Source of the DNA: an uncultured Eubacteriales bacterium
GTDB lineage: Bacteria > Bacillota > Clostridia > Christensenellales > CAG-1252
Direction of reading: 5' to 3'
Length of the DNA stretch: 61,740 nucleotides
NCBI GenBank assembly: GCA_902797685.1
Contig: CADBTQ010000071.1
Span: 1-61,740, forward strand
The notes beneath the pieces were generated by a model. That model was not told the origin of the DNA. It did not search any database and saw only the letters and a program-made list of their open reading frames with translations. This document shows positions 1 to 61,740 of the stretch, piece by piece (the first letter of the stretch is position 1; each line of letters starts with the position of its first letter). Both the position numbers and the translations under genes were made by a program.

Positions 1-2
1 GT

Positions 3-524
3 CCCCAAGGTCCCCAAGGTTTGACCGGCGCTACCGGTCCCCAAGGTCCCCAAGGTTTGACCGGCGCTACCGGTCCCCAAGGTCCCGTTGGTCCTCAAGG
101 CGAGCCCGGCGAAAGTTACGTCGGGGACGCATTGTACGCCGAAAGCGGCGCGATCACCGTAGCGGACGGGGCGCAGATCACTTTGGCGCTTGTCACCGCG
201 ACCGAGGGGACGACCATCACCGTCACGGGCGGCGCCGTCACCCTTCCCGTGGGCACCTATCTCGTGACCTACGGCGGGGCGGGCAACTTGGGAGCGGACG
301 CCACCGAGGGAAGCAACCATCAACTTACCATCGCCTTGTACGCCAACGGCGTGGCGTTGGCAAATCAAACCTTGAACGACAACGCCAACGCGGTGTTGGT
401 GGGCAACGTGAGCAAAACCATCGTATATCAGACGACCGCCGCGACGACCTTGGCACTCTACAACCTGTCCGAGCACAGCGCCGAATTGGAACAAGCGTAT
501 TTGACCGTAATGCGCTTAGTCTAA
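3..524 (+). CDS. Collagen-like surface protein, C-terminal part (5' end outside window)
   Basis: Only the C-terminal end of this gene is present; the frame is open to the window edge, so the true start lies upstream. The first ~30 visible residues are Gly-X-Y triplets rich in GPQ, GLT and GAT, the hallmark of bacterial collagen-like stalks. They are followed by a ~135-residue beta-rich head (T/V/A-rich, ending ...LTVMRLV) that resembles the trimerising C1q/TNF-like tip of BclA-type proteins. By family knowledge such proteins are trimeric surface or exosporium filaments. A bidirectional terminator lies just downstream. The collagen class is certain; the head assignment is inferred from size and position only. 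Confidence 0.85.
19..90 (+). repeat. 36-bp tandem repeat coding for Gly-X-Y triplets
   Basis: Two consecutive 36-bp units, starting at 19 and 55, are identical for their first 32 or more bases and encode 12 residues (four G-X-Y triplets). The unit continues upstream into the window edge. Such perfect repeats usually change copy number by slippage or recombination, so stalk length may vary between strains. Confidence 0.9.
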
Positions 525-542
525 AACACCTAAGAAAAAAAC

Positions 543-571
543 GAGGGCGTTCTATCCGAACGCCCTTTTTT
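543..571. terminator. Bidirectional intrinsic terminator
   Basis: GGGCGTT and AACGCCC arms enclose a short loop, with an A-run on the left and a T-run on the right. It can end the collagen-like gene on plus and the trmN6-rsmI operon on minus. A second inverted repeat (590-599 with 620-629, TTTGACAAAT/ATTTGTCAAA) overlaps the stop codon of the minus gene and may act as a first stem for that operon. Confidence 0.85.
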
Positions 572-617
572 GTATGGTGTTGCACTTGATTTGACAAATC
601 ACCGCACGATAGCACGG

Positions 618-1265
618 TTATTTGTCAAACTCTCTGACGAGTTGGCTCCACACCTCTTTGGGATGGACAATCGTGATGACGATCCCCGTCAGGAGTTGGA
701 GACCCGCCACCGACAAAGCGGGGATATACATGACGTGGAACGCCCAACACAACAAGGGCAACACCGCGCCCAGCATACTTTGCGCCCACAAACTCACCAC
801 GAATTGCTTGGAGATATGGGGACGGACGACCGTGACGATCACGGACGCCAACCAAACCAACGCGTACAAAGCGGGCATCCCCCATACGAATATTTCGTTA
901 AAATCGAGCACCCAACCGCACACGCCCAACACCACGAGCATGGCGACCGACTGCGCCCACAATTTGTAATAGACGTTTTCGATGCCCAATATGCTATGGC
1001 GCAAACTGAAATACAGATACCACAGCCCCACCAAAAGGAGCAACCAATAGTGCACTTGTGGGGTGTACACCACGTTGAGCGTGACCAATACGACGCTCAA
1101 GGCGAGCGCCACGAACAAATACACCTTGGTAAACGGGACGATATACGTCCTCGCTTTGACCTTGCGAGGGGGATAAACGGGGGTTTGGGGAGATGCGGGC
1201 GCGCCGCACAGCGGACACACGCCCATCGAGCCTTCGATCTTGGTACCGCATACTTTACAGCGCAT
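618..1265 (-). CDS. Zinc-ribbon integral membrane protein (DUF6320-like)
   Basis: This 215-residue protein begins with a four-cysteine zinc ribbon (C3, C6, C17, C20) followed by a short linker and about six hydrophobic helices from residue ~47 to ~205. The arrangement fits the DUF6320 family, whose function I do not know. Its start overlaps the end of the upstream acyltransferase-like gene by 11 nt, so the two are probably translationally coupled. It is the last gene of the trmN6-rsmI operon. The family name is from memory; topology and ribbon are visible. Confidence 0.75.
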   Translation of the reverse strand: MRCKVCGTKIEGSMGVCPLCGAPASPQTPVYPPRKVKARTYIVPFTKVYLFVALALSVVLVTLNVVYTPQVHYWLLLLVGLWYLYFSLRHSILGIENVYYKLWAQSVAMLVVLGVCGWVLDFNEIFVWGMPALYALVWLASVIVTVVRPHISKQFVVSLWAQSMLGAVLPLLCWAFHVMYIPALSVAGLQLLTGIVITIVHPKEVWSQLVREFDK

Positions 1266-2526
1266 GACCCACCTCCCTGTAGTTGGAGTTGACCGTCATA
1301 TCCAGTCCCAACTCCCGCATGATACGATAAAACTCCACGTCGATATCCTTTTGGACGATCTGTCTCGTCCACGTCACCGACAGCGTGTCCCCGTAGGTGA
1401 CCACCCCGATGTTTTGAGGAGTGCGACGGTTGACGTTGACGGCAAAACTCCAGTCCTCGAGGTGTTCCGTCACCTCTTTGGGCAGATCGACCTTGCCCAA
1501 ATTGCTGCAAATAAGGGTTTGTTTGGTCTCTTTCGCCAGCGAACGTCCCAGTTTGCTAAACATCATTTTGAGTCCCAAGGGCAGCCATTTGACGAGGGGA
1601 TTTTTGCTGAGCAGCGAGGTAAAAGACACGGTGGGTTGCAAACTGTCCACGTTGGACTGCGCCGTCAACTGCTGTTTGACTTGCTCCACGTAAGCTTCCA
1701 CCGAAAGGGGGGTATCTTGAGGGACGATCACCTTGAGCATACCCACGAAGTTGAGCATGGTGTTGCCCCCGAACAACTTGCGCAAGTCGATGGGAACGAA
1801 CACGATAGGCGGGTGCTTGGGCGTTACGCGGGCACGGGTACGCACGGCAGAAAGCAGCGCGACAGCCGCCAACAGTTGCCCCAAGGTACAATCCATCCGA
1901 TGAGCGACTTCCAACGCCTTGGCGACCTCGATCTTGCCTTGGGTGCAAGCCAACCCGTCCTTGACGAAATAGCAACCCGTGACCCTTGCGGCGTGCCCAC
2001 CCGCCGTCTTGCGCAAGCCGTCCCAAAAGGGCAACTTGCGATAGTGGGTGTCGTAAGCGTTTTCGGTCTCCCCGTCTTTGACGGGGAAAAGGGCGTCAAG
2101 GTCAAGTCCCTGCCCGTCCAAGGTAAGATATGCGCACAACAGATATCCGCAAAAGATCTTGGCGGCGGCGCCGTCGCCCAATCCGTGGAAAAAGGTAACG
2201 AACACCCCGTTGCCCCAATAACTCACTCGAATGGGATGGTAGCCGTTTTTGGCAAAATCGGTGCGGGCGAGCAACATGCCGTCGTCCTTCCACACCTTGA
2301 CGGGATAGGGGTTTTGGGCGAGATAATGGCGGAAAAAACCGCGCTCCACCGTGACGTTGTAATAGGGAAATCGTTGATACGCCATGGACAGGGCTTGGGT
2401 GAGTTTTTCTTCTTCGATCGCTCGATCCAAGCGAAAAGACAACCGATAGTTGCTTTGGTTGGATAACGTGCCTATGATGGGGTACAACATACCCGAATTG
2501 TCCATGCGGTACCAAGTGTTATTCAT
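1255..2526 (-). CDS. Condensation-domain / alcohol acetyltransferase-like protein
   Basis: A 423-residue protein with the overall pattern of the CoA-dependent acyltransferase (condensation) superfamily. The segment FFHGLGDGAA near residue 118 matches the HHxxxDG catalytic motif, with the second His (general base) and DG kept and the first His replaced by Phe. A late segment, VTYGDTLSVTW, resembles the DFGWG structural region. I chose the ATG at 2526, which overlaps the rsmI stop, over an in-frame TTG at 2532. Related proteins are often annotated alcohol acetyltransferase and sit next to DUF6320 genes, as here. The acyl substrate cannot be read from sequence. Confidence 0.7.
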   Translation of the reverse strand: MNNTWYRMDNSGMLYPIIGTLSNQSNYRLSFRLDRAIEEEKLTQALSMAYQRFPYYNVTVERGFFRHYLAQNPYPVKVWKDDGMLLARTDFAKNGYHPIRVSYWGNGVFVTFFHGLGDGAAAKIFCGYLLCAYLTLDGQGLDLDALFPVKDGETENAYDTHYRKLPFWDGLRKTAGGHAARVTGCYFVKDGLACTQGKIEVAKALEVAHRMDCTLGQLLAAVALLSAVRTRARVTPKHPPIVFVPIDLRKLFGGNTMLNFVGMLKVIVPQDTPLSVEAYVEQVKQQLTAQSNVDSLQPTVSFTSLLSKNPLVKWLPLGLKMMFSKLGRSLAKETKQTLICSNLGKVDLPKEVTEHLEDWSFAVNVNRRTPQNIGVVTYGDTLSVTWTRQIVQKDIDVEFYRIMRELGLDMTVNSNYREVGHAL

Positions 2527-3322
2527 CCTCAAGCTCCAGCATCACCTTGTAGATCTCGTCCTTTTTGACCCCGCGCTCTTTGGCGACTTGTTTGACGGCT
2601 TCCTTTTTGTCCATGCCCATCTCCAAATACTTGATCAGATGCGCTTGGGGGGACAAGGTGGGCGCGTCCTCTTGAGGACGGGGCTCCACGATCAGCACGA
2701 ACTCCCCGTGGGTGTCGAAATCCACCGCGTGAGACGTCCTCGTCACGATGACTTGCTCGTGCAGTTTGGTGAGTTCCTTGACGACGGACAGGCGTCTGTC
2801 CCCCAACAAGTCGTACAACACGAGGAAGGTGTCTTCCACGTCGTGCGAGGCGCAATACAGTACCAAGGGCAAAGGGCTGTTGACGAAGGGGGTCAACTGA
2901 CTCTCCCTATCCTTGCGCTTGGGGGACAAAAAACCGATAAAGACGAAGCCTTTGTCGTAGCCGGCCAATGCGACCGCCGACGCCACGGCGGTGGGTCCGG
3001 GGACGACCGAGATCTCGATACCCGCTTGGCGGGCTTTGTCCACCAAAATGGCGCCGGGATCGGAGATCACGGGCATACCCGCGTCCGAGACGAGGGCGAC
3101 CAACAGCCCTTCCCGCAGTTTGGACACCAAATACTCGCTGCCCTCTTGTTCTTTGTGCTTGTAGTAGCTGACGAGGGGCTTTTTGATCCCCAACGATTGC
3201 AACAAAATACCCGTGCGACGGGTGTCCTCGCACGCCACCAGATCGACCGTGCTCAATACTTCGATAGCACGGCGGGTGATATCTCCCAAATTGCCAATGG
3301 GCGTACCCACCAAATACAGCAT
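2519..3322 (-). CDS. rsmI: 16S rRNA (cytidine1402-2'-O)-methyltransferase
   Basis: RsmI uses S-adenosylmethionine to 2'-O-methylate C1402 in the decoding centre of 16S rRNA. The 267-residue protein starts LYLVGTPIGNLGDI, the diagnostic N-terminus, followed by ACEDTRRTG, VSDAGMPVISDPG and VPGPTAVASAVALAG, all typical of this tetrapyrrole-methylase-fold family. The C-terminal tail (KKEAVKQVAKERGVKKDEIYK) is the usual small helical extension. It lies 2 nt after trmN6, so both RNA-modifying enzymes share one transcript. Confidence 0.96.
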   Translation of the reverse strand: MLYLVGTPIGNLGDITRRAIEVLSTVDLVACEDTRRTGILLQSLGIKKPLVSYYKHKEQEGSEYLVSKLREGLLVALVSDAGMPVISDPGAILVDKARQAGIEISVVPGPTAVASAVALAGYDKGFVFIGFLSPKRKDRESQLTPFVNSPLPLVLYCASHDVEDTFLVLYDLLGDRRLSVVKELTKLHEQVIVTRTSHAVDFDTHGEFVLIVEPRPQEDAPTLSPQAHLIKYLEMGMDKKEAVKQVAKERGVKKDEIYKVMLELEDE

Positions 3323-3324
3323 AT

Positions 3325-4077
3325 CTACTCCTTATCCGCCCGATACCACAGGCGTTGCAATTCTTCCCGAACGAACGACTTGACGACCATACCCGTTTTG
3401 CCCCCGCGTTTGCCCTCGATCAACACTACGTCCGAAGGGGCGCTCGCTAAGGGCGATACGACGTACAAAGTCTTGGGCTCGATCCCCTTATCGCGCAGTT
3501 GGTCAAGCACTTCCGCCAGTCTTTCGGCGCGGTGTATTACGTACAACCTGCCGCCATAGCGGAGCAAGCGGCTCGCAGAGTCGACCAACTCCGCCAAGGT
3601 AAGCTTGGTCTCGAAGCGGCTCATGGCGATCCCCTCGTCTTGGGGCATCTCCCCTATCCCCACGGGATAGTAGGGGGGATTGGCGACGACCACGTCAAAC
3701 GTGCCGAGGCAAGCGGGCGCTTCTTTGACGTCCCCATTCCACACCCGTATGCGATCGTGCAAGCCGTTGAGAAACACAGTGCGAGCGGCGCGATCGGCAA
3801 CTTGCGGATTGAGTTCCACCTCCACGATCTCTTCGGCGCGCGTTTTGGCTGCCATGATGACCGAGATCACCCCGCTGCCCGCGCACAGCTCGACCACACG
3901 CTCACGGGGGCGCGCTTTGGCAAAGTTGGCAAGCAAAGCCGCGTCCGACGAAAAGCAGTACTCCCCTCGCCGTTGCAACACTTTGAGAGAGTCGAATTGC
4001 AAGTCGTCCGACACTTCCCCCTCTCGGGGCTCGCCGTCCAAAGGACGCAACCATTTTGCCTCGTCTAAGTCCATCAT
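3325..4077 (-). CDS. trmN6: tRNA1(Val) (adenine37-N6)-methyltransferase-like
   Basis: A 250-residue Rossmann methyltransferase with SAM motif ELCAGSGVISVIMA and the N6-adenine signature NPPYY (VVANPPYYPVG). The N-terminal DDLQFDSLKVLQ...YCFSSDAALLANF pattern is characteristic of the YfiC/TrmN6 family, which modifies A37 of tRNA-Val in E. coli. I place the start at the ATG at 4077 (tandem ATG at 4074): it leaves a normal-length N-terminus, whereas the upstream frame is AT-rich and unlike the family. No Shine-Dalgarno precedes it; the promoter predicts that transcription begins at or beside this ATG. Confidence 0.9.
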   Translation of the reverse strand: MMDLDEAKWLRPLDGEPREGEVSDDLQFDSLKVLQRRGEYCFSSDAALLANFAKARPRERVVELCAGSGVISVIMAAKTRAEEIVEVELNPQVADRAARTVFLNGLHDRIRVWNGDVKEAPACLGTFDVVVANPPYYPVGIGEMPQDEGIAMSRFETKLTLAELVDSASRLLRYGGRLYVIHRAERLAEVLDQLRDKGIEPKTLYVVSPLASAPSDVVLIEGKRGGKTGMVVKSFVREELQRLWYRADKE

Positions 4078-4112
4078 AGTAAGATTATACCTTTTTGAAA
4101 AATGCTTGTCAA
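4077..4112 (-). promoter_or_regulatory. Consensus promoter giving a predicted leaderless trmN6 mRNA
   Basis: Read on the minus strand: TTGACA (4112-4107), a 17-nt spacer, TATAAT (4089-4084), six bases, then ATG at 4077. Both hexamers are perfect sigma-A consensus at optimal spacing. Transcription normally starts ~7 nt after the -10 box, which is the A of the start codon. Confidence 0.85.
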
Positions 4113-4205
4113 TGATTGTCGCCCGAAGCCAAAACACTATATATAGTATCTTCAAATGAAACGAGCGGCGTATTTGGTATATGTTGTATTTTACCAAGCG
4201 AAATC

Positions 4206-4235
4206 TTGACAAACGCCGACCATTTTTTTTATAAT
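4206..4235 (+). promoter_or_regulatory. Perfect sigma-A promoter for the DnaD-like gene leader
   Basis: TTGACA at 4206-4211, an 18-nt spacer, TATAAT at 4230-4235. The predicted start is near 4242, giving a leader of about 440 nt before the DnaD-like gene. It diverges from the trmN6 promoter about 100 bp away. Confidence 0.85.
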
Positions 4236-4325
4236 GCAAAGTATCCGTAATCTCGCTCGAGGAAAAGGTCGGACACCAAAAGAGTCGCCCACTTCACACC
4301 GTTTGGGCGAGAACAAACGAGTACC

Positions 4326-4568
4326 CGATCGACAAATAAGTTACTATTCGGATCGGTTGCACCCCCCATTTTACGTAGTTTAAGCGCGAAGTGGAGACAC
4401 ACCGACCGATCGACAAATAAGTTACTATTCGGATCGGTTGCACCACCCATTTTACGTAGTTTGGGCGTGAAGTGGAGAACCGCCGACCGAGAGACAAACG
4501 AATTAACGTTCGGATCGGTTGCACCACCCCCCCATTTTACGTAGTTTGGGCGTGAAGTGGAGAGGAGA
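4326..4568 (+). repeat. Three imperfect 81-bp tandem repeats in the DnaD-gene leader
   Basis: Units begin at 4326, 4407 and 4488, exactly 81 bp apart. Each contains a GATCGG-rich hairpin segment (CCGATC pairs with GATCGG in units 1 and 2), then CATTTTACGTAGTTT and a GCGTGAAGTGGAG-type 3' segment. Unit 3 is the most diverged at its start. A CCACTTCAC stretch at 4289-4297 is complementary to the GTGAAGTGG in units 2 and 3. Because 81 is a multiple of three, the repeats create open frames on the minus strand; I consider these spurious. Confidence 0.9.
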
Positions 4569-4671
4569 GAGGGTGCGTCCAAGGGAGCGAGAGCGCGCCC
4601 AGTGTACTGGCGTACACGGCGCAAACGAGCGACTGCACGTCGCCCTATATCGCTCCAATCCACGCCCAAAC
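4544..4671 (+). repeat. Dispersed hairpin element, copy 1 (arms match local flank)
   Basis: A 90-nt core (4563-4652) lies between 19-nt inverted arms (4544-4562 and 4653-4671; three mismatches in the middle). The left arm is the 3' part of the third 81-bp repeat, so the right arm could pair with any of the three repeats. The core contains the small palindrome GTGTACtggcGTACAC and is clearly homologous to copies at 23.6 kb and 35.5 kb. The right arm ends at the base before the AAGGAG ribosome-binding site (4672-4677), so folding could gate translation. Confidence 0.85.
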
Positions 4672-4682
4672 AAGGAGAAGTT

Positions 4683-6290
4683 ATGCCACTCTGCACCTAC
4701 GCCCCCACCCACCAAGAAGGACTGACCACGGTAGACAACGCGTTTATCCGTCACTTTTTGCCCTATGCCCCCGAGGCGGCCGTCAAGGTCTACCTCTACG
4801 GGCTGTATCTTTGCGCCGACCCGATGTCGAGTGAAAACACCCTGCAAGGGGTGACCGAAGGGCTGGATCTGACGGCGGACGAGGTCAAGCAGGCGTTTGG
4901 CTATTGGCAAGAGCAGGGGATCGTGCGGGTGGTCTCGACCGAGCCGCTCGCCGTGCAATATCTCTCCCCTTCCCGCGCGTTTGCCCCCAACAAATTGCTC
5001 AAAAAGGATCGCTATCAGGACTTTATCGCCCAACTCAACGAGTTGTTTTGCGACAAGGTGCTGTCCAGCAACGAGATCTACCGCTATTTGGACTTTATCG
5101 AGGAGACGCATATCGATCCGCAGGCGCTACTGATGATCACCAAGTACTGCCTCGACTACAAAAAGCTCAACAACCCCACCTCTTACGTGTTGACGGTCGC
5201 CCGCGAATGGGTGGCGGAGGGCTGCACGACGGTGGACGCGACCGAAAAGCACATCGTGGAAGTGGAAGAAGGAGGCGAGAATCTCCGCGCCGTGTTCCGC
5301 GCTTTGCGCAAGAGTTCCGCTCCCGACATCGGGGATCACAACCTCTACATCAAGTGGACCAAGGGTTGGGGCTTTAGCCAAGACGCCATACTGCTTGCCG
5401 CCAAAGGGGTCAAAAGAGGCGGTATGGAGAGGCTTGACGCCACCCTGGACGCTTATTTCCGCGAGGGCGTATTCAGTCCCGCCGAGATCGAGGACTACAC
5501 CCGCCGTCATCAGGAGACGGTGGATCTGGCGTACAAAGTCAACAAAACGCTGGGCTTGTACTACGAATCGGTGGAACAGATCGTGGAGAGTTACACCGCG
5601 CCTTGGCTCAAATTGGGGTACACCCCCGACGCGGTGATACTGATCGCCAAATACTGTATGCTTCGCTCCGTTCGCACCCTTGCCGGCATGGACAACACCC
5701 TCAAAGGGCTGTATCGGGAAGGGATCATCGACGAAGAGGACGTCAAACGCTATTTGGACGCCTTTGCCCGCTCGGATCGAGCGATCGCAGGCATTTTGCA
5801 AGCGGCGGGGATCGGCAGACAAGTCAGCGAAGGAGACAGGGAATTGTACCGCACTTGGAGCGGCACTTGGGGCTTGGACGACAGCGTGATCTTGTACGCC
5901 GCGGGACTGAGCCAAGGTCGTCCCTACGCCTTATCGTCTATGGGCAACAAACTCGCCAAATGGAAGGGTTTGGGAGTGACGACCGTGGAAGGCGCGCGCA
6001 AAGCGGAAGAAAACGGCGCGCCCGCCACCTCTCCCGCAAGGCCCGCTAGGCAAGTACCCGCCCAAGCGGGCGAAGAGTTCCGCAAGGCGGAGATCCGCGG
6101 GGCGCTCGCGCAAGACGCGACCTACCGCAAATTGGACCAAGCGGTGCGTACCCTCAAACTCAAATTGGCGCATTACGAACTGACCGCCGAGCCGGTGCCT
6201 TTGACCGTACAAAAGGATTTGGAACAAGCGGAGCAAGCCGTCAAAGAGCGTATCGTCCAACTGGGCTACGACCCAGCCGAACTGGCTTAA
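4683..6290 (+). CDS. DnaD-like replication initiation protein, extended
   Basis: A 535-residue soluble protein. An N-terminal winged-helix-like part (~residues 20-100) resembles that of DnaD, the Bacillota primosome loader acting with DnaA and DnaB at the origin. It is followed by repeated helical DnaD2-like segments: around residue 115 (YQDFIAQLNELF...YRYLDFIEE), again near 225 and 340, and a last YRTWSGTWGLDDSVILYAAG block near 390. Classical DnaD is about 230 residues, so this looks like a version with multiplied DnaD domains. The ATG at 4683 has AAGGAG at ideal spacing; longer frames upstream run into the repeat element and are rejected. It may be the functional DnaD or a DnaB-like partner. 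Confidence 0.8.
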   Translation: MPLCTYAPTHQEGLTTVDNAFIRHFLPYAPEAAVKVYLYGLYLCADPMSSENTLQGVTEGLDLTADEVKQAFGYWQEQGIVRVVSTEPLAVQYLSPSRAFAPNKLLKKDRYQDFIAQLNELFCDKVLSSNEIYRYLDFIEETHIDPQALLMITKYCLDYKKLNNPTSYVLTVAREWVAEGCTTVDATEKHIVEVEEGGENLRAVFRALRKSSAPDIGDHNLYIKWTKGWGFSQDAILLAAKGVKRGGMERLDATLDAYFREGVFSPAEIEDYTRRHQETVDLAYKVNKTLGLYYESVEQIVESYTAPWLKLGYTPDAVILIAKYCMLRSVRTLAGMDNTLKGLYREGIIDEEDVKRYLDAFARSDRAIAGILQAAGIGRQVSEGDRELYRTWSGTWGLDDSVILYAAGLSQGRPYALSSMGNKLAKWKGLGVTTVEGARKAEENGAPATSPARPARQVPAQAGEEFRKAEIRGALAQDATYRKLDQAVRTLKLKLAHYELTAEPVPLTVQKDLEQAEQAVKERIVQLGYDPAELA

Positions 6291-6314
6291 ACCCGCACCT
6301 TTTGCCACGTTGCA

Positions 6315-6345
6315 CGCCTTTATCTTGGGATAGAGGCGTTTTTTT
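6315..6345 (+). terminator. Intrinsic terminator after the DnaD-like gene
   Basis: CGCCTTTATC pairs with GATAGAGGCG over a short loop and is followed by seven T residues. Confidence 0.9.
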
Positions 6346-6379
6346 GTAAAAAAATGGGAGCGAAAAACCGATATGCCTG

Positions 6380-6409
6380 TTGCTTTTTGCAGAGATTGTG
6401 TACTATAAT
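6380..6409 (+). promoter_or_regulatory. Promoter of the acidic three-domain protein / nadE operon
   Basis: TTGCTT (6380-6385), 18-nt spacer, TATAAT (6404-6409). The leader is about 35 nt and contains AGGAGG upstream of the ATG at 6452. Confidence 0.7.
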
Positions 6410-6451
6410 AAGTTTATAATGCAGTATTCTGCGCACGTTTAGGAGGCAATC

Positions 6452-9400
6452 ATGTTGTCATTAGCGTTATCAGCCGTGTACATCTTCGTTCTGTACGCCG
6501 TGGTCGGCGCCCTTTTGGTCATTGGCGCAGCGTCCGTCGTCGGTACGGTCGTGGCGGTCAACAAAGCCAAAAAGCAAAAGCCCCAAGAGGAGCAAGCCAA
6601 GCAAGCTGCCGTCGCGCCCACTCAACCCAAAGCGGTAGAGCCCAAGAAAGAGGAGCAACCCGTCAAGGAAGAGGAGCCCCAAGAGGAGCAAGTCGAAGAA
6701 GCACCCGTCGAGGAAGCACAACCCGAGGTACAAGAACCCGTGGAAGAGCCCTTGCAAGAGGAAATGCAAGAGGAAGAAGGCGAGGAAGCGCCTATCGTTC
6801 CTCTCGGTTTGGCCGAAGAAGAGGAGCCGCAAGAGGAAGAGCCCCAAGACGGAGAGGATTATCATACCTTTATCCGCTACCTCAGGTCGTTTGAGTCGAG
6901 GATCAGACAATCCAACGACAAGACCAAAAACTACTACTCCATCCTCAAAAACACCCTGCTCTCTTACAAACGGGTACATGCTCGTTTGAGTTGGAAGAAA
7001 GAGTCCTTCCGTTTGGGACGCGAGCTCAAAGCGATGATGACCGTGCGCGGCAAGACTTTGTGCTTGTTCGTGGCGCTCGACCCCAACGAGTTTGATCAAA
7101 ACATCTATCATCAACGCGACTTTTCGGACAAAGCCACCTATCAGGAAGTGCCCATGATGCTTAGGGTCAAGTCGGATCTGGGATTGAGACGCGCCATCCG
7201 CATCATCGAGATCTTGATGGAGAGAGCGGGAGCCGTCGTCGATCCCAAAGCGGTCAGCGTGGATTACGTGCCCGCCTTCCCGTACGAAGACGATCCCACC
7301 CTATTGGAGATGGGTCTTATCCGTATCGTCGGCACCCGTCGTAAGGTCGTGATGCAAGAGGGCGAGACGAGAGAAGAAGCCATCGCGCGTATCCAAGAGG
7401 AACTATTGCAAAATGACGTGGAAGAGGACGAAGTGGACGTCGTCAGCGCCGAAGAACAAGCGGAAGAAGACGAGGAAGAGGGAGTGCAAGTCACCCTGTC
7501 TCCCGACGAGTTCCGCGACTTTATCGCGTACAGCCGTTCGTTCGACGCCAAATTGAGGCAAGCGAGCGACCTCACCAGAGATTTTTATAACGAGATCAAA
7601 AACAAACTCCTCTCCTATAAGCGCATCCACGACAGGATGAGTTGGAAGAGAGAGTCCTTCCGTTTGGGACGCGCTCTCAAAGCCGCTTTGACCGTGCGCG
7701 GCAAGACCTTGTGCTTGTTCGTGGCGCTCGATCCCAACGAATACGACCAAAATATCTACCATCAACGCGACTTTTCGGACAAGACGTCGTATAAAGACGT
7801 GCCCATGATGCTTAGGGTCAAGTCCCATTTGGGTCTCAAACGCGCCCTCCGCATCATCGAGATCTTGATGGAGAAGTCGGACGTTCAACTCGACTCCAAA
7901 GCCGAGAGGGTCGATTATCTGCCCGCTTTGCCTTACGAAGACGATCCCACCTTGCTCGAGATGGGTCTCATCAAAAAGGTCATTCGTCGCCGCCGTATCA
8001 CCGTACTCGAGGGCGAGACGTTGGAAGAGGCTGTCGAACGTACCCAACAGGAATTGTTCGCCAAGGACGTTGACGAGGTAGAGGAAGAGGAACTCGCCCA
8101 AGAGGAAGAGCAACCCGCCGAAGAAGAAACTCCCGAAGAGCCTATTCAAGAGGAAGCGGCGGAAGAAATCGCCGAAGAGCCTGTCCAAGAGGACACTCCC
8201 GCCAAAGAAGAAACGATCGAGGAGCCCGTCGAAGAAGAAACGATCGAAGAGCCCCAACAAGAAGTCGAGGAACAACCCGTGGAAGAACAAGCGGAAGAAG
8301 AGAGCGGGGATACGCTCGAGTCCGCTGTCGCTCCCCTCGGTATGACGGAAGAAGAACAACCCCAAGAAGAGGCGCAACCACAAGAAGAGGTTGAAGAACA
8401 GCCCGAAGAGGCGGAGCAATCGCAAGAGGGAACTCCCGCCGAAGAGGAGAAGGTCGAAGAACAACCCGTTGAGGAGACTCAACCCGAGGAAGAACAACCC
8501 GAGGAAGCGGAAGAGCCCAAGCAAGAAGAGGTCGAGGAACAACCCCAAGAAGAGGTTGAAGAAACGCCCGAGGAAACGGTAGAAGAAGCGCCCGTCGAGG
8601 AAGAATCGGTTGAGGAACGACCCCAAGAAGAGCCTATTCAAGAGGAAGAAGAGCAACCCGCCGAAGAGCCTGCCCAAGAAGAAGTCCCTGCCGAAGAGCC
8701 CACCAACGAAGACTTGGCGGACGAGTTGGACGTAGACGTCGAGCCCGTTCATGCGGAACAGGAACAACCCATTGAGGAAGAGCCCCAACAAGAAGAAGTC
8801 GAAGAACAACCCGAGGAAGAACAAGAATTGCCTGCTCAAGAAGAGCCTTCCAACGAGGAATTGCTCGACGAATTGGACGTGGACATCGAGCCCGCTAAGC
8901 CGCAAGAGCCCGCCGAGGAAGAACAAGTTGAGCAACAACCCGAAGAGCCTATTGAAGAGGAAGAGGCGCAACCCGAGGAAGAGAGCGAAGATACGCTCGA
9001 GTCCGCTGTCGCTCCCCTCGGTATGACGGAAGAGGCGCAACCCCAAGAAGAGGCGCAACCCGAAGAAGAACAACCCGAGGAAGAAAAGGTTGAAGAGCAA
9101 CCCGAGGAAGAAAAGGTTGAAGAACAAGCGGTAGAAGAAACGCCCGCCAAAGAGGAAAAGGCCGAAGAGCAACCCCAAGAGGAAGAGCAACCGCAAGAGG
9201 AGATCAAGGAAGAGCCTAAGCAAGAAAAGGCACCCGTGATCGGCGGTCAACCTCTCCCCCAAGGATTGTACGACGAAGTGCCCGAAGAGCGCAAGGAAGA
9301 GCCTCAAGAAGAACAACCCCAAGAGGAGCCCAAACAAGAGGAAGAGTCCCAAAAGGAAGAGTTGTCCGAGGACGAAAAAGCCCTGCAAGCTTTGATGGCG

Positions 9401-9988
9401 GAAGGAGAAGAAGAGGAAGCCGAGGAAGAGCGCAAGCGCAAAGAGGCGGAAGAAAAAGCCCGCCAAGAGGACGAAAACCGCGTACCCTTGGAGCAGATCG
9501 TTGCCGATCCTCGCTTTAACGACTTTACGATGTTGCAAAAGAAGTTGTTTGCCGCCACGTCCAACCAACGCTATCTGTACAGCGAACTCAAAAACACCCT
9601 GTTGTCTTTCAAGAAGGTCAAATGCAAGGAGAGCAACGCGGGCGACAGTTTCCGCCAAGGCGGCAGATTGATCGCGCGTATCACCCTCAACAACGACACG
9701 TTGCGCTTGCACTTGTGTCTCAATCCTTCCCAGTACAACCCCAGACAGTATCACCATTACAGTTTGGAGAAGTACGCCGCTTACAAGGAAGTGCCCTTTA
9801 CCTTGGACGTGACCGACAGCGATCAACTGCAAACGGCGGTGGGTTTGATCAACGACGCCATGAGCAGCAAATACCTGTTGTACGTGGACAACAAGCGCGA
9901 ATACGTCGACTACGCCGCTTTGTACACCTTGGGACAAGACGGCTCCATCCCCGAGCAACCCAAATCCGCCGAGGAAGAAGAGGAATAA
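6452..9988 (+). CDS. Membrane-anchored acidic protein with three copies of an unrecognised cytosolic domain
   Basis: Residues 1-35 are one hydrophobic segment followed by KAKKQK, so the rest should face the cytoplasm. Most of the 1,178 residues alternate between E/Q/P-rich low-complexity linkers (roughly 36-135 and 520-1010) and three copies of a ~145-residue domain (about 136-293, 350-510 and 1014-1167). Copies 1 and 2 are very similar: LLSYKR.H.R.SWK.ESFRLGR, VRGKTLCLFVALDPNE, YHQRDFSDK, VPMMLRVKS and a terminal LLEMGLI. Copy 3 is diverged. The same domain ends the 2,132-residue surface protein at 47.3 kb. I know no function for it. A DTLESAVAPLGMT segment occurs twice in the linker and matches a dispersed DNA repeat. 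nadE follows after 3 nt. Confidence 0.9.
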   Translation: MLSLALSAVYIFVLYAVVGALLVIGAASVVGTVVAVNKAKKQKPQEEQAKQAAVAPTQPKAVEPKKEEQPVKEEEPQEEQVEEAPVEEAQPEVQEPVEEPLQEEMQEEEGEEAPIVPLGLAEEEEPQEEEPQDGEDYHTFIRYLRSFESRIRQSNDKTKNYYSILKNTLLSYKRVHARLSWKKESFRLGRELKAMMTVRGKTLCLFVALDPNEFDQNIYHQRDFSDKATYQEVPMMLRVKSDLGLRRAIRIIEILMERAGAVVDPKAVSVDYVPAFPYEDDPTLLEMGLIRIVGTRRKVVMQEGETREEAIARIQEELLQNDVEEDEVDVVSAEEQAEEDEEEGVQVTLSPDEFRDFIAYSRSFDAKLRQASDLTRDFYNEIKNKLLSYKRIHDRMSWKRESFRLGRALKAALTVRGKTLCLFVALDPNEYDQNIYHQRDFSDKTSYKDVPMMLRVKSHLGLKRALRIIEILMEKSDVQLDSKAERVDYLPALPYEDDPTLLEMGLIKKVIRRRRITVLEGETLEEAVERTQQELFAKDVDEVEEEELAQEEEQPAEEETPEEPIQEEAAEEIAEEPVQEDTPAKEETIEEPVEEETIEEPQQEVEEQPVEEQAEEESGDTLESAVAPLGMTEEEQPQEEAQPQEEVEEQPEEAEQSQEGTPAEEEKVEEQPVEETQPEEEQPEEAEEPKQEEVEEQPQEEVEETPEETVEEAPVEEESVEERPQEEPIQEEEEQPAEEPAQEEVPAEEPTNEDLADELDVDVEPVHAEQEQPIEEEPQQEEVEEQPEEEQELPAQEEPSNEELLDELDVDIEPAKPQEPAEEEQVEQQPEEPIEEEEAQPEEESEDTLESAVAPLGMTEEAQPQEEAQPEEEQPEEEKVEEQPEEEKVEEQAVEETPAKEEKAEEQPQEEEQPQEEIKEEPKQEKAPVIGGQPLPQGLYDEVPEERKEEPQEEQPQEEPKQEEESQKEELSEDEKALQALMAEGEEEEAEEERKRKEAEEKARQEDENRVPLEQIVADPRFNDFTMLQKKLFAATSNQRYLYSELKNTLLSFKKVKCKESNAGDSFRQGGRLIARITLNNDTLRLHLCLNPSQYNPRQYHHYSLEKYAAYKEVPFTLDVTDSDQLQTAVGLINDAMSSKYLLYVDNKREYVDYAALYTLGQDGSIPEQPKSAEEEEE
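8309..8346 (+). repeat. In-frame copy of repeat B in the acidic linker
   Basis: GATACGCTCGAGTCCGCTG... ending CTCGGTATGAC encodes DTLESAVAPLGMT in a linker otherwise built of E, Q and P. Confidence 0.75.
8989..9027 (+). repeat. Second in-frame copy of repeat B in the same gene
   Basis: Identical over at least 37 bp to the copy 681 bp upstream and encodes the same DTLESAVAPLGMT block. Confidence 0.75.
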
Positions 9989-9991
9989 TCA

Positions 9992-11896
9992 ATGAAACAA
10001 GGATTTATCGAAGTTTGCGCCCACTCCCCTTTGTTGAGAGTGGGCGACACTAAATATAACGCGCAACTGCTCGCCCAAACCATCTGCGAGGAAGCGGACA
10101 AGGGCGTGAGGATCGTCGTCACGCCCGAGTTGGGTTTGACCGGCTACACCGTGGGGGATCTACTCCTGCAATCCACCCTGCTTGCGGGCGCGATGGACGG
10201 GCTCGAGTACGTTGCCGAATCTACCGCCGATTGCGATTGCTTGGCGATAGTGGGTCTTCCCCTTACGGTGGACGGCAAACTCTACAACTCCGCCGCCGTA
10301 CTCCTGCACGGCAAGGTGCTGGGTGTGATCGCCAAAGGCAATATCCCCACGTACAGCGAGTTTTACGAGGGGCGCTATTTTGCCCCCGCGCCCAAAGAGA
10401 CTCGCACCATCCGCATTTTGGGACAAGAAGCGCCCTTTGGCGGGGCGATCGTGTTCCGCTGCGCCGATCTGCCCGATCTTGCTGTAGGCGTGGAGATATG
10501 CGAAGATCTGTGGATCCCCAATGCCCCGCACGCCAAGTTGGCGAAGGGCGGCGCGACCATCTTGTGCAATCTATCCGCCAGCGACCAAGTGGCGGGCAAA
10601 GCCAATTACCGCCGGCTGTTGGTGCAATCGGCGTCGGCAAGGTGTTTGGCGGGCTATATCTACTGCGACGCCCCCACCACCGAATCCACCCAGGACGTGG
10701 TCTTTTCGGCGCACGATATCATCGCCGAATCGGGCTATATCATGGCGGAGAGCAAACCCTTCGGCTTGGGACGCGCCAAGACCGAGATCGACGTCGCAAG
10801 GCTCAACTACGAGCGCAGACGAGTCAGCACGTTCACCACGTCCAACGAGGGGATCACCTACGTGGACTTTGCCTTTGACGGATTGAGCGAGGCGACCTTG
10901 ACGAGAGAGGTATCCCCCTATCCCTTCGTGCCCGACGATCCCGCCGCTCTTAGCGAACGCTGCGAGGAGATACTCGAAATGCAAGCGCACGGCTTGGCGA
11001 GACGGATCGAGCATACGGGGGCAAAATGTATGCTCCTCGGCGTATCGGGAGGGCTTGACAGCACGCTCGCTTTGTTGGTGTGCAAGCAAGCCTGCGAACT
11101 GTTGGGACGTCCTTTAAGCGATATCCATGCGGTCACTCTCCCCTGCTTCGGCACCACCGACCGCACCAAAAACAACGCGTTGGATCTCTGTCGCGCCTTG
11201 GGTGTACCCTGCCGCGAGATCAACATCGGGGAATCGGTCGCCAAACATTTGGCGGACATCGGACACGACCCCGCTGCCCGCGACGTGGCGTACGAAAACG
11301 CCCAAGCCCGCACCCGTACGATGGTGCTGATGGACTTGGCAAACCAAGAGGGCGGTTTTGTGGTCGGCACGGGCGATCTCAGCGAATTGGCGCTTGGTTG
11401 GTGCACCTACAACGGGGATCAAATGAGCATGTACGGGGTCAACGGCTCGGTGCCCAAGACTTTGATCCGCCACCTCATCGCGCACGTGGCAAGTCGGTCG
11501 GAAGAGGCGCTCAAGAGGGTGCTACTTGACGTGATCGACACCCCCATCTCCCCCGAACTGTTGCCCGCAAACGGGGGGCAAATCGTGCAAAAGACCGAGG
11601 AGATCGTGGGCAAGTACGACCTCAACGACTTTATCCTCTACTATATGATGCGTTGGGGATTTAGCCCCACCAAGATCGACAGACTGCTGTCCGTCGCCTA
11701 TCCCTCTATCGATCGAGAGGCGCGGAAAGAGGCGCTCAAGCGCTTCTATACCCGCTTTTTCTCCCAACAATTCAAGCGCAATCCCATGCCCGACGGCGCC
11801 AAAGTGGGTACGGTCGCCTTGTCCCCCCGCGGGGATTGGCGTATGCCCTCGGACGCCACCGCAAGGATCTGGCTGGACGAGATCGAAGAGTTGTAA
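9992..11896 (+). CDS. nadE: Glutamine-dependent NAD+ synthetase
   Basis: This 634-residue enzyme makes NAD+ from deamido-NAD, using ammonia released from glutamine. Its N-terminal nitrilase-type glutaminase domain shows the Glu-Lys-Cys triad at E46 (TPELGLTGY), K115 (VIAKGNIPTYSEFYEG) and C170 (GVEICEDLW). The C-terminal synthetase domain has the ATP-pyrophosphatase P-loop LLGVSGGLDSTLALL and the GTGDLSE segment. Length is normal for the two-domain type. It is cotranscribed with the preceding acidic membrane protein; the pairing has no obvious biochemical reason. pnuC at 37 kb supplies NAD precursors to the same pathway. Confidence 0.97.
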   Translation: MKQGFIEVCAHSPLLRVGDTKYNAQLLAQTICEEADKGVRIVVTPELGLTGYTVGDLLLQSTLLAGAMDGLEYVAESTADCDCLAIVGLPLTVDGKLYNSAAVLLHGKVLGVIAKGNIPTYSEFYEGRYFAPAPKETRTIRILGQEAPFGGAIVFRCADLPDLAVGVEICEDLWIPNAPHAKLAKGGATILCNLSASDQVAGKANYRRLLVQSASARCLAGYIYCDAPTTESTQDVVFSAHDIIAESGYIMAESKPFGLGRAKTEIDVARLNYERRRVSTFTTSNEGITYVDFAFDGLSEATLTREVSPYPFVPDDPAALSERCEEILEMQAHGLARRIEHTGAKCMLLGVSGGLDSTLALLVCKQACELLGRPLSDIHAVTLPCFGTTDRTKNNALDLCRALGVPCREINIGESVAKHLADIGHDPAARDVAYENAQARTRTMVLMDLANQEGGFVVGTGDLSELALGWCTYNGDQMSMYGVNGSVPKTLIRHLIAHVASRSEEALKRVLLDVIDTPISPELLPANGGQIVQKTEEIVGKYDLNDFILYYMMRWGFSPTKIDRLLSVAYPSIDREARKEALKRFYTRFFSQQFKRNPMPDGAKVGTVALSPRGDWRMPSDATARIWLDEIEEL

Positions 11897-11908
11897 ATCG
11901 TTATATAG

Positions 11909-11943
11909 CAAAAAGGCCTACGCACGCGCGTAGGCTTTTTGCT
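11909..11943. terminator. Bidirectional terminator between nadE and folA
   Basis: A near-perfect palindrome, AAAAAGGCCTACGC / GCGTAGGCTTTTT around ACGC, sits between convergent genes with A- and T-runs on opposite sides. Confidence 0.9.
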
Positions 11944-11955
11944 TGTCCATAATGA

Positions 11956-12456
11956 TTATAGCGGCTTGGGATCGTGGTTGATATAGGTGCAGAACTGGAT
12001 GCGATAGCCGTTGTCGTCAATGGGATCGGCTTTTTCCACCAACTCCCAATTGTCCAACTCGTCCAAATTGTCGAAGCGAACGTCCGCTTGCTTGACCGCG
12101 TCCACTTTGGTGATCAGCGCTTCGCTGCAATAGGGCAACATGGTGTGATAGAACATGGCGCCCCCCACCACGAAGGCTTGCTCGAGATTCTCCCCTTTGA
12201 GGACCTCTTTGAGCGCCTCCATACTGTGGACGATCACGCAGTCGTCTCTCTCCACGCCCTCGGGGGCGAGTACGATATTTTTGCGGTTTTTGAGGGGTTT
12301 GCTGCCCGGGAAGGAAAGCAGCGTGTTGTATCCCATCAAGATAGTATGCCCGCTCGTCAAGGCACGGAAGCGCAACAAATCCATAGGCAATTTGAACAAC
12401 AGGTCGTTTTTGGCGCCGATGCCCCAATATCTGTCTACTGCTACGATTACTTTCAT
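11956..12456 (-). CDS. folA: Dihydrofolate reductase
   Basis: DHFR reduces dihydrofolate to tetrahydrofolate with NADPH. The 166-residue product has the expected opening MKVIVAVDRYWGIGAKNDLLFKLPMDLLRFR (substrate loop and helix B), the NADPH segment HTILMGYNTLLS, and FVVGGAMFY. The usual catalytic carboxylate (Asp27 in E. coli) falls at the PMDLLRF segment. I chose the ATG at 12456 with GGAG eight bases upstream; an upstream in-frame extension lacks family similarity. No thyA neighbours it here. Its own promoter lies about 70 bp upstream. Confidence 0.95.
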   Translation of the reverse strand: MKVIVAVDRYWGIGAKNDLLFKLPMDLLRFRALTSGHTILMGYNTLLSFPGSKPLKNRKNIVLAPEGVERDDCVIVHSMEALKEVLKGENLEQAFVVGGAMFYHTMLPYCSEALITKVDAVKQADVRFDNLDELDNWELVEKADPIDDNGYRIQFCTYINHDPKPL

Positions 12457-12522
12457 GTCGTTTCTCCTAAGTGTGTTTCTCTCGCAACAGTACCTCGTTC
12501 TTTCCAAGATACCGTTTGGAAC

Positions 12523-12551
12523 AGTATATCATAAGAATTGCCTAATTGCAA
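12523..12551 (-). promoter_or_regulatory. folA promoter
   Basis: On the minus strand TTGCAA (12551-12546), 17-nt spacer, TATACT (12528-12523). It lies between the gltX stop and folA, so folA can be transcribed separately. Confidence 0.75.
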
Positions 12552-12564
12552 GACTAATTTTTAA

Positions 12565-13983
12565 TTATAGTCGCACAATGCTCCCCTTGATACGGGATAA
12601 AGAGGTCTCTTTGCCCAACAAAACCGCCATTTCGCTCGCACCGCCCGGGGTGACCGCACGACCGGCGATGGCGATACGCACGCACCACAACACTGCGCCC
12701 TTTTTGACGCCTAAGGTGGGAGCGAGTTCGCTCAAAGCACCCAAGATGGAATCGTTGTCCCAAGGGGTGTTTTCCAACACGGGCAACGCCGCCGTCAAGA
12801 TCGTCTTTGCCAAGTCTTTATCCGTTTTGTTCTTTTGGTGAACGAACAACTCGAGATCGTAGCCGTCCCACTCTTCCACAAAGTCGATCATCTCGGGAAT
12901 GTCGCCCAAGGTCTCCAGACGGGGTTGCAACAATTTGAAGATCAATTCCTCGTCGTACTTGCCGTAAGCTTTGCTCTTAGCAAAGAAGGGGCGAGCCGCC
13001 TCGGCAAACGCCTCGGGACTTAACGCCGTAATATACTCTTTGTTGAGCCAGCGCATCTTGACGGGATCGAAAATGGAGGGGCTTTGGCTCAGTCCGTCGA
13101 TGGAAAACTGCTCGATGAGATCGCTCATAGACAACTTTTCTTGGTTGCCTTTGGGACTCCAACCCAACAAAGCGATGTAGTTGACGATCGCCTCGGGCAG
13201 ATAGCCTTTGGAGACGAAGTCCTCGAAGTTGGCGTCCCCGTAACGCTTGCTGAGTTTGTGCTCGTGGTCGCGCATGATGGGCGCCAAGTGAATGTATTGG
13301 GGACGTTGCCACCCGAAAAAGTCGTACAACAGGTTGTATTGGGGGGTGGAAGACAAGTATTCGTTACCACGCAAAATATGGGTGATATTCATGCTGTGGT
13401 CGTCGATGACGTTGGCGAAGTTGTAGGTGGGCATACCGTCCGACTTGAGCATGATCATGTCGTCCATGTCCTTGTACGCCACCGCGATATGACCGTACAC
13501 CATGTCGTCGTATTCGGACACGCCGTCCGTCTCGGGCACGCGCATACGAATGACGTAGGGGTCGCCGTTATCCAAGTGGGCTTGCACTTCTTCTCTGCTT
13601 AGGTGCGCGCACTTTTTGTCGTACTTACCCACGCCGCCGTCTTTGACGTGACGATCTTGGCAGAAGCAGTAGTAGGCGTGACCCTTTTCCACCAATTCCA
13701 ACGCGTATTTTTTGTACAACGCCTTGCGTTGGCTTTGCACGTAGATCATCCCTTCCTTTTCCTTGCCGGGACCCTCGTCGTAGTCGATGCCCGCCATTTT
13801 GAGGGTGCGGAAAATAGCGTCGGTCGCCCCTTCCACGTAGCGGCCTTGGTCGGTGTCCTCGATACGAAGGATAAAGGTGCCGCCATGTTGTTTGGCGAAC
13901 AAATACGCGTACAACCCGGTACGCAGATTGCCCACGTGCATAAACCCGGTGGGACTGGGTGCAAATCTCGTTCTGACTTCCAT
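12565..13983 (-). CDS. gltX: Glutamate--tRNA ligase
   Basis: A class I aminoacyl-tRNA synthetase of 472 residues that charges tRNA with glutamate. The HIGH-type motif is FAPSPTGFMHVGNLRTG, the KMSKS-type loop is HKLSKRYGD, and LRIEDTD lies between them, all diagnostic. The cysteine/His cluster CFC...C inside the first half resembles the zinc-binding insert of many GluRS proteins. It starts 3 nt after typA, so the two form one transcript. Because the window also encodes an archaeal-type AspRS, indirect tRNA-Asn/Gln charging through GatCAB elsewhere in the genome is plausible. Confidence 0.97.
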   Translation of the reverse strand: MEVRTRFAPSPTGFMHVGNLRTGLYAYLFAKQHGGTFILRIEDTDQGRYVEGATDAIFRTLKMAGIDYDEGPGKEKEGMIYVQSQRKALYKKYALELVEKGHAYYCFCQDRHVKDGGVGKYDKKCAHLSREEVQAHLDNGDPYVIRMRVPETDGVSEYDDMVYGHIAVAYKDMDDMIMLKSDGMPTYNFANVIDDHSMNITHILRGNEYLSSTPQYNLLYDFFGWQRPQYIHLAPIMRDHEHKLSKRYGDANFEDFVSKGYLPEAIVNYIALLGWSPKGNQEKLSMSDLIEQFSIDGLSQSPSIFDPVKMRWLNKEYITALSPEAFAEAARPFFAKSKAYGKYDEELIFKLLQPRLETLGDIPEMIDFVEEWDGYDLELFVHQKNKTDKDLAKTILTAALPVLENTPWDNDSILGALSELAPTLGVKKGAVLWCVRIAIAGRAVTPGGASEMAVLLGKETSLSRIKGSIVRL

Positions 13984-13986
13984 ACT

Positions 13987-15810
13987 CTACTCCTTGTTGC
14001 GGAAGATCTGTTTCATCCGCATACTGTTGTTCATGATGATCTTGCGCATACGCAGGTTTTTGGGGGTGACTTCCAGTATCTCGTCCTCGCTCAAAAACTC
14101 GAGCATCTCCTCCAAACTGAATCGTCTGGGCGGGGTGAGGCGCAAGGCTTCGTCCGACGCCGCCGAACGCATATTGGTGACGTGCTTTTTCTTGCACACG
14201 TTGACCACGATATCCTCGTTGCGGGTGGTGTAACCCACGATCATGCCCTCGTACACGGGGACGTTGGGCTCCACGAACAGAGGGCCTCTCTCTTGGGCGT
14301 TAAACAAGCCGTAAGTGCTGGCTTCGCCCGTCTCGTAGGCGATCAAACTGCCCACGTTGCGGCGAACGATCTCGCCCTTGTACGCTTCGTATCCGCCGAA
14401 GAGGGTGTTCATCACGCCCTCGCCGCGGGTATCGGTCAAAAACTCGTTTTTGTAACCGATCAAGCCCCGTTCGGGCACGCGGAACTCGATGCGCACGCGG
14501 CTGCCCACGGGATTCATGGTGACCAACTCGCCTTTGCGCGCGCCGATCTTTTCCATGACCGCGCCCACCGACTCGGAAGGCACGTCCACGATCAACTGTT
14601 CGATGGGCTCCAACTTCTTGCCCGTCTCGCTGGTCTTGTACAGCACCTTGGGCATGGAGACCGCAAATTCGTACCCCTCGCGGCGCATGGTCTCGATGAG
14701 TACCGACAAGTGCATTTCGCCGCGGCCCTTGACGATAAACTCCTCGGTGGAGCGACCGTCCTCGACCTTGAGGGACACGTCTTTGAGCAGTTCGCGATAC
14801 AATCTGTCGCGAAGGTGGCGGCTGGTGACGAACTTGCCGTCTTGTCCCGCAAAGGGGCTGTCGTTGACGAGAAAGCGCATCTCCAGAGTGGGATCGCCGA
14901 TCTTGACGAAAGGCACGGCTTCCACTTGATCCAAAGCGCACACCGTGTTGCCGATGTTGATCCCCTCGATACCCGAAAAACAGACGATATCGCCCACTTT
15001 GGCGCTCTCGACGGGTACGCGTTTGAGTCCGTCGATCTGCATCAGGGTGACCAATTTGCTGCGGTAGGGCACGATATTGCCGTGATAATCGCACACCATC
15101 ACATCTTGACCGGTGTGGACTTCCCCGCGCTCGACTCTGCCGATACCGATACGACCCACGTACTCATTGTAGTCGATGGAACTGACCAACACTTGGGTCT
15201 TGCCCGTTTCGTCCCCTTGGGGCGGGTCGATATAATTGACGATGGTCTCAAACAAAGCGGTGAGGTCGGGACCTTGCTCCACGGTCAGACCGCTCGTACC
15301 CATACGACCGCTGCAATAGACGATAGGCGAGTTGAATTGATCCTCGGTGGCGTCAAGATCGAGCAACAGTCCCAATACTTCGTCCACCACGCGCTGGGGC
15401 TCGGCGTCCGCTCTGTCCACTTTGTTGACGCAGATGATGATCTTGTGGTTGAGTTCCAACGCCTTTTGGAGCACGAAGCGGGTCTGCGGCATGGGACCTT
15501 CCACCGCGTCCACCAACAAGAGCACGCCGTCCACCATCTTGAGCACCCGCTCCACTTCCCCGCCGAAATCGGCGTGTCCGGGGGTGTCGATGATGTTGAT
15601 CTTGATGTCGTGGTAGTAGGCGGCGGTGTTCTTCGCCAAAATGGTGATACCCCGCTCCCTTTCCAGATCGTTGCTGTCCATGACGCGGTCGGCAACTTGT
15701 TGGTTGGCGCGGAAGATACCCCCTTGTTTGAGCATTTCGTCCACCAAAGTGGTCTTGCCGTGGTCGACGTGAGCGATGATGGCGACGTTACGTAAATCGT
15801 TTCTGATCAT
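13987..15810 (-). CDS. typA: Ribosome-associated GTPase TypA/BipA
   Basis: A 607-residue translational GTPase of the EF-G family that binds the 70S ribosome and supports assembly or stress adaptation. Visible motifs are G1 [15 protein letters not shown], the switch-region RGITI, G3 [13 protein letters not shown]4 NKVDR and the TypA-specific C-terminal stretch with [17 protein letters not shown] and NTLFGGYE. Length and order match the family. ATG at 15810 follows AGGAG. It is the first gene of a typA-gltX operon. Confidence 0.97.
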
Positions 15811-15852
15811 AGTTTCTCCTAATAGTAATACAAATCCTTTTTTACCATAATA

Positions 15853-15881
15853 ATTATGCTATCACTCCTCTCAAAAATCAA
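15853..15881 (-). promoter_or_regulatory. typA-gltX promoter
   Basis: On the minus strand TTGATT (15881-15876), 17-nt spacer, CATAAT (15858-15853); leader about 35 nt. The remaining intergenic DNA up to 16020 shows no gene I can support. Confidence 0.65.
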
Positions 15882-16020
15882 CTAAATTGAGGAGGAAAAT
15901 CGCCAAGAACAAGCACTTTTTGCGTGAAGAAGGCACAAAAAAGCCTCGTTTGCGTCCGCTTGGCTCCGATCTTTGCGGCAAGCGCACTCAAGTATATCCG
16001 TCTGACGTCATCTTAACAAA

Positions 16021-16054
16021 AGTTCCCCGCGTTGAACATTCAACACGGGGAACT
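16021..16054 (-). terminator. Strong hairpin ending the glycolysis/phosphoesterase gene run
   Basis: A 16-bp stem (AGTTCCCCG.GTTGAA with TTCAAC.CGGGGAACT) with a 2-nt loop lies ~45 nt past the last gene. On the minus strand it is followed by TTTTGTTAAG, a modest U-tract. Confidence 0.8.
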
Positions 16055-16099
16055 AACCGTTGCGCCAAAGGGAAGGCGCAGCGAAACCGATCGTGGCGC

Positions 16100-17782
16100 T
16101 TACTCCACGTCGTCCTCTTCCTTGCTCTCCTCTTTGGTCAACTCTTGGTTGTCGAACTTTTGAGGTTTGGCGCGGAGAGCGTTGATATCCACGATGGGTT
16201 TGCGGTTTTTGCCGGGGATAAACAGGATCATATCCAGCACGCCGATCACCACGATCACGCCCGCCAACACGATCAACAGTATCGCCCACCAAGCGAGACC
16301 GCCTTGCGCCGCTTCGATATCCACGATCCTCACGCCGTCGGGGGTGTACACCATGGTCAAAGGCTCGGCAAGACGGGTACCCGCTTCGCCCGAAGCCTTG
16401 GAAGAATACAAGGCGACGTAGGTGTCTTTGACCGCATAACGCTTGTTGCCCGAGGTGTAGAACTCGTCTTTGTCGTTGAGGTCGGCAAGACGGTAACCCG
16501 CGTAATAGGTAATGCCGTCCGCACCGCCCAACGCAAAGCGCACCACTTCCACGTCTTTGAGGTCGTCGGCGTGATAGGTATTGCCCAACACCTTAAAGGA
16601 GATGGCTTGATCCACCTTGGTCTCCGCCTTGGTGATGGCGATGTCGTCCACCACGTAGCTGACCCCGTCGACCACGGTGTAGGTGGTCAAAGACAACCTG
16701 CCTCTAGTGACTTTGAGATAGCCGTACACGGGACACTCGGCACGAGTGGCGACCCCGCCTTTTGAGGCGTACTCGGGTTTGAGTTCCAACTTGCCGTCCG
16801 CGAAGTAGTCGGACAAGATCTCTTGATTGGCAAAGTCCTTGCTGCGATCCTTGAGCGACACTTCGTCCGAATAGATGTAGTTGTAGAACTTGTCGCCCAT
16901 GGTGCCCATATTGACAAAGAGCACCCCCTCGGGGTCGATGGCGGCGCCGGTCGCGTCGTACGAGGGCGCGGTCGTTTGATAGGTATGCCCGATCACCTCG
17001 TCTTCTTCGTCCAACACTTCGGTCACACCGCTGACGTACTTGCTGACCGAATAGGTGTGGTCGTGTCCTTGCAGCACCAAGTCCACCCCGTACTCCACCA
17101 AGATAGGCGTGAGTTGGGCGCGAATGGCGATGACGTCGGTATCGAAAGCGTGGCTGCCCGCGGTAAAGGGACCTTTGTGCAAGCACACCACGACGAACTC
17201 GACGCTCTCGTCCGCACGGGCTGCCGCGAGATCCTCTTCGAGCCAGTCGATCTGCTCGTCGGACAAGGCGTTGTCCTCGACCAGATCGTTGGTGTTGAGG
17301 TAAACTATGTGCATATTTTGGTAGGTGTAACTGCCGTAATAGCCGGTAGGCTCGTCCACGTCTTTGTCCGAAATGGTCACGATGGAGGAGATACAGAATG
17401 CATTGTCCTCGTGATTGCCCGCCACCGTCTCAAACGAGTGCTGGGCGTACACTTTGTCGTGTCCGTCGAGCAACCAACCCCATTGGTTGATATTTTCGCC
17501 CTTGTCCACGTTGTCGCCCATGCTAATGACGGTTTGGGGCTTGCCCTTGGACAAAGCTTCCAACATATTGGGCAAAGACAGTTGATAATTGCGCTCTACG
17601 CTGCCTTGGATGTCGGCGATGGCGAGATACTCCACCCCGCCCTCGTCGGGCAACGCCTCGAAGGAATACACCTCGGTCCAACCCGTGCGGTTGGAGCCCA
17701 ACCGATAGTAATAGGTCTTGCCGGGGGTAAGTCCTTGGAGCACGTAGTCGCAGCGGTTGTAGTCGCGGTAGGCATAGGTCAT
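16100..17782 (-). CDS. Purple-acid-phosphatase-like domain with C-terminal membrane anchor (3' half of a split gene)
   Basis: This 560-residue frame starts in the middle of a fibronectin-like PAP N-terminal domain (CDYVLQGLTPGKTYYYRLGS, WTEVYSF) and continues into a calcineurin-like phosphoesterase: ADIQGS, GDNVDKGE, AGNHE, CLHKGPF and GHDHTYS. It ends with a hydrophobic helix (LAWWAILLIVLAGVIVVIGV) and a charged cytoplasmic tail. It has no signal peptide. It is in the same frame as the upstream 1,030-residue protein, separated by TAA and two codons. I therefore read it as the second half of one exported protein, reached by readthrough or inactivated by a nonsense change. Translation alone from its ATG would leave the enzyme cytosolic. 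Confidence 0.8.
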   Translation of the reverse strand: MTYAYRDYNRCDYVLQGLTPGKTYYYRLGSNRTGWTEVYSFEALPDEGGVEYLAIADIQGSVERNYQLSLPNMLEALSKGKPQTVISMGDNVDKGENINQWGWLLDGHDKVYAQHSFETVAGNHEDNAFCISSIVTISDKDVDEPTGYYGSYTYQNMHIVYLNTNDLVEDNALSDEQIDWLEEDLAAARADESVEFVVVCLHKGPFTAGSHAFDTDVIAIRAQLTPILVEYGVDLVLQGHDHTYSVSKYVSGVTEVLDEEDEVIGHTYQTTAPSYDATGAAIDPEGVLFVNMGTMGDKFYNYIYSDEVSLKDRSKDFANQEILSDYFADGKLELKPEYASKGGVATRAECPVYGYLKVTRGRLSLTTYTVVDGVSYVVDDIAITKAETKVDQAISFKVLGNTYHADDLKDVEVVRFALGGADGITYYAGYRLADLNDKDEFYTSGNKRYAVKDTYVALYSSKASGEAGTRLAEPLTMVYTPDGVRIVDIEAAQGGLAWWAILLIVLAGVIVVIGVLDMILFIPGKNRKPIVDINALRAKPQKFDNQELTKEESKEEDDVE

Positions 17783-17788
17783 GTTGAG

Positions 17789-17791
17789 TTA
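17789..17791 (-). other. In-frame TAA splitting a double phosphoesterase gene
   Basis: Minus-strand reading is GGT ATG ACT TAA CTC AAC ATG ACC TAT. The same frame is open on both sides, for 1,030 codons before and 562 after the stop, with the fibronectin-like domain interrupted at this point. Confidence 0.85.
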
Positions 17792-20700
17792 AGTCATACC
17801 CAAGTCCATGGTGGGATACTCGATACGGATATTGTCGCCCGCCACCGCGATTTGGGTGTACAGTCTATCCGCCGCGTCCCCCCATTGGATAAAGGTCTCG
17901 TGTTTTTGGTTGCTGAGATCGTCTTCGTCCACGTCGGTCACGTCCACGTCAAAGTGGGTCCACCATCTCAACGCCTTTTGGGTGGTATCCAATTTGCCGT
18001 CCGAGCCCACCACGTTGGTCATGGTGATCATGGAAGGCACCATGCCGTTGGCTTTGGTGGGAACGACGGTCAACGCGTCGCTGCCGTCCGATAAGCGATA
18101 GTAGGTGTGCACCACTCCGTCCACCGTGAAGTTCGTTGCGTCCAAAGGAGCGGGCGTCACGTTGAAGAACCCGCGTTTGAAGGCGACGCTGTCCTCGGTA
18201 GACAGCACCACGAAGGGGAATAGACTGCCCGCTTGAAGCTTGGCTTGATCCCAACCGATGCCGTCGGGGCTGTCGTCGCGGATCATGGACTCCAACACGT
18301 AGCGACCGTAATTGCCCAAGTTTTTGCAAAAAGCGGTGGTGACGTATTTGTCAAGCAATTCGGCTTTGATCATCAAAGTGATCGTGGGATAGCGGTCGAT
18401 CTTGTCGAGGTAATCGGACGCGATACCCAAGTATTTGGAGATATCTCTCCCCACGAGACCGTTGATCACGTCCAACATGATACCCGAGGTCTTGACCCCG
18501 CCGTTGTCGTCGATCAGACCGATCCCCCTGAGAATGCGGGGCAAGGAGCGGATCAAGTTGCGCAAACTGCTGATATCCGCGTATTTCTTGATGATATTGC
18601 CCACGTCGATCATGCCGTTTGCAAACTTGAGTTCGAGCAAACTCGCGCCGTTTTCGCTCAAATCAAAGCCCTTGCCGTTCGCCACGTCCGCTTTGGTGAC
18701 GGGGGCGGCGTCTTCGTCCACTCTGACGTACTCCACGTCTCCCCAATAGATGGGGGCGTTGAGCAACACTTCCAACTGAGGCATCACGCCGCGATAGATC
18801 AAGTCCTCGATCATGCGCACGAAGTCCCCGTTGTCAAGCGCGTTGAGCATGGGCAGCAAATTGTCGGCGATATAGTCCCCGTGAGCGCCCACCAAGTGCG
18901 CGCCATAGACCTGCCACAAAAGATCGCCCAAGGTCAGTCCGCCTTGGGATTTGCCGTAAGAGAAGTCGAACTTGAGGATATAATCCACGAAGTCCTCGGC
19001 AAAGTCGATCAAGCCGTAGCCCGCTTGGGGCGCGTCCGCCATCGTGAACTCGGTGCCGTCCGCATTGGGGATAAAGGGCACGAAATCCATGTCGGCGAGT
19101 TGGTCGATCAAATCGTTGAGGAGTTGGTACACGCCGTCCATGCTGCCGCCGGCAAGACCCGCGGTCATGGAGCGGATACGATCGTACAGCCCGTCGTTGA
19201 CGTAGCCTTTGATCATATTGCCGAGCATATTGCGGAGCCCTTTGCCCAAAGCGACGTCGATGCCGACGTAAGAGTCGCCGTCCATCTCGTATTCGGTACT
19301 CATCGCCACGCTGCCGTCCGCTTGCACTCTCGGCAACTTATAGCGGAACACGTCCACCCCGTCCAACTTATCGTTGAAGTCGGTAAAGTTGACGTGGGAA
19401 GCCACGTCTTCCGAATAGGCGCCGTCGGTGTACCAAGTTTGCTTGATCGCCAAGTCGCGCCAACCCGAACCCATACTCGCCATGGAGCCGGTCTCGAAGT
19501 CGTACAGGATGTTGCCCGATTGCGAAACAAAGTTTTCGATATCCATGGCGTGTTGGTGACCCGTAAAGGTATAACGGATACCGTGGTCCGCCAAGTTGGA
19601 AGCGACCTGTTCCCAGTTGTCGTAAGTAAACAAACTGATGACCTCGTCTTCGGTGTCAAAGTGAGGCAGAATGTTGATATGTCCCAAGCACACCACCAAA
19701 TTGCCTTGCTCGGCGTCTCGGTGGGTGGCGAGCGAGTCGAACGCCCACTTGAGCATATTGTTGAGAATGATACCGCCCGTGGTCTCGTCCCATCCGTCCG
19801 AGGACAGCATCGCCATATTGGTCTCGTCCTCTTTGAGCGCTTTGAATCGACGGCTGTCTCCGTCAAAACCCACGACGGTCACGCCGTTGAGCCTGGCGAT
19901 ATAACTGCACGCGCCGTGACGGCTGTATTGGGCGGTAATGCGGAAGTCTTTGTCGCTTGCGTTGTAATCTTCCACCGCCTGTGCCATGTCGGCGCCGCCT
20001 TGTTCGAGAGTCCAAGCGTTGAGACCGCCGCCCGAGAGGACTTTGTACTCGCGATCATAGACGTATCTATGCTCGGGGTCGAGTTCCTCCCCCACCAACA
20101 CCAAGGGCTCGTCCAATAATACGGGAGTCTCGGACAAAACCGTGTCGTCGTCGTACCAGAAGGGGGACTCGTAGAAAAACTCCAACTCGCAGCCGTCCGC
20201 CATACCGCAGGTAGGGAGATGTTTGCCCTCTTTGCGCAAAGGACAGTTGCAATAGCCGAAGTCGGAGAAGAGGGTGACGAACTCCAAGTTGGTGGTGGTA
20301 CGCACCCCCGTCTTTTTGAGGGAAGCGAGATACGCTTGCTTTTGTTCGGCACTCATCCCCCAAAACTCGGCGTACTCGTCGGCGTTATCGGGGTTGGGCA
20401 TAAAGGAGCCCGCTTTTTGGTTGTAGATGTCGTGGTTGCCGGGGATGGCGAAGAATTGGAATCCCTCGTAACCCTCGATCGCACGGATCTTGGCGGTGTA
20501 CTCTTTGAGTACCGAAGCCACCCACATGGTGTTGGCTAACTCGCCGTTGCTGGTGAGATCGCCCGTCAAAAAGACGTACATGGGGGCGTCGCCCGCTATC
20601 GCTTGGGCGTAGATGTCGTCAAGGGCGGTGCGGGTCAACTCTTGGGTCTCCCCCAACATTTTGCCGCTGGCGATACTGCCCGAAGCGTAACTTTGGGAAT

Positions 20701-20881
20701 AGGGATTGCACCACTCCTCGATCATGACGTGGATATCGGACATCTGCGCCAGTCTGACGGTGCGGCTGTGTTCCACTTCCGCCTTGCCCTCGTCGGCAAA
20801 CGCCAAGCTCACGCCCAGCATCGACCCGACCACGGCGACAACCAAAACCACGATCACAATACTCCAAATGCTCTTTTTCAT
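17789..20881 (-). CDS. Large secreted metallophosphoesterase (5' part of a split gene)
   Basis: A signal peptide or anchor (residues 1-30) precedes a calcineurin-like phosphoesterase with D49/H51 (QMSDIH), GDLTSNGE near 107, GNHD at 148-151, a CLGHIN block and TGHQHAMD. These are the metal ligands of the binuclear metallophosphatase fold. A cysteine-containing insert (CNCPLRKEGKHLPTCGM) follows the first half. The final third has no recognised fold until it enters the strands of a PAP-type fibronectin domain at the very end, which is cut by the stop codon. It lacks the membrane anchor carried by the downstream half. The substrate is unknown; extracellular phosphate or nucleotide scavenging is a family-based guess. 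It follows gpmI on the same strand. Confidence 0.85.
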   Translation of the reverse strand: MKKSIWSIVIVVLVVAVVGSMLGVSLAFADEGKAEVEHSRTVRLAQMSDIHVMIEEWCNPYSQSYASGSIASGKMLGETQELTRTALDDIYAQAIAGDAPMYVFLTGDLTSNGELANTMWVASVLKEYTAKIRAIEGYEGFQFFAIPGNHDIYNQKAGSFMPNPDNADEYAEFWGMSAEQKQAYLASLKKTGVRTTTNLEFVTLFSDFGYCNCPLRKEGKHLPTCGMADGCELEFFYESPFWYDDDTVLSETPVLLDEPLVLVGEELDPEHRYVYDREYKVLSGGGLNAWTLEQGGADMAQAVEDYNASDKDFRITAQYSRHGACSYIARLNGVTVVGFDGDSRRFKALKEDETNMAMLSSDGWDETTGGIILNNMLKWAFDSLATHRDAEQGNLVVCLGHINILPHFDTEDEVISLFTYDNWEQVASNLADHGIRYTFTGHQHAMDIENFVSQSGNILYDFETGSMASMGSGWRDLAIKQTWYTDGAYSEDVASHVNFTDFNDKLDGVDVFRYKLPRVQADGSVAMSTEYEMDGDSYVGIDVALGKGLRNMLGNMIKGYVNDGLYDRIRSMTAGLAGGSMDGVYQLLNDLIDQLADMDFVPFIPNADGTEFTMADAPQAGYGLIDFAEDFVDYILKFDFSYGKSQGGLTLGDLLWQVYGAHLVGAHGDYIADNLLPMLNALDNGDFVRMIEDLIYRGVMPQLEVLLNAPIYWGDVEYVRVDEDAAPVTKADVANGKGFDLSENGASLLELKFANGMIDVGNIIKKYADISSLRNLIRSLPRILRGIGLIDDNGGVKTSGIMLDVINGLVGRDISKYLGIASDYLDKIDRYPTITLMIKAELLDKYVTTAFCKNLGNYGRYVLESMIRDDSPDGIGWDQAKLQAGSLFPFVVLSTEDSVAFKRGFFNVTPAPLDATNFTVDGVVHTYYRLSDGSDALTVVPTKANGMVPSMITMTNVVGSDGKLDTTQKALRWWTHFDVDVTDVDEDDLSNQKHETFIQWGDAADRLYTQIAVAGDNIRIEYPTMDLGMT

Positions 20882-20924
20882 AATGCGTCTCCTTGAGGGG
20901 CAACCCCTCGCGTGTGTGAGCGTG

Positions 20925-22466
20925 TTATCTTACCAACAAACTCTTGCCGGTCATCTCTTGGGGTTGCTCGAGCCCCATAATGTCAAACAAAGTAGGCACG
21001 ATATCCGCCAGGATACCGTCGTTGAGGCGAGCGCCGACCAAACTATCGTCCACCGCCACGAAAGGCACGCGGTTGGTGGTATGCGCCGTAAAGGGGGAGC
21101 CGTCCTCGGCAATCATGTACTCGGCGTTGCCGTGATCGGCGGTGATCAGGGCGGTACCGCCCAAACTTCGGATGGTCTCGGTGACCTGCTTGACGCACTC
21201 GTCCACCGCTTTGACCGCTTCGACCGCCGCGGGGATGATGCCCGTGTGTCCCACCATGTCGCAGTTGGCGAAGTTGAGGACCATCAAGTCGTACTTGCCG
21301 CTCTTGATGAGTTCGCAAGCCTTGTCCGCCACTTCGTGCGCGCTCATGTCGGGTTTGAGGTCGAAGGTCTTGACGTCGGGAGAGGGAATCAACACCCTGT
21401 CCTCGTTGGGATTGGCTTTTTCCACCCCGCCGTTAAAGAAGAAGGTGACGTGCGCGTACTTTTGGGTCTCGGCGATACGCAGTTGGGTATAGCCGCACTT
21501 GGACACGTACTCGCCGAAGGTGTTGGCGTACTCTTGGGGTTTGAAAGCGATATCCACCCCGGTAAAGGACTCGTCGTATTGCTTAAAGCAGACGTAGTAG
21601 GGGTGCAGATACTCGGGACGGGGGAAGGAATCGAACTCGGGATAGATAAAGGCACGGGTGATCTGGCGAGCGCGGTCGGGACGGAAGTTGAAAAAGATGA
21701 TCGCGTCCTCTTTGCCGATGGAGCCCACCGCTTTGCCGTCTTTGACAATGACCGAAGGCAACACGAATTCGTCGGTGACCCCGCGAGCGTAGCTGTCGCG
21801 AATGGCGTCCAACGCCGACTCAAAGGGCAAGCCCTCCCCCAAAGTCAGGGCGCGATACGCTTTTTCGTTGCGATCCCAAGCGAAATCGCGGTCCATGGCG
21901 TAGAATCTACCGCACACGGTAGCGATACGACCCACGCCGATCTCCTTGATCTTGTCCTCGAGCATGGCGATATAGTGTTCGCCCGAAGTGGGAGATACGT
22001 CGCGACCGTCCATAAAGCAATGGACCGCCACGTCCTCGAGCCCACGGCGTTTTGCCATCTCCAACAGCGCAAACAAGTGGGTGATGTGGCTGTGCACGCC
22101 GCCGTCCGAGAGTAGTCCCATCAAGTGGAGACGTTTGCCGTTTTGCTTGGCGTAGTCCATTGCGCCGACCAACGCTTCGTTTTGGAAGAAGTCGCCGTCT
22201 TGGATGCTCTTGGTGATACGGGTGAGGTCTTGGTAGATGATGCGACCCGCGCCCATATTGAGGTGACCCACCTCGCTGTTGCCCATTTGTCCGTCGGGCA
22301 GACCCACATCCATACCGCTGGCACCCAAGGTGCTGTGGGGATAGCGAGCCATAAGCGAATCGAGGTAGGGAGTACCCGCCATGGCGATGGCGTTGCCGTA
22401 AGTCTCCTTGCGCAAACCAAAGCCGTCCATGATGATAATGCTGTAAAACTTGTCGGATTTTCTCAT
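20925..22466 (-). CDS. gpmI: 2,3-bisphosphoglycerate-independent phosphoglycerate mutase
   Basis: Interconverts 3- and 2-phosphoglycerate in lower glycolysis using two Mn ions. The 513-residue protein has IIIMDGFGLR (metal-binding Asp), the catalytic serine in GQMGNSEVGHLNMGAGR, LSDGGVHSH, DGRDVSPTS, FFNFRPDRARQ and the terminal LITADHGNAE and AHTTNRVPF. I prefer the ATG at 22466 to a GTG at 22481, since it begins just before the conserved DGFG segment. It is the third glycolytic gene of the pgk-tpiA-gpmI run. Confidence 0.97.
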   Translation of the reverse strand: MRKSDKFYSIIIMDGFGLRKETYGNAIAMAGTPYLDSLMARYPHSTLGASGMDVGLPDGQMGNSEVGHLNMGAGRIIYQDLTRITKSIQDGDFFQNEALVGAMDYAKQNGKRLHLMGLLSDGGVHSHITHLFALLEMAKRRGLEDVAVHCFMDGRDVSPTSGEHYIAMLEDKIKEIGVGRIATVCGRFYAMDRDFAWDRNEKAYRALTLGEGLPFESALDAIRDSYARGVTDEFVLPSVIVKDGKAVGSIGKEDAIIFFNFRPDRARQITRAFIYPEFDSFPRPEYLHPYYVCFKQYDESFTGVDIAFKPQEYANTFGEYVSKCGYTQLRIAETQKYAHVTFFFNGGVEKANPNEDRVLIPSPDVKTFDLKPDMSAHEVADKACELIKSGKYDLMVLNFANCDMVGHTGIIPAAVEAVKAVDECVKQVTETIRSLGGTALITADHGNAEYMIAEDGSPFTAHTTNRVPFVAVDDSLVGARLNDGILADIVPTLFDIMGLEQPQEMTGKSLLVR

Positions 22467-22481
22467 ATCTTCAAAATGCAC

Positions 22482-22506
22482 AAAAGGATGAGCGAATCGT
22501 CCTTTT
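22482..22506 (-). other. Hairpin between tpiA and gpmI
   Basis: AAAAGGATGA (22482-22491) can pair with TCGTCCTTTT (22497-22506) across a 5-nt loop with one mismatch. It lies in the tpiA-gpmI gap and might be an attenuator or an mRNA processing or stability element. The U-tract is short, so full termination seems unlikely. Confidence 0.5.
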
Positions 22507-22531
22507 TGGGTGTGTCTATATAGGGAGTCGA

Positions 22532-23290
22532 TTATTTGTCAAAGCCAACGACTTTGGCAAAGTCTTCCGCTTTGAGGCTGGCGCCGCCGATCAAACCGCC
22601 GTCGATCTCGGGCATAGCCATCAATTCTTTGGCGTTTTTGGCGTTCATGCTGCCGCCGTATTGGATGCGCACGCGATTTTCGGCGCACTTGGGGCAATAC
22701 AACTCCGCCATGCAGTCACGGATGATCTTGATGGTGTCGTTGGCGTCTTGCGCGGTCGCGGTCTTGCCGGTACCGATCGCCCACACGGGTTCGTAAGCGA
22801 TGACGATGTTGTCCAATTCGTCGTTGTCGATGCCCTCGAAAGCGGCTTTGGTTTGACGAGTGACCACTTCGGCGGTGACGCCCGCTTCGCGCTCGGCAAG
22901 GGTCTCGCCCACGCAGAGGATCACTTTGAGTCCGCGGGAGAGCGCGGCTTTGACGCGGGCGTTGACGGTTTGGTCGGTCTCACCGAAGTAGGTGCGGCGC
23001 TCGCTGTGCCCGACGATGACGTATTCCACGCCCAACTCTTTGAGCATGTCGGCGCTGATCTCACCGGTGAAAGCGCCCTTTTCCGCCCAGTGCACGTTTT
23101 CGGCGCCCACGTGGATGTTGCTGCCTTTGGTGGCTTCCACAGCGGCTGCCAAGTCGGTGTAGGGGGTGCAAATGACCACGTCACAGTTGGCGTCTTTGAC
23201 CAAAGGGATGAGGTCGGCGACCAACGCCTTGGTTTGGGCGATGGTGTTGTTCATTTTCCAGTTACCTGCAATGATAGGTTTTCTTGCCAT
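22532..23290 (-). CDS. tpiA: Triose-phosphate isomerase
   Basis: Interconverts dihydroxyacetone phosphate and glyceraldehyde 3-phosphate. The 252-residue TIM barrel has the substrate Lys in GNWKMNN, the electrophilic His in GHSERR, the catalytic Glu in AYEPVWAIGTG, and the phosphate-binding QYGGSMNAKN. The start at 23290 is preceded by GGAG eight bases upstream and begins MARKPIIAGNWKMN, as expected. It lies between pgk and gpmI; the gap towards pgk holds repeat elements. Confidence 0.98.
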   Translation of the reverse strand: MARKPIIAGNWKMNNTIAQTKALVADLIPLVKDANCDVVICTPYTDLAAAVEATKGSNIHVGAENVHWAEKGAFTGEISADMLKELGVEYVIVGHSERRTYFGETDQTVNARVKAALSRGLKVILCVGETLAEREAGVTAEVVTRQTKAAFEGIDNDELDNIVIAYEPVWAIGTGKTATAQDANDTIKIIRDCMAELYCPKCAENRVRIQYGGSMNAKNAKELMAMPEIDGGLIGGASLKAEDFAKVVGFDK

Positions 23291-23391
23291 AATATTTCTC
23301 CTTATGAGTTTGTTTCGATTTGTGTCCCACTCTCCGCCTACGAAGGTTTTTTGCTTCTCCACCTACGTTTGCCCCGCTTGGACCGGGAGTT

Positions 23392-23567
23392 GAGAGGAGA
23401 GAGCGGGTGTCCTAACGAGTGAGCGATGCCCAACGTACTCCTTGTACATGACATGGTATTGCCCAAGGGCACGCTAGATACGCTCGACTACGCTCGGTAT
23501 GACTGCGTGCGCGTTCCGATAGCGCAAGCGAACGACTGCACGTCGCCGTATTTTTTTGCTCAACACG
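23392..23567. repeat. Dispersed hairpin element, copy 3, interrupted by a second repeat
   Basis: The segment starts with GAGGAGAGAGCGGGTG and contains GTACTCCTTGTACATGAC, matching the copy at 23.6 kb. The 3' end (CGAACGACTGCACGTCGCC) appears only after ~65 bp of foreign sequence centred on 23470-23518. Residual arms are only GTTGAG/CTCAAC, so it looks old. It lies in the pgk-tpiA gap. Confidence 0.7.
23470..23518. repeat. Short palindromic repeat B, copy 1 (nested)
   Basis: It contains GGCACGCTAGATACGCTCG and CTCGGTATGAC, and matches a second intergenic copy at 35279-35330. It sits inside a copy of the larger hairpin element, so it arrived later. Confidence 0.75.
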
Positions 23568-23586
23568 CTTTTCTCTCTCACCGCAC

Positions 23587-23714
23587 CAACGATAAGTAAT
23601 TGAGATGAGAGAGGGTGCGTGCCAAGGAGCGAGCCGAGCGCCTAGTGTACTCCTTGTACACGACGCGAGCGAGCGACCGAACGTCGCCCTATCTCGCTCA
23701 ATTACTTATCGTTG
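23587..23714. repeat. Dispersed hairpin element, copy 2 (arm overlaps the pgk 3' end)
   Basis: Perfect 18-bp inverted arms at 23587-23604 and 23697-23714 enclose a 92-nt core. The inner arm is the last codons of pgk plus its stop and five more bases; the outer arm is their exact reverse complement. The core matches the copy at 4563-4652 over nearly its whole length, including GAGAGGGTGCGT, AGTGTAC...GTACACG and ACGTCGCCCTAT. In the pgk mRNA the stop codon would lie in an 18-bp stem. Confidence 0.92.
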
Positions 23715-25015
23715 AGGCAGGCGATTCCGGGAAGGATTTTGCCCTCAAACAACTCCAACGACGCACCGCCACCTGTAGAGATGTGGGTCATCTTGTCGGC
23801 AAAACCGAGTTGCGCCACAGCGGCTGCGGAGTCACCGCCACCGATGATGGTGATCGCGCCCTCCGCCTCTGCCATGGCTTTGGCGATGGCTTTGGTGCCG
23901 GCGGCGAGGATGGGATTCTCAAACACGCCCATGGGTCCGTTCCACACCACGCTCTTGGCTTTTTTGATTTCGGAAGCAAACAATTCGCGGCTCTTTTCGC
24001 CGATATCCAAGCCCTCTTTGTCCTCGGGGATCTGATCGGCGGGCACCGTCTCGATGGCGATCTCGGCGTCGATGGGGTCGGGGAAACTGTCGGCGACCAC
24101 GGTGTCGATGGGCAGGAGCAATTTTTTGCCCAAGCGCTCGGCTTTCGCCATCATCTCGCGGCAATAGTCGAGTTTTTCATCGTCGACCAAGCTCTTGCCG
24201 ATGCCGTAGCCTTTGGCTTTGAGGAAGGTAAACGCCATGCCGCCGCCGATGATAAGGCTGTCGCATTTTTCGAGCAAGTTGCTGATGACGTTGAGTTTGT
24301 CAGCCACTTTGGCGCCGCCCAAGACCGCCACGAAGGGACGGACGGGATTTTCCAAAGTAGCCGCCATCACGTTGAGTTCCTTTTCGATCAGGAAGCCGCA
24401 GACCGCGGTCTTGACGAAACCGTATTCCACGATAGCGGCGGTGGTGGCGTGAGAGCGGTGAGCGGTACCGAAAGCGTCGTTGACGTACACGTCGCAGAAG
24501 GACGCCAATTTGCGGCACAATTCCTCGTCGCGTTTTTCTTCGCCCGCTTCAAAACGGGTGTTTTGGAGCAACAGCACGTCCCCGTCCTTGAGGGCAGCCA
24601 CTTTGGCTTGCGCGTCGGGACCTACCACGTCCTCGGCAAACGCCACGGGGCGACCCAACTTCTCCGCCAAACGAAGGGCGACGGGACGAAGGGAGAACTT
24701 TTCTTTATCTTTGAGAGCCTTTTTGAGGAACTCGGCTTTGGCTGCCGCTTGTTCTTCGACAGGCAGCGCTTCGACCGCTTTCTTTTCCTTTTTGTTGAGG
24801 CCGAAACCGGGGGTCAACACGTTGTGCGGCTTGCCCATGTGGGAGCACAGGATGACCTTGGCGCCTTGGTCGATGAGATATTGAATGGTCGGCAACGCGC
24901 CGTTGATACGGTTTTCATCGGTGATCACACCGTCTTTCATGGGCACGTTGAAGTCCACGCGCACCAAGCAACGTTTGCCTTTGACGTCTACGTCTCTAAC
25001 TGTCTTTTTGTTCAT
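23702..25015 (-). CDS. pgk: Phosphoglycerate kinase
   Basis: Transfers phosphate from 1,3-bisphosphoglycerate to ADP. The 437-residue protein has [11 protein letters not shown] near the N-terminus, [20 protein letters not shown], the nucleotide-side GGAKVADKL and the C-terminal [11 protein letters not shown]...[11 protein letters not shown]. It is slightly longer than typical (~395-400), through an insertion after [18 protein letters not shown] that many Clostridia share. It is the first gene of the glycolytic run; no gap gene adjoins it. Its last codons form one arm of a hairpin element. Confidence 0.98.
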
Positions 25016-25053
25016 ACAATAAAACTCTCCTTATTGTTTGGATTTCGTCTAAC

Positions 25054-25083
25054 AGTATACCACACTCCCCCGCCTTTTGTAAA
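25054..25083 (-). promoter_or_regulatory. pgk-tpiA-gpmI promoter
   Basis: On the minus strand TTTACA (25083-25078), 18-nt spacer, TATACT (25059-25054). AGGAG precedes the pgk ATG. Confidence 0.75.
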
Positions 25084-25137
25084 GGGTCTTTTGCAAACTT
25101 CACCTATGGTGAAAGAGAGTTTGAGTTATCAAAAAAA

Positions 25138-25167
25138 CGCGGCCGAGCGATTTTGCTCGGTCGCGTC
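25138..25167 (-). terminator. Terminator after the alpha/beta-hydrolase gene
   Basis: GCGACCGAGC pairs with GCTCGGCCGC and is followed on the minus strand by seven T residues. A further small hairpin (CTTCACC/GGTGAAG, 25099-25116) lies just beyond it. Confidence 0.88.
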
Positions 25168-25182
25168 TTGTCATTCGGCGAC

Positions 25183-26070
25183 TCAGATCCTGTCGAACAG
25201 CCAACGGAAGGCGTCTTTTGCCTCGTGGGAGACGGCGAAGGACAGAGGATAACAATGCCACAACTCCTCCCCCACCAAGACGTCGGCTCTGCCGCCTTTG
25301 GCTTGGATGGCTTTGACGAGCCTTTCCCCGTCCGAACGCCACACCTCTTCCCCGCCGACCACGACGAAGGTGGGCGGCATGTCGGACAACCTACCCCACA
25401 GAGGGGACACGCGACTGCTTTGCGGGGGCAATTCCCCTGCGTAACGCCACAAGGGAGAGTCCGCCATCCCATCCTTGATATCCTTGCCGCCCAAGGCTTT
25501 TTGCCCGCCGATGGGATCGAGGTAATAGTTGTCGTAATAACTCTCTCCTGAACAGGTAGCGTCGGTGAGGGGACTGATGAGCAAAAGCGTGGCGGGGGTC
25601 ACCGACCCTTCGTCGCGCAACTGCATACTGAGCACGGTCGCCAAGTTGCCGCCCGCGTCGTCCCCCAACAGCACCGTATGCGGCGAAGCTAACGCACGCC
25701 ACACCGCTTTGACCTCGTCGATCGCCACGGGATACACGTTGGGATACACGGCGTAGTCGGGGGCGTACACCGTACGATGGGTACATAGCGCGATATACTC
25801 CGCCACCTTGCGATAAGCGTCGGTGAGGGGGCAGGTGTACATACCGCCGTGCAGATAAAATAGATCCCCCCGATCTTCCGAAGGAGTCCACCTCTCCACG
25901 GGCACGCCCGCTACCGTCAGGCGAGTGTACTCCACGCCTTTGGCGGGCACATAACGGGAAGACGCCCCACCCATAGAGGTGAGGGTATCCAACCATTGCT
26001 GCCAGCCGTCCGCCCCGTGAAAAGCGGTGCGAGCGAGTTTTCGTTTGACGAGATAAGTGCCGAATCGCAT
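25183..26070 (-). CDS. Alpha/beta-hydrolase of the hormone-sensitive-lipase type with Asp at the nucleophile position
   Basis: A 295-residue protein with the HSL-family oxyanion motif HGG (residues 74-76, FYLHGGMY), the nucleophile elbow, and a late WHCYPL segment that supplies the catalytic His. The elbow reads GDDAGG at 136-141 instead of GDSAGG: the serine codon is GAC at 25659-25657. Either the enzyme uses an Asp nucleophile, as dehalogenases and epoxide hydrolases do, or it no longer hydrolyses esters. I start it at 26070, where ATG overlaps the upstream TAA by one base; a longer frame would only overlap the neighbour. Relatives often accompany DUF6320/acyltransferase genes, found here at 0.6-2.5 kb. 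Confidence 0.85.
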   Translation of the reverse strand: MRFGTYLVKRKLARTAFHGADGWQQWLDTLTSMGGASSRYVPAKGVEYTRLTVAGVPVERWTPSEDRGDLFYLHGGMYTCPLTDAYRKVAEYIALCTHRTVYAPDYAVYPNVYPVAIDEVKAVWRALASPHTVLLGDDAGGNLATVLSMQLRDEGSVTPATLLLISPLTDATCSGESYYDNYYLDPIGGQKALGGKDIKDGMADSPLWRYAGELPPQSSRVSPLWGRLSDMPPTFVVVGGEEVWRSDGERLVKAIQAKGGRADVLVGEELWHCYPLSFAVSHEAKDAFRWLFDRI

Positions 26071-26393
26071 TAGTCGAGGCGGAAGGTGGGAATGTACATC
26101 TCCACGACCAAACCCTTTTGGGCGACCACGCGGTGGTTGGCGATCTCCTCGTTCCAATATCCCTTTTCCACGTCGTGCCAACTCTTGCCGCGCAAGATCT
26201 TGAACTCAAACGCCTCGCCCACGGCAAGGTATTTGATGGCTTTGTAGCCCTTGTCGGTCAAGGTCATTTTCCAAGCGTCTTCGGGTTGCCAACTGCCCGA
26301 AGTGTGGGTCACACCACACAGATACAGTCCGTCAGGGGTGGGCCAATCGGTTTTTGCATAAAAAGTTACTCTACATTTTTTGACGTCAGACAT
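26070..26393 (-). CDS. Small CBM20/48-like carbohydrate-binding protein
   Basis: A 107-residue all-beta protein without signal peptide. The pattern VTFYAKTDWPTPDGLYLCG ... GSWQPEDAWKMTLTDKGYKAIKYLAVGEAFEFKILRGKSW resembles starch/glycogen-binding modules (CBM20/CBM48), in which an aromatic GxW and an FEFK-type strand contribute to sugar binding. A cytosolic glycogen-binding role is an inference. ATG at 26393 has GGAG at good spacing; a GTG at 26402 is less likely. Its TAA overlaps the hydrolase ATG, so translation is coupled. Confidence 0.7.
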   Translation of the reverse strand: MSDVKKCRVTFYAKTDWPTPDGLYLCGVTHTSGSWQPEDAWKMTLTDKGYKAIKYLAVGEAFEFKILRGKSWHDVEKGYWNEEIANHRVVAQKGLVVEMYIPTFRLD

Positions 26394-26437
26394 CTTAATC
26401 ACTCCTTTTTCTTCTCGTTTTTATCCAGTACTGCCTT

Positions 26438-26467
26438 ATTGTAGCACGCAAAGCGCGGGATAGTCAA
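26438..26467 (-). promoter_or_regulatory. Promoter of the carbohydrate-binding/hydrolase operon
   Basis: On the minus strand TTGACT (26467-26462), 18-nt spacer, TACAAT (26443-26438). Confidence 0.75.
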
Positions 26468-26474
26468 ATCTATC

Positions 26475-26504
26475 TTGACAATACCCCTCGTTTATCGATA
26501 TAAT
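26475..26504 (+). promoter_or_regulatory. Promoter of the DUF1294-like/HAD operon
   Basis: TTGACA (26475-26480), 18-nt spacer, TATAAT (26499-26504): perfect hexamers, divergent from the neighbouring promoter with only 7 bp between the two -35 boxes, so one bound regulator could affect both. Confidence 0.85.
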
Positions 26505-26569
26505 TTAATGGGCAGGAGCGGGTGACAGCGCCCGCTCGTCCCACGGGCGAATGCCCGCAAGGAGAGTAT

Positions 26570-27046
26570 ATGAACTTGTTACTGGCAGTCGACAATAGCC
26601 TATACGTCCCGGCGTGGGTGGCGTTTTTTGTCGTGATGACCATCATCGGGTTTTGTATCATGCGGCTGGACAAAAAGCGGTTTGATCTGCAAAAAGCCCG
26701 CAGCGACCAAATGATGGCTCCGCGCAAAAAGGCGGGCGACCCCGACGAGGAAGTCCCCGAGGACGGCAAAAAGAAAAAGAAGGGCAAAAAACGCGCCAAA
26801 GAGGAAGTCCCCGAGGATTACGAGTACCAAGATCGCGTCCCCAACGGGGCGTTGATCGCCGTCGCCATCCTGTTGGGCGGCGTGGGAGAATTGCTCGCCA
26901 TGTTGATATACCGCCACAAGTGGTACAAATGGGCGTTCCGCACTTTTATCCCTATCCTCGCCGTGTTCAACCTCGCCGTGTTCGGCTTGCTCCTGTACGT
27001 CATACTGGAGATGGGCGCGGGCAACGCGTTGACGAATATTGTGTAG
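26570..27046 (+). CDS. Small membrane protein, DUF1294-like
   Basis: A 158-residue protein with a hydrophobic helix at 14-32, a Lys-rich cytoplasmic stretch (~55-80, KKKKKGKKRAKEE) and a second half with RVPNGALIAVAILLGGVGELLAMLIYRHKWYKWAFR, which matches the DUF1294 pattern of a helix followed by RHK and a second helix. Function unknown. ATG at 26570 follows GGAGAG. It is directly followed by a HAD phosphatase gene, so they are cotranscribed. Confidence 0.75.
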   Translation: MNLLLAVDNSLYVPAWVAFFVVMTIIGFCIMRLDKKRFDLQKARSDQMMAPRKKAGDPDEEVPEDGKKKKKGKKRAKEEVPEDYEYQDRVPNGALIAVAILLGGVGELLAMLIYRHKWYKWAFRTFIPILAVFNLAVFGLLLYVILEMGAGNALTNIV

Positions 27047-27047
27047 T

Positions 27048-27878
27048 ATGAACAAACCGATTGTCGCATTTTTGTACGATTTTGACAAGACCTTGTGTAC
27101 CCGCGATATGCAGGAGTACACGTTTATCCCTTCCATCGGTATGGAGCCCAACGACTTTTGGGCGCTTGCCAACGGATTGGCGCGGGAGCAACACATGGAC
27201 GGCGTGTTGGCTTATATGTACTGTATGCTCACCCGCACCACCTTGCGGCGCAACAATTTGGTCGACTGCGGCAAGGCGGTGGAATACCACCCCGGCGTGG
27301 AAGAATGGTTTGAGCGCGTCAACGCTTACGGAGAGGAAGCGGGGGTCAAGGTGGAGCACTACGTGCTGTCTTCGGGACTTAAAGAGATCATCGAGGGGAC
27401 GTCCATTGCCGATCGCTTTACCAAGGTGTTTGCGAGCGAGTTTTTATACGACGACAACGGTATGGCGGTCTGGCCCAAACTCGCGGTCAACTACACCAAC
27501 AAGACCCAATTCGTCTACCGTATCAACAAGGGCGTATTGGATATCAGCAACGACCGCGACCTCAACCGTTCGGCGCCCGACACGGGCAGACGGGTCAAGT
27601 TTAGCAACATGATCTACATCGGCGACGGATTGACCGACGTGCCGTGTATGAAACTGGTACGCGCCCAAGGGGGTCACGCGGTGGCGGTACACCAAGGGGC
27701 GAGGGCGCTGGCGAGCGACTTGATCAAACACTCGAGGGTGGACTTCTTTTTTGAGGCGGACTACCGCAAGGACAGCCCCTTGGATCAAGCCATCCACACT
27801 TTGCTCAGCAAATTGGCGCTCGACAACCGCGTGGCGGAACTGACTCACGCGCAGTTGGAAGAAGCGGAACAGGAGTAG
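27048..27878 (+). CDS. HAD-superfamily phosphatase
   Basis: A 276-residue haloacid-dehalogenase-type hydrolase. Motif I is FLYDFDKTLC (D11 nucleophile, D13 acid/base), motif II the serine in VLSSG, a lysine in the ...YTNKTQFVYRINKG stretch serves motif III, and motif IV is YIGDGLTDVPCM. Substrate unknown; the large cap between motifs I and II suggests a small phosphorylated metabolite. I use the ATG at 27048, one base after the upstream TAG; a TTG at 27039 would overlap the neighbour. No SD is obvious, consistent with coupled translation. Confidence 0.85.
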   Translation: MNKPIVAFLYDFDKTLCTRDMQEYTFIPSIGMEPNDFWALANGLAREQHMDGVLAYMYCMLTRTTLRRNNLVDCGKAVEYHPGVEEWFERVNAYGEEAGVKVEHYVLSSGLKEIIEGTSIADRFTKVFASEFLYDDNGMAVWPKLAVNYTNKTQFVYRINKGVLDISNDRDLNRSAPDTGRRVKFSNMIYIGDGLTDVPCMKLVRAQGGHAVAVHQGARALASDLIKHSRVDFFFEADYRKDSPLDQAIHTLLSKLALDNRVAELTHAQLEEAEQE

Positions 27879-28453
27879 CGCGAACGCGTGTTCGCGCAGT
27901 GATATACGGCATTGCCGTGTGATATTCTGCCCAAGGGCAGAGTGATATTTATTCGCTACGCTCATAAGTGATATGTTGCCCGCATCCTTCGATGCGGGCA
28001 ACGTTTTGGAAGCCGAATAGATCCACCTGCGGTGGGTGAAATCCATGCAGGACATGGGTGAAATCGGCGATTCCTCCGGAGAAATCCGCACGCTGTGCGG
28101 GTGAAATCCTCCTTCGCCTTGCTCGGGTTGCGGTGATTTATTTTTTATATTTGCTAACATATGCGAAATGATATCAATTCCTATCCACAACATCCCGCAG
28201 GAATATATCGCATTCGGCTTGCCGAATATATCGCAACACAGCCCCCTTGTTCGGTGCAAGGGGGCTGTGTTATATCGCAAATCCCCTAAGGGATTTATAT
28301 CGCCGCGGCGGTATCTCGGGAAACCGCCGCTATCACGTCTTGCCGTGCATATCACCGCCCACTCGCGGAGCGAATATCACTCCGGTATCAGCCGGAATAT
28401 CACTTTTGCCTTGGCAAAAATATCACTTGCTCGCACGGCGAGCAAATATCACT
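27879..28453. repeat. Array of ~18 short hairpins joined by GTGATAT/ATATCAC-type linkers
   Basis: This gene-free stretch is a string of small perfect or near-perfect hairpins with unrelated stem sequences (such as ACGGCattGCCGT, TCTGCCcaagGGCAGA, AAATCCCctaaGGGATTT). Linkers are GTGATAT, then GTGAAATC, up to ~28130. After an AT-rich centre (~28135-28195) they become ATATCGC, then ATATCAC, the reverse complement, to the end. The linkers thus point inward from both sides. Some hairpins are decayed. An apparent plus-strand reading frame at 28168-28587 follows from the linkers and is not credible as a gene. The array ends at the stop codon of the FNT gene. Confidence 0.9.
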
Positions 28454-29108
28454 CTACCTTGGGCGGCTCTCGTCTAAGCAGGCGGTTAAACGTGGGGACG
28501 AGCAAACCGCCTACTATATTGCCTACGGTGACCAAAAAGATGAATAATACGCCTTTGCCGCTCCATACGCCGCAAGCGGACAGATAAAACATATCCGCCA
28601 CGCTGTGTTCGAAACCGCACAACACGAATACGCTGACCCCAAACAGTAGCGCAAGCGCCTTTTTCCATTCCTTGTCGAACGAGCGGTACCCTTCCACCGC
28701 CACATAGATGAGGATATTGCACAATATGCCAAGCAACACGATCTGCCACCACGGGGCGTCGATACGAGCGGTCAGTCCTTCCCCGTAAGCAGAGAGAAGG
28801 GAGCCGAATTTGTCGATATAGCGCACGATGCTGCCCACGGTCACAGCCCCGGCGAAATTGCCCGCGTAGATCACGACGAGGCGGGCGAGATAGACGGGCT
28901 TGTTGTCCCACACGTAGCAGATCTTGCCCGTAAACAAGTTGAGCCCCGCCACCAAAACCAAAAACAGTCCGACGCAAAAGAACAGACTACCCGCGATCTT
29001 GTTTTGGCTGGCGATATTGGCGATACCGCCCAACGCGATGGCGCCGCCCGCCAACACCGCTTTGTAAAACAGCGTGATCCACTCCATCCATCTATCCTTT
29101 CGTTCCAT
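28449..29108 (-). CDS. Formate/nitrite transporter family channel
   Basis: A 219-residue membrane protein with six helices and the family signature CGFEHSVADMFYLSACG, which carries the conserved central His of FNT pentameric channels. By family it conducts formate, nitrite or related small anions; formate export after pyruvate-formate lyase would suit an anaerobe, but this is inferred. It is shorter than FocA (~285), mostly at the N-terminus. ATG at 29108 follows GGAG. It stands alone, with hairpin-array DNA on both sides. Confidence 0.88.
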   Translation of the reverse strand: MERKDRWMEWITLFYKAVLAGGAIALGGIANIASQNKIAGSLFFCVGLFLVLVAGLNLFTGKICYVWDNKPVYLARLVVIYAGNFAGAVTVGSIVRYIDKFGSLLSAYGEGLTARIDAPWWQIVLLGILCNILIYVAVEGYRSFDKEWKKALALLFGVSVFVLCGFEHSVADMFYLSACGVWSGKGVLFIFLVTVGNIVGGLLVPTFNRLLRREPPKVE

Positions 29109-29130
29109 CTTGCGTACTCCTTTTCCCTAT

Positions 29131-29215
29131 GGTAACACACCCATACGAAAAACGCAACCCCGCAAGAGGGGGGCTGCGTTATATCGCCGATCCATTTTGG
29201 GATTTGCGCTACGGC
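29131..29215. repeat. Small outlier of the hairpin array upstream of the FNT gene
   Basis: ACGCAACCCCgcaagaGGGGGGCTGCGT, the linker TATATCGC, then GATCCattttGGGATTT repeat the grammar of the array on the other side of the FNT gene. Confidence 0.7.
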
Positions 29216-29253
29216 GTTTTTGAGAGAAGCCGTAAAGGTCGCGTTTGAGTCGT

Positions 29254-30138
29254 TCACGTCTTACCGAAGATATCGTCCAATATATCGGGTATGGTGGCGA
29301 CGGTGGGCTTCCAAACTCCCCTAATGCTGTAAAAGTTGCCTTTAAACACAAACTCCGCGCGGTAACTGTCGTCGGTCAAGACGTAGTAGACGGTCAAGTC
29401 CCGCCAAAAGAGACTCTTCTCGTCCGTGATGGCGGGTTGCGCGCCCAGTTGAACGACCATCGTGGCGGTATGGAGAGGATCGGTCGCGATGGTCGCCGAC
29501 CAATACAAGCCGCACGCCTCTTCCCCGTCGAACATGGCGTAGGTATGCTCCTTTTGACGCTCGGCGGGCACCAACACTTCGGCGCCGTACCCATCGTTAA
29601 ACGCCTCGACCGACTCAACGGCGTGCATGGGATAGACGCTTGATTTGTCGTTGGATTGCGACAGAACGTAAAACTCTTGGGACGAATACGAATACGCTTG
29701 CGCATAGCCCGTATACAATTCGCCGTCCTCGGCAGAGTAGCGATTGGAGGGAATGGTCGAAGGGGAAACGTCAACGCTATCCCCCGAGGTGGCGGGTTGG
29801 CTATCCTTGGGCTCGCTCGACTCGGGTGCGGACGCGCTCGTTTGGTCACTATCCATATATTGAGATCCGCCCGCATTGAGCTCGATCCCCTTGTCCGCCG
29901 ACTTGTTGGCGTTAGCCTGCGTCAAACTAAGCGCCAAAGGGATGGAGACCATGGCGACGATCGCAAACGACACGCCTATCGCAAAGTACCGCCAAAAGTG
30001 GCGGCGCGCCTTGCCTTGGGGGATAGGCGAAGTCACCACGTCACCTTGGGGCAGGCGGCGGGATAGGTCCTTGTCCTTTGCCTCGCGGGGGATATCCGCA
30101 TATTCGTTTAACAATCGTTTGAGTTTTTTGTCGTTCAT
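29254..30138 (-). CDS. Putative membrane anti-sigma factor
   Basis: A 294-residue single-pass protein: charged N-terminus (1-45, cytosolic), one helix at ~48-70, a Ser/Pro/Asp-rich extracellular spacer (~80-130), and a C-terminal beta-rich domain including TATMVVQLG and YYVLTDDSYRAEFVFKGNFYSIRG. It starts 27 nt after a sigma-70 family gene, the usual layout for a membrane anti-sigma that frees its sigma factor on an envelope signal. I see no zinc-binding HxxxCxxC motif, so this would not be a classical ZAS protein. The assignment rests on context and topology. Confidence 0.65.
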   Translation of the reverse strand: MNDKKLKRLLNEYADIPREAKDKDLSRRLPQGDVVTSPIPQGKARRHFWRYFAIGVSFAIVAMVSIPLALSLTQANANKSADKGIELNAGGSQYMDSDQTSASAPESSEPKDSQPATSGDSVDVSPSTIPSNRYSAEDGELYTGYAQAYSYSSQEFYVLSQSNDKSSVYPMHAVESVEAFNDGYGAEVLVPAERQKEHTYAMFDGEEACGLYWSATIATDPLHTATMVVQLGAQPAITDEKSLFWRDLTVYYVLTDDSYRAEFVFKGNFYSIRGVWKPTVATIPDILDDIFGKT

Positions 30139-30164
30139 ACTCTACCCTTCATCTATACAATGCA

Positions 30165-30737
30165 TTAGTCGTTCCTACTGTCCCAACCGTCCTCGGTAAG
30201 CGTCTGTTTGAGCTTGTCCGTCATGCTCTTGCGCAGTCGCGCCGCCGCCGATTTGGACAGTCCCAACTGCTTGGCGATCTCTCGCACGCTCGCTTCGGCG
30301 TAGCACACCAAAGCGAACACCTGCCGCTCTTTGGGGGTCATACGCTCCCGCGCTTTGGCAAAACTCTCTTTGAGGTCTTGCTGCCGCAAGGTCAGCTCGG
30401 GGGTGCGTTCGCTCTCAAAATGCTCGATGACCTCGTCGGTCAAAGGAACGTTGCGGGAAGAGGCGGCGCGCAAGCGCATGCGACACATATTGTCGACCGT
30501 CTTGCAAAGATAGCCGTAGCCGTTGTAGGGGCGGCACTTGGCGGCGACTTGCTCTATGCGCAACCAAAACTCCTGCACTACGTCGTCCGCCTCGGGGGTC
30601 TCCCCCAAATAGCGCACGGCGGCAAACCGCACGTACCCTGCCATAAGGGCGTACAAATCCTCGATGGGGGCTCTGCCCTCACCTCGATTGATCCGCTCGA
30701 TACAGCGATTGATTGCGGTTAGTTTTGATCGATCCAT
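30165..30737 (-). CDS. RNA polymerase sigma-70 family (ECF-like) factor
   Basis: A 190-residue sigma factor. Region 2 spans ~25-90 (VRYLGETPEADDVVQEFWLRIEQ, with the DDVVQEFW core that binds the -10 element and polymerase), and region 4 spans ~130-185 (MTPKERQVFALV...VREIAKQLGLSKSAAARLRKSM, a helix-turn-helix for the -35 element). No region 1 or 3, as in ECF sigmas. ATG at 30737 follows GGAGG. It forms a pair with the downstream single-pass protein. Confidence 0.88.
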   Translation of the reverse strand: MDRSKLTAINRCIERINRGEGRAPIEDLYALMAGYVRFAAVRYLGETPEADDVVQEFWLRIEQVAAKCRPYNGYGYLCKTVDNMCRMRLRAASSRNVPLTDEVIEHFESERTPELTLRQQDLKESFAKARERMTPKERQVFALVCYAEASVREIAKQLGLSKSAAARLRKSMTDKLKQTLTEDGWDSRND

Positions 30738-30752
30738 AGGTCCTCCGACCCT

Positions 30753-30758
30753 ATTATA
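30753..30758 (-). promoter_or_regulatory. Extended -10 promoter of the sigma/anti-sigma pair
   Basis: On the minus strand TGATATAAT gives a TGn-extended -10 box ~15 nt upstream of the sigma ATG; no good -35 box is visible at 16-18 nt, which suits an extended -10 or an alternative sigma. Confidence 0.5.
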
Positions 30759-30802
30759 TCACATCCGTATCTATTGCGCCACCCTTTGGCGGTAAGCCCT
30801 CG

Positions 30803-32470
30803 TCATCCCCCGACATCGGTCGGCAAGGGGATAGTGTTTTGGGGGACAAATGCAAACGACCGAATGGAAGCGTACGTAACGAAATTGAATAGTTCCAATC
30901 GACTTAACGCCTCGACCGCTTTGGTTTGCGTACACTCGGGCAACACGAAACACACTTCTATATACCCTATGGGGTCGTAGTTTTCGTAAGTCACCGATTC
31001 GTAGTCGATACCCCAGTCGAACGACTTCCCGTTGTAAATCGCATTAGCCGCCTCGCCGAACACGACTGCTTTGACGTGATCGAAGCTATAATGGATCTCC
31101 TCGTTTGGCGAATAAACCATCCCCGCTTTGTTATAATAATAGTGCGTGAGCGAACCGTCCCACGCCTTGCCGATCTCTTCCGAGATGGCGGGCACGGAAC
31201 TTGTCGAGTAAACGAACCAATCGGTGCAATCTTCGACGGCGGCTTTGGGCGCTTCGACCAAAACCAACCAAGCCGCCATATCACAAGTCAGCCCTGCGCT
31301 CGTCAACTTAACGTTGACCGTCAGCACGCCGTTTTGATAGCCGACGCGACCTACCGCATAGCGATTACCACCGCTTCCGGCGACGACGTACCGCAAAAAG
31401 AGCGTCCTGTCGGCAAAGAACTCCTCGTCGTAGATATCCAACGCTTCTTCCCACTCTTGCCGAGCAGAAGACAGAGTATAAGGCGAACCCTCGTAATCAT
31501 GCTTGAGGTTTTGATCGACTCGAGCCAAAAGGTCGTCTACTTGCTCCCTGTTTTGCAATCGATAGAGCGCGTGAGCGGACGACGAATCGTTCCCCTTGCA
31601 ATACGGAACGCCCTCAAACGGTTGACCGTCTACATAACGCGCGCTGACGACCGTGCTATAACAGGTAAAACCATCCGCTTCGGGGCCGGTGTTCACCCAA
31701 GTGGCGGTTGTCTCCGAAAACGCTATCGCGTCAAACCGAGTGTATGTTTCAAGAGCGGAAGTGGGCAATTCGACCACCGCGATATATGCCCCCGCCGCGG
31801 GACAAGATACTATCGAAGTACTCTTTTGAATCCCCACGATTAGGGTATTGCCATTGTACCGCACGCTGCGGACAGAATAGGAATCGCTCACGTTAGGGGT
31901 CACAAAATAGGTAAGCAACAAAGTGTGTTCGGCAAAAAACTCCTCGTCGTACTCATTTTTTACCCCACTTATTTGGGTATAATCCATCGGAACGCGATCG
32001 CCGTTTACGCCATCACAAAACTCCACGAGTGAAGCTCTATCCGAAAAGCGATAGATAGGATAGTGTCTGGTTCGGGTGTTTCCCAGCAAATCTTGATTGA
32101 GCGCGGGATAGGGGAAGGGATCTTTACTCCAGTATCCTGCCCGGTATAACGTGCCGACGTAGGGGAAACTGTGCTCGGGGGTATCGCCGTAGGCGACGCC
32201 CGTCCTCGACCTCTTTTGGGCAGAAAAGGCGGAGTCGTCGACAAAGTCCTCCTTATCTTCAGACACGGGATCGACGACGCTCGTCTCGTCAGAGGGCGAC
32301 CCCACATTAGCAGCGGGATCCGCATCTTCTCCGTTTTGAGAGATATCTTGAGCATAAGACCCTTGGTCGGCGTTGAGATAAGACGATGGGGGGACGGTCT
32401 TACATCCCGTCAAACAAAGAATGACGACAAACGCCGCCAACGTCAACGTAATGAATATTTTTCTTTTCAT
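30803..32470 (-). CDS. Lipoprotein with two PrcB-like domains
   Basis: A 555-residue lipoprotein: the signal ends in LCLTGC, giving lipidated Cys23, followed by an acidic/Ser-rich linker to ~95. Two repeats follow, each with YDEEFFA(E/D)xTLxLxY, a G..L.V strand, and a closing AxxxVLVE.P or IAVVELP strand. This is the pattern of the protease-complex (PrcB C-terminal) fold, also seen in DUF-type lipoproteins. The third part (~400-555) is unassigned. It precedes the sigma/anti-sigma pair on the same strand but that pair has its own promoter. Function unknown. Confidence 0.75.
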   Translation of the reverse strand: MKRKIFITLTLAAFVVILCLTGCKTVPPSSYLNADQGSYAQDISQNGEDADPAANVGSPSDETSVVDPVSEDKEDFVDDSAFSAQKRSRTGVAYGDTPEHSFPYVGTLYRAGYWSKDPFPYPALNQDLLGNTRTRHYPIYRFSDRASLVEFCDGVNGDRVPMDYTQISGVKNEYDEEFFAEHTLLLTYFVTPNVSDSYSVRSVRYNGNTLIVGIQKSTSIVSCPAAGAYIAVVELPTSALETYTRFDAIAFSETTATWVNTGPEADGFTCYSTVVSARYVDGQPFEGVPYCKGNDSSSAHALYRLQNREQVDDLLARVDQNLKHDYEGSPYTLSSARQEWEEALDIYDEEFFADRTLFLRYVVAGSGGNRYAVGRVGYQNGVLTVNVKLTSAGLTCDMAAWLVLVEAPKAAVEDCTDWFVYSTSSVPAISEEIGKAWDGSLTHYYYNKAGMVYSPNEEIHYSFDHVKAVVFGEAANAIYNGKSFDWGIDYESVTYENYDPIGYIEVCFVLPECTQTKAVEALSRLELFNFVTYASIRSFAFVPQNTIPLPTDVGG

Positions 32471-32536
32471 TTTTAGTCCCTCCGGGTATTGCTATCTATA
32501 CAATGCAATGCCCTGTCGTTTTGTCCCAAAATAAAA

Positions 32537-32560
32537 CGGCAGTCTATTTTCAGACTGCCG
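32537..32560 (-). terminator. Terminator after the beta-propeller gene
   Basis: CGGCAGTCT pairs with AGACTGCCG, followed on the minus strand by TTTTATTTTG. Confidence 0.9.
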
Positions 32561-32571
32561 CGATGAGCTTT

Positions 32572-35010
32572 TTATTTGCGTTTGCCCTTGACGACCTTGT
32601 ACAACAACAAAGTCACAACGGCGGCGACGACCGCCACCCCCGCCAATACGAGGGCGATGATCTGTCCGTTGGTCAACTTGCTTTGGGAGAGATAGACGGT
32701 CTTGACCCAACCTTCCTGCCCGTCCACGTACACCTTGGTCCACTCGGCGTGCGAGTCGAAGGGCTCGTGCAACTCCAATCTCGTGCCATCCACAAGCGAG
32801 GCAAGTAAGTCGCTATCGACGGACGCTGCCGAGTAAAAAGCAATGGTGTCCCCCAAACGCCCCGCTTTGGCTTTGACGTAGTAGCGGGTGACCAAGTTGG
32901 GGTCCTCGTACACGGTGTAGTCGGCGATACGCACGTAGGCGCTGCCATCCTCATAGTCCACTTCGTACCATGCCCATACGGGGTCTGTCTCCACCGCCAC
33001 GATCCGCTTGGCGTGCAATACCGCTTGCCCTTTGGGCAAAGAGGCAATGGAGCGGGCTTGATTGGAGGGGAACTCGTACAAACCCGTTTGATCCAATATG
33101 CCGTTGTATTTGACGGTCAAGTCCACCATCTTGTCCTCGACCAAGGCGGCTTTGTCGTAGGGGATATAAACGTAGGGATAGCGCTCCTCTTCCCCTTTGA
33201 CCGTACACTCGGCGTACCAAAAACGGTCTTCGCCCTCGCCTACCGTGGCGACCAACATCGCATAGGGATGGGTCACGCACACGATGGACTCGTAGTTGTC
33301 GGGACTGGTGTAGCCCCACACCTCGTTGACGTTGAGTTTGATCGCTCTGACCCCCACGTTGCTCTCTGCAACGGGCGGCTGATAGCTACTCTCCTCGGTG
33401 GGGACGTCCAAGTCTACTTTGAGCAAAGCGTGATCTTTGAGCGCGTACACCGTGCCGTCGGGAGCGATCTCGATCGCATGGTATCCCGCAAGCGGGGTCG
33501 CGGAAGGCTCCCCGAAACCGTCGGCGGTACGGGTATAGCGCAGCACTTGACTGTCGGTCAAGGCGTACACGTTGCCGTAGAGGTCGGTCGTCCAATCGAT
33601 CAAGCCGATCCCCGCCAAAGAGAGGTTGACCCCTTCCACAAGAAGCCCGTCTTTGTAACAAGTGAGAGCGGCGTCCTTGCCGAGAACGTAGACCACCCCC
33701 ACGTGTTTGCCTACCTTGACTTGATAGGCGCCTTTGACGGACACCCATTCGGTGGGTTCCTGCCCCAACGAGTACAAATTGCCCTCTACGACGGCGTATC
33801 CACCCGTAGCGTCGGCAGCCAAAGAGAGGGCATTGCCGACCGCCAAGTCGAGGGTGCGGCGGCGAGCGGTGCCCGTCTTGGATAGGTCGTAAATATCCAC
33901 CAACTGCCCGCGAGCGATGTATACCATGGAGCCGTAGGTCGCGACCTTGTCGGCGGTAACGTCTATCGTCGAATACGCCCCGCCCTCGGGATCGTAGATC
34001 GCCACGCGACCGTTGCCGCGGTCGTTGACGACCACCGATCGGTCTACCGACAGCGCGGTGGGCGAATGCAATCTACCATTAGACTCCCCCCAAGTACCCC
34101 ACATACCGATGAGGTTACCCTCGAGGTCGTAAGCTTTGACGGCGGATTGCCCGTTGTCCGCGACGTACAGACGGGTATCGGTGGCAGCAAGGGCTGAGGC
34201 GGCGTACAGGACGGCGTCCTCGTAGTCGTCTTCGCCCGCTTTTTGCAGCAAACGGTTATCCCCTTTCCATACCGCGCCCGAGCGGAGATAAAAGGAAGTG
34301 GGCGCATAGTCGTCGAAGGCGGCGACGGTGCCCACCGCACTCGGCGCGGTGTCCACGACGGGGTTGAGTACGAAGCGCGTACCCAAAGTGGTGTTGAAGA
34401 AGTAGCAGGTGTTGTCCAGCGCCTTCATCAAGTTGTAGGAGTGGGTGCTGGGGTCGAAATTGTGACGTTTGTGCTGTACGTCGTAAGGCACGGTCTCCCC
34501 CAATGCGTCCGCCAGATCGACCCACAACAAAGTGGCGCCGTACCCCATATACAACACGTCGGTGTCGCTATCCACCGCAAATGCGGTGAGGGGGGTGACT
34601 TGCAACGTCTCGCTAAGGGTGGTGACAAGGGCGGTCTTAGCCCAAGTCCCCTCGGTCAGATCGTACGCATAAAGAGCGTCCGCGCCCAAATCGACGAGGA
34701 GGGTGTCCCGCCCCAGCGCCAACCTGACGGCGGCGGGATCGGGCGAAAGCCCGTCGGGCAGTGCGACGCGCACGCACTCGTCGGACAAAACGACGATGGA
34801 AAGGGTCTCGTCCTTGACTTCCACCGCGGCAAGTCGCTCGCCGCAAGCGGATAGGGATAAGATCCGTCCCAATTCGACGTAGTCTTGGGTAACGTAAGTC
34901 GCTTGGGGCGCAGACTCTTCTTCGTCCGCATAGGCAAAACAAAGAGTGGTGGCGAAGCAAACCGTCACCACCAAGAGAGTCAATATCAGCACCCAAAGCG
35001 CTTTTTTCAT
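32572..35010 (-). CDS. Secreted beta-propeller membrane protein with SH3-like repeats
   Basis: An 812-residue type I membrane protein. A signal peptide (1-28) is followed by repeated propeller blades: NHL-like units such as TRLYVADNGQSAVKAYDLEGNLIGMWG and NDRGNGRVAIYDPEGG. After ~residue 560 come two SH3-type segments (RYYVKAKAGRLGDTIAFYSAAS and SHAEWTKVYVDGQEGWVKTVYL), then a helix (QIIALVLAGVAVVAAVVTLLLY) and KGKRK. It probably binds cell wall or a surface ligand; no catalytic motif is visible. It starts 2 nt after the DUF1858 gene, so both share a transcript. Confidence 0.8.
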   Translation of the reverse strand: MKKALWVLILTLLVVTVCFATTLCFAYADEEESAPQATYVTQDYVELGRILSLSACGERLAAVEVKDETLSIVVLSDECVRVALPDGLSPDPAAVRLALGRDTLLVDLGADALYAYDLTEGTWAKTALVTTLSETLQVTPLTAFAVDSDTDVLYMGYGATLLWVDLADALGETVPYDVQHKRHNFDPSTHSYNLMKALDNTCYFFNTTLGTRFVLNPVVDTAPSAVGTVAAFDDYAPTSFYLRSGAVWKGDNRLLQKAGEDDYEDAVLYAASALAATDTRLYVADNGQSAVKAYDLEGNLIGMWGTWGESNGRLHSPTALSVDRSVVVNDRGNGRVAIYDPEGGAYSTIDVTADKVATYGSMVYIARGQLVDIYDLSKTGTARRRTLDLAVGNALSLAADATGGYAVVEGNLYSLGQEPTEWVSVKGAYQVKVGKHVGVVYVLGKDAALTCYKDGLLVEGVNLSLAGIGLIDWTTDLYGNVYALTDSQVLRYTRTADGFGEPSATPLAGYHAIEIAPDGTVYALKDHALLKVDLDVPTEESSYQPPVAESNVGVRAIKLNVNEVWGYTSPDNYESIVCVTHPYAMLVATVGEGEDRFWYAECTVKGEEERYPYVYIPYDKAALVEDKMVDLTVKYNGILDQTGLYEFPSNQARSIASLPKGQAVLHAKRIVAVETDPVWAWYEVDYEDGSAYVRIADYTVYEDPNLVTRYYVKAKAGRLGDTIAFYSAASVDSDLLASLVDGTRLELHEPFDSHAEWTKVYVDGQEGWVKTVYLSQSKLTNGQIIALVLAGVAVVAAVVTLLLYKVVKGKRK

Positions 35011-35012
35011 AT

Positions 35013-35222
35013 TTATTTTGCCGCCGCCTCGTTGAGCTTGGCGATCAACTCGCCGGGCTCCAAGCCGTGCACCATCGCGGCGTCTTCCACCGACTCGTTG
35101 AGGGCGCAGGGACAGCTTAGGCAGTGCATGCCGATAGAGGACAACACTTCGGCGATCGCGTCGGCGTTGTAGTCCCCTTGCATGAGTTCGTACAACATGG
35201 TTTTACCTGTGATCGGTTTCAT
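35013..35222 (-). CDS. DUF1858-type redox-disulfide protein
   Basis: A 69-residue protein with the C34-x2-C37-x-C39 cluster (GMHCLSCPCA) of the DUF1858 / hybrid-cluster-associated disulfide family. The helical frame (YNADAIAEVLSSIG...LEPGELIAKLNEA) is typical. The cysteines may bind a cofactor or cycle as a disulfide; the partner is unknown. AGGAG precedes the ATG. It heads the operon with the propeller protein, and repeat-rich DNA lies upstream. Confidence 0.88.
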   Translation of the reverse strand: MKPITGKTMLYELMQGDYNADAIAEVLSSIGMHCLSCPCALNESVEDAAMVHGLEPGELIAKLNEAAAK

Positions 35223-35278
35223 AATATCTCCTTTTTATCGCTAAGGCGAACGATTTGTGGGGGTAATACGCGGTTATT

Positions 35279-35330
35279 GGGCACGCTAGATACACTCGAC
35301 TACGTTCGGTATGACTTCGCCGGCGTGCCG
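35279..35330. repeat. Short palindromic repeat B, copy 2
   Basis: GGGCACGCTAGATACACTCG ... TTCGGTATGACTTCG ... GGCGTGCC, the same sequence as in the pgk-tpiA gap. Its outer ends GGCACGC and GCGTGCC are inverted repeats. Confidence 0.8.
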
Positions 35331-35489
35331 ATGACAAGCGAGCCCACCAACGTCTATTGCCAAGCCGCAGCTTCAGAATCCCTTCGCCATCATAGATGGC
35401 CCTCTTCCCTTTAACAAGGGACGCTTTTCGGGGTCCCCGTAACAACGCTTTTTAGACCTACCGCGCTTGACGCCGTGATGCGGCAAATC

Positions 35490-35559
35490 AAGCGGGAGAG
35501 GGTGCGTGCTAAAGAACGAGTCGAGCGCCTAATGTACTACCGTACATGACGCGAGCGAT
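35490..35559. repeat. Dispersed hairpin element, copy 4 (truncated)
   Basis: AAGCGGGAGAGGGTGCGTGC ... GAGCGCCTAATGTACTACCG ... GACGCGAGCGA matches the first two thirds of the core at 23.6 kb, then stops. No matching arm is found on the right. Confidence 0.8.
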
Positions 35560-35655
35560 CTTTTTAATATCTATTGCCAAGCCGCACGGCTTCCTTGTCA
35601 ATCGGGGTTCCCCGCAAATCGCAGAGCCAAAGGCGAACGATTTGTGGGGGCGTTG

Positions 35656-36951
35656 TCACGGTGTCAAGCGGTCGGGACCACGGAACAAGAACTCCACTTC
35701 CTTGATCGTCAAGTGCAACAGGATCATGGTCATACGGTCGAGACCGATGCCGAAGCCGCCGTGAGGGGGACAACCGTACTTGAAGAACTCGAGGTAGAAC
35801 TTGACGTCCTCGCCCAAGCCCTTTTCATCCGCTTGCTTTTTGAGGATGTCGTAGCGGTGTTCACGCTGAGCGCCCGTAGTGATCTCGCAACCGCGCCAAA
35901 TGAGGTCGTAACCTTGGGGCACGCCCTCGGCGTTGCGCATGTGATAGAAAGCGCGTTTTTCGGCGCCGAAGTCGGTGACGAACAAAAACTCGTGACCGAA
36001 CTTGTCCAAAGAGAATTGCTTACAAAGGCGTTCGCCCTCGGTGCAAAGATCTCCCTTTTCGTAGAGGGCGGGATCGAGCCCGTAGTTGTCGATCAATTCG
36101 CGATACAGATCCGCCAATTTGATCCTCGGGAAGGGCAAGGTGGGTACGACCACTTCTTCCCCAAACAACTCCTTGATCTTGTCGCCGTATTGCTCTTTGA
36201 CAAAGGGCAAAGCGTAGGCGATCATCTCCTCTTCCATGTGCATGACGTCTTCGTAAGAGTCCACGTAACTGAACTCCAAGTCGAAGCCGGTGAACTCGGT
36301 GGCGTGCTTGTTGGTGTTGCTCTTTTCGGCACGGAACACGGGTCCCACCTCGAAGATGCGTTCAAACCCCGCCGCCATCGCCATTTGTTTGTAGAATTGG
36401 GGGGATTGGGCGAGGTACGCCTTGCGGTCGAAGTAGGTCAACTCAAACACGTCCGCGCCCGATTCGCTGGCGGCGCCGATGAGTTTGGGGGTGTGGATCT
36501 CCACGAAGTTGCGCTCGAGCAAAAACTCGCGGAACTTGGCGGCGATAAGCGTCTGCACCTTAAAGATGAGGGTGTTGCGCTCCGAACGCAGATCCAACCA
36601 GCGGTAGTCCAACCTGAGGTCGATGGCGCTGCGCTCTTCGATGGGCAGAGGATCGGCGATGGACTCCACCTTGATCGAGGTGGGCAACATCTCGATACCG
36701 CCCAATTTGACGAAGCTGTTTTCCACCACGGGACCTTCCACCGTCACGACCGATTGAATGGTCAGAGTGTCGATGATAGCGGCGAGCTCGGGATACTTTT
36801 CCTTCTCCACGGTCAGTTGCAGTTTGCCGGTGATGTCTTTGACGACCAAAAAGGCCATGGTGCGCTTGTTACGAATGTTTTCGATAAAGCCTTGCACTTT
36901 GTTGATTTCGCCGACTTTGAGTTCGGCAATACGTGATCTTTGCATAAGCAT
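35656..36951 (-). CDS. aspS: Aspartate--tRNA ligase, archaeal (AspS2) type
   Basis: A 431-residue class II synthetase of the compact archaeal/eukaryal type rather than the ~590-residue bacterial type: it lacks the bacterial GAD insertion. It has an N-terminal OB fold (VQGFIENIRNKRTMAFLVVKD), the substrate loop GAASESGADVFELTYF, motif 2 FRAEKSNT...EFTGFDLE and motif 3 GGFGIGLDRMTM. Such enzymes are often non-discriminating and also make Asp-tRNA-Asn for GatCAB, an inference here. ATG at 36951 is favoured by AGGAG; a second ATG lies at 36945. Confidence 0.93.
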   Translation of the reverse strand: MLMQRSRIAELKVGEINKVQGFIENIRNKRTMAFLVVKDITGKLQLTVEKEKYPELAAIIDTLTIQSVVTVEGPVVENSFVKLGGIEMLPTSIKVESIADPLPIEERSAIDLRLDYRWLDLRSERNTLIFKVQTLIAAKFREFLLERNFVEIHTPKLIGAASESGADVFELTYFDRKAYLAQSPQFYKQMAMAAGFERIFEVGPVFRAEKSNTNKHATEFTGFDLEFSYVDSYEDVMHMEEEMIAYALPFVKEQYGDKIKELFGEEVVVPTLPFPRIKLADLYRELIDNYGLDPALYEKGDLCTEGERLCKQFSLDKFGHEFLFVTDFGAEKRAFYHMRNAEGVPQGYDLIWRGCEITTGAQREHRYDILKKQADEKGLGEDVKFYLEFFKYGCPPHGGFGIGLDRMTMILLHLTIKEVEFLFRGPDRLTP

Positions 36952-37049
36952 ATTACTCCTTTTGAGTCTATTACGAATATATTATACACCCTTTCGGGGG
37001 CGTTTTGCAATACTTTGCGCCCCGCAAAATGGGGGCATTGCGCCAAGGG

Positions 37050-37832
37050 TCAAACCAAATCCTCGGGCTCGTGCGTTTGGGAGCGGCGTTTCCACTCCCT
37101 ATTCCAGTTGATCAGCCCGTACACGTTGATAAAGACGTACACCGCGGATTGGGCGATCAGGGGCAACGACTCCAAATAATCGCTGTTGCCCGCCTCGAGG
37201 GACTCGACGATGGTCACCACCCAAATGGTGATGAAGATGGCGTTGTTGACAAGCCACAACACCCATTGCAATTTGACCCTTTTGCTCGCCAAAACGAAGG
37301 CGCACACGCTGACGACCGCGGTACCCGCGCTCAAAAAAGGCAGGCGGCTGCCCACGTGGCGCAGCACGAAACCGTAGGTCAAAAACGCCGCCACGCCGAA
37401 GATGGCGATGGGGATAAGGGTGATGGGCTCCAACGCCTTCATTTCGTAAGTGGAGCGCTTGATGTCGTCGGCGCGAAGCCATTTGACGATGGTAACGACC
37501 GCCAGCACCATCAAAAACAAAGTGGTCGCGATCTCCCCGTAGAGGTGATTGTTGTAAGAAGCGTTGAGATAGCAAAGGCTGTAGCCAAAGGTAAAAACGA
37601 AATATAATTTGCTCGTTTTGACGTTAAAAAAACCGCCGGTGACGTTGAGCGCCGCCCCCAGTATGACGAACCAAGGAGACTTTGCCCAAATGCCCAAGCC
37701 GACGATCCCGCCCAAAATGGCAGACAACAAAAGGACGTCCCAAATACGCCAGCCATGCGACAAAGACGCGCCCTTCGGCGCGGTCTTTCGGCGATGATTA
37801 TTGCGTGCTGTCGATCTCTCTTGCGTATTCAT
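37050..37832 (-). CDS. pnuC: Nicotinamide riboside transporter, PnuC family
   Basis: A 260-residue membrane protein with about seven helices. Diagnostic PnuC features are the NVTGGFFNVKTSK segment, the repeated aromatic helix LQWVLWLVNNAIFITIW and the C-terminal VFINVYGLINWNREWKRR. PnuC proteins import nicotinamide riboside by facilitated diffusion, feeding NAD salvage; nadE is at 10 kb. The start is uncertain: ATG at 37832 lies 8 nt after a -10 box without any SD, while a TTG at 37853 would lie upstream of that promoter. I favour the ATG. Confidence 0.9.
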   Translation of the reverse strand: MNTQERSTARNNHRRKTAPKGASLSHGWRIWDVLLLSAILGGIVGLGIWAKSPWFVILGAALNVTGGFFNVKTSKLYFVFTFGYSLCYLNASYNNHLYGEIATTLFLMVLAVVTIVKWLRADDIKRSTYEMKALEPITLIPIAIFGVAAFLTYGFVLRHVGSRLPFLSAGTAVVSVCAFVLASKRVKLQWVLWLVNNAIFITIWVVTIVESLEAGNSDYLESLPLIAQSAVYVFINVYGLINWNREWKRRSQTHEPEDLV

Positions 37833-37840
37833 TCGGGACA

Positions 37841-37869
37841 AGTATACCACCAACTTTGCCTATAGGCAA
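37841..37869 (-). promoter_or_regulatory. pnuC promoter, almost leaderless
   Basis: On the minus strand TTGCCT (37869-37864), 17-nt spacer, TATACT (37846-37841), then 8 nt to ATG, so the predicted leader is 0-2 nt. Confidence 0.6.
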
Positions 37870-37894
37870 ACGAATAGAGGTATTTTTGTCCTAT

Positions 37895-38854
37895 CTACCC
37901 CACGACTTCGGTCAAAACCCTAAGCGCGTTAGACCACATCATCTTGTCCACCACCCGTGCGGGCAAGTAGCGGGACAGATATTCGGCAAGGTAGGGGGTG
38001 GTCTCGCACCCGGTCAGCGGGGGCAAGGGGCGTATGCCGTCGTAGTCGGTACCCAACGCCAGCACGTCTTCGCCCGCCACGTCGAGGATATGCTTGACGT
38101 GATTGAGGCTGTACTCGAGCAAGTCCCCCTCTCCCCGTCGCAAAAAGTCGGGGCAAAGGTTGAGCCCGGTGACGCCGCCGCGATCCGCCAACGCTTTGAG
38201 CATGGGGTCGGTCAGATTGCGGGCGACTTCGCACACCGAGCGGGCGTTGCTGTGACTGGCGACAAAGGGGGCGTCGCTATGGCGCACCACATCCCAAAAG
38301 CCGCCGTCCGACAGATGCGACACGTCCACCACCATCCCCAAGCGATTCATCTCCTTGACCGTCTCTATCCCCAACGGGGTCAATCCCCTCTCGTCGGTGT
38401 GGGTCAAGCTCGCCAATCGGTCGGCGTGGTAGGATCGGTAATCCAAATTGGGGTATCCCAATTCGTTGGCAAAGTTCCAAGTCAAAGTCATCATGCGTAC
38501 CCCGTGATCGTAGAGAGAACGCAATTTGTCCAAGTCTCCCTCCATAGTGCCGCCCTCTTCGATGGTGAGCAGCAAAGCGACCTTGCCCGCCTTGACCGTT
38601 TGCTCGATCTCCTCTACGGTCGTCACTTTGGCGACCAGATCCGAGTTTTGGCAAACGGACTCGTCCAAAGAATGGGCGTAGGACAGGAAGTTTGCGTACA
38701 AATTGCCCCGATCGTAGGGTTGAAAGACCGCCACGCACTGCAAGCCGTAGCCTGCGTCTTTGAGCTTTTGCCAACTGATCTGCCCCGCCCCGTTTCTCCA
38801 CTCTTTGGGATCAAGGGCGGTAATGGTATCGCAATGTAGATCGGCTATTTTCAT
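37895..38854 (-). CDS. Membrane dipeptidase (peptidase M19)
   Basis: A 319-residue zinc dipeptidase of the renal-dipeptidase family that cleaves dipeptides, often with a D-residue. Metal ligands are visible: DLHCDT (His, Asp), the bridging Glu in TIEEGGTMEGD, His in VVDVSHLSD, His in ASHSNAR and the terminal GTDYDG Asp. There is no signal peptide, so it is cytosolic despite the family name. ATG at 38854 follows GGAG. Neighbours are unrelated. Confidence 0.93.
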   Translation of the reverse strand: MKIADLHCDTITALDPKEWRNGAGQISWQKLKDAGYGLQCVAVFQPYDRGNLYANFLSYAHSLDESVCQNSDLVAKVTTVEEIEQTVKAGKVALLLTIEEGGTMEGDLDKLRSLYDHGVRMMTLTWNFANELGYPNLDYRSYHADRLASLTHTDERGLTPLGIETVKEMNRLGMVVDVSHLSDGGFWDVVRHSDAPFVASHSNARSVCEVARNLTDPMLKALADRGGVTGLNLCPDFLRRGEGDLLEYSLNHVKHILDVAGEDVLALGTDYDGIRPLPPLTGCETTPYLAEYLSRYLPARVVDKMMWSNALRVLTEVVG

Positions 38855-38896
38855 CTTACTCCACGTTATGATCAGCCCCTTCGGGCGGTGACAAAA

Positions 38897-38918
38897 ATCG
38901 ACCGCCTCGGCGGTCGAT
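38897..38918 (-). terminator. Terminator after the acidic beta-helix-like protein
   Basis: ATCGACCGCC pairs with GGCGGTCGAT and is followed on the minus strand by TTTTTGTC. Confidence 0.88.
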
Positions 38919-38925
38919 CGTAAGT

Positions 38926-41202
38926 TTATTCCTCGGTGCCCTCGGGGGTTTGTCCCTCGCCCTCGTCGGGTTGCGGATCGGTATTGTTTCCCTCGTCAGA
39001 TTGGGGATCCTCTGTATTGTTTCCCTCGTCGGGGGTGACTTCCTCTTCGGGAGAGGCGCCGCCCACTTGTACCGTCACGGAAGCGCCTTCCTCGTAATAG
39101 CCCTTAGTGAGGGGGCTGACCTTGACCGAGTCGCCTTCCAACCCCGCAAAGAGGTAGGTGGTCTCGGGGTCGGTCGCCTTGACGGACAAGGTAGCGACTT
39201 CCTCGGTGCCGAGGTAAAGGGTCAACGAATAGTAGTAGGCAAGTCCGCCCTCGTTGGCGATCGTCACGTTGATCCCGTCCGCTTGGCGGGTCGCCACGGC
39301 GGAGATGGAAGTCGAAGTCGTATAGACGTAAGACTTGAGCGCCTTTTCGCTATCGGTGAAGTTGCCGCCCGACTTGGTGGCGTAGACGGACACGTTGTAG
39401 GTGCCCACCGCCTTGATCAGATCGACGATATCCAATTCCACCGCCTCATCCTTGGCGTCCACTCGGCGCTCCGTGCCGTTGACCGAGACGACGAACATGC
39501 CCGCGTGTTCCACGGGAGCGATCTTGACCAACACGTGCTCCTTGCCCTCCGCGTCCACGCTCGCTTCGATGCCGAACACGGGGGTAGCCAGTTGCACGAA
39601 GTAGGACACGCCGACCGAGGTCGAAGCGCCCGCGACGTACACTTTGGCGTTGTCGGAGTAGGGTTTGACGGTCACGGTATAGTCGCCGGGATCCAATTCG
39701 GGCAAGGTGTATTGGGTGTTGTCCCCTTTGCCTTTGGCGACCGTAAACGCCTCGGCGATGCCCGACACTTCCACGTTGTAGCCGTCGGCATGATTGACGT
39801 GCGAAATGACCAACACTTGTTGATTGTTGTAATTGGCGACGAAGACTTGGGGCGCTTCGAGATATTGCACGAAGTAGCAGTTGGCGACTTGGGCGTATGC
39901 GCCCACCGTGCTTTCGGGATAGATATACAATTCGCCCGCGCCGGCGACTTCGCCCGCTTTACCGTGCACGACCACTTCCTTGCCGCCCTCGATCTTGACG
40001 ACTTCGCCCAACACGTTGGCGGTGGCGTTGCCGCTTAAGGAGACGACGCTGTCGATCTTGCCGTCTACGGTCAAATCTCCGTCTACCGCCACGGCACCCG
40101 CTTTGAATTTGCCTTTGATCTCGGCGGTAGCCAGCGTCGCCGTACCCGTCACGTTGAAGTCGCTGTATAAGGTGCGGTTGCCGCTAAGGGTCAGATCTCC
40201 TTCCACGATGACCTTGCCGCCGTTTTGCGGTTTGCTCCAAATGGTCTTTTTGTAGCCCACGAAGCCGTCGCCCGCCATCGTCAGATTGCCCTTGACTTCC
40301 AACGTGTGGTCGTTGAGATCGAGGTTGACCCCGCCCAAAGAGAGATCGCCGTCCCAAATGACGTCGTTTTTGAAGATATACTCGGTTTTTTTGCCCTTGG
40401 CGACCGCCTTGGCAAGTCCGTCCGCCGAATGGATAAACGCCACGTTGCGAGTGGTGACGAAGTGCCCCGTCGCCAGGCCTGCGCCCAAAAGCACGATCAA
40501 AGACAGCACCACGACCAATACCACGTGCTTTTTGAACCAAGCGCGGGTCTTAGCGGCGCGTAGTGCCTTCTTGCGCGCTTTTTCGGCGGCGGCTTCCGCC
40601 TCTTGTTCGGCTTTTTGCTCGTCGGTCAGTTTCGGTTGTTCGCCCTCGGCTTGGGGCTCCTCTCCCGTCATGCCGAGGGAAGCGTCAGCGGACTCGAGCG
40701 TATCTTCTTCCTTGGTCATACCGAGGGAAGCGTCAGCGGACTCGAGTGTATTTGGGCTCTCCTCCTCTTGCGCTTGTTCTTCCTCGAGTTGCTCTTCCTC
40801 TTGCTCGGGGGCGGGCTCTTGCTCGCCGTCCGACCAATATACGGGTTGCGCCTCCTGCTCGACCAGCTCAGCGGGAGTTTGCTCACCGTTCTGCGCGGGA
40901 GTAGGCTCGATCGTAGCCTCTTCCTCTTGCTCGACGCCGCGCTCCTCTTCGTCGGGGGCAATCTCCTCTACCCCGGAGCCGTCCGCTTGTTCGCTCTCTT
41001 GAGGGGCTTGCTCTACCGTCGTATCGGCGGCGAGTTGCTCGCGCTCTCCTTGCGCGCCGAAAAGGGGCTCGCCCTCGTAACGGGGAGTTCCGTTCTCTTG
41101 CTCTTGCCACAGTTCCTCTTGCTCGGCTACGTTCTCCTCGCGGACAAAACCTTGGGGATCGTAGTTTTGCGGTCTATTTTTATGCTTATGTTTTTTACTC
41201 AT
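38926..41202 (-). CDS. Acidic single-pass membrane protein with extracellular beta-helix and Ig-like region
   Basis: A 758-residue protein with N-in/C-out topology: a ~220-residue acidic E/Q/P-rich cytoplasmic part, a Lys/Arg-rich stretch (KARKKALRAAKTRAWFKKH), one helix at ~226-246, then the outside part. Residues ~255-420 alternate short strands with G and N (GDLSLGGVNLDLNDHTLEVKG, GDLTLSGNRTLYSD), which suggests a right-handed beta-helix. Later segments (VFVANYNNQQVLVISHVNHADGYNVEVSG) resemble repeated Ig/Fn3-like domains. The cytoplasmic part contains two tandem TLESADASLGMT blocks derived from a DNA repeat. Function unknown; the acidic linker style matches the protein at 6.45 kb, though the recurrent domain is absent. 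Confidence 0.8.
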   Translation of the reverse strand: MSKKHKHKNRPQNYDPQGFVREENVAEQEELWQEQENGTPRYEGEPLFGAQGEREQLAADTTVEQAPQESEQADGSGVEEIAPDEEERGVEQEEEATIEPTPAQNGEQTPAELVEQEAQPVYWSDGEQEPAPEQEEEQLEEEQAQEEESPNTLESADASLGMTKEEDTLESADASLGMTGEEPQAEGEQPKLTDEQKAEQEAEAAAEKARKKALRAAKTRAWFKKHVVLVVVLSLIVLLGAGLATGHFVTTRNVAFIHSADGLAKAVAKGKKTEYIFKNDVIWDGDLSLGGVNLDLNDHTLEVKGNLTMAGDGFVGYKKTIWSKPQNGGKVIVEGDLTLSGNRTLYSDFNVTGTATLATAEIKGKFKAGAVAVDGDLTVDGKIDSVVSLSGNATANVLGEVVKIEGGKEVVVHGKAGEVAGAGELYIYPESTVGAYAQVANCYFVQYLEAPQVFVANYNNQQVLVISHVNHADGYNVEVSGIAEAFTVAKGKGDNTQYTLPELDPGDYTVTVKPYSDNAKVYVAGASTSVGVSYFVQLATPVFGIEASVDAEGKEHVLVKIAPVEHAGMFVVSVNGTERRVDAKDEAVELDIVDLIKAVGTYNVSVYATKSGGNFTDSEKALKSYVYTTSTSISAVATRQADGINVTIANEGGLAYYYSLTLYLGTEEVATLSVKATDPETTYLFAGLEGDSVKVSPLTKGYYEEGASVTVQVGGASPEEEVTPDEGNNTEDPQSDEGNNTDPQPDEGEGQTPEGTEE
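40662..40760 (-). repeat. Two tandem in-frame copies of repeat B
   Basis: Minus-strand copies, each GATACGCTCGAGTCCGCTGA... ending CTCGG(C/T)ATGAC, encode DTLESADASLGMT and NTLESADASLGMT. Related copies lie at 8309-8346 and 8989-9027 in the protein at 6.45 kb. The outer halves match the intergenic repeat at 23.5 and 35.3 kb. Confidence 0.75.
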
Positions 41203-41299
41203 AACGCCTCCACCCCATAAGGGGTCATGTTCATCCTATTTATTATACAAACTATTTTCGTCCCGTGTCAAGAGGGCTACCCTTTTTCGACGATCAAAA

Positions 41300-41316
41300 A
41301 AGGGGCAAAGCCCCTT
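41300..41316 (-). terminator. Terminator after dusB
   Basis: AAGGGGC/GCCCCTT stem overlapping the dusB stop, followed on the minus strand by TTTTTTGATC. Confidence 0.85.
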
Positions 41317-42241
41317 ACAGCGTCATGATGATCGCCTTGATCTCTTCGGTCGTCTTGGCGGCGCCCACTTTGAGCCGATATTCCTTGGCGCCCGCTCTCC
41401 CCGATACGGCGGAGATCAAGTGCGGTTTGAGCAAATTGCACACCACGTGATCCGAGTAAGTCTTGCTCAACATATCCATTTGGAATAAAAAATCCTTTTT
41501 GAGATCCACTTCCACGTCCGCGCCCCGCACCTCGGCGAAGATAGAGGTGTGCCCGATGGCGCCGCGGGCGATCATCACCCCGTCGCAGGCTGTGACTTCC
41601 TTGATACGGCGGTAGTCGTCGGCGGACTTGACGTCTCCGTTGGCGACAAGCGGGATATTCACCGCGCGTTTGACCTCGGCGATGGCGTCCCAATCGGCGC
41701 TCCCTTGGTAAAACTGAGTGCGCGTCCTGCCGTGTACGGTCACCATATCCGCGCCCGCTCTCTCCATGGCGAGGGCAAACTCGGGGGCGGTCAAACGATC
41801 CCACCCCAAACGGATCTTGACGGTCACGGGACGAGAGCCCGCGCCCTCTTTGACGGCGCGCACGATATCGGCGGCGCGGGAAGGGTCTTTCATCAAAGCG
41901 CTCCCCTCTCCTCGGCTGACCACTTTTTGCACGGGACAACCCATATTGATATCTATGATATCAAACTTGTCGATGACTTCCGCTCTGACCCCCTTGGCAA
42001 AGTCCTCGGGATCGTGCCCGAACAACTGCACCGCGCAAGGGGTCTCGCAAGGGGCTACGGTCGTCAATATCTCGGTCTGTTTGTTGCGATAATTGAGTCC
42101 GCACACCGAGATCATCTCGGTATAAGTCAACCCCGCGCCGTACGAGCGAGCAAGGGAGCGAAAGCCCAAATCGCTGACCCCCGCCATGGGACCCAGCACC
42201 GCGTCGTGAGATAGGGTGATGTTGCCGATCGTCAACGCCAT
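41315..42241 (-). CDS. dusB: tRNA-dihydrouridine synthase
   Basis: A 308-residue FMN enzyme that reduces uridine in the tRNA D-loop. Signature segments: LGPMAGVSDLGFRSLARSYGAGLTYTEMIS, VQLFGHDPEDFAKG, the catalytic-Cys motif DINMGCPVQKVV, VTVKIRLGW, VHGRTRTQFYQGSADW and the phosphate-binding ANGDVKS...GVMIARGAIG. The overall order fits the DusB-type of Bacillota. It starts 1 nt after the yabN stop, with no own SD, so it is translationally coupled. Confidence 0.95.
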   Translation of the reverse strand: MALTIGNITLSHDAVLGPMAGVSDLGFRSLARSYGAGLTYTEMISVCGLNYRNKQTEILTTVAPCETPCAVQLFGHDPEDFAKGVRAEVIDKFDIIDINMGCPVQKVVSRGEGSALMKDPSRAADIVRAVKEGAGSRPVTVKIRLGWDRLTAPEFALAMERAGADMVTVHGRTRTQFYQGSADWDAIAEVKRAVNIPLVANGDVKSADDYRRIKEVTACDGVMIARGAIGHTSIFAEVRGADVEVDLKKDFLFQMDMLSKTYSDHVVCNLLKPHLISAVSGRAGAKEYRLKVGAAKTTEEIKAIIMTL

Positions 42242-42242
42242 A

Positions 42243-43625
42243 CTATTCGTGTTTGATCTCGTTCCAGATAGCGTCCAACTCGTCCAAAGTCATGTCCGTC
42301 ATCTGTTTGCCCATCGATAAGACTTTGGCTTCCACTTTGGCAAAGCGGTCGGCAAATTTGCGGGTGGCGGCAAGGAGCGCCAACTCGGGCTCCACCCCCA
42401 ACATACGCAACACGTTGACCGCCGCAAACAGCAGATCGCCCCCCTCCTCCGCTTGTTCTTCGGGAGAGGACGCGGCTTTGAGTTCCGCCAATTCCTCGTT
42501 GACTTTGTCGTACGCTCCTTGGGGATCCGCCCAATCGAAATTGGCTTTGCGCGCGATCTTTTGTATCTTTTTGGCGCGCATCAAAGCGGGCATGGGCGAC
42601 ACCATTTGCATACGTTGGGTGTAGGTCTGTTGGTGTTTTTCCACCGCTTTGGCGGCTTCCCACGCCGCCAACGCCGCTTCGGGGTCGTCCGCTTTGACGT
42701 TGCCGAACACGTGGGGATGGCGGAAGAGCATTTTGCCCGTCACGCCGCTCAACATATCGTATGTACTGAACTCGCCCGCGTCCTCGGACAAGCTGGCGTG
42801 GAACACCGCCTGCAACAGCACGTCCCCGCTCTCCTCGAGCATCTTGTCTACGTCGTCCAAATCGATGGCTTCCACCAATTCGTACGCCTCTTCGATACAG
42901 CAATCGCGAATGGTCTTGTGGGTCTGCACTCTATCCCACGAGCAACCGTCGGGCGCGCGCAAACGAAAGACGATCTTCATCAGATCCTCAAATCCCCACC
43001 GCCGTTTGTCCCGATAGTCCAATCTCGGCAGTACGTAGGCGCAGTCGGCGCCGTAGCCTTTTTGCCTGTCGAGGTCTTCCACCTTGACGGATCTGGCTTT
43101 GCCGCCCGCGACCAAATAGCCGTCCACGTCCCCGACCACGTCCAACAATTTGAGTTTGACCTCGCCCGCCACGCACACGTCGTCCAATTCGGTCACCACG
43201 ACGGTGGCGTCCGAGGGATACCACACCCGCTCGGCAGCCAAATCGTGGGCGGACACGGTGAGCAGCCGCTCGGCAAGAGTCCCCGAGCAGGCGGCGGCGC
43301 TGACGGCAGCCGCCACCCCGGGGATCACGGTATATTCGTCAAGTAGCGACAACACGGGGTCTTCCACCCCCGCGCCGTCCACGCAATAGACGCAATCGCC
43401 CGCCTCGTTCAAGCGGTCGGCGATGGCGGCGTGCAGGGAGTCGAAATCCTGCGCTTGGTCGTACAGATCGTCGCAAGAGGTGGCGTCTACGCCAAGCGAC
43501 GACAACGCCTTATACGCCTCGGTGCGGCGGGTGCGCACGAATACTTTGCTTGCCTTTTGGATTGCTTCCTTACCCCGCAAGGTCAGATCTTGCGGGCCTA
43601 CTCCCATACCTACGATCGTGATCAT
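42243..43625 (-). CDS. yabN: YabN-like fusion: SAM-methyltransferase-like domain + MazG NTP pyrophosphohydrolase
   Basis: A 460-residue two-domain protein. The N-terminal ~205 residues are a tetrapyrrole-methylase-like fold (ITIVGMGVGPQDLTLRGKEAIQKA, TVIPGVAAAVSAAACSG). The C-terminal part is MazG (FEDLMKIVFRLRAPDGCSWDRVQTHKTIRDCCIEEAYELVEAI...DKMLEESGDVLLQ), with the EExxE and EExxD magnesium-binding motifs, repeated in a weaker second half (NEELAEL...EEGGDLLFA). MazG hydrolyses (d)NTPs to monophosphates and cleans nucleotide pools. The spoVT-flippase-yabN order is also that of B. subtilis. ATG at 43625 follows AAGGAG. Confidence 0.92.
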   Translation of the reverse strand: MITIVGMGVGPQDLTLRGKEAIQKASKVFVRTRRTEAYKALSSLGVDATSCDDLYDQAQDFDSLHAAIADRLNEAGDCVYCVDGAGVEDPVLSLLDEYTVIPGVAAAVSAAACSGTLAERLLTVSAHDLAAERVWYPSDATVVVTELDDVCVAGEVKLKLLDVVGDVDGYLVAGGKARSVKVEDLDRQKGYGADCAYVLPRLDYRDKRRWGFEDLMKIVFRLRAPDGCSWDRVQTHKTIRDCCIEEAYELVEAIDLDDVDKMLEESGDVLLQAVFHASLSEDAGEFSTYDMLSGVTGKMLFRHPHVFGNVKADDPEAALAAWEAAKAVEKHQQTYTQRMQMVSPMPALMRAKKIQKIARKANFDWADPQGAYDKVNEELAELKAASSPEEQAEEGGDLLFAAVNVLRMLGVEPELALLAATRKFADRFAKVEAKVLSMGKQMTDMTLDELDAIWNEIKHE

Positions 43626-43627
43626 AC

Positions 43628-45121
43628 TTACTCCTTAGCCACCAAGCTTAAGGCGCGTCGCCTTTTGCTTGTGGCAAATAATATTGTAGCATAAACCGCC
43701 CCTCCTAGCAAGCAGCACAACGCCACCGAAGGGATATTATTGTCAAAAAAGTAACTGATGGGAGCGATCACAGCCGCCATAGCGGCGGTAGCGCCCACCA
43801 CCGTCCACAATCGGCGTGGCGAAGCGAAACGCCCCACCAAACGGTAGTACGAAGTGGCGTTGAGTGCGAAAGCGAGCACCACGCCTATCAAATTGGCGAT
43901 GGTGGCGCCCACGATGCCCACTCTCAAAAGCACCAAACTCAACGCGACTTTCACCCCCGCCGCTACGAGCAAATGCTTGACGACCGTCTCCGAACGGTCG
44001 AGGGCGTTGAGCATGGCGCCGTAGAGTTGTTGAAGACAAGTCAGCGGAATGGACGCGCACCCTACCGTCAACAGCAAAACGGCAAGCGACCGCTCGGCGG
44101 AAGACAGCGCGGGATAAAGCACGGGAACGAGCCTTGGCGCGACCAAAGCCAACCCCACGGCGGCGGGAAGAGAAATGGCGAGCACGGTGCGCAACGTGTC
44201 CAGACTGCTGCCCTTGATGGCGGTCATATCCCGTTGCGATTTGGCTTTGGAGAGGGCGGGCACCACCATAGTGGCAAAGGAAAAGGTCAACACCACGGGC
44301 GCGGTGAGCAAGGTGCCTACGGCACCCGACCACACCCCGTACAATCCCACCGACTCTCCTTTGTCCCACCCGTACAACACGAGGAGATTGACCAATAGCA
44401 TGCTGTCGGCAAATTGGGTCAAGGGAGCGATCATATTGGAAGCGGTGATGGGCACGGACGCTTTCCACACGGGCAAAAAGCCCACTTTGACCTCGGGATG
44501 GGACAAGCGGTAACCAAACGCGAAATAGGAGACGACCAACCAAGCCAAACTCGCCCCCTCGGCGACCGTTACGCCCAGTAGCGCGCCCACCGTTTGCCAC
44601 ACCAAGCCCTTAGCCGACAAGAGATAAGCGAACAGCAAGCCGCTCAGTTTGACCACCTGCTCCACCAAGGACACGGTCGCCAACGTACCCGCGTGAAGGC
44701 TTGCGGCAAACCACCCCCGAAAGGCGGCGGCGATCGCGACCAAGGGAACGGCGGGAGCCAACGCCAAATACCCCCACCACATAGCGGGAAAGCCCTGCAA
44801 ACGAGCCAAAGGATAGGCAAGCGCCGCCAACAGTACCCCGCCCGATACGCCGGTAAGGGCGAGCACTTTGAGTCCCGAGCGAAACACCGCGTACCCAAAA
44901 CGACCGTCCTTGGCGATCTGGCGACTGAGAAGAAAGGGCATCGCCGAAGACGTCAGCGCCAAAACGAGGGCGTACACCGGGAAAACCAGTTGGTACCCGC
45001 CCATCCCCTTGGCGCCCAACAGATTGGTCAGGGGCAGACGATAAAAAGCGCCGATCGCTTTGGCAAGCACACCGGCGAATAGCAATATCCAGCCCGCTTT
45101 GAGGGATTTAGCCGCGGTCAA
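43628..45121 (-). CDS. SpoVB/YabM-like lipid-linked oligosaccharide flippase
   Basis: A 497-residue MOP-superfamily membrane protein with about 14 helices. GWILLFAGVLAKAIGAFYRLPLTNLLGAKGMGGYQLVFPVYALVLALTSSAMP is the hallmark N-terminus of the SpoVB/YabM/Wzx group, and the polar LPAAVGLALVAPRLVPVLYP region recurs at the middle. By family it flips lipid-linked precursors for spore cortex or surface polysaccharide. I choose TTG at 45121 because GGAG precedes it by 7 nt and the protein then begins LTAAKSLKAGW; this overlaps spoVT by 14 nt. A start at 45163 would add an unlikely Cys/Trp-rich leader. Confidence 0.88.
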   Translation of the reverse strand: MTAAKSLKAGWILLFAGVLAKAIGAFYRLPLTNLLGAKGMGGYQLVFPVYALVLALTSSAMPFLLSRQIAKDGRFGYAVFRSGLKVLALTGVSGGVLLAALAYPLARLQGFPAMWWGYLALAPAVPLVAIAAAFRGWFAASLHAGTLATVSLVEQVVKLSGLLFAYLLSAKGLVWQTVGALLGVTVAEGASLAWLVVSYFAFGYRLSHPEVKVGFLPVWKASVPITASNMIAPLTQFADSMLLVNLLVLYGWDKGESVGLYGVWSGAVGTLLTAPVVLTFSFATMVVPALSKAKSQRDMTAIKGSSLDTLRTVLAISLPAAVGLALVAPRLVPVLYPALSSAERSLAVLLLTVGCASIPLTCLQQLYGAMLNALDRSETVVKHLLVAAGVKVALSLVLLRVGIVGATIANLIGVVLAFALNATSYYRLVGRFASPRRLWTVVGATAAMAAVIAPISYFFDNNIPSVALCCLLGGAVYATILFATSKRRRALSLVAKE

Positions 45122-45596
45122 GTTGGCTCTCCAACAAACTGCGCACCAAACGCACCTTGCCAAGGTCCGAAGGGGTGTAATCGCCTTTGCACAACGCCAC
45201 CCCGCCCATCAGATCGCCACCCACCAAGATGGGCTCAACGTAGGCGGAGCCGAAAGGCAATTCGGGGCAAGACACCACCCCTTTGCGCCTCTCTTTGAGG
45301 GCTTGTTCGATAGCGGGCGGTAGAGCCAATTCCCCCTTACCCGTCCAGGCTAAGGCGCGGTTGCGATCGGCGACCAGCACCTCTCCGTCCGTCTCGCCGG
45401 CAAGCACCGAGGCAAAGCGCGCCGCTTCCTCTTCCAAGTCGGACAGCGCCGAATACTTTTTGAGCACAAGCCCCTCGTCTTGGGCGAATATCTCCAACTC
45501 TTCCCCCTCTTTGATGCGCATAGAGCGGCGGATCTCTTTGGGGATCACCACCCTGCCCAGTTCGTCAATACGTCGTATCATACCCGTAGCTTTCAT
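45108..45596 (-). CDS. spoVT: Stage V sporulation protein T (AbrB-type regulator)
   Basis: A 162-residue transcription factor. Residues 1-50 (MKATGMIRRIDELGRVVIPKEIRRSMRIKEGEELEIF) are the AbrB swapped-hairpin DNA-binding domain, followed by LKKYSALSDLEE and a GAF-like C-terminal domain. In Bacillus SpoVT tunes sigma-G genes in the forespore; its presence suggests the organism sporulates or descends from spore formers. The first ATG matches the family's MKATG start. It lies 6 nt after a CATACT box without SD. The next gene (flippase) overlaps. Confidence 0.95.
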   Translation of the reverse strand: MKATGMIRRIDELGRVVIPKEIRRSMRIKEGEELEIFAQDEGLVLKKYSALSDLEEEAARFASVLAGETDGEVLVADRNRALAWTGKGELALPPAIEQALKERRKGVVSCPELPFGSAYVEPILVGGDLMGGVALCKGDYTPSDLGKVRLVRSLLESQLDRG

Positions 45597-45602
45597 ACCC
45601 GT

Positions 45603-45628
45603 AGTATGGCAAGAGGTAGGCAAGTTAT
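45603..45628 (-). promoter_or_regulatory. Possible sigma-G-like promoter of spoVT
   Basis: CATACTA (45608-45602) resembles the forespore -10 consensus CATnnTA, and a TACATA stretch lies ~17 nt upstream. Start site predicted at or next to the ATG. A sigma-A reading (TTTACA with a 19-nt spacer) is the alternative. Confidence 0.45.
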
Positions 45629-45717
45629 GTAAACGAATGGCAACGGATCGCTCGTACCCGCGGGGCGTACAGCGGAGAGAAACGTCCCGCGGAAAAGGCG
45701 CAACCGCACACAAAATA

Positions 45718-45743
45718 AAGCCACCACCTATAGGTGATGGCTT
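45718..45743 (-). terminator. Terminator downstream of the DUF6935-like gene
   Basis: On the minus strand AAGCCATCACC and GGTGGTGGCTT pair around TATA, followed by TATTTTG. Confidence 0.75.
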
Positions 45744-45814
45744 ATCAAAAGTGCGAGTTTTTTCGGTACAGTTTTTTGCGTTCCACTATACTATGTCCAA
45801 ACGCGGAAGAAAAA

Positions 45815-45849
45815 CCGATGGACGTACAACGTAGTGAATCGTCCATCGG
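45815..45849. other. Hairpin with a perfect 10-bp stem
   Basis: CCGATGGACG (45815-45824) and CGTCCATCGG (45840-45849) enclose 15 nt. It lies between the terminator above and the long stem-loop next to the DUF6935-like gene. Confidence 0.7.
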
Positions 45850-45851
45850 AA

Positions 45852-45925
45852 GAGAAATAGCCGCGCATAAAACATTGCCGTCACCCAAATGGGTGGCGGC
45901 AAGTCATAAGCGCGTGCTATTTCTC
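45852..45925. other. Long two-part stem-loop at the 3' end of the DUF6935-like gene
   Basis: Outer stem: GAGAAATAGC + CGCGC (45852-45866) with GCGCG + GCTATTTCTC (45910-45925), a single-base bulge. Inner hairpin: TTGCCGTCACCC / GGGTGGCGGCAA (45875-45902). The outer arm reaches the gene's stop codon. The inner CACC...GGTG core resembles the terminator at 45718-45743. With spoVT's upstream region this accounts for the ~330-bp gap; no gene is seen in it. Confidence 0.8.
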
Positions 45926-46505
45926 AGGCCCACGGGTTTTGCGACTTAGGTTCTCTGATGCCCACCATCACGAATTGATCCCACAAGCACCATGTGCCGT
46001 CCGATTTTTGACGCAAAGAGATCTGACGGGGGCTGTCCGCGCCGCCCGAGCGCAAATTAAGACGAGCGTAACCTTGGTTGTCGTAGGAGTGCGCGTCCGC
46101 TTTGACGGTCAAGGTAAGGGGTTGATTGGGGGTGTAGTCGTTGGCGGGAGTAGCGCCCTCAAAGTAGGAAAACGGAATGTACTTGCCGTTGTCCATAAAG
46201 CGGTCGCGAATAAAACTCTTGTCCATGTTGCTCATAGGACGAGGTCCTCTCAAAAAGTCGAGCATCTCCAACGCGGCGTCCTTGTTGGAAGGATAGGCGG
46301 CAAGCGCCAACACGGTCAATGCGGCGGCTTTGAAGGGGGTATCCAATCTCGCTTCGGGCAGAGAGGTAAACTCCGCCAACGAGGAAGGAATGGACGAAAA
46401 AGTGAACACCGCGGTGTTGGGATCGGCTTTGGGTTGAGGAGCGGGCTGGGAATTGTTGTTGCCGTTATTGTTGTTATTGTTGGATTTGAAAAACGATAAA
46501 CACAT
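45924..46505 (-). CDS. DUF6935-like protein
   Basis: A 193-residue soluble protein of unknown function. After MCLSFFKSN comes a poly-Asn tract, a Pro/Gln stretch, then a globular part with TPFKAAALTVLALAAYPSNKD, EMLDFLRGPRPMS, RDRFMDNGKYIPFSYFEGATPANDYTPNQP and a terminal WCLWDQFVMVGIREPKSQNPWA. I recall this as family DUF6935 (memory, not searched). It has its own promoter (TTGAAA-N18-TATACT) and an AAGGAG site. The Asn tract is encoded by an AAC/AAT trinucleotide run prone to length change. Confidence 0.75.
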   Translation of the reverse strand: MCLSFFKSNNNNNNGNNNSQPAPQPKADPNTAVFTFSSIPSSLAEFTSLPEARLDTPFKAAALTVLALAAYPSNKDAALEMLDFLRGPRPMSNMDKSFIRDRFMDNGKYIPFSYFEGATPANDYTPNQPLTLTVKADAHSYDNQGYARLNLRSGGADSPRQISLRQKSDGTWCLWDQFVMVGIREPKSQNPWA

Positions 46506-46545
46506 AAGATTTCTCCTTATCGCCCATGCGCGCGGGCTTTTTTAC

Positions 46546-46575
46546 AGTATAACATTAATATAATATCCTTTTCAA
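46546..46575 (-). promoter_or_regulatory. Promoter of the DUF6935-like gene
   Basis: On the minus strand TTGAAA (46575-46570), 18-nt spacer, TATACT (46551-46546). Confidence 0.7.
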
Positions 46576-46641
46576 TATATCTTATCCAAAAATCCGTCCG
46601 ACACGTAAGGTTTGTCCTTTTGGCTAACGGCGGGTAGCCAT

Positions 46642-46677
46642 TTGACTTAGTGGGCTTCGGCGCGATATACTTATCTC
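46642..46677 (+). promoter_or_regulatory. Promoter predicting a leaderless glycosylase mRNA
   Basis: TTGACT (46642-46647), 18-nt spacer, TATACT (46666-46671), TATCTC, then ATG at 46678. The ATG is seven bases after the -10 box, where transcription should start. No purine-rich SD precedes it. Confidence 0.8.
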
Positions 46678-47172
46678 ATGCGATCGATCACCCCGCTATC
46701 CCCCATCGTCGACCGAGACTGCACCGTGCTGATCTTGGGCTCCCACCCCTCTGTCATTTCCAAAGAGGTGGGCTTTTACTACGGCAATCCGCACAATCGG
46801 TTTTGGAAAGTGATGGGCTCGCTTTTGGACGTGGGGGATATGACCGATCTATCCCCCGAAGACAAGACGCGCCTCTTGCTTTGCCGCCACGTAGCGTTAT
46901 ACGACGTAGTGGAGGGGTGCGACTTAGTAGGCTCGCAAGACGCGAGCATCAAAAACGTTGCCCCCGCGGATATACGGGGGCTACTCGCCGCGTCCCGGAT
47001 CGAGCGCATTTTCCTCAACGGCGCCACCGCTTACAAGCTGTTTGCCCGCCACTTCCCCGATCTCGTCTCCATCGCCACGCCCCTTCCTTCTACCTCGCCC
47101 GCCAACGCCAAAATGCGGTTGGACGATCTTCTCAGCGAGTGGGAGGTAGTGCGGCAATCGCTCGAAAAATAG
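46678..47172 (+). CDS. DNA glycosylase of the Mug / deoxyinosine-glycosylase family
   Basis: A 164-residue uracil-DNA-glycosylase-fold enzyme. Motif 1 is LGSHPSVISKEVGFYYGNPHNRFWK and motif 2 is LPSTSPANA; these match the small Mug-like group that excises hypoxanthine, uracil or mismatched bases. The Asn of NPHNRFW is the likely catalytic-site residue. It is monocistronic between divergent and convergent neighbours. A shared bidirectional terminator follows. The ATG choice is fixed by the promoter spacing and by the LILGSHPS segment starting at a normal distance. Confidence 0.9.
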   Translation: MRSITPLSPIVDRDCTVLILGSHPSVISKEVGFYYGNPHNRFWKVMGSLLDVGDMTDLSPEDKTRLLLCRHVALYDVVEGCDLVGSQDASIKNVAPADIRGLLAASRIERIFLNGATAYKLFARHFPDLVSIATPLPSTSPANAKMRLDDLLSEWEVVRQSLEK

Positions 47173-47197
47173 CGCAAAACTTGTAAATCTCCATACG

Positions 47198-47232
47198 AAA
47201 AGAGGTGCAAAACTTGTATTTGCACCTCTTTT
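47198..47232. terminator. Bidirectional terminator between the glycosylase and the giant surface gene
   Basis: AAAGAGGTGCAAA pairs with TTTGCACCTCTTT around ACTTGTA, with A-run and T-run on opposite sides. Confidence 0.92.
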
Positions 47233-47253
47233 TTACTCTTTTTTACGTTGATC

Positions 47254-50200
47254 TTACTTGATAAACGCAGTCTGCTTGATCTTGATCAAGCCTTTTTCGA
47301 TCAAAGCCTCGTCCGTTTCGTACTCGAAGGAGTAGGTCTCGTTGTGTTCGAGCCCCTTGACGGCTTGCGCCTTTTCCATGGCTTCGTCCAAAAGTTGCAG
47401 GGCGTACTTGAGGGCGCGATCGCTCTTGATCTTGACCTTGGTGGGCACTTTGGCGTACTTGGAATGCTCGCTCTCGTCCTTGGCGTGGTATTTCGCCGCG
47501 ACCTCGTTGGGATCCAAGGCGAAGTAAGCGAACACCGTTTTGTTGCGGATACGCACGCGCATCACGGGCGCGCGACCACGATTGAAGGTCTCGTAGCCCC
47601 AAGCTTGCCTGTCGCCGATCTTCTTGTAGGACAAAGCGGCGTTTTTGAGGGCGGTATAGCGCGCGAGGACCACGGGGTCGGCTTGGATCAATCTCGCTTG
47701 CATACTGCGGTCTTTGAACTCGCGCATGCCCGTTTCGGGATTGATAAACACGTTGTTTTCCCCTTCGTCCTCTTCTTCCTCTTCCGCTTCGTCCGCCACA
47801 AGGGCTGCCGCTACGGGCGCTTCCGTGGGTTCTTCGGCGGGAGTCTCTTCGGGGACTTCTTCCTGAGCGCTCTCTTCTTGAGACGCTTCCTCTTGGGGTT
47901 GTCCCTCCAAAGGCTCTTCCTCTTGGGCAGGTTCTTCCTGCATTTCTTCGACGGGGACTTCCTCTTTGGCTTCCTCTTGCGCGTCGTCTTTGGCGGTCTC
48001 CTCTTTGGGATCGCCGTCTTCGTCGTTATCTTTCTTTTTCTTGCGAGCAAGAGCGAGGATCAAACACACGATGATGACGACCAAAACGATGATGATGGCG
48101 ATCAGGATCCAGAACCAAATGGGCATCGCTTCCTTTTGATCCGAAGTCGCCACGCCGTAGATGGAGAAGTGATTGGTCTTAAACACCATGTATCCGTCCG
48201 CGTCCAACGTGCCGTTCAACACTTCCACTTTGCCTTGGTCGTTGATGTACACGGGATGCAGATCCAATCCTCTCGCCACCTCGGGTACGAAGATTTTGAT
48301 CTCGTATTGATCGTTGGGATTGATGGTATCGCTCGTGGTGATCTGATACACCGCCACCAAGTGGGCGTTGCCCTCGTTGAGAGCGCTGAAGTCCAACGTC
48401 TTGGGGAGTTGGAAGATGTGCTCCACCTTGAAGTGATTGGCGTTGAGACCGCCGGGACGGGAGACGACGACCACCAGTTGACCCTCTTCGTCCTCGTATT
48501 CCACGATATCCTTGCCGCGTTTGATAGTCAACAAAGCGGGCGCTTTGGTCCACACGGGAGGATTGTAGTGGGCGGGATCGTCGGACGCCAACACGGGGCG
48601 CACTTTGTACTCGCCGACAAGAGTGGGCTCGAGCACTTTGCGGTCGTGAGCGTCGAAATACTCTACGCCGACCATTCTCACGCCCTCGGGCAGATCGTCA
48701 ATGGTAAACTCAAAGGTCTCGCCCGACTCCTCTTCCACGACGACGTGAGAGTAATGCCACGAAGCGCCAGACAAGTCGTAATCGCCCTTGCGGATAGACC
48801 AAGCGAGGTTGCGGTCGATGTGGTTGCCGTAAATATAGTTCTCCATGCCGGAGATAGCAAAGGAAGCGGTATAGTTGCCGACGTCGTCCGCGCTGACCGT
48901 GCCGGAGTAGGTCAAAAAGTCTTCCCACTTGTCGTCGCCGATCAGTTGAGGCAGGTTGACAATCTCCACTTGGTGCGCCAAGCCGTCGTACACAAAGCTC
49001 GAACGATCGATCACGTAGTTCCAGTTGGCGCGCCCCATATCCAAGTTCAAGGGACGGATGCGCACTTCCACCGAAAGGGATGCGGTATCGCTCAAGTCGC
49101 CCGCCACGGCGGTCACGACCACGAGATAGGTACCGTTGTCGGTCACGTTGCGCACGGTGAGGGTGGCTCCGTTGGTATTGATCTGCCTGCCGTCTTTGCT
49201 CCACTCGTAGGTGTAGGTCACTTCTCTATCCAAGTTGATGGAAGGAGTGATGGTGATCGTACGCGCCACGCCGTCGAAAGCGTCCACGCTGATATTGCCA
49301 CTGGACGACAAAGTCAGGATCAACACGTCGGGCGGAATGATCTTTTCCTCGATGGTCAAGGTACGGGTCTCGTCAAAGGACGCGATCTCGTAGTTGGCGG
49401 TGTCCTCTTGGGTCAGCTCGGCGCTGATGAGATAGACGCCCACTTCGGTGGGCAACTCGCTCGCTTCTTGCCCGTTGTACAACACCTTTGCGGTCACGCC
49501 CACGGGGAGTCCCAACAACTCGAAGGGATTATAAGCGTCCTCTTCGATGATGGTGACGTCGTTTTGATTCCAATGCGCGCCGCTTAAGTCGTATTGGGCT
49601 TTGGCGATGGACCACTCGAGGTCGTCCACGTCCCAACCTTCGAAAATATAGTTATCGGACGTACCCAAACTTACTTTGGCGACGTATACGCCCGCGTCGG
49701 TGGCTTTGAGGTCGCCCGAGTAGGTCAAAGGCAGGGTATCGTCACCGATCAAGGTGACGGAGTCCAAAAACTCCAATCCCACGCTCTTTTCGGTGCCGTC
49801 GTAGACCAAGAACCCCACCATCTCCCAATCAACGGCGGACACATCCACTTTAAGGGGCTCGATCTTCCACTCGATGTCGCCCAAGAGCGCGAGGTCGCTC
49901 AAATCGTAGTTGTCGGATGCGCTCGCCTCAAAGGAAGCGGTGTAAGAGCCTACCGCGGTGGCTTTGTTGCCGAGATAAGAAACGGTCACTTCGTCGGCGC
50001 CGATCAGTACGGGCAAAGCGTTGAGTTCCACTTTCTGTTCCTGTCCGTTGTAGGTATAGGGCACGGTGTAGTTCCAGGCGACGGTGGATATGTCGGGTTT
50101 GAAGGGATTGAGCACGAAGTTCAACGGCTTTTTGATTTCGGAGATCACCGATTCGCCCTTGTTGGCCCTGACGACCAAAGTATAGTTTTGGCTCGCCACG

Positions 50201-53200
50201 TCCACCCAGGTAAAAGCGACTTCGTCTTTGACCTTGTCTTCGCCGTCGTACCAAGCCATGGTATAGGTCAACCACTCGGCGGGGTCGGCGACGGAAACAT
50301 TGTAAGAGTGTTGTTGTTGATCGTAAGTAGCGCTGTACACGCCCTCGACCAGTTCAAATCCCTCGATCACTTCGTTGAGGTCGATCTCCACGGCTTTCAA
50401 CACGACGGTGGCGGCGCCGATAGAGGGATTGTTGTGGTTGCGGTCCGCACCGGTGATGGCGGCGGTCACCTGATAGGTGCCGGCGAGATAGGAATGATCG
50501 CCTTGATACGTGATCGTCGCGCTGAGCCCCGTGGGCAAACCGCTTATCGCCAAGCCGTATTCCTGACCCGCTTTGACGGTGAGGACACCGTTTTCAAAGG
50601 TGTAGCCGTCCGCCGTATCCTCGGTCACGACCCAAGAGAGATCGGCGGGGATGTCGGCTTTGAGGATTTCCCAATACAAGTCCATGTCGGACAAACAGCT
50701 CGCGTCGTAGTTGGAACTGGCGGGAGCGCTTGCTTGGGCGCGATACTCGCCCGCGTCGGTCGCCTTGTTGCCCGTATACTCGACGGGGATAAACGAGGGC
50801 ACGCCATAAAGCCACATTACCCATTCGTTGCCGTTGTAGGTGACGTCCCACAAGTAGTCCCGCTCGTAGTTCCATTCGAGGTCGAACTCGTCGAGCACGA
50901 AGGGGTTGATCTTCCACTCGAGGTCGCCCACCGTCCAACCGTCGAACACGTAGTTGGGGTTGGCTTGCAGTGTGGCTTTGGCGGTATAGGTACCCGCATC
51001 TTTGGCGCGAGTCACGCCCGCATATTGCACGTTGAGCGTGTCAAGCCCGAACAGCTCGACTTCGTCGATAAAATCGAGGGACACGCCCTGCTCGTTGCCG
51101 TTATAGGTGAAGGGTTCGTCGGGGTCGTAGGTCCACTCGATATCGCTCACGTCCACGTGGGCGGGCAATATCTTCCACTCCAAGTCGCCCAACGTGTAGT
51201 TGATGATCTCGTAATCTTCGGCATGCTCCTCGTCCACCGAGGGGACGGCGGAAGCGACGTAAACACCCGCGTCGGTCGCTTTGTTGCCGACGTATTCAAA
51301 GATGATGAAGTCGTAGTCGGGGACGATCACCTTGACTTGCTTTTCGGTCGCGTCGTAGCTGAAGGGATTTTCGTAATCCCAACGAGCGTCTTTGCAGTCC
51401 ACGTAGATCTTGTGCAGGCTGACTTCCACCTCTTCGGTTTGACGAGCCACTTGATAGGTGGGATCGTAGGGATCCGAAGCAAGCGCAATAGCGTAGTAGC
51501 GACCGCTTTGGTCACGGTGACTGATGGTCAGAGTGGCTTGGGTCTCCCCCTCGAGCAGCACGAAATCGCCCTCCTCGCTACCCTCGGCGAGGAAATACCA
51601 CTCGTACGTCCAATCGGCGTAGGACGCGTAATCGTCCACGACGGTAAACACGATCTCTTCCCCGTCGAACGCTTTGTCCAATTCGCCCTCGGTCTCCAAG
51701 GTCACTTCGTACTCGATCTCTTTGACGGCGTACAACTTGACGTCGTGATCGGGCACTTCGTCCACGCGGTTGCCCTCTTCGTCCACCCAGTACAGCACGT
51801 CGTAGCCGTCCACGTCCTCGGGACGGGCGAATTTGGCGACGTCCACACCCTTGGCGAGCAAGCCTTCCACTTGCAATTCGTCTTGCACGTAGTAGCTCAC
51901 TTTGACCAAGTCGGGCACGGTGAGATGGAGATCCCAAGCGAAGTCGAATCCGTCTTCCTCAAAGAAGGTGGCGATCCAAGGACCTTTGGACTTGGAGATG
52001 CGGGTAAAGATCTTTTCGTAATCGAAATAATAGCTGTCCGCCCAAGCAAACTCGCCTTCCCCTTGGTAGAGGTCGAGCAAAGTCAGGTTGCGATAAGCAT
52101 CGGGCACGTGATTATAGGCACGATTGACGTAGCCTACCAGTTTGGTATAGTAGTCGGCATAGCGAGCCAACTTGTCAAAATAAACGTCGAGGTCGCGGTC
52201 GGCGTAACGCTCGAAGTCGAGATAATGATAGAGGAGGTCGACGTCCATGTGGGCGAAATCGATGCGATTGAGCAACGAGTCCACTTTGGCTTTGGCTTTG
52301 TTGTAGAGGGAGTAGTTGGTGGGATCCACCTTGAGATAACGGACGATGAAGTCTTGCACGTCGTCGGTGGTGTAATTGTTGGCAAGATCCAGCAAGCGGC
52401 CTACCACCTTTTCCACGTTTTCCTTGGTAAAACGAGCGATGTCGATATAGTCGCAAAGGTGAGATACCATCGCTTCGGCGTTGCCGAGGTTGGCGAAGAT
52501 GGCATTGAAGTCCAATTCCTTAGCGGTGTCGATCCAATCTTGCAAAGTCATTTCGTTGACCAAGTCGACCCAATCTTGGGGGGACTCGCTTTGCACGTCC
52601 ATGTACTTGTCGCGGATACGTTGGGGAACTCTGTCCGAGTTGAGCACCTTGGCGATGGCTTTGGCGGTCAACTTGGGCATGACGGCGTCCACGTACAAAG
52701 AGTGCTCGTCGTACGACATGGTGACGTGTTCGTCAAACAGACGAGCGGCTTGACGGATGCGGCCTTCGTGACCGATCACTTGCAATACTACCGTAAACTC
52801 GCGGGTACCGAAGTCGGTCACCACGGCGACGTCGTAGGACAGTTTGAGTTCGTCCATGTTGGCGATCTCGGCGGGACGAGGCAGCGACTTGATCAAGGAC
52901 ACGATCGCGTCCTTTTTGAAGGAACCGGTCTGATATACGGCTTTGCCGTTGATCTTGAGGGCGACGATGGCGTTGAGCATATCCTCGATGGTGATCTCGA
53001 CCTCTCCGCCCGCTTTTTCCACCTGCTCCACCAAGTTGGTGACCTTGGTCTCCATCTTGGCCGCCAACTCTTCGCCGCGTTCGGGCTCGTCGGCGTAGAC
53101 CTCTTTGATCAGTTCGGTCGCCACGTCGTTGAGCTTGGCGGAGATCTCTTCGTAAGTGTACTCGGTCTTTTCGGCGATCTTTTGCTTGATAAAAGCGTCG

Positions 53201-53652
53201 TAACTACCCGACAGTACGCTGTCGATCTTGTCCTTGGCTTCCTCGCCGGTAAAATAGTGCTCGAAGAAATCCTGCACCTTACCCATGTCGATGTTGTCGA
53301 GATCGATATGGCTCAAATCCACGTCGTCGGGGATCTCGCCCGCGCCTGCGGTGGTGTGGAAATCCATGATCATCCCCTCAAAGTCCAATGCGTCGATGAG
53401 CGCTTGCGCGTCCGCCTTGAGGTCGGACAGATCCGAGGGACGAATGGACGACAACTCTTTGAGATCGGTGTTGATCGTAAAGGTCGCCACGTCGTTGGAC
53501 AAAGTCAGCAGATACCAACCGTGATCACGGTAGAGATCGTACTGCGTTTCGTCGGCAGAAGCAAACAATCCCATAGACACTCCGCACGCCATAACGGCGA
53601 CCAAAAGTGCCACGACAAGGACCAATGCCACTGATTTGATTGTGTGTTTCAT
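47254..53652 (-). CDS. Giant surface protein: helical head, MBG-like repeats, one TM helix, and the recurrent cytosolic domain
   Basis: A 2,132-residue type I membrane protein. A signal peptide (1-33) precedes a ~600-residue largely helical region. A run of beta-domains from about 700 to 1800 follows, including at least six MBG-type units recognisable by W.Y..PF.YNG.E and YxGNKATDAGxYxA. A Pro/Thr-poor stem leads to a helix at ~1843-1868 (IWFWILIAIIIVLVVIIVCLILALA) and KKKK. The tail is an E/Q/P-rich linker and a ~150-residue domain with LSYKKIGDRQAWGYETFNRGR, IRNKTVFAYFALDPNE and VPTKVKIKSDRALKYAL, the domain also present three times at 6.45 kb. There is no LPXTG or S-layer motif. It is monocistronic. 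Confidence 0.92.
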   Translation of the reverse strand: MKHTIKSVALVLVVALLVAVMACGVSMGLFASADETQYDLYRDHGWYLLTLSNDVATFTINTDLKELSSIRPSDLSDLKADAQALIDALDFEGMIMDFHTTAGAGEIPDDVDLSHIDLDNIDMGKVQDFFEHYFTGEEAKDKIDSVLSGSYDAFIKQKIAEKTEYTYEEISAKLNDVATELIKEVYADEPERGEELAAKMETKVTNLVEQVEKAGGEVEITIEDMLNAIVALKINGKAVYQTGSFKKDAIVSLIKSLPRPAEIANMDELKLSYDVAVVTDFGTREFTVVLQVIGHEGRIRQAARLFDEHVTMSYDEHSLYVDAVMPKLTAKAIAKVLNSDRVPQRIRDKYMDVQSESPQDWVDLVNEMTLQDWIDTAKELDFNAIFANLGNAEAMVSHLCDYIDIARFTKENVEKVVGRLLDLANNYTTDDVQDFIVRYLKVDPTNYSLYNKAKAKVDSLLNRIDFAHMDVDLLYHYLDFERYADRDLDVYFDKLARYADYYTKLVGYVNRAYNHVPDAYRNLTLLDLYQGEGEFAWADSYYFDYEKIFTRISKSKGPWIATFFEEDGFDFAWDLHLTVPDLVKVSYYVQDELQVEGLLAKGVDVAKFARPEDVDGYDVLYWVDEEGNRVDEVPDHDVKLYAVKEIEYEVTLETEGELDKAFDGEEIVFTVVDDYASYADWTYEWYFLAEGSEEGDFVLLEGETQATLTISHRDQSGRYYAIALASDPYDPTYQVARQTEEVEVSLHKIYVDCKDARWDYENPFSYDATEKQVKVIVPDYDFIIFEYVGNKATDAGVYVASAVPSVDEEHAEDYEIINYTLGDLEWKILPAHVDVSDIEWTYDPDEPFTYNGNEQGVSLDFIDEVELFGLDTLNVQYAGVTRAKDAGTYTAKATLQANPNYVFDGWTVGDLEWKINPFVLDEFDLEWNYERDYLWDVTYNGNEWVMWLYGVPSFIPVEYTGNKATDAGEYRAQASAPASSNYDASCLSDMDLYWEILKADIPADLSWVVTEDTADGYTFENGVLTVKAGQEYGLAISGLPTGLSATITYQGDHSYLAGTYQVTAAITGADRNHNNPSIGAATVVLKAVEIDLNEVIEGFELVEGVYSATYDQQQHSYNVSVADPAEWLTYTMAWYDGEDKVKDEVAFTWVDVASQNYTLVVRANKGESVISEIKKPLNFVLNPFKPDISTVAWNYTVPYTYNGQEQKVELNALPVLIGADEVTVSYLGNKATAVGSYTASFEASASDNYDLSDLALLGDIEWKIEPLKVDVSAVDWEMVGFLVYDGTEKSVGLEFLDSVTLIGDDTLPLTYSGDLKATDAGVYVAKVSLGTSDNYIFEGWDVDDLEWSIAKAQYDLSGAHWNQNDVTIIEEDAYNPFELLGLPVGVTAKVLYNGQEASELPTEVGVYLISAELTQEDTANYEIASFDETRTLTIEEKIIPPDVLILTLSSSGNISVDAFDGVARTITITPSINLDREVTYTYEWSKDGRQINTNGATLTVRNVTDNGTYLVVVTAVAGDLSDTASLSVEVRIRPLNLDMGRANWNYVIDRSSFVYDGLAHQVEIVNLPQLIGDDKWEDFLTYSGTVSADDVGNYTASFAISGMENYIYGNHIDRNLAWSIRKGDYDLSGASWHYSHVVVEEESGETFEFTIDDLPEGVRMVGVEYFDAHDRKVLEPTLVGEYKVRPVLASDDPAHYNPPVWTKAPALLTIKRGKDIVEYEDEEGQLVVVVSRPGGLNANHFKVEHIFQLPKTLDFSALNEGNAHLVAVYQITTSDTINPNDQYEIKIFVPEVARGLDLHPVYINDQGKVEVLNGTLDADGYMVFKTNHFSIYGVATSDQKEAMPIWFWILIAIIIVLVVIIVCLILALARKKKKDNDEDGDPKEETAKDDAQEEAKEEVPVEEMQEEPAQEEEPLEGQPQEEASQEESAQEEVPEETPAEEPTEAPVAAALVADEAEEEEEDEGENNVFINPETGMREFKDRSMQARLIQADPVVLARYTALKNAALSYKKIGDRQAWGYETFNRGRAPVMRVRIRNKTVFAYFALDPNEVAAKYHAKDESEHSKYAKVPTKVKIKSDRALKYALQLLDEAMEKAQAVKGLEHNETYSFEYETDEALIEKGLIKIKQTAFIK

Positions 53653-53688
53653 ACGTCATTCCTCCATAAATCCTGCGTATACGTATTG

Positions 53689-53706
53689 TGTATAGTGCAT
53701 GCACTA
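53689..53706. promoter_or_regulatory. Perfect 18-bp palindrome upstream of the giant surface gene
   Basis: TATAGTGCATGCACTATA lies 37 bp before the gene start, just downstream of the predicted transcription start. It could be a repressor operator or an RNA hairpin. Confidence 0.7.
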
Positions 53707-53721
53707 TATCATAATACTAAA

Positions 53722-53750
53722 CTATTATAGCAAATTAGACTGCCAAATGC
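53722..53750 (-). promoter_or_regulatory. Promoter of the giant surface gene
   Basis: On the minus strand TTGCAT (53750-53745), 17-nt spacer, TATAAT (53727-53722). Confidence 0.65.
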
Positions 53751-53759
53751 AATAAAAAA

Positions 53760-53779
53760 GTCCTCCGAAAGGAGAACTA
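53760..53779 (-). terminator. Terminator after the Tyr-rich surface gene
   Basis: AGTTCTCC/GGAGGACT stem with TTTC loop on the minus strand, followed by TTTTTTATTG. Confidence 0.85.
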
Positions 53780-53806
53780 ATTGCCAAAAATATGAATTCT
53801 TAACGA

Positions 53807-56800
53807 TTACGCCTTGTTTTTGCGACGTTTTTGGCGCAAGATCGCCCAAACGACGACCCCTACCACGGCAAGCGAGATCACTACCACGGCGGCGATACCC
53901 AGCCCCAAGATCAACTTGAACTTTTTGCCGTAACGCCCTTCCTCGAGGGGCGGCTCCACCACGGGAGTGGACGTATAACGAGCGGTGTACACCGCGTCTC
54001 CCGTCACGGGGACGACCTCTTTGTCCCACCCCGCGAACGTGTACGAATAACGTTGATCACTGGCACGCTCGGGCGGGATAGGCGGGGTGATCGTCTCCCC
54101 GTAAGTGGCGGTCTGTACGTCCAATTCCACGCCGTCCGATAGGAAAGTGACGGTGTATCGCTCCACCTGCCCTTCCGCCCACACGGTCACGTTGCCACGG
54201 GGCATGACGAAACGGCTCCCGATCTCCTCTTCGCTGCCGTCCACGCTCATTTTGAGGGCGGTCAATCTGATCCCGTCGGGGACGGACACGGTCACGATGA
54301 CGGTGTCCTCGGGATAGGCAAGGGTGGGGTTGACTTCCAAAGTCATACCAAGCGGCGGCTTGATGACCGACACGGCGTATTGCATCACGTAGCGATAGGT
54401 CGCGCCCGCCGCGGCGCTGAACGCGATACCCTCTTGGGTACGAGTATAGGCGACCTCTCTCTCCTCGTCCCCGTCCACCAACAACAACTTGGCTCCCTCG
54501 GGCAAATCGGTAAAGACTTCCACGTCCAAATTGCCCTGCCAATCGGTCACGTCCAGGCGATATTCGGCGCAATACTTGTCGCGGGAGAGCGAATACCACT
54601 CGATAGAGCGGTCTTGCCCGGCAAAGTCCGAGAGCAGGTAGTCGGGGATATCCACCGTCACGCCCGAGAGCATGACGGACAAGTTTTTGTCCTCGTCCCG
54701 AGCCAAGTTTGCCACCTCGCCCAAAGACGCTTCCACGCGCGAATTATCCGTGCAATCTACGACCAAACTCTCGTCTTGGGTGCGGATATCCACCTTGCCG
54801 TCCTCTTCGGATACGACGGTATGAGGCAAAAACTGCGCAAGGTAGACGACGTTGCCGACCATAATATCCCCCTCGGCAAAATAGCGGCCGCTATCCGACA
54901 TCCACCCCGCAAACGTGTAGTAGACGTTGCCGTCCCTTTTCTTTGCGGGCGAGAGAGGCGGGACGATCGCATCTCCGTAGGGCACGATCTCGGACGTTTC
55001 GCCCAAGGGCGTGCGCCATATGGCGGTGTACAGCCTCGTTATCGCGTCAAAATGGGGATAGACGACGACGTCTTGGTCAACGGCGCTTAGGTCAAAGGGC
55101 TGTCCGTCTCCGTCGATCCAGTAATCGAATTGATAGTATGCGCCCACGTCGGGAGCACGCGTGGGCGCGTCTCCCCCGTATTCGACGAACGAGCCTCTGT
55201 CGGCGGTGACGACGTAGTCTTCCCTTCCTTCCACTCGGAAGTTGACGGTGATGCTCTCCGCTACGACCTGCTTGTCCACGGTCGTAGTCAGGGGCAACGT
55301 CAGATCCTCTTTCACCGTGCGACGGACGAGAGTTTTGTCCTTGTAGGCATTGACCAACGCTTGCTCCTCTTCGCCCAACGTCTTGCGCGTCGGCTCGCTT
55401 GCCTCGGCGACCGGGGTGGGTTTGCCCGCCACGGGCACCGCTTGGGGCGCCTCGCCCGGATCGGGGACTTCCAGAGGCGGCGTGGGCTGCGCTACGGGCG
55501 CGGGCATGGTCGGCTCCGCCACGACTTGAGGCGGGACGGGCTCGATCACCTCGCGCGGATAACCGCCCGCAAGAGGGGTAGCGTTGTTAAGATCTTTGAC
55601 GATCTCCCCGCCCAAAATCTGTTTGGCGGTCTGCTTGTTGAGTTTCCAGTCGTCAAGATAACTCACCTGCCCCGCGTAATTCTTTTGGGGGTTGTCGTTG
55701 AGCGCGTTGCCGATGACCGCCAATTCGGCGAGCAAGATCATATACTTGCGTTCCTTGTCCATTTGACGGATATACAACGCCACTTTTTTGTTGCCGTACA
55801 AGTTTTCCAACGCCCCCAGTAGGGTCTGCCAGTTGGAGATCAACGCCTGATAGTTGGCGGAATAATAGCCGTATTTTTGTTGGTCGTTGTCGTAACCGAA
55901 ATAGGTGGAAAACCACTCCCTCAACTTGATGGTGGCGCCCCTTGCCGCCAAGATCACGTTTTTGTCCACCCCGACCGCGTTGGAAGTCAACACTTCGGAC
56001 TCCCGCAACACTTCGGTCACCGCCGAGCCCATCACCGCGTCGTAGACCGAGCGCTCCAAGTCGGTATAGTGGGTCTTGATGCACTCTACCAGCGCCACTT
56101 GTCTGTCTGCGATCGCCTTGTTGGCGAGATATTGCCTATACGCTTCCGCCTTGGCGGGGTACGCTTCCGCTTCCGCCAAATAGGCTTGGTATGCCGCCAA
56201 GTCCTCGCCGTAGCGGGTCAAAGCGGCTTGATAATCCGTATACGCCCGGTAGTCGGCAAGATAGGTTTGATAATCGGCGAGATACGCTTGGTATCTGCCG
56301 TCGGCGGCCGACCAAGCTCTATACGCCATGTCGTACGCCTTGTAACGGTCGTACGCCTCTTTGGCTGTGAGGTAAGCTTGGTACTGCCGATAGGCCTCCC
56401 ACGCGATCTCGTACTCCCTATCCCAATCCACCTGCTGTTTGTTGTAGGTCAAAGCCGCTTGATACGCGCTGTTGGCATAAGACGTCAATACGTCCTTGCC
56501 GACAGTGAGGTTTGCTTGGTATTGCACCGTCAAAGCGTCCTCTTCCGAAGCGGAGAGGGTGCAAACGTACGAGTTGCCCTCTTTGACAAACGGGGTCTCA
56601 ACACCACTGAGCCTGACGAGAGCGGGCGTCCAAGTCAAATTGTCCTTGACGACGGGTCTCGCTTCCACCCGAAACAGTCCCTCGCCTTCCGCGTGCACAG
56701 TGATGGCGGAGGCGGGGATCCTCGGATCGTAGCGCACCCCTTTGCCCGCAAGATAGGGCAACTCCGTCTCCCCTACCTCTACTCCCGCCGCTTCGAGCAA

Positions 56801-56926
56801 ATACTCGGCGGACAGCCAAACGGTGCCGTCCGAGGGCTCGGCAAAAGCGCTCGCTCCGACAACAGTCGAAACGAGGGTCACGAGAAGTATGAGGGTGAGA
56901 ATGAGGATCCGACCGTACTTTTTCAT
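53807..56926 (-). CDS. Surface protein with Tyr-rich coiled region and InlB-type repeats
   Basis: A 1,039-residue type I membrane protein: signal peptide (1-29), a beta domain, then a long helical stretch at ~145-275 with a Tyr/Ala periodicity (YQAYLTAKEAYDRYKAYDMAY, YQAYLADYQTYLADYRAYTDY). A Pro/Val-rich linker (~455-510) follows. Several InlB B-repeat-like units come next, with FRVEGREDY, FDYWIDGDGQPFDLS, YYTFAGWMSDSGRYF and YTVTFLSDGVELD...YSYTFAGWDKEVVPVTGDAVYTARY. A C-terminal helix (LILGLGIAAVVVISLAVVGVVVWAIL) and RQKRRKNKA finish it. Its ATG overlaps the upstream stop (ATGA). Likely an adhesive stalk; no enzyme motif is visible. Confidence 0.85.
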   Translation of the reverse strand: MKKYGRILILTLILLVTLVSTVVGASAFAEPSDGTVWLSAEYLLEAAGVEVGETELPYLAGKGVRYDPRIPASAITVHAEGEGLFRVEARPVVKDNLTWTPALVRLSGVETPFVKEGNSYVCTLSASEEDALTVQYQANLTVGKDVLTSYANSAYQAALTYNKQQVDWDREYEIAWEAYRQYQAYLTAKEAYDRYKAYDMAYRAWSAADGRYQAYLADYQTYLADYRAYTDYQAALTRYGEDLAAYQAYLAEAEAYPAKAEAYRQYLANKAIADRQVALVECIKTHYTDLERSVYDAVMGSAVTEVLRESEVLTSNAVGVDKNVILAARGATIKLREWFSTYFGYDNDQQKYGYYSANYQALISNWQTLLGALENLYGNKKVALYIRQMDKERKYMILLAELAVIGNALNDNPQKNYAGQVSYLDDWKLNKQTAKQILGGEIVKDLNNATPLAGGYPREVIEPVPPQVVAEPTMPAPVAQPTPPLEVPDPGEAPQAVPVAGKPTPVAEASEPTRKTLGEEEQALVNAYKDKTLVRRTVKEDLTLPLTTTVDKQVVAESITVNFRVEGREDYVVTADRGSFVEYGGDAPTRAPDVGAYYQFDYWIDGDGQPFDLSAVDQDVVVYPHFDAITRLYTAIWRTPLGETSEIVPYGDAIVPPLSPAKKRDGNVYYTFAGWMSDSGRYFAEGDIMVGNVVYLAQFLPHTVVSEEDGKVDIRTQDESLVVDCTDNSRVEASLGEVANLARDEDKNLSVMLSGVTVDIPDYLLSDFAGQDRSIEWYSLSRDKYCAEYRLDVTDWQGNLDVEVFTDLPEGAKLLLVDGDEEREVAYTRTQEGIAFSAAAGATYRYVMQYAVSVIKPPLGMTLEVNPTLAYPEDTVIVTVSVPDGIRLTALKMSVDGSEEEIGSRFVMPRGNVTVWAEGQVERYTVTFLSDGVELDVQTATYGETITPPIPPERASDQRYSYTFAGWDKEVVPVTGDAVYTARYTSTPVVEPPLEEGRYGKKFKLILGLGIAAVVVISLAVVGVVVWAILRQKRRKNKA

Positions 56927-59694
56927 GCTTGTCCGTGTAGGCGCGCGATGGTCTTGTCGTCGATGTCGTACGTCTCAAAGGGCTTGGTATTGGGTTTACC
57001 GGTCGCGGGCGAGAAGGTATCGATGATATAGGTGGGATTTTTGTAAAAATCCAACGGATAGTTTTCGGTCACCACGTCGTACATGAAGGAGCCCAACGCC
57101 TTGCGGAAGTAGGTTTCGCCTCTCTCCATCTCAAATTGATACACGCGCATGGCTTTGGGATCGCCGAACACCCCGAACCCGTCGTGCGGATCGTAAGGCA
57201 ATTCGGGATTGACCTTCATGTTGTAGTCTTCCCAAAGACCGAACATCAGGAAGGAGAAGTTGATGTATTTTTCGCCCGACACGTCGGTGTACCAAAGCAC
57301 CGAGTTCGCCTCGTCGCGCGCCACCTCTCTCACCGCTTCGCTGACGTAGTCGCCCACGATATTGAGGATGGCGGTGATACTGGGATCGGCGGGCGGGAAA
57401 ATATTGATCTCCAATTCCTCTATCCGCTTCCAGTTATAAATATAATTCTCCCCCTCGAGGAACAGTCTGCCGAAGTAGATGTCGTCCAGCTCCTCTTGCG
57501 GCCAGTCGATCATCCCCGCCGTGGACAACAGAGCGGGAGCGATGGTGTTGGAGAAGATACAGTTTTTGATGGTCACTTCGCTATATCTGCCGTTGGGAAA
57601 GAGTTCGCCGTTTTCGTCTCTGACTCTCTCCTTGGATTGCAATAGCACGCTGGGGGCGGCGCAGTTGCGAAGGATACAGCCCTCCAAACGCAGGTTGCAC
57701 GATTCGACGTTGATATGAGCGTAAGCGTATTGGAACAAACAATAGCGGAACACGATGAGTATGTTGGGATTGTTGTAGTCGGGCGCAAGCCGTATGGGGA
57801 TACCGCCGCGGTTTTTGAGGTCCTGAAACGCTTCGGTACTGTCCGACGAGATGGGATGATACGCTTGTATCACCCAATTTTGGATCACCACGTCCACGCG
57901 TCCGTCTCTTTTGTACTCGGGCAAGGTGAGCAAATAATCGCGGAAACGCCAAGTGTCGAACATACGGTCGTCGTAATACTCGGTATGGATCTGCCCGTCG
58001 TAAGTGTATCCGTTGCCGTAAATGGAGCGATAAAACTCCAGATAGTCCACGTTTTTGGGCATGTACAGGTTGGAGTGCATGACCAAAGCCGCGGTGGACT
58101 CGTATTGTTCCACGTCCTCTCTGTATTCGTTTTGCACGTATCTGGCGTCCTCGTACAGAGCCAACAATTCCTTGGAGGGTTCGGGGTCTACGTCGGGATC
58201 GTACTCGACGTTTCTGCCCAATCCCACGTTGATACCGTTGACAAGACGGAAAGTGTAACTATCCTCGACGACGCCCACCGCGTTTTTGGCGCGGGCGGTG
58301 ATGGTGACTTCGTGCCCGATACCCTCCCTGTGGAAAGTGATCAGTCCGTTGACGTCCACTTGCGCATAAGCGGGATCGGAAGTCGCAAAAGTAAAGTTAC
58401 CCTTGAGAGGATGCGCCAACACCTCTTCGGGATAAGCGCCCGCGATCGTCAGTTGCAAAGTGTCGGTGACCTTTTTGTCCAAACAAGTGTAGATGCCGAA
58501 TACCCGCTCGCGAGCAAGCCCTCGTTTGTCATCGGCGTTGTCCAAAAAGAGATTGAAGTGTCCGATCGTCTCGCCGCCCACTTCCAAAGGTACTTGCAGC
58601 TCGCTGTACCCCTCGGCGCGGAAAGCAAAGGTCACGTTGCCTAATTCGAGCGCGTGTACCACGCCTTTGTCGTCGATGGTCGCGACCTCGGTATTCAACG
58701 AGACCCAGTCTCCCTCGACCGCGTTGCCCGCTTGGTCAAGAGCGACAAGTTGCAGATCGCCGCTCCCCTTGGGCATGATATACTCTTGCAGGTATCGGGC
58801 GTTTTGCAGCACCAGATCGCTGTCGTTGAGGCGTTTGACTTCCACCGTCTTGACGCTGCCTCTACCGCTTAGGGTAAGCACGCTTCCCGAAGGAACGGCG
58901 GAAGGATCCACCTCCTTGTCGCCCAAGTACACTTTGGTCTCGGGGTCGAGGTCGCCCGCCGTCAACAGGTCGAACGAGGCGGCGGTGGTGTAGTACACCG
59001 AGTCGTTACTCAAAGACGTTTCGCTCACGATCAAGGGGATCTGACCCGTGACCGAACCGCGGTCGGACGTTTCGATACGGCAGTTGAGGTAGGTCGCGCC
59101 CACTTTGACGGCGTGCACTACCCCGTTGGGGTCCACGGTGGCGACGTTGTCGTCGGTGACCCACCAAGAGAGTTTGGCGTCCCGCTTGCTGGCGGCGGGG
59201 ACGACGTTGCCTTTGACGGGGAAATATTCGCCCGCTTTGAGACCGACGGACGAAAGAGTGCCCCCGGCGTAATCGCTGAACTCGATACGATTGGGACGAT
59301 TGCCCGTCACGAAGAAGGTACACGAGGCAAACACCGCTTGATTGGAGCGGGAAGTCGCGCGGATCTCCACCGCTTTGTCGTATCCGTTCCAGTCAAAAGT
59401 CACCTCGGCATAGTTGCCGCGGCGCTTGACGGTGGCGACTTTGGCGTCCGAAGTCGTCCAATCCAAGTCTTTGGACGAGGCGTTGTCGGGGAAATAGGTC
59501 GCATACAACAAATACACGTTGTCCTCGTCCAAATTGACGGGAACGTACGTGACCACGTTGCCCTCCATATCGGTCAGTTTGAGGGAAGCCAATTCGATCT
59601 TGATCTCCGCCGAAATGATGGTGGAAGACACGTTGATGGTAAGCACCACCAAAAGAGGGACCAATAACAATATCGCTATCAAAACCTTTTTCAT
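56923..59694 (-). CDS. Secreted protein with BIG2-like domains and a beta-helix-like part
   Basis: A 923-residue exported protein with signal peptide or N-terminal anchor (1-28) and no C-terminal helix. The first half has repeated Ig-like (BIG2) modules: DWTTSDAKVATVKRRGNYAEVTF, LSWWVTDDNVATVDPNGVVHAVKVGATYL and WVSLNTEVATIDDKGVVHALELGNVTFAF. The second half contains CNLRLEGCILRNCAAPSVLL and ITIKNCIFS-like segments (VTIKNCIFSNTI), typical of coils of a right-handed beta-helix. Function unknown. It lies 4 nt after the ABC permease and overlaps the next surface gene, so exporter and surface genes form one operon. Confidence 0.82.
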   Translation of the reverse strand: MKKVLIAILLLVPLLVVLTINVSSTIISAEIKIELASLKLTDMEGNVVTYVPVNLDEDNVYLLYATYFPDNASSKDLDWTTSDAKVATVKRRGNYAEVTFDWNGYDKAVEIRATSRSNQAVFASCTFFVTGNRPNRIEFSDYAGGTLSSVGLKAGEYFPVKGNVVPAASKRDAKLSWWVTDDNVATVDPNGVVHAVKVGATYLNCRIETSDRGSVTGQIPLIVSETSLSNDSVYYTTAASFDLLTAGDLDPETKVYLGDKEVDPSAVPSGSVLTLSGRGSVKTVEVKRLNDSDLVLQNARYLQEYIMPKGSGDLQLVALDQAGNAVEGDWVSLNTEVATIDDKGVVHALELGNVTFAFRAEGYSELQVPLEVGGETIGHFNLFLDNADDKRGLARERVFGIYTCLDKKVTDTLQLTIAGAYPEEVLAHPLKGNFTFATSDPAYAQVDVNGLITFHREGIGHEVTITARAKNAVGVVEDSYTFRLVNGINVGLGRNVEYDPDVDPEPSKELLALYEDARYVQNEYREDVEQYESTAALVMHSNLYMPKNVDYLEFYRSIYGNGYTYDGQIHTEYYDDRMFDTWRFRDYLLTLPEYKRDGRVDVVIQNWVIQAYHPISSDSTEAFQDLKNRGGIPIRLAPDYNNPNILIVFRYCLFQYAYAHINVESCNLRLEGCILRNCAAPSVLLQSKERVRDENGELFPNGRYSEVTIKNCIFSNTIAPALLSTAGMIDWPQEELDDIYFGRLFLEGENYIYNWKRIEELEINIFPPADPSITAILNIVGDYVSEAVREVARDEANSVLWYTDVSGEKYINFSFLMFGLWEDYNMKVNPELPYDPHDGFGVFGDPKAMRVYQFEMERGETYFRKALGSFMYDVVTENYPLDFYKNPTYIIDTFSPATGKPNTKPFETYDIDDKTIARLHGQA

Positions 59695-59698
59695 ACGC

Positions 59699-61354
59699 TT
59701 ACCTCTGCTCGATACTGTCGTAACTCTTGCTCAACCCCACCGACAGCCAAGCAAGCGCCGCCGCGGCAAACACCGCGGCTGCCAGCGCTTCCATACCCAA
59801 GGTAAAAGGAGCGCCGATGGTGGGCATCGCCGAGCCGACAAGACCCGCCAAACCCATCAGAGCGGAAAGGATCAGACCCACGCCCAAGGTGGTGATGGTC
59901 GCCAAGCTGCCGCCCGCGTTTTCGCCGTCTCCGCCCACGGGGAACTGGGGATGCGTCATATCCAATTTGATGGCAAACGCCGTCAGCGCCAAGGCGAACA
60001 ACAAGCCGATGCCCATGATGGCAAAGCCGTAACCCACGGGGAGTTGCTTGGTCGCCATGACGACCGTCATACACACTACGATGGAACCCGCCGCCACCAA
60101 CAAGTACAGACCCATCTTGACGAGGATCTGCCATTTGACGGGCGCGGGGGATATTTTGGTGAGATAAAACGCTTCCCCTTCGCGGCTGACGCAAGAACCC
60201 GCAAAGGACACGGTGATGGTGACGAAGATAAACAGCACCAACATCGTCAAAGCGGGTACGGTCACCTGATCGAGGGCTTTGCTGCCCACGTCGATCGCCA
60301 AACGATTGCAATAATACACCATTACGGGCGCGGCGCACGCCATCGCCAAATATTGGAAAGAGTGATTGTTGCTGCGGAAGATCTCCAAAAACTCGCGGTG
60401 GAAAATGCTGGCGATGGTCCCGCGGCGCTTGTTGCGGGTATGGTGGACGAAAGACGCCGATTCCGCCTCGATGTTGCGGAGTACCGTCACAAGATACCAC
60501 TTGTGGGTAACGAACAGCGACGCCGCGATAAGCAACAAAGTCTCCCCGATCGACACGGGGACAGACAGCGCCAAAGACGAGGGTTTGATCGTCATTTTGG
60601 CAAGCACGTTTTGGGGTGCGAACGTCATCAACATATCCACGGGCAAGCTCAACGGGTAGGCATAGTGCAGGCGATCGAGGTTTTGCAACCCGCTCTCGCT
60701 CATCAAACGCATACTTTCCCCCTTGAGGAAATTGACGACCATCTCAAACAGCGAAACGTACGCCGCGAAGAAAGCGCCAAGCAGCACCACGCTCACCACC
60801 AAATTGAAGAGATGGAAGTGTTTGACTCGCGCTCCCACTTCCATGGCGGGGATCGCCAACAAGTTGGCGACGGTCATGGGGATGATCATAGATATCGCCA
60901 AATAGACGGGCATCAACAGATAAAACCGCCAGCCCGCGTTGATGGCGATACCGAACATGATGGTGACGGGCAACAAAAGCGCCAAAGTCGCTATACTCAA
61001 CCCCACCGCCAGAGTCACCACTTTGGCAATATACATACTGCGCCCCGTGACCGGGAATCTCAGCAGCAGTTCGTTGTCTCCGCTGTGGTACAAACTCTTG
61101 ACCGTGGACGAGATGGCCAATACCAACATCGCCACCTCGAAAACGAGGTGATAGGTCAACATGAACTGGTAGTCCATGTGATAAACGTGAAACATGGCGA
61201 TCAACGAATTGACGCCGAACAACAACAACGCGTATATCCCTCCGAATAACAAAAAGGACAGCGTGTACTTGATGATCGCTTTTTTGCGTGGGGCACCCCG
61301 CATGCCGTAGCGTGCCTTCAGCTCGAGCTTGATGAGTGCGGCGGTATTGCTCAT
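59699..61354 (-). CDS. ABC-2-like exporter permease
   Basis: A 551-residue protein with about 12 hydrophobic helices. The order (KLELKARYG start, SFLLFGGIYALLLFGVNSLIAMF, ...SGDNELLLRFPVTGRSMYIAKVVTLAV, ...GEAFYLTKISPAPVKWQILVKMGLYLLVA) fits large ABC-2 type permeases, in which two SxxxxELLLxxPVS-like coupling segments contact the ATPase. I start it at ATG 61354, 2 nt after the ATPase stop. It is the membrane half of an exporter followed by two surface proteins. Cargo is unknown. Confidence 0.85.
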   Translation of the reverse strand: MSNTAALIKLELKARYGMRGAPRKKAIIKYTLSFLLFGGIYALLLFGVNSLIAMFHVYHMDYQFMLTYHLVFEVAMLVLAISSTVKSLYHSGDNELLLRFPVTGRSMYIAKVVTLAVGLSIATLALLLPVTIMFGIAINAGWRFYLLMPVYLAISMIIPMTVANLLAIPAMEVGARVKHFHLFNLVVSVVLLGAFFAAYVSLFEMVVNFLKGESMRLMSESGLQNLDRLHYAYPLSLPVDMLMTFAPQNVLAKMTIKPSSLALSVPVSIGETLLLIAASLFVTHKWYLVTVLRNIEAESASFVHHTRNKRRGTIASIFHREFLEIFRSNNHSFQYLAMACAAPVMVYYCNRLAIDVGSKALDQVTVPALTMLVLFIFVTITVSFAGSCVSREGEAFYLTKISPAPVKWQILVKMGLYLLVAAGSIVVCMTVVMATKQLPVGYGFAIMGIGLLFALALTAFAIKLDMTHPQFPVGGDGENAGGSLATITTLGVGLILSALMGLAGLVGSAMPTIGAPFTLGMEALAAAVFAAAALAWLSVGLSKSYDSIEQR

Positions 61355-61356
61355 AC

Positions 61357-61740
61357 TTACGCCTCCGGGGTCGGCTCCACGGCGGAAGACGACTCGTCTT
61401 CGTCCATGATCGAGCGGAACTTCCGCTCCAAGTCTTCCCTCGCGCCCTCTTGTTTGAGATCCACGATCTCGCGCAAAGTGCCGTCTTTGATGATGGCGAC
61501 GCGGTCGCAAAGACGAGCGACCAAGTCGATGTTGTGCGAGGAGAAAAACACCGTGTTGCCCTTGTCGCAATGGGCGCGCATACGGTCGATGATCTCAAAG
61601 ATGGATTGGGGATCCAAGCCCACCATCGGTTCGTCCAGCACCCACAATTTGGGCTCGTGGATCAACGCCGCGATGATACAGATCTTTTGTTTCATGCCGT
61701 GGCTGTAACCCATGATCTGACGATCCAACGCCTTTTCCAA
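61357..61740 (-). CDS. ABC transporter ATP-binding protein, C-terminal part (5' end outside window)
   Basis: Only the last 127 residues are present. The ABC signature appears as YSHGMKQKICIIAALI, the non-canonical form common in ABC-2 ATPases. Walker B/D-loop is LWVLDEPMVGLDP and the switch His is in VFFSSHNIDLV. Walker A lies beyond the window edge. It is 2 nt upstream of the permease gene, so the two form one exporter. Confidence 0.93.
   Translation of the reverse strand: MEKALDRQIMGYSHGMKQKICIIAALIHEPKLWVLDEPMVGLDPQSIFEIIDRMRAHCDKGNTVFFSSHNIDLVARLCDRVAIIKDGTLREIVDLKQEGAREDLERKFRSIMDEDESSSAVEPTPEA

Follow-up and report, generated by a model that had tools for sequence, protein, structure and literature searches.

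Introduction

YjbR proteins have been described as soluble or as fused to other cytosolic modules, and they were proposed to bind DNA from their likeness to the double wing of the MotA C-terminal domain (PMC7641849). Fra/YdhG carries an acidic ridge on its N-terminal helices and first strand (PMC4934914), and frataxin likewise has an acidic ridge on its N-terminal helices and first strand (PMC10855754). On DUF5655 (PF18899), on MBG-domain surface proteins and on uL15 domains in surface proteins, our literature search found nothing; it covered open-licence papers only, which makes these absences weak.

Giant surface proteins rich in repeats are common among uncultured Clostridia, and we know of no function described for their inner ends. 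We analyzed a stretch of 61,740 nucleotides from such a bacterium (contig CADBTQ010000071.1, the whole stretch being referred to as the window), which encodes two predicted membrane proteins with a common recurrent domain. Here we place this domain in a fold class, follow it through related genomes, and consider what it may bind.

Results

The first of the two window proteins (6452-9988, plus strand, 1,178 residues, from open reading frame and hydropathy) consists of an N-terminal transmembrane (TM) helix, acidic linkers rich in E, Q and P, and three copies of the domain. The helix spans about residues 6-24 (6467-6523, plus strand) and is followed by the K-rich stretch NKAKKQK. Copy 1 lies at 6848-7330, copy 2 at 7496-7978 and copy 3 at 9518-9973, all on the plus strand. 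The second protein is a surface protein of 2,132 residues (47254-53652, minus strand) with a signal-like N-terminus, extracellular repeats, a C-terminal TM helix at about residues 1849-1867 (48052-48108, by hydropathy) followed by ARKKKK, an acidic linker of about 103 residues with a net charge of -34 (47740-48051), and one copy of the domain (47275-47739), all on the minus strand. Both TM helices are followed by K/R residues, and the domain side, including the C-terminus of the three-copy protein, is therefore predicted to be inside the cell in both cases.

A whole-genome search with copy 1 detected copy 2 (69% identity, E 2.5e-75), the copy of the surface protein (38%, E 7e-25) and copy 3 (34%, E 1.3e-16), and brought the genome to seven copies: four in the window and one on each of three other contigs (E 6e-36 to 2e-23). 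Judged by these E values, the four window copies are homologous, and chance likeness is excluded. Copy 2 is a recent tandem duplicate of copy 1. Copy 3 belongs to a separate subtype orthologous to the C-terminal copies of relatives, with which it clusters in a domain-only tree (support 1.00). The original prediction had placed four copies in the window, each behind a TM helix and an acidic linker, and all of them were found near the predicted places and in that setting. One shared domain is real, but its length is closer to 160 residues than to the predicted 145 or so, and two of the motifs given as shared are not kept in copy 3, which is without the final GLI and has CLNPSQ in place of ALDPNE. 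The picture of three beads on a string stands for the three domains on acidic linkers, though not for even spacing: the linkers of the three-copy protein measure about 103, 55 and 505 residues, with net charges of -23, -15 and -184, respectively, the longest occupying 7979-9517 (plus strand).

The gene of the three-copy protein follows a gene for a DnaB_2/DnaD-type protein (PF07261; 4557-6290, plus strand), and an NAD(+) synthase gene (9992-11896, plus strand) begins 3 bp after it; this order is kept in two relatives. The three-copy gene is not adjacent to a surface gene. The surface protein gene adjoins the gene of a second surface protein (53807-56926, minus strand) with a C-terminal TM helix and a Flg_new repeat, and this pair is kept in at least nine other genomes, across several families. 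Upstream of the conserved pair lie a Big_2 surface protein gene (56923-59694) and an ABC permease-like gene (59699-61570), both on the minus strand, in a region (56923-61570) that is conserved only partly in relatives. Elsewhere in the window, an exported protein of 1,030 residues with a metallophosphoesterase-like start (17789-20881, minus strand; QMSDIHV...TGDLTSNGE) adjoins a second metallophosphoesterase-like frame (16100-17782). Within the three-copy protein, the acidic linker contains two occurrences of a peptide, TLESAxAxLGM, and of the corresponding DNA repeat (8312-8344 and 8993-9025); two more lie in the acidic N-terminal part of a membrane protein encoded at 38926-41202 (40669-40749). 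Since a shorter related stretch near 23480 (23479-23508) lies outside called genes, the acidic linkers may have captured a dispersed repeat.

To which family does the domain belong? The original prediction had expected no Pfam match, and in fact none of 22 domain copies reached the cut-off of any Pfam or NCBIfam model. The same scan gave no sequence match to MmcQ/YjbR (PF04237), and PF18899 matched one of the 22 copies (E 0.0034, below the gathering score) and none of the others; a PF18899 search of this genome returned nothing at E 1e-5, and a sequence search of the PDB found no relative of the domain. AlphaFold2, run with alignment input, modeled copy 1 with a pLDDT of 95.3 and a pTM of 0.88, as a helix followed by four strands, a short helix, a strand and a helix. 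With this model, Foldseek retrieved from the PDB YdhG (2oc6), YjbR (2fki) and a YdhG-like frataxin (9t2w) with probabilities of 0.96-0.97, E of 0.04-0.06 and TM-scores by target of 0.53-0.56, and no other comparable match. The best of these was YdhG 2oc6 (probability 0.97, TM-score 0.53 by target); the scores of YjbR 2fki were moderate (probability 0.97, TM-score 0.43/0.55, E 0.058). Against viral structure models, a DUF5655 model was matched with a probability of 1.00, E of 2.7e-3 and a TM-score of 0.51 by query.

Profile comparison pointed in the same direction. A profile of 107 domain sequences matched nine DUF5655 sequences over the full DUF5655 length (probability 98%, E about 1e-13), and hhalign gave probabilities of 98-98.8% over 108 columns. 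Since E-values from comparing two profiles do not have the meaning of database E-values, controls were run: 20 column shuffles and reversed profiles reached at most 1.8% in hhalign. The match was confined to the nuclease-linked subgroup of DUF5655 (98.8%), while a second DUF5655 subgroup did not match, and two DUF1801-like sequences showed no sequence-level match to the domain (probability 0.3). The domain profile also retrieved DUF5655 proteins of distant Clostridia (E 1e-7 to 1e-9). We conclude from these profile comparisons and the predicted structure that the domain belongs to the YdhG/YjbR fold class and is divergently related to DUF5655, without being a formal member of that family. The original view that it resembled no named family is thereby replaced by that of a remote relative.

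The domain was found in all 6 genomes of the genus, all 20 of the family and 110 of 248 sampled from the order (36 of 115 genera), many of the sampled genomes being incomplete. A class sample of 391 genomes contained ten positives, seven of them inside the order; the three outside, all of them DUF5655 proteins, scored weakly (E 8e-7 to 1e-8). Since these three were the only positives outside the order, the domain is, as far as its sequence distribution tells, essentially absent elsewhere and thus a lineage-specific branch. The many clostridial members that had been foreseen were indeed found, within one clostridial order. No copy was found on the viral contigs scanned, and a single-protein scan of genome contigs gave one locus and was weakly informative.

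The arrangement of domain genes was examined in 60 loci fetched from high-scoring matches, in which 56 domain genes were classified; genes were longest-ORF calls and TM helices were hydropathy predictions. A TM helix lies ahead of the domain in 39 of the 56, with linkers that are net negative in nearly all: in ten the domain sits behind the TM helix at the end of a giant protein (fused), in eleven the protein has an N-terminal TM helix and is encoded directly downstream of a surface gene (split pair), and eighteen have a TM helix in another gene context, proportions that are approximate because of naive gene calls, hydropathy-based topology and the choice of loci from the best matches. The original expectation of a TM helix in every member does not hold, as 17 of the 56 have none ahead of the domain by hydropathy, at least two of these being frames truncated at a contig end; such proteins may be soluble. 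In the split pairs, the upstream surface gene ends with a TM helix and a short basic tail, and no inner domain. Stop and start codons overlap by 4 bp (ATGA type) in six split pairs, and in most of the remaining pairs the two genes are no more than 40 bp apart. Of 51 domain genes, 15 had a surface gene upstream on the same strand, vs. 4 of 413 other genes (Fisher p=1.5e-12).

In the domain-only tree, the surface copy of the window groups with six fused orthologues (0.97). Other fused giants fall in separate places of this poorly resolved tree, which suggests that fusion to giant proteins occurred several times. Overall, there is good support for placing the domain at the cytosolic end of surface-protein systems, with an orientation predicted from hydropathy and charge. 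The idea that it forms the inner side of a connection to surface repeats gains strength from its recurrence with giant surface proteins, as a fusion or in the gene directly behind. The new observation is that the domain marks the cytosolic end of these proteins in either form, in the same chain or on a protein encoded directly downstream.

Several domain proteins carry further modules. Two domain proteins of this genome end in a uL15/L27A domain (PF00828) that scores above cut-off, and a derived profile detected a C-terminal domain of this type in twelve relatives. Loci bearing it include L116 (G000:C83, residues 799-874), L115 (G000:C26, residues 298-374), L131, L134 and L163, and surface proteins of 4,143 to 5,335 residues are among the twelve; automatic annotation might label such proteins as ribosomal protein L15. 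At L133, one protein (7537-10620, minus strand) joins two domain copies to a C-terminal EAL domain (E 1.6e-17). The EAL match begins at profile position 23, and thus is without the N-terminal catalytic part, and no TM helix precedes the domains; judging by sequence, it is possibly a degenerate c-di-GMP receptor. A DUF1508-type C-terminal module occurs at L114, L120, L123 and L128, above cut-off at L123 and just below it at L120. At L114 the domain gene is followed by spoIIIAA. At six loci (L136, L139, L140, L143, L144 and L151) RNase J adjoins domain proteins whose N-terminal parts are long and either acidic or coiled; SpoIVA, D-3-phosphoglycerate dehydrogenase-like and U32 peptidase-like genes are present at several of them as well.

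An operon with a parallel layout, here named c6/c9, was found at L115, L118 and L129. It encodes, in this order, a domain-uL15 protein without an N-terminal TM helix, a surface protein and the protein c9; the surface and c9 genes are also present at L119. The c9 protein has an N-terminal TM helix, an acidic linker and two domains. The second passes the Pfam cut-off for YjbR, and the first (model pLDDT 72) matched YjbR 2fki in Foldseek with a probability of 1.00 and a TM-score of 0.61. No sequence-level relation was found between the c9 domains and the window domain; they have only the fold class in common. Because c9 carries YjbR-type domains, the position behind the surface gene appears to be filled here by another branch of the fold class.

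Across 107 copies, K/R residues are conserved at alternating strand positions (42/44/46, 63/67 and 106/108), opposite the hydrophobic face, and K27 and K34 are invariant on the first long helix, while few columns of the alignment are strongly acidic. The exposed sheet face, deduced from strand alternation and not from coordinates, would thus be conserved as basic. In TM proteins the domain has a median net charge of about +8, and in the other proteins one of +7, while DUF5655 relatives range from -7 to +3. Outside the domain, cytosolic segments of the TM proteins have a median of -37. The basic shift is a new result and specific to this family, unlike its DUF5655 relatives, and therefore points to an anionic ligand.

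Discussion

In our judgement, there is somewhat more to be said for than against the reading that this DUF5655-type domain is a cytosolic foot, which anchors giant surface proteins in one clostridial order through an anionic partner. The surface protein would cross the membrane once. Its inner end would come in two versions, either as an acidic flexible linker and a domain in the same chain, or as a separate protein that is anchored by its N-terminus, bears one to three domains and is translated immediately after it. With the conserved basic face of its beta-sheet, the domain would grip nucleic acid, an acidic linker or lipid, and the surface proteins would thereby be anchored or clustered at defined intracellular sites. 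The reading is supported by the homology of all copies, the fused giants, the split pairs, the enrichment of upstream surface genes, the charge contrast, the alternating K/R residues and the c6/c9 parallel, and from these we infer anchoring as the function of the domain, binding by its sheet face and a physical interaction within the split pairs. It is weakened by the absence of a TM helix in 17 of 56 genes (some of them truncated), by their position next to other genes such as RNase J, by the three-copy gene of the window, which does not adjoin a surface gene, and by the lack of correlation between domain charge and linker charge.

If the partner is anionic, what could it be? One candidate, possible but on balance unlikely, is nucleic acid, with the domain as a membrane-tethered binder of the "double-wing" kind that ties the inner membrane, together with the giant surface proteins, to the nucleoid, mRNA or ribosomes. 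The basic open sheet face and its family-specific charge fit such a role, which is made attractive by the DNA binding proposed for the fold relative YjbR (PMC7641849), by the C-terminal uL15-type ribosomal domain of twelve relatives, and by the neighbors: RNase J beside soluble members in six loci, and DnaB_2, a "replication initiation and membrane attachment" gene, ahead of the three-copy gene. All of this is indirect, however. The neighbors may reflect conserved gene order only, and DUF5655 lacks such a basic character and is without a known ligand. A c9 domain does match MotA-DNA complexes, but weakly (probability 0.5), and it is a different domain with a model pLDDT of 72. The wider proposal, that throughout the order basic double-wing-like domains, some with uL15, connect the giant surface proteins at the inner membrane with nucleic acid or ribosomes, is decidedly unlikely. 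The main alternative to nucleic acid as a partner is electrostatic self-association, in which the basic domains bind acidic linkers, their own or those of a neighbor, and gather membrane proteins into a submembrane network. Domains of about +8 beside segments with a median of -37, and one linker of -184, would suit this arrangement, as would the one to three beads per chain and the net negative linkers of nearly all TM members. The predicted correlation between domain and linker charge was nevertheless absent across 39 proteins (Spearman 0.05), and soluble members without long linkers are also basic (median +7), so that we regard self-association as doubtful.

Two further readings assign the domain a different kind of role. 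In signal transduction, the inner domain would control a cytosolic response once binding on the outside had been relayed to it by the single TM helix. The single-span architecture, the EAL domain at L133 and the DUF1508 or uL15 modules on other tails are in line with this, yet most members are without a kinase, cyclase or effector, the L133 EAL domain is without its N-terminal catalytic part, the L133 protein shows no TM helix before its domains, and long disordered linkers relay conformational change poorly. We consider such an output role highly unlikely; the sensing function of the original prediction has thin support, from one protein with an EAL domain. That the domain is an iron or metal chaperone like frataxin or YdhG (Fra) is barely credible, even though YdhG 2oc6 and the YdhG-like frataxin 9t2w are its best Foldseek matches in the PDB. 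The invariant K27/K34 on the first long helix, the basic strands and the scarcity of strongly acidic columns speak against it. Since the first long helix and the strands bear K/R and the acidic ridge is missing, we rejected iron binding of the frataxin kind.

The domain gives the inner ends of giant surface proteins a recognizable module, for which a fold class and a likely binding face can be named and whose genes are arranged cleanly, fused or translationally coupled. What holds or controls such surface proteins from inside thereby becomes a testable question wherever a member of the order is in culture. If the nucleic acid or ribosome reading were true, it would mean a direct physical link from the outer coat of the cell to its genome or translation machinery.

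Compared with known systems, the domain is closest to DUF5655, which it resembles in profile over the full DUF5655 length and in predicted fold. It differs in a C-terminal segment of about 35 additional residues, in its basic face and in its membrane and acidic-linker setting, whereas the matching DUF5655 subgroup is found in nuclease-like proteins beside restriction genes. With MmcQ/YjbR (PF04237) it has in common the alpha-beta double-wing/CyaY-like fold class, and with YdhG-like/DUF1801 proteins and the frataxin homologue Fra an alpha/beta sandwich fold. The uL15/L27A domain (PF00828), absent from the two window proteins, is a second module beside the domain in some of its relatives, and in c9 a true YjbR domain fills the equivalent position behind an N-terminal TM helix and an acidic linker. 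For most of the DUF5655/YjbR-like superfamily no ligand is known, and the domain extends this superfamily to a membrane role.
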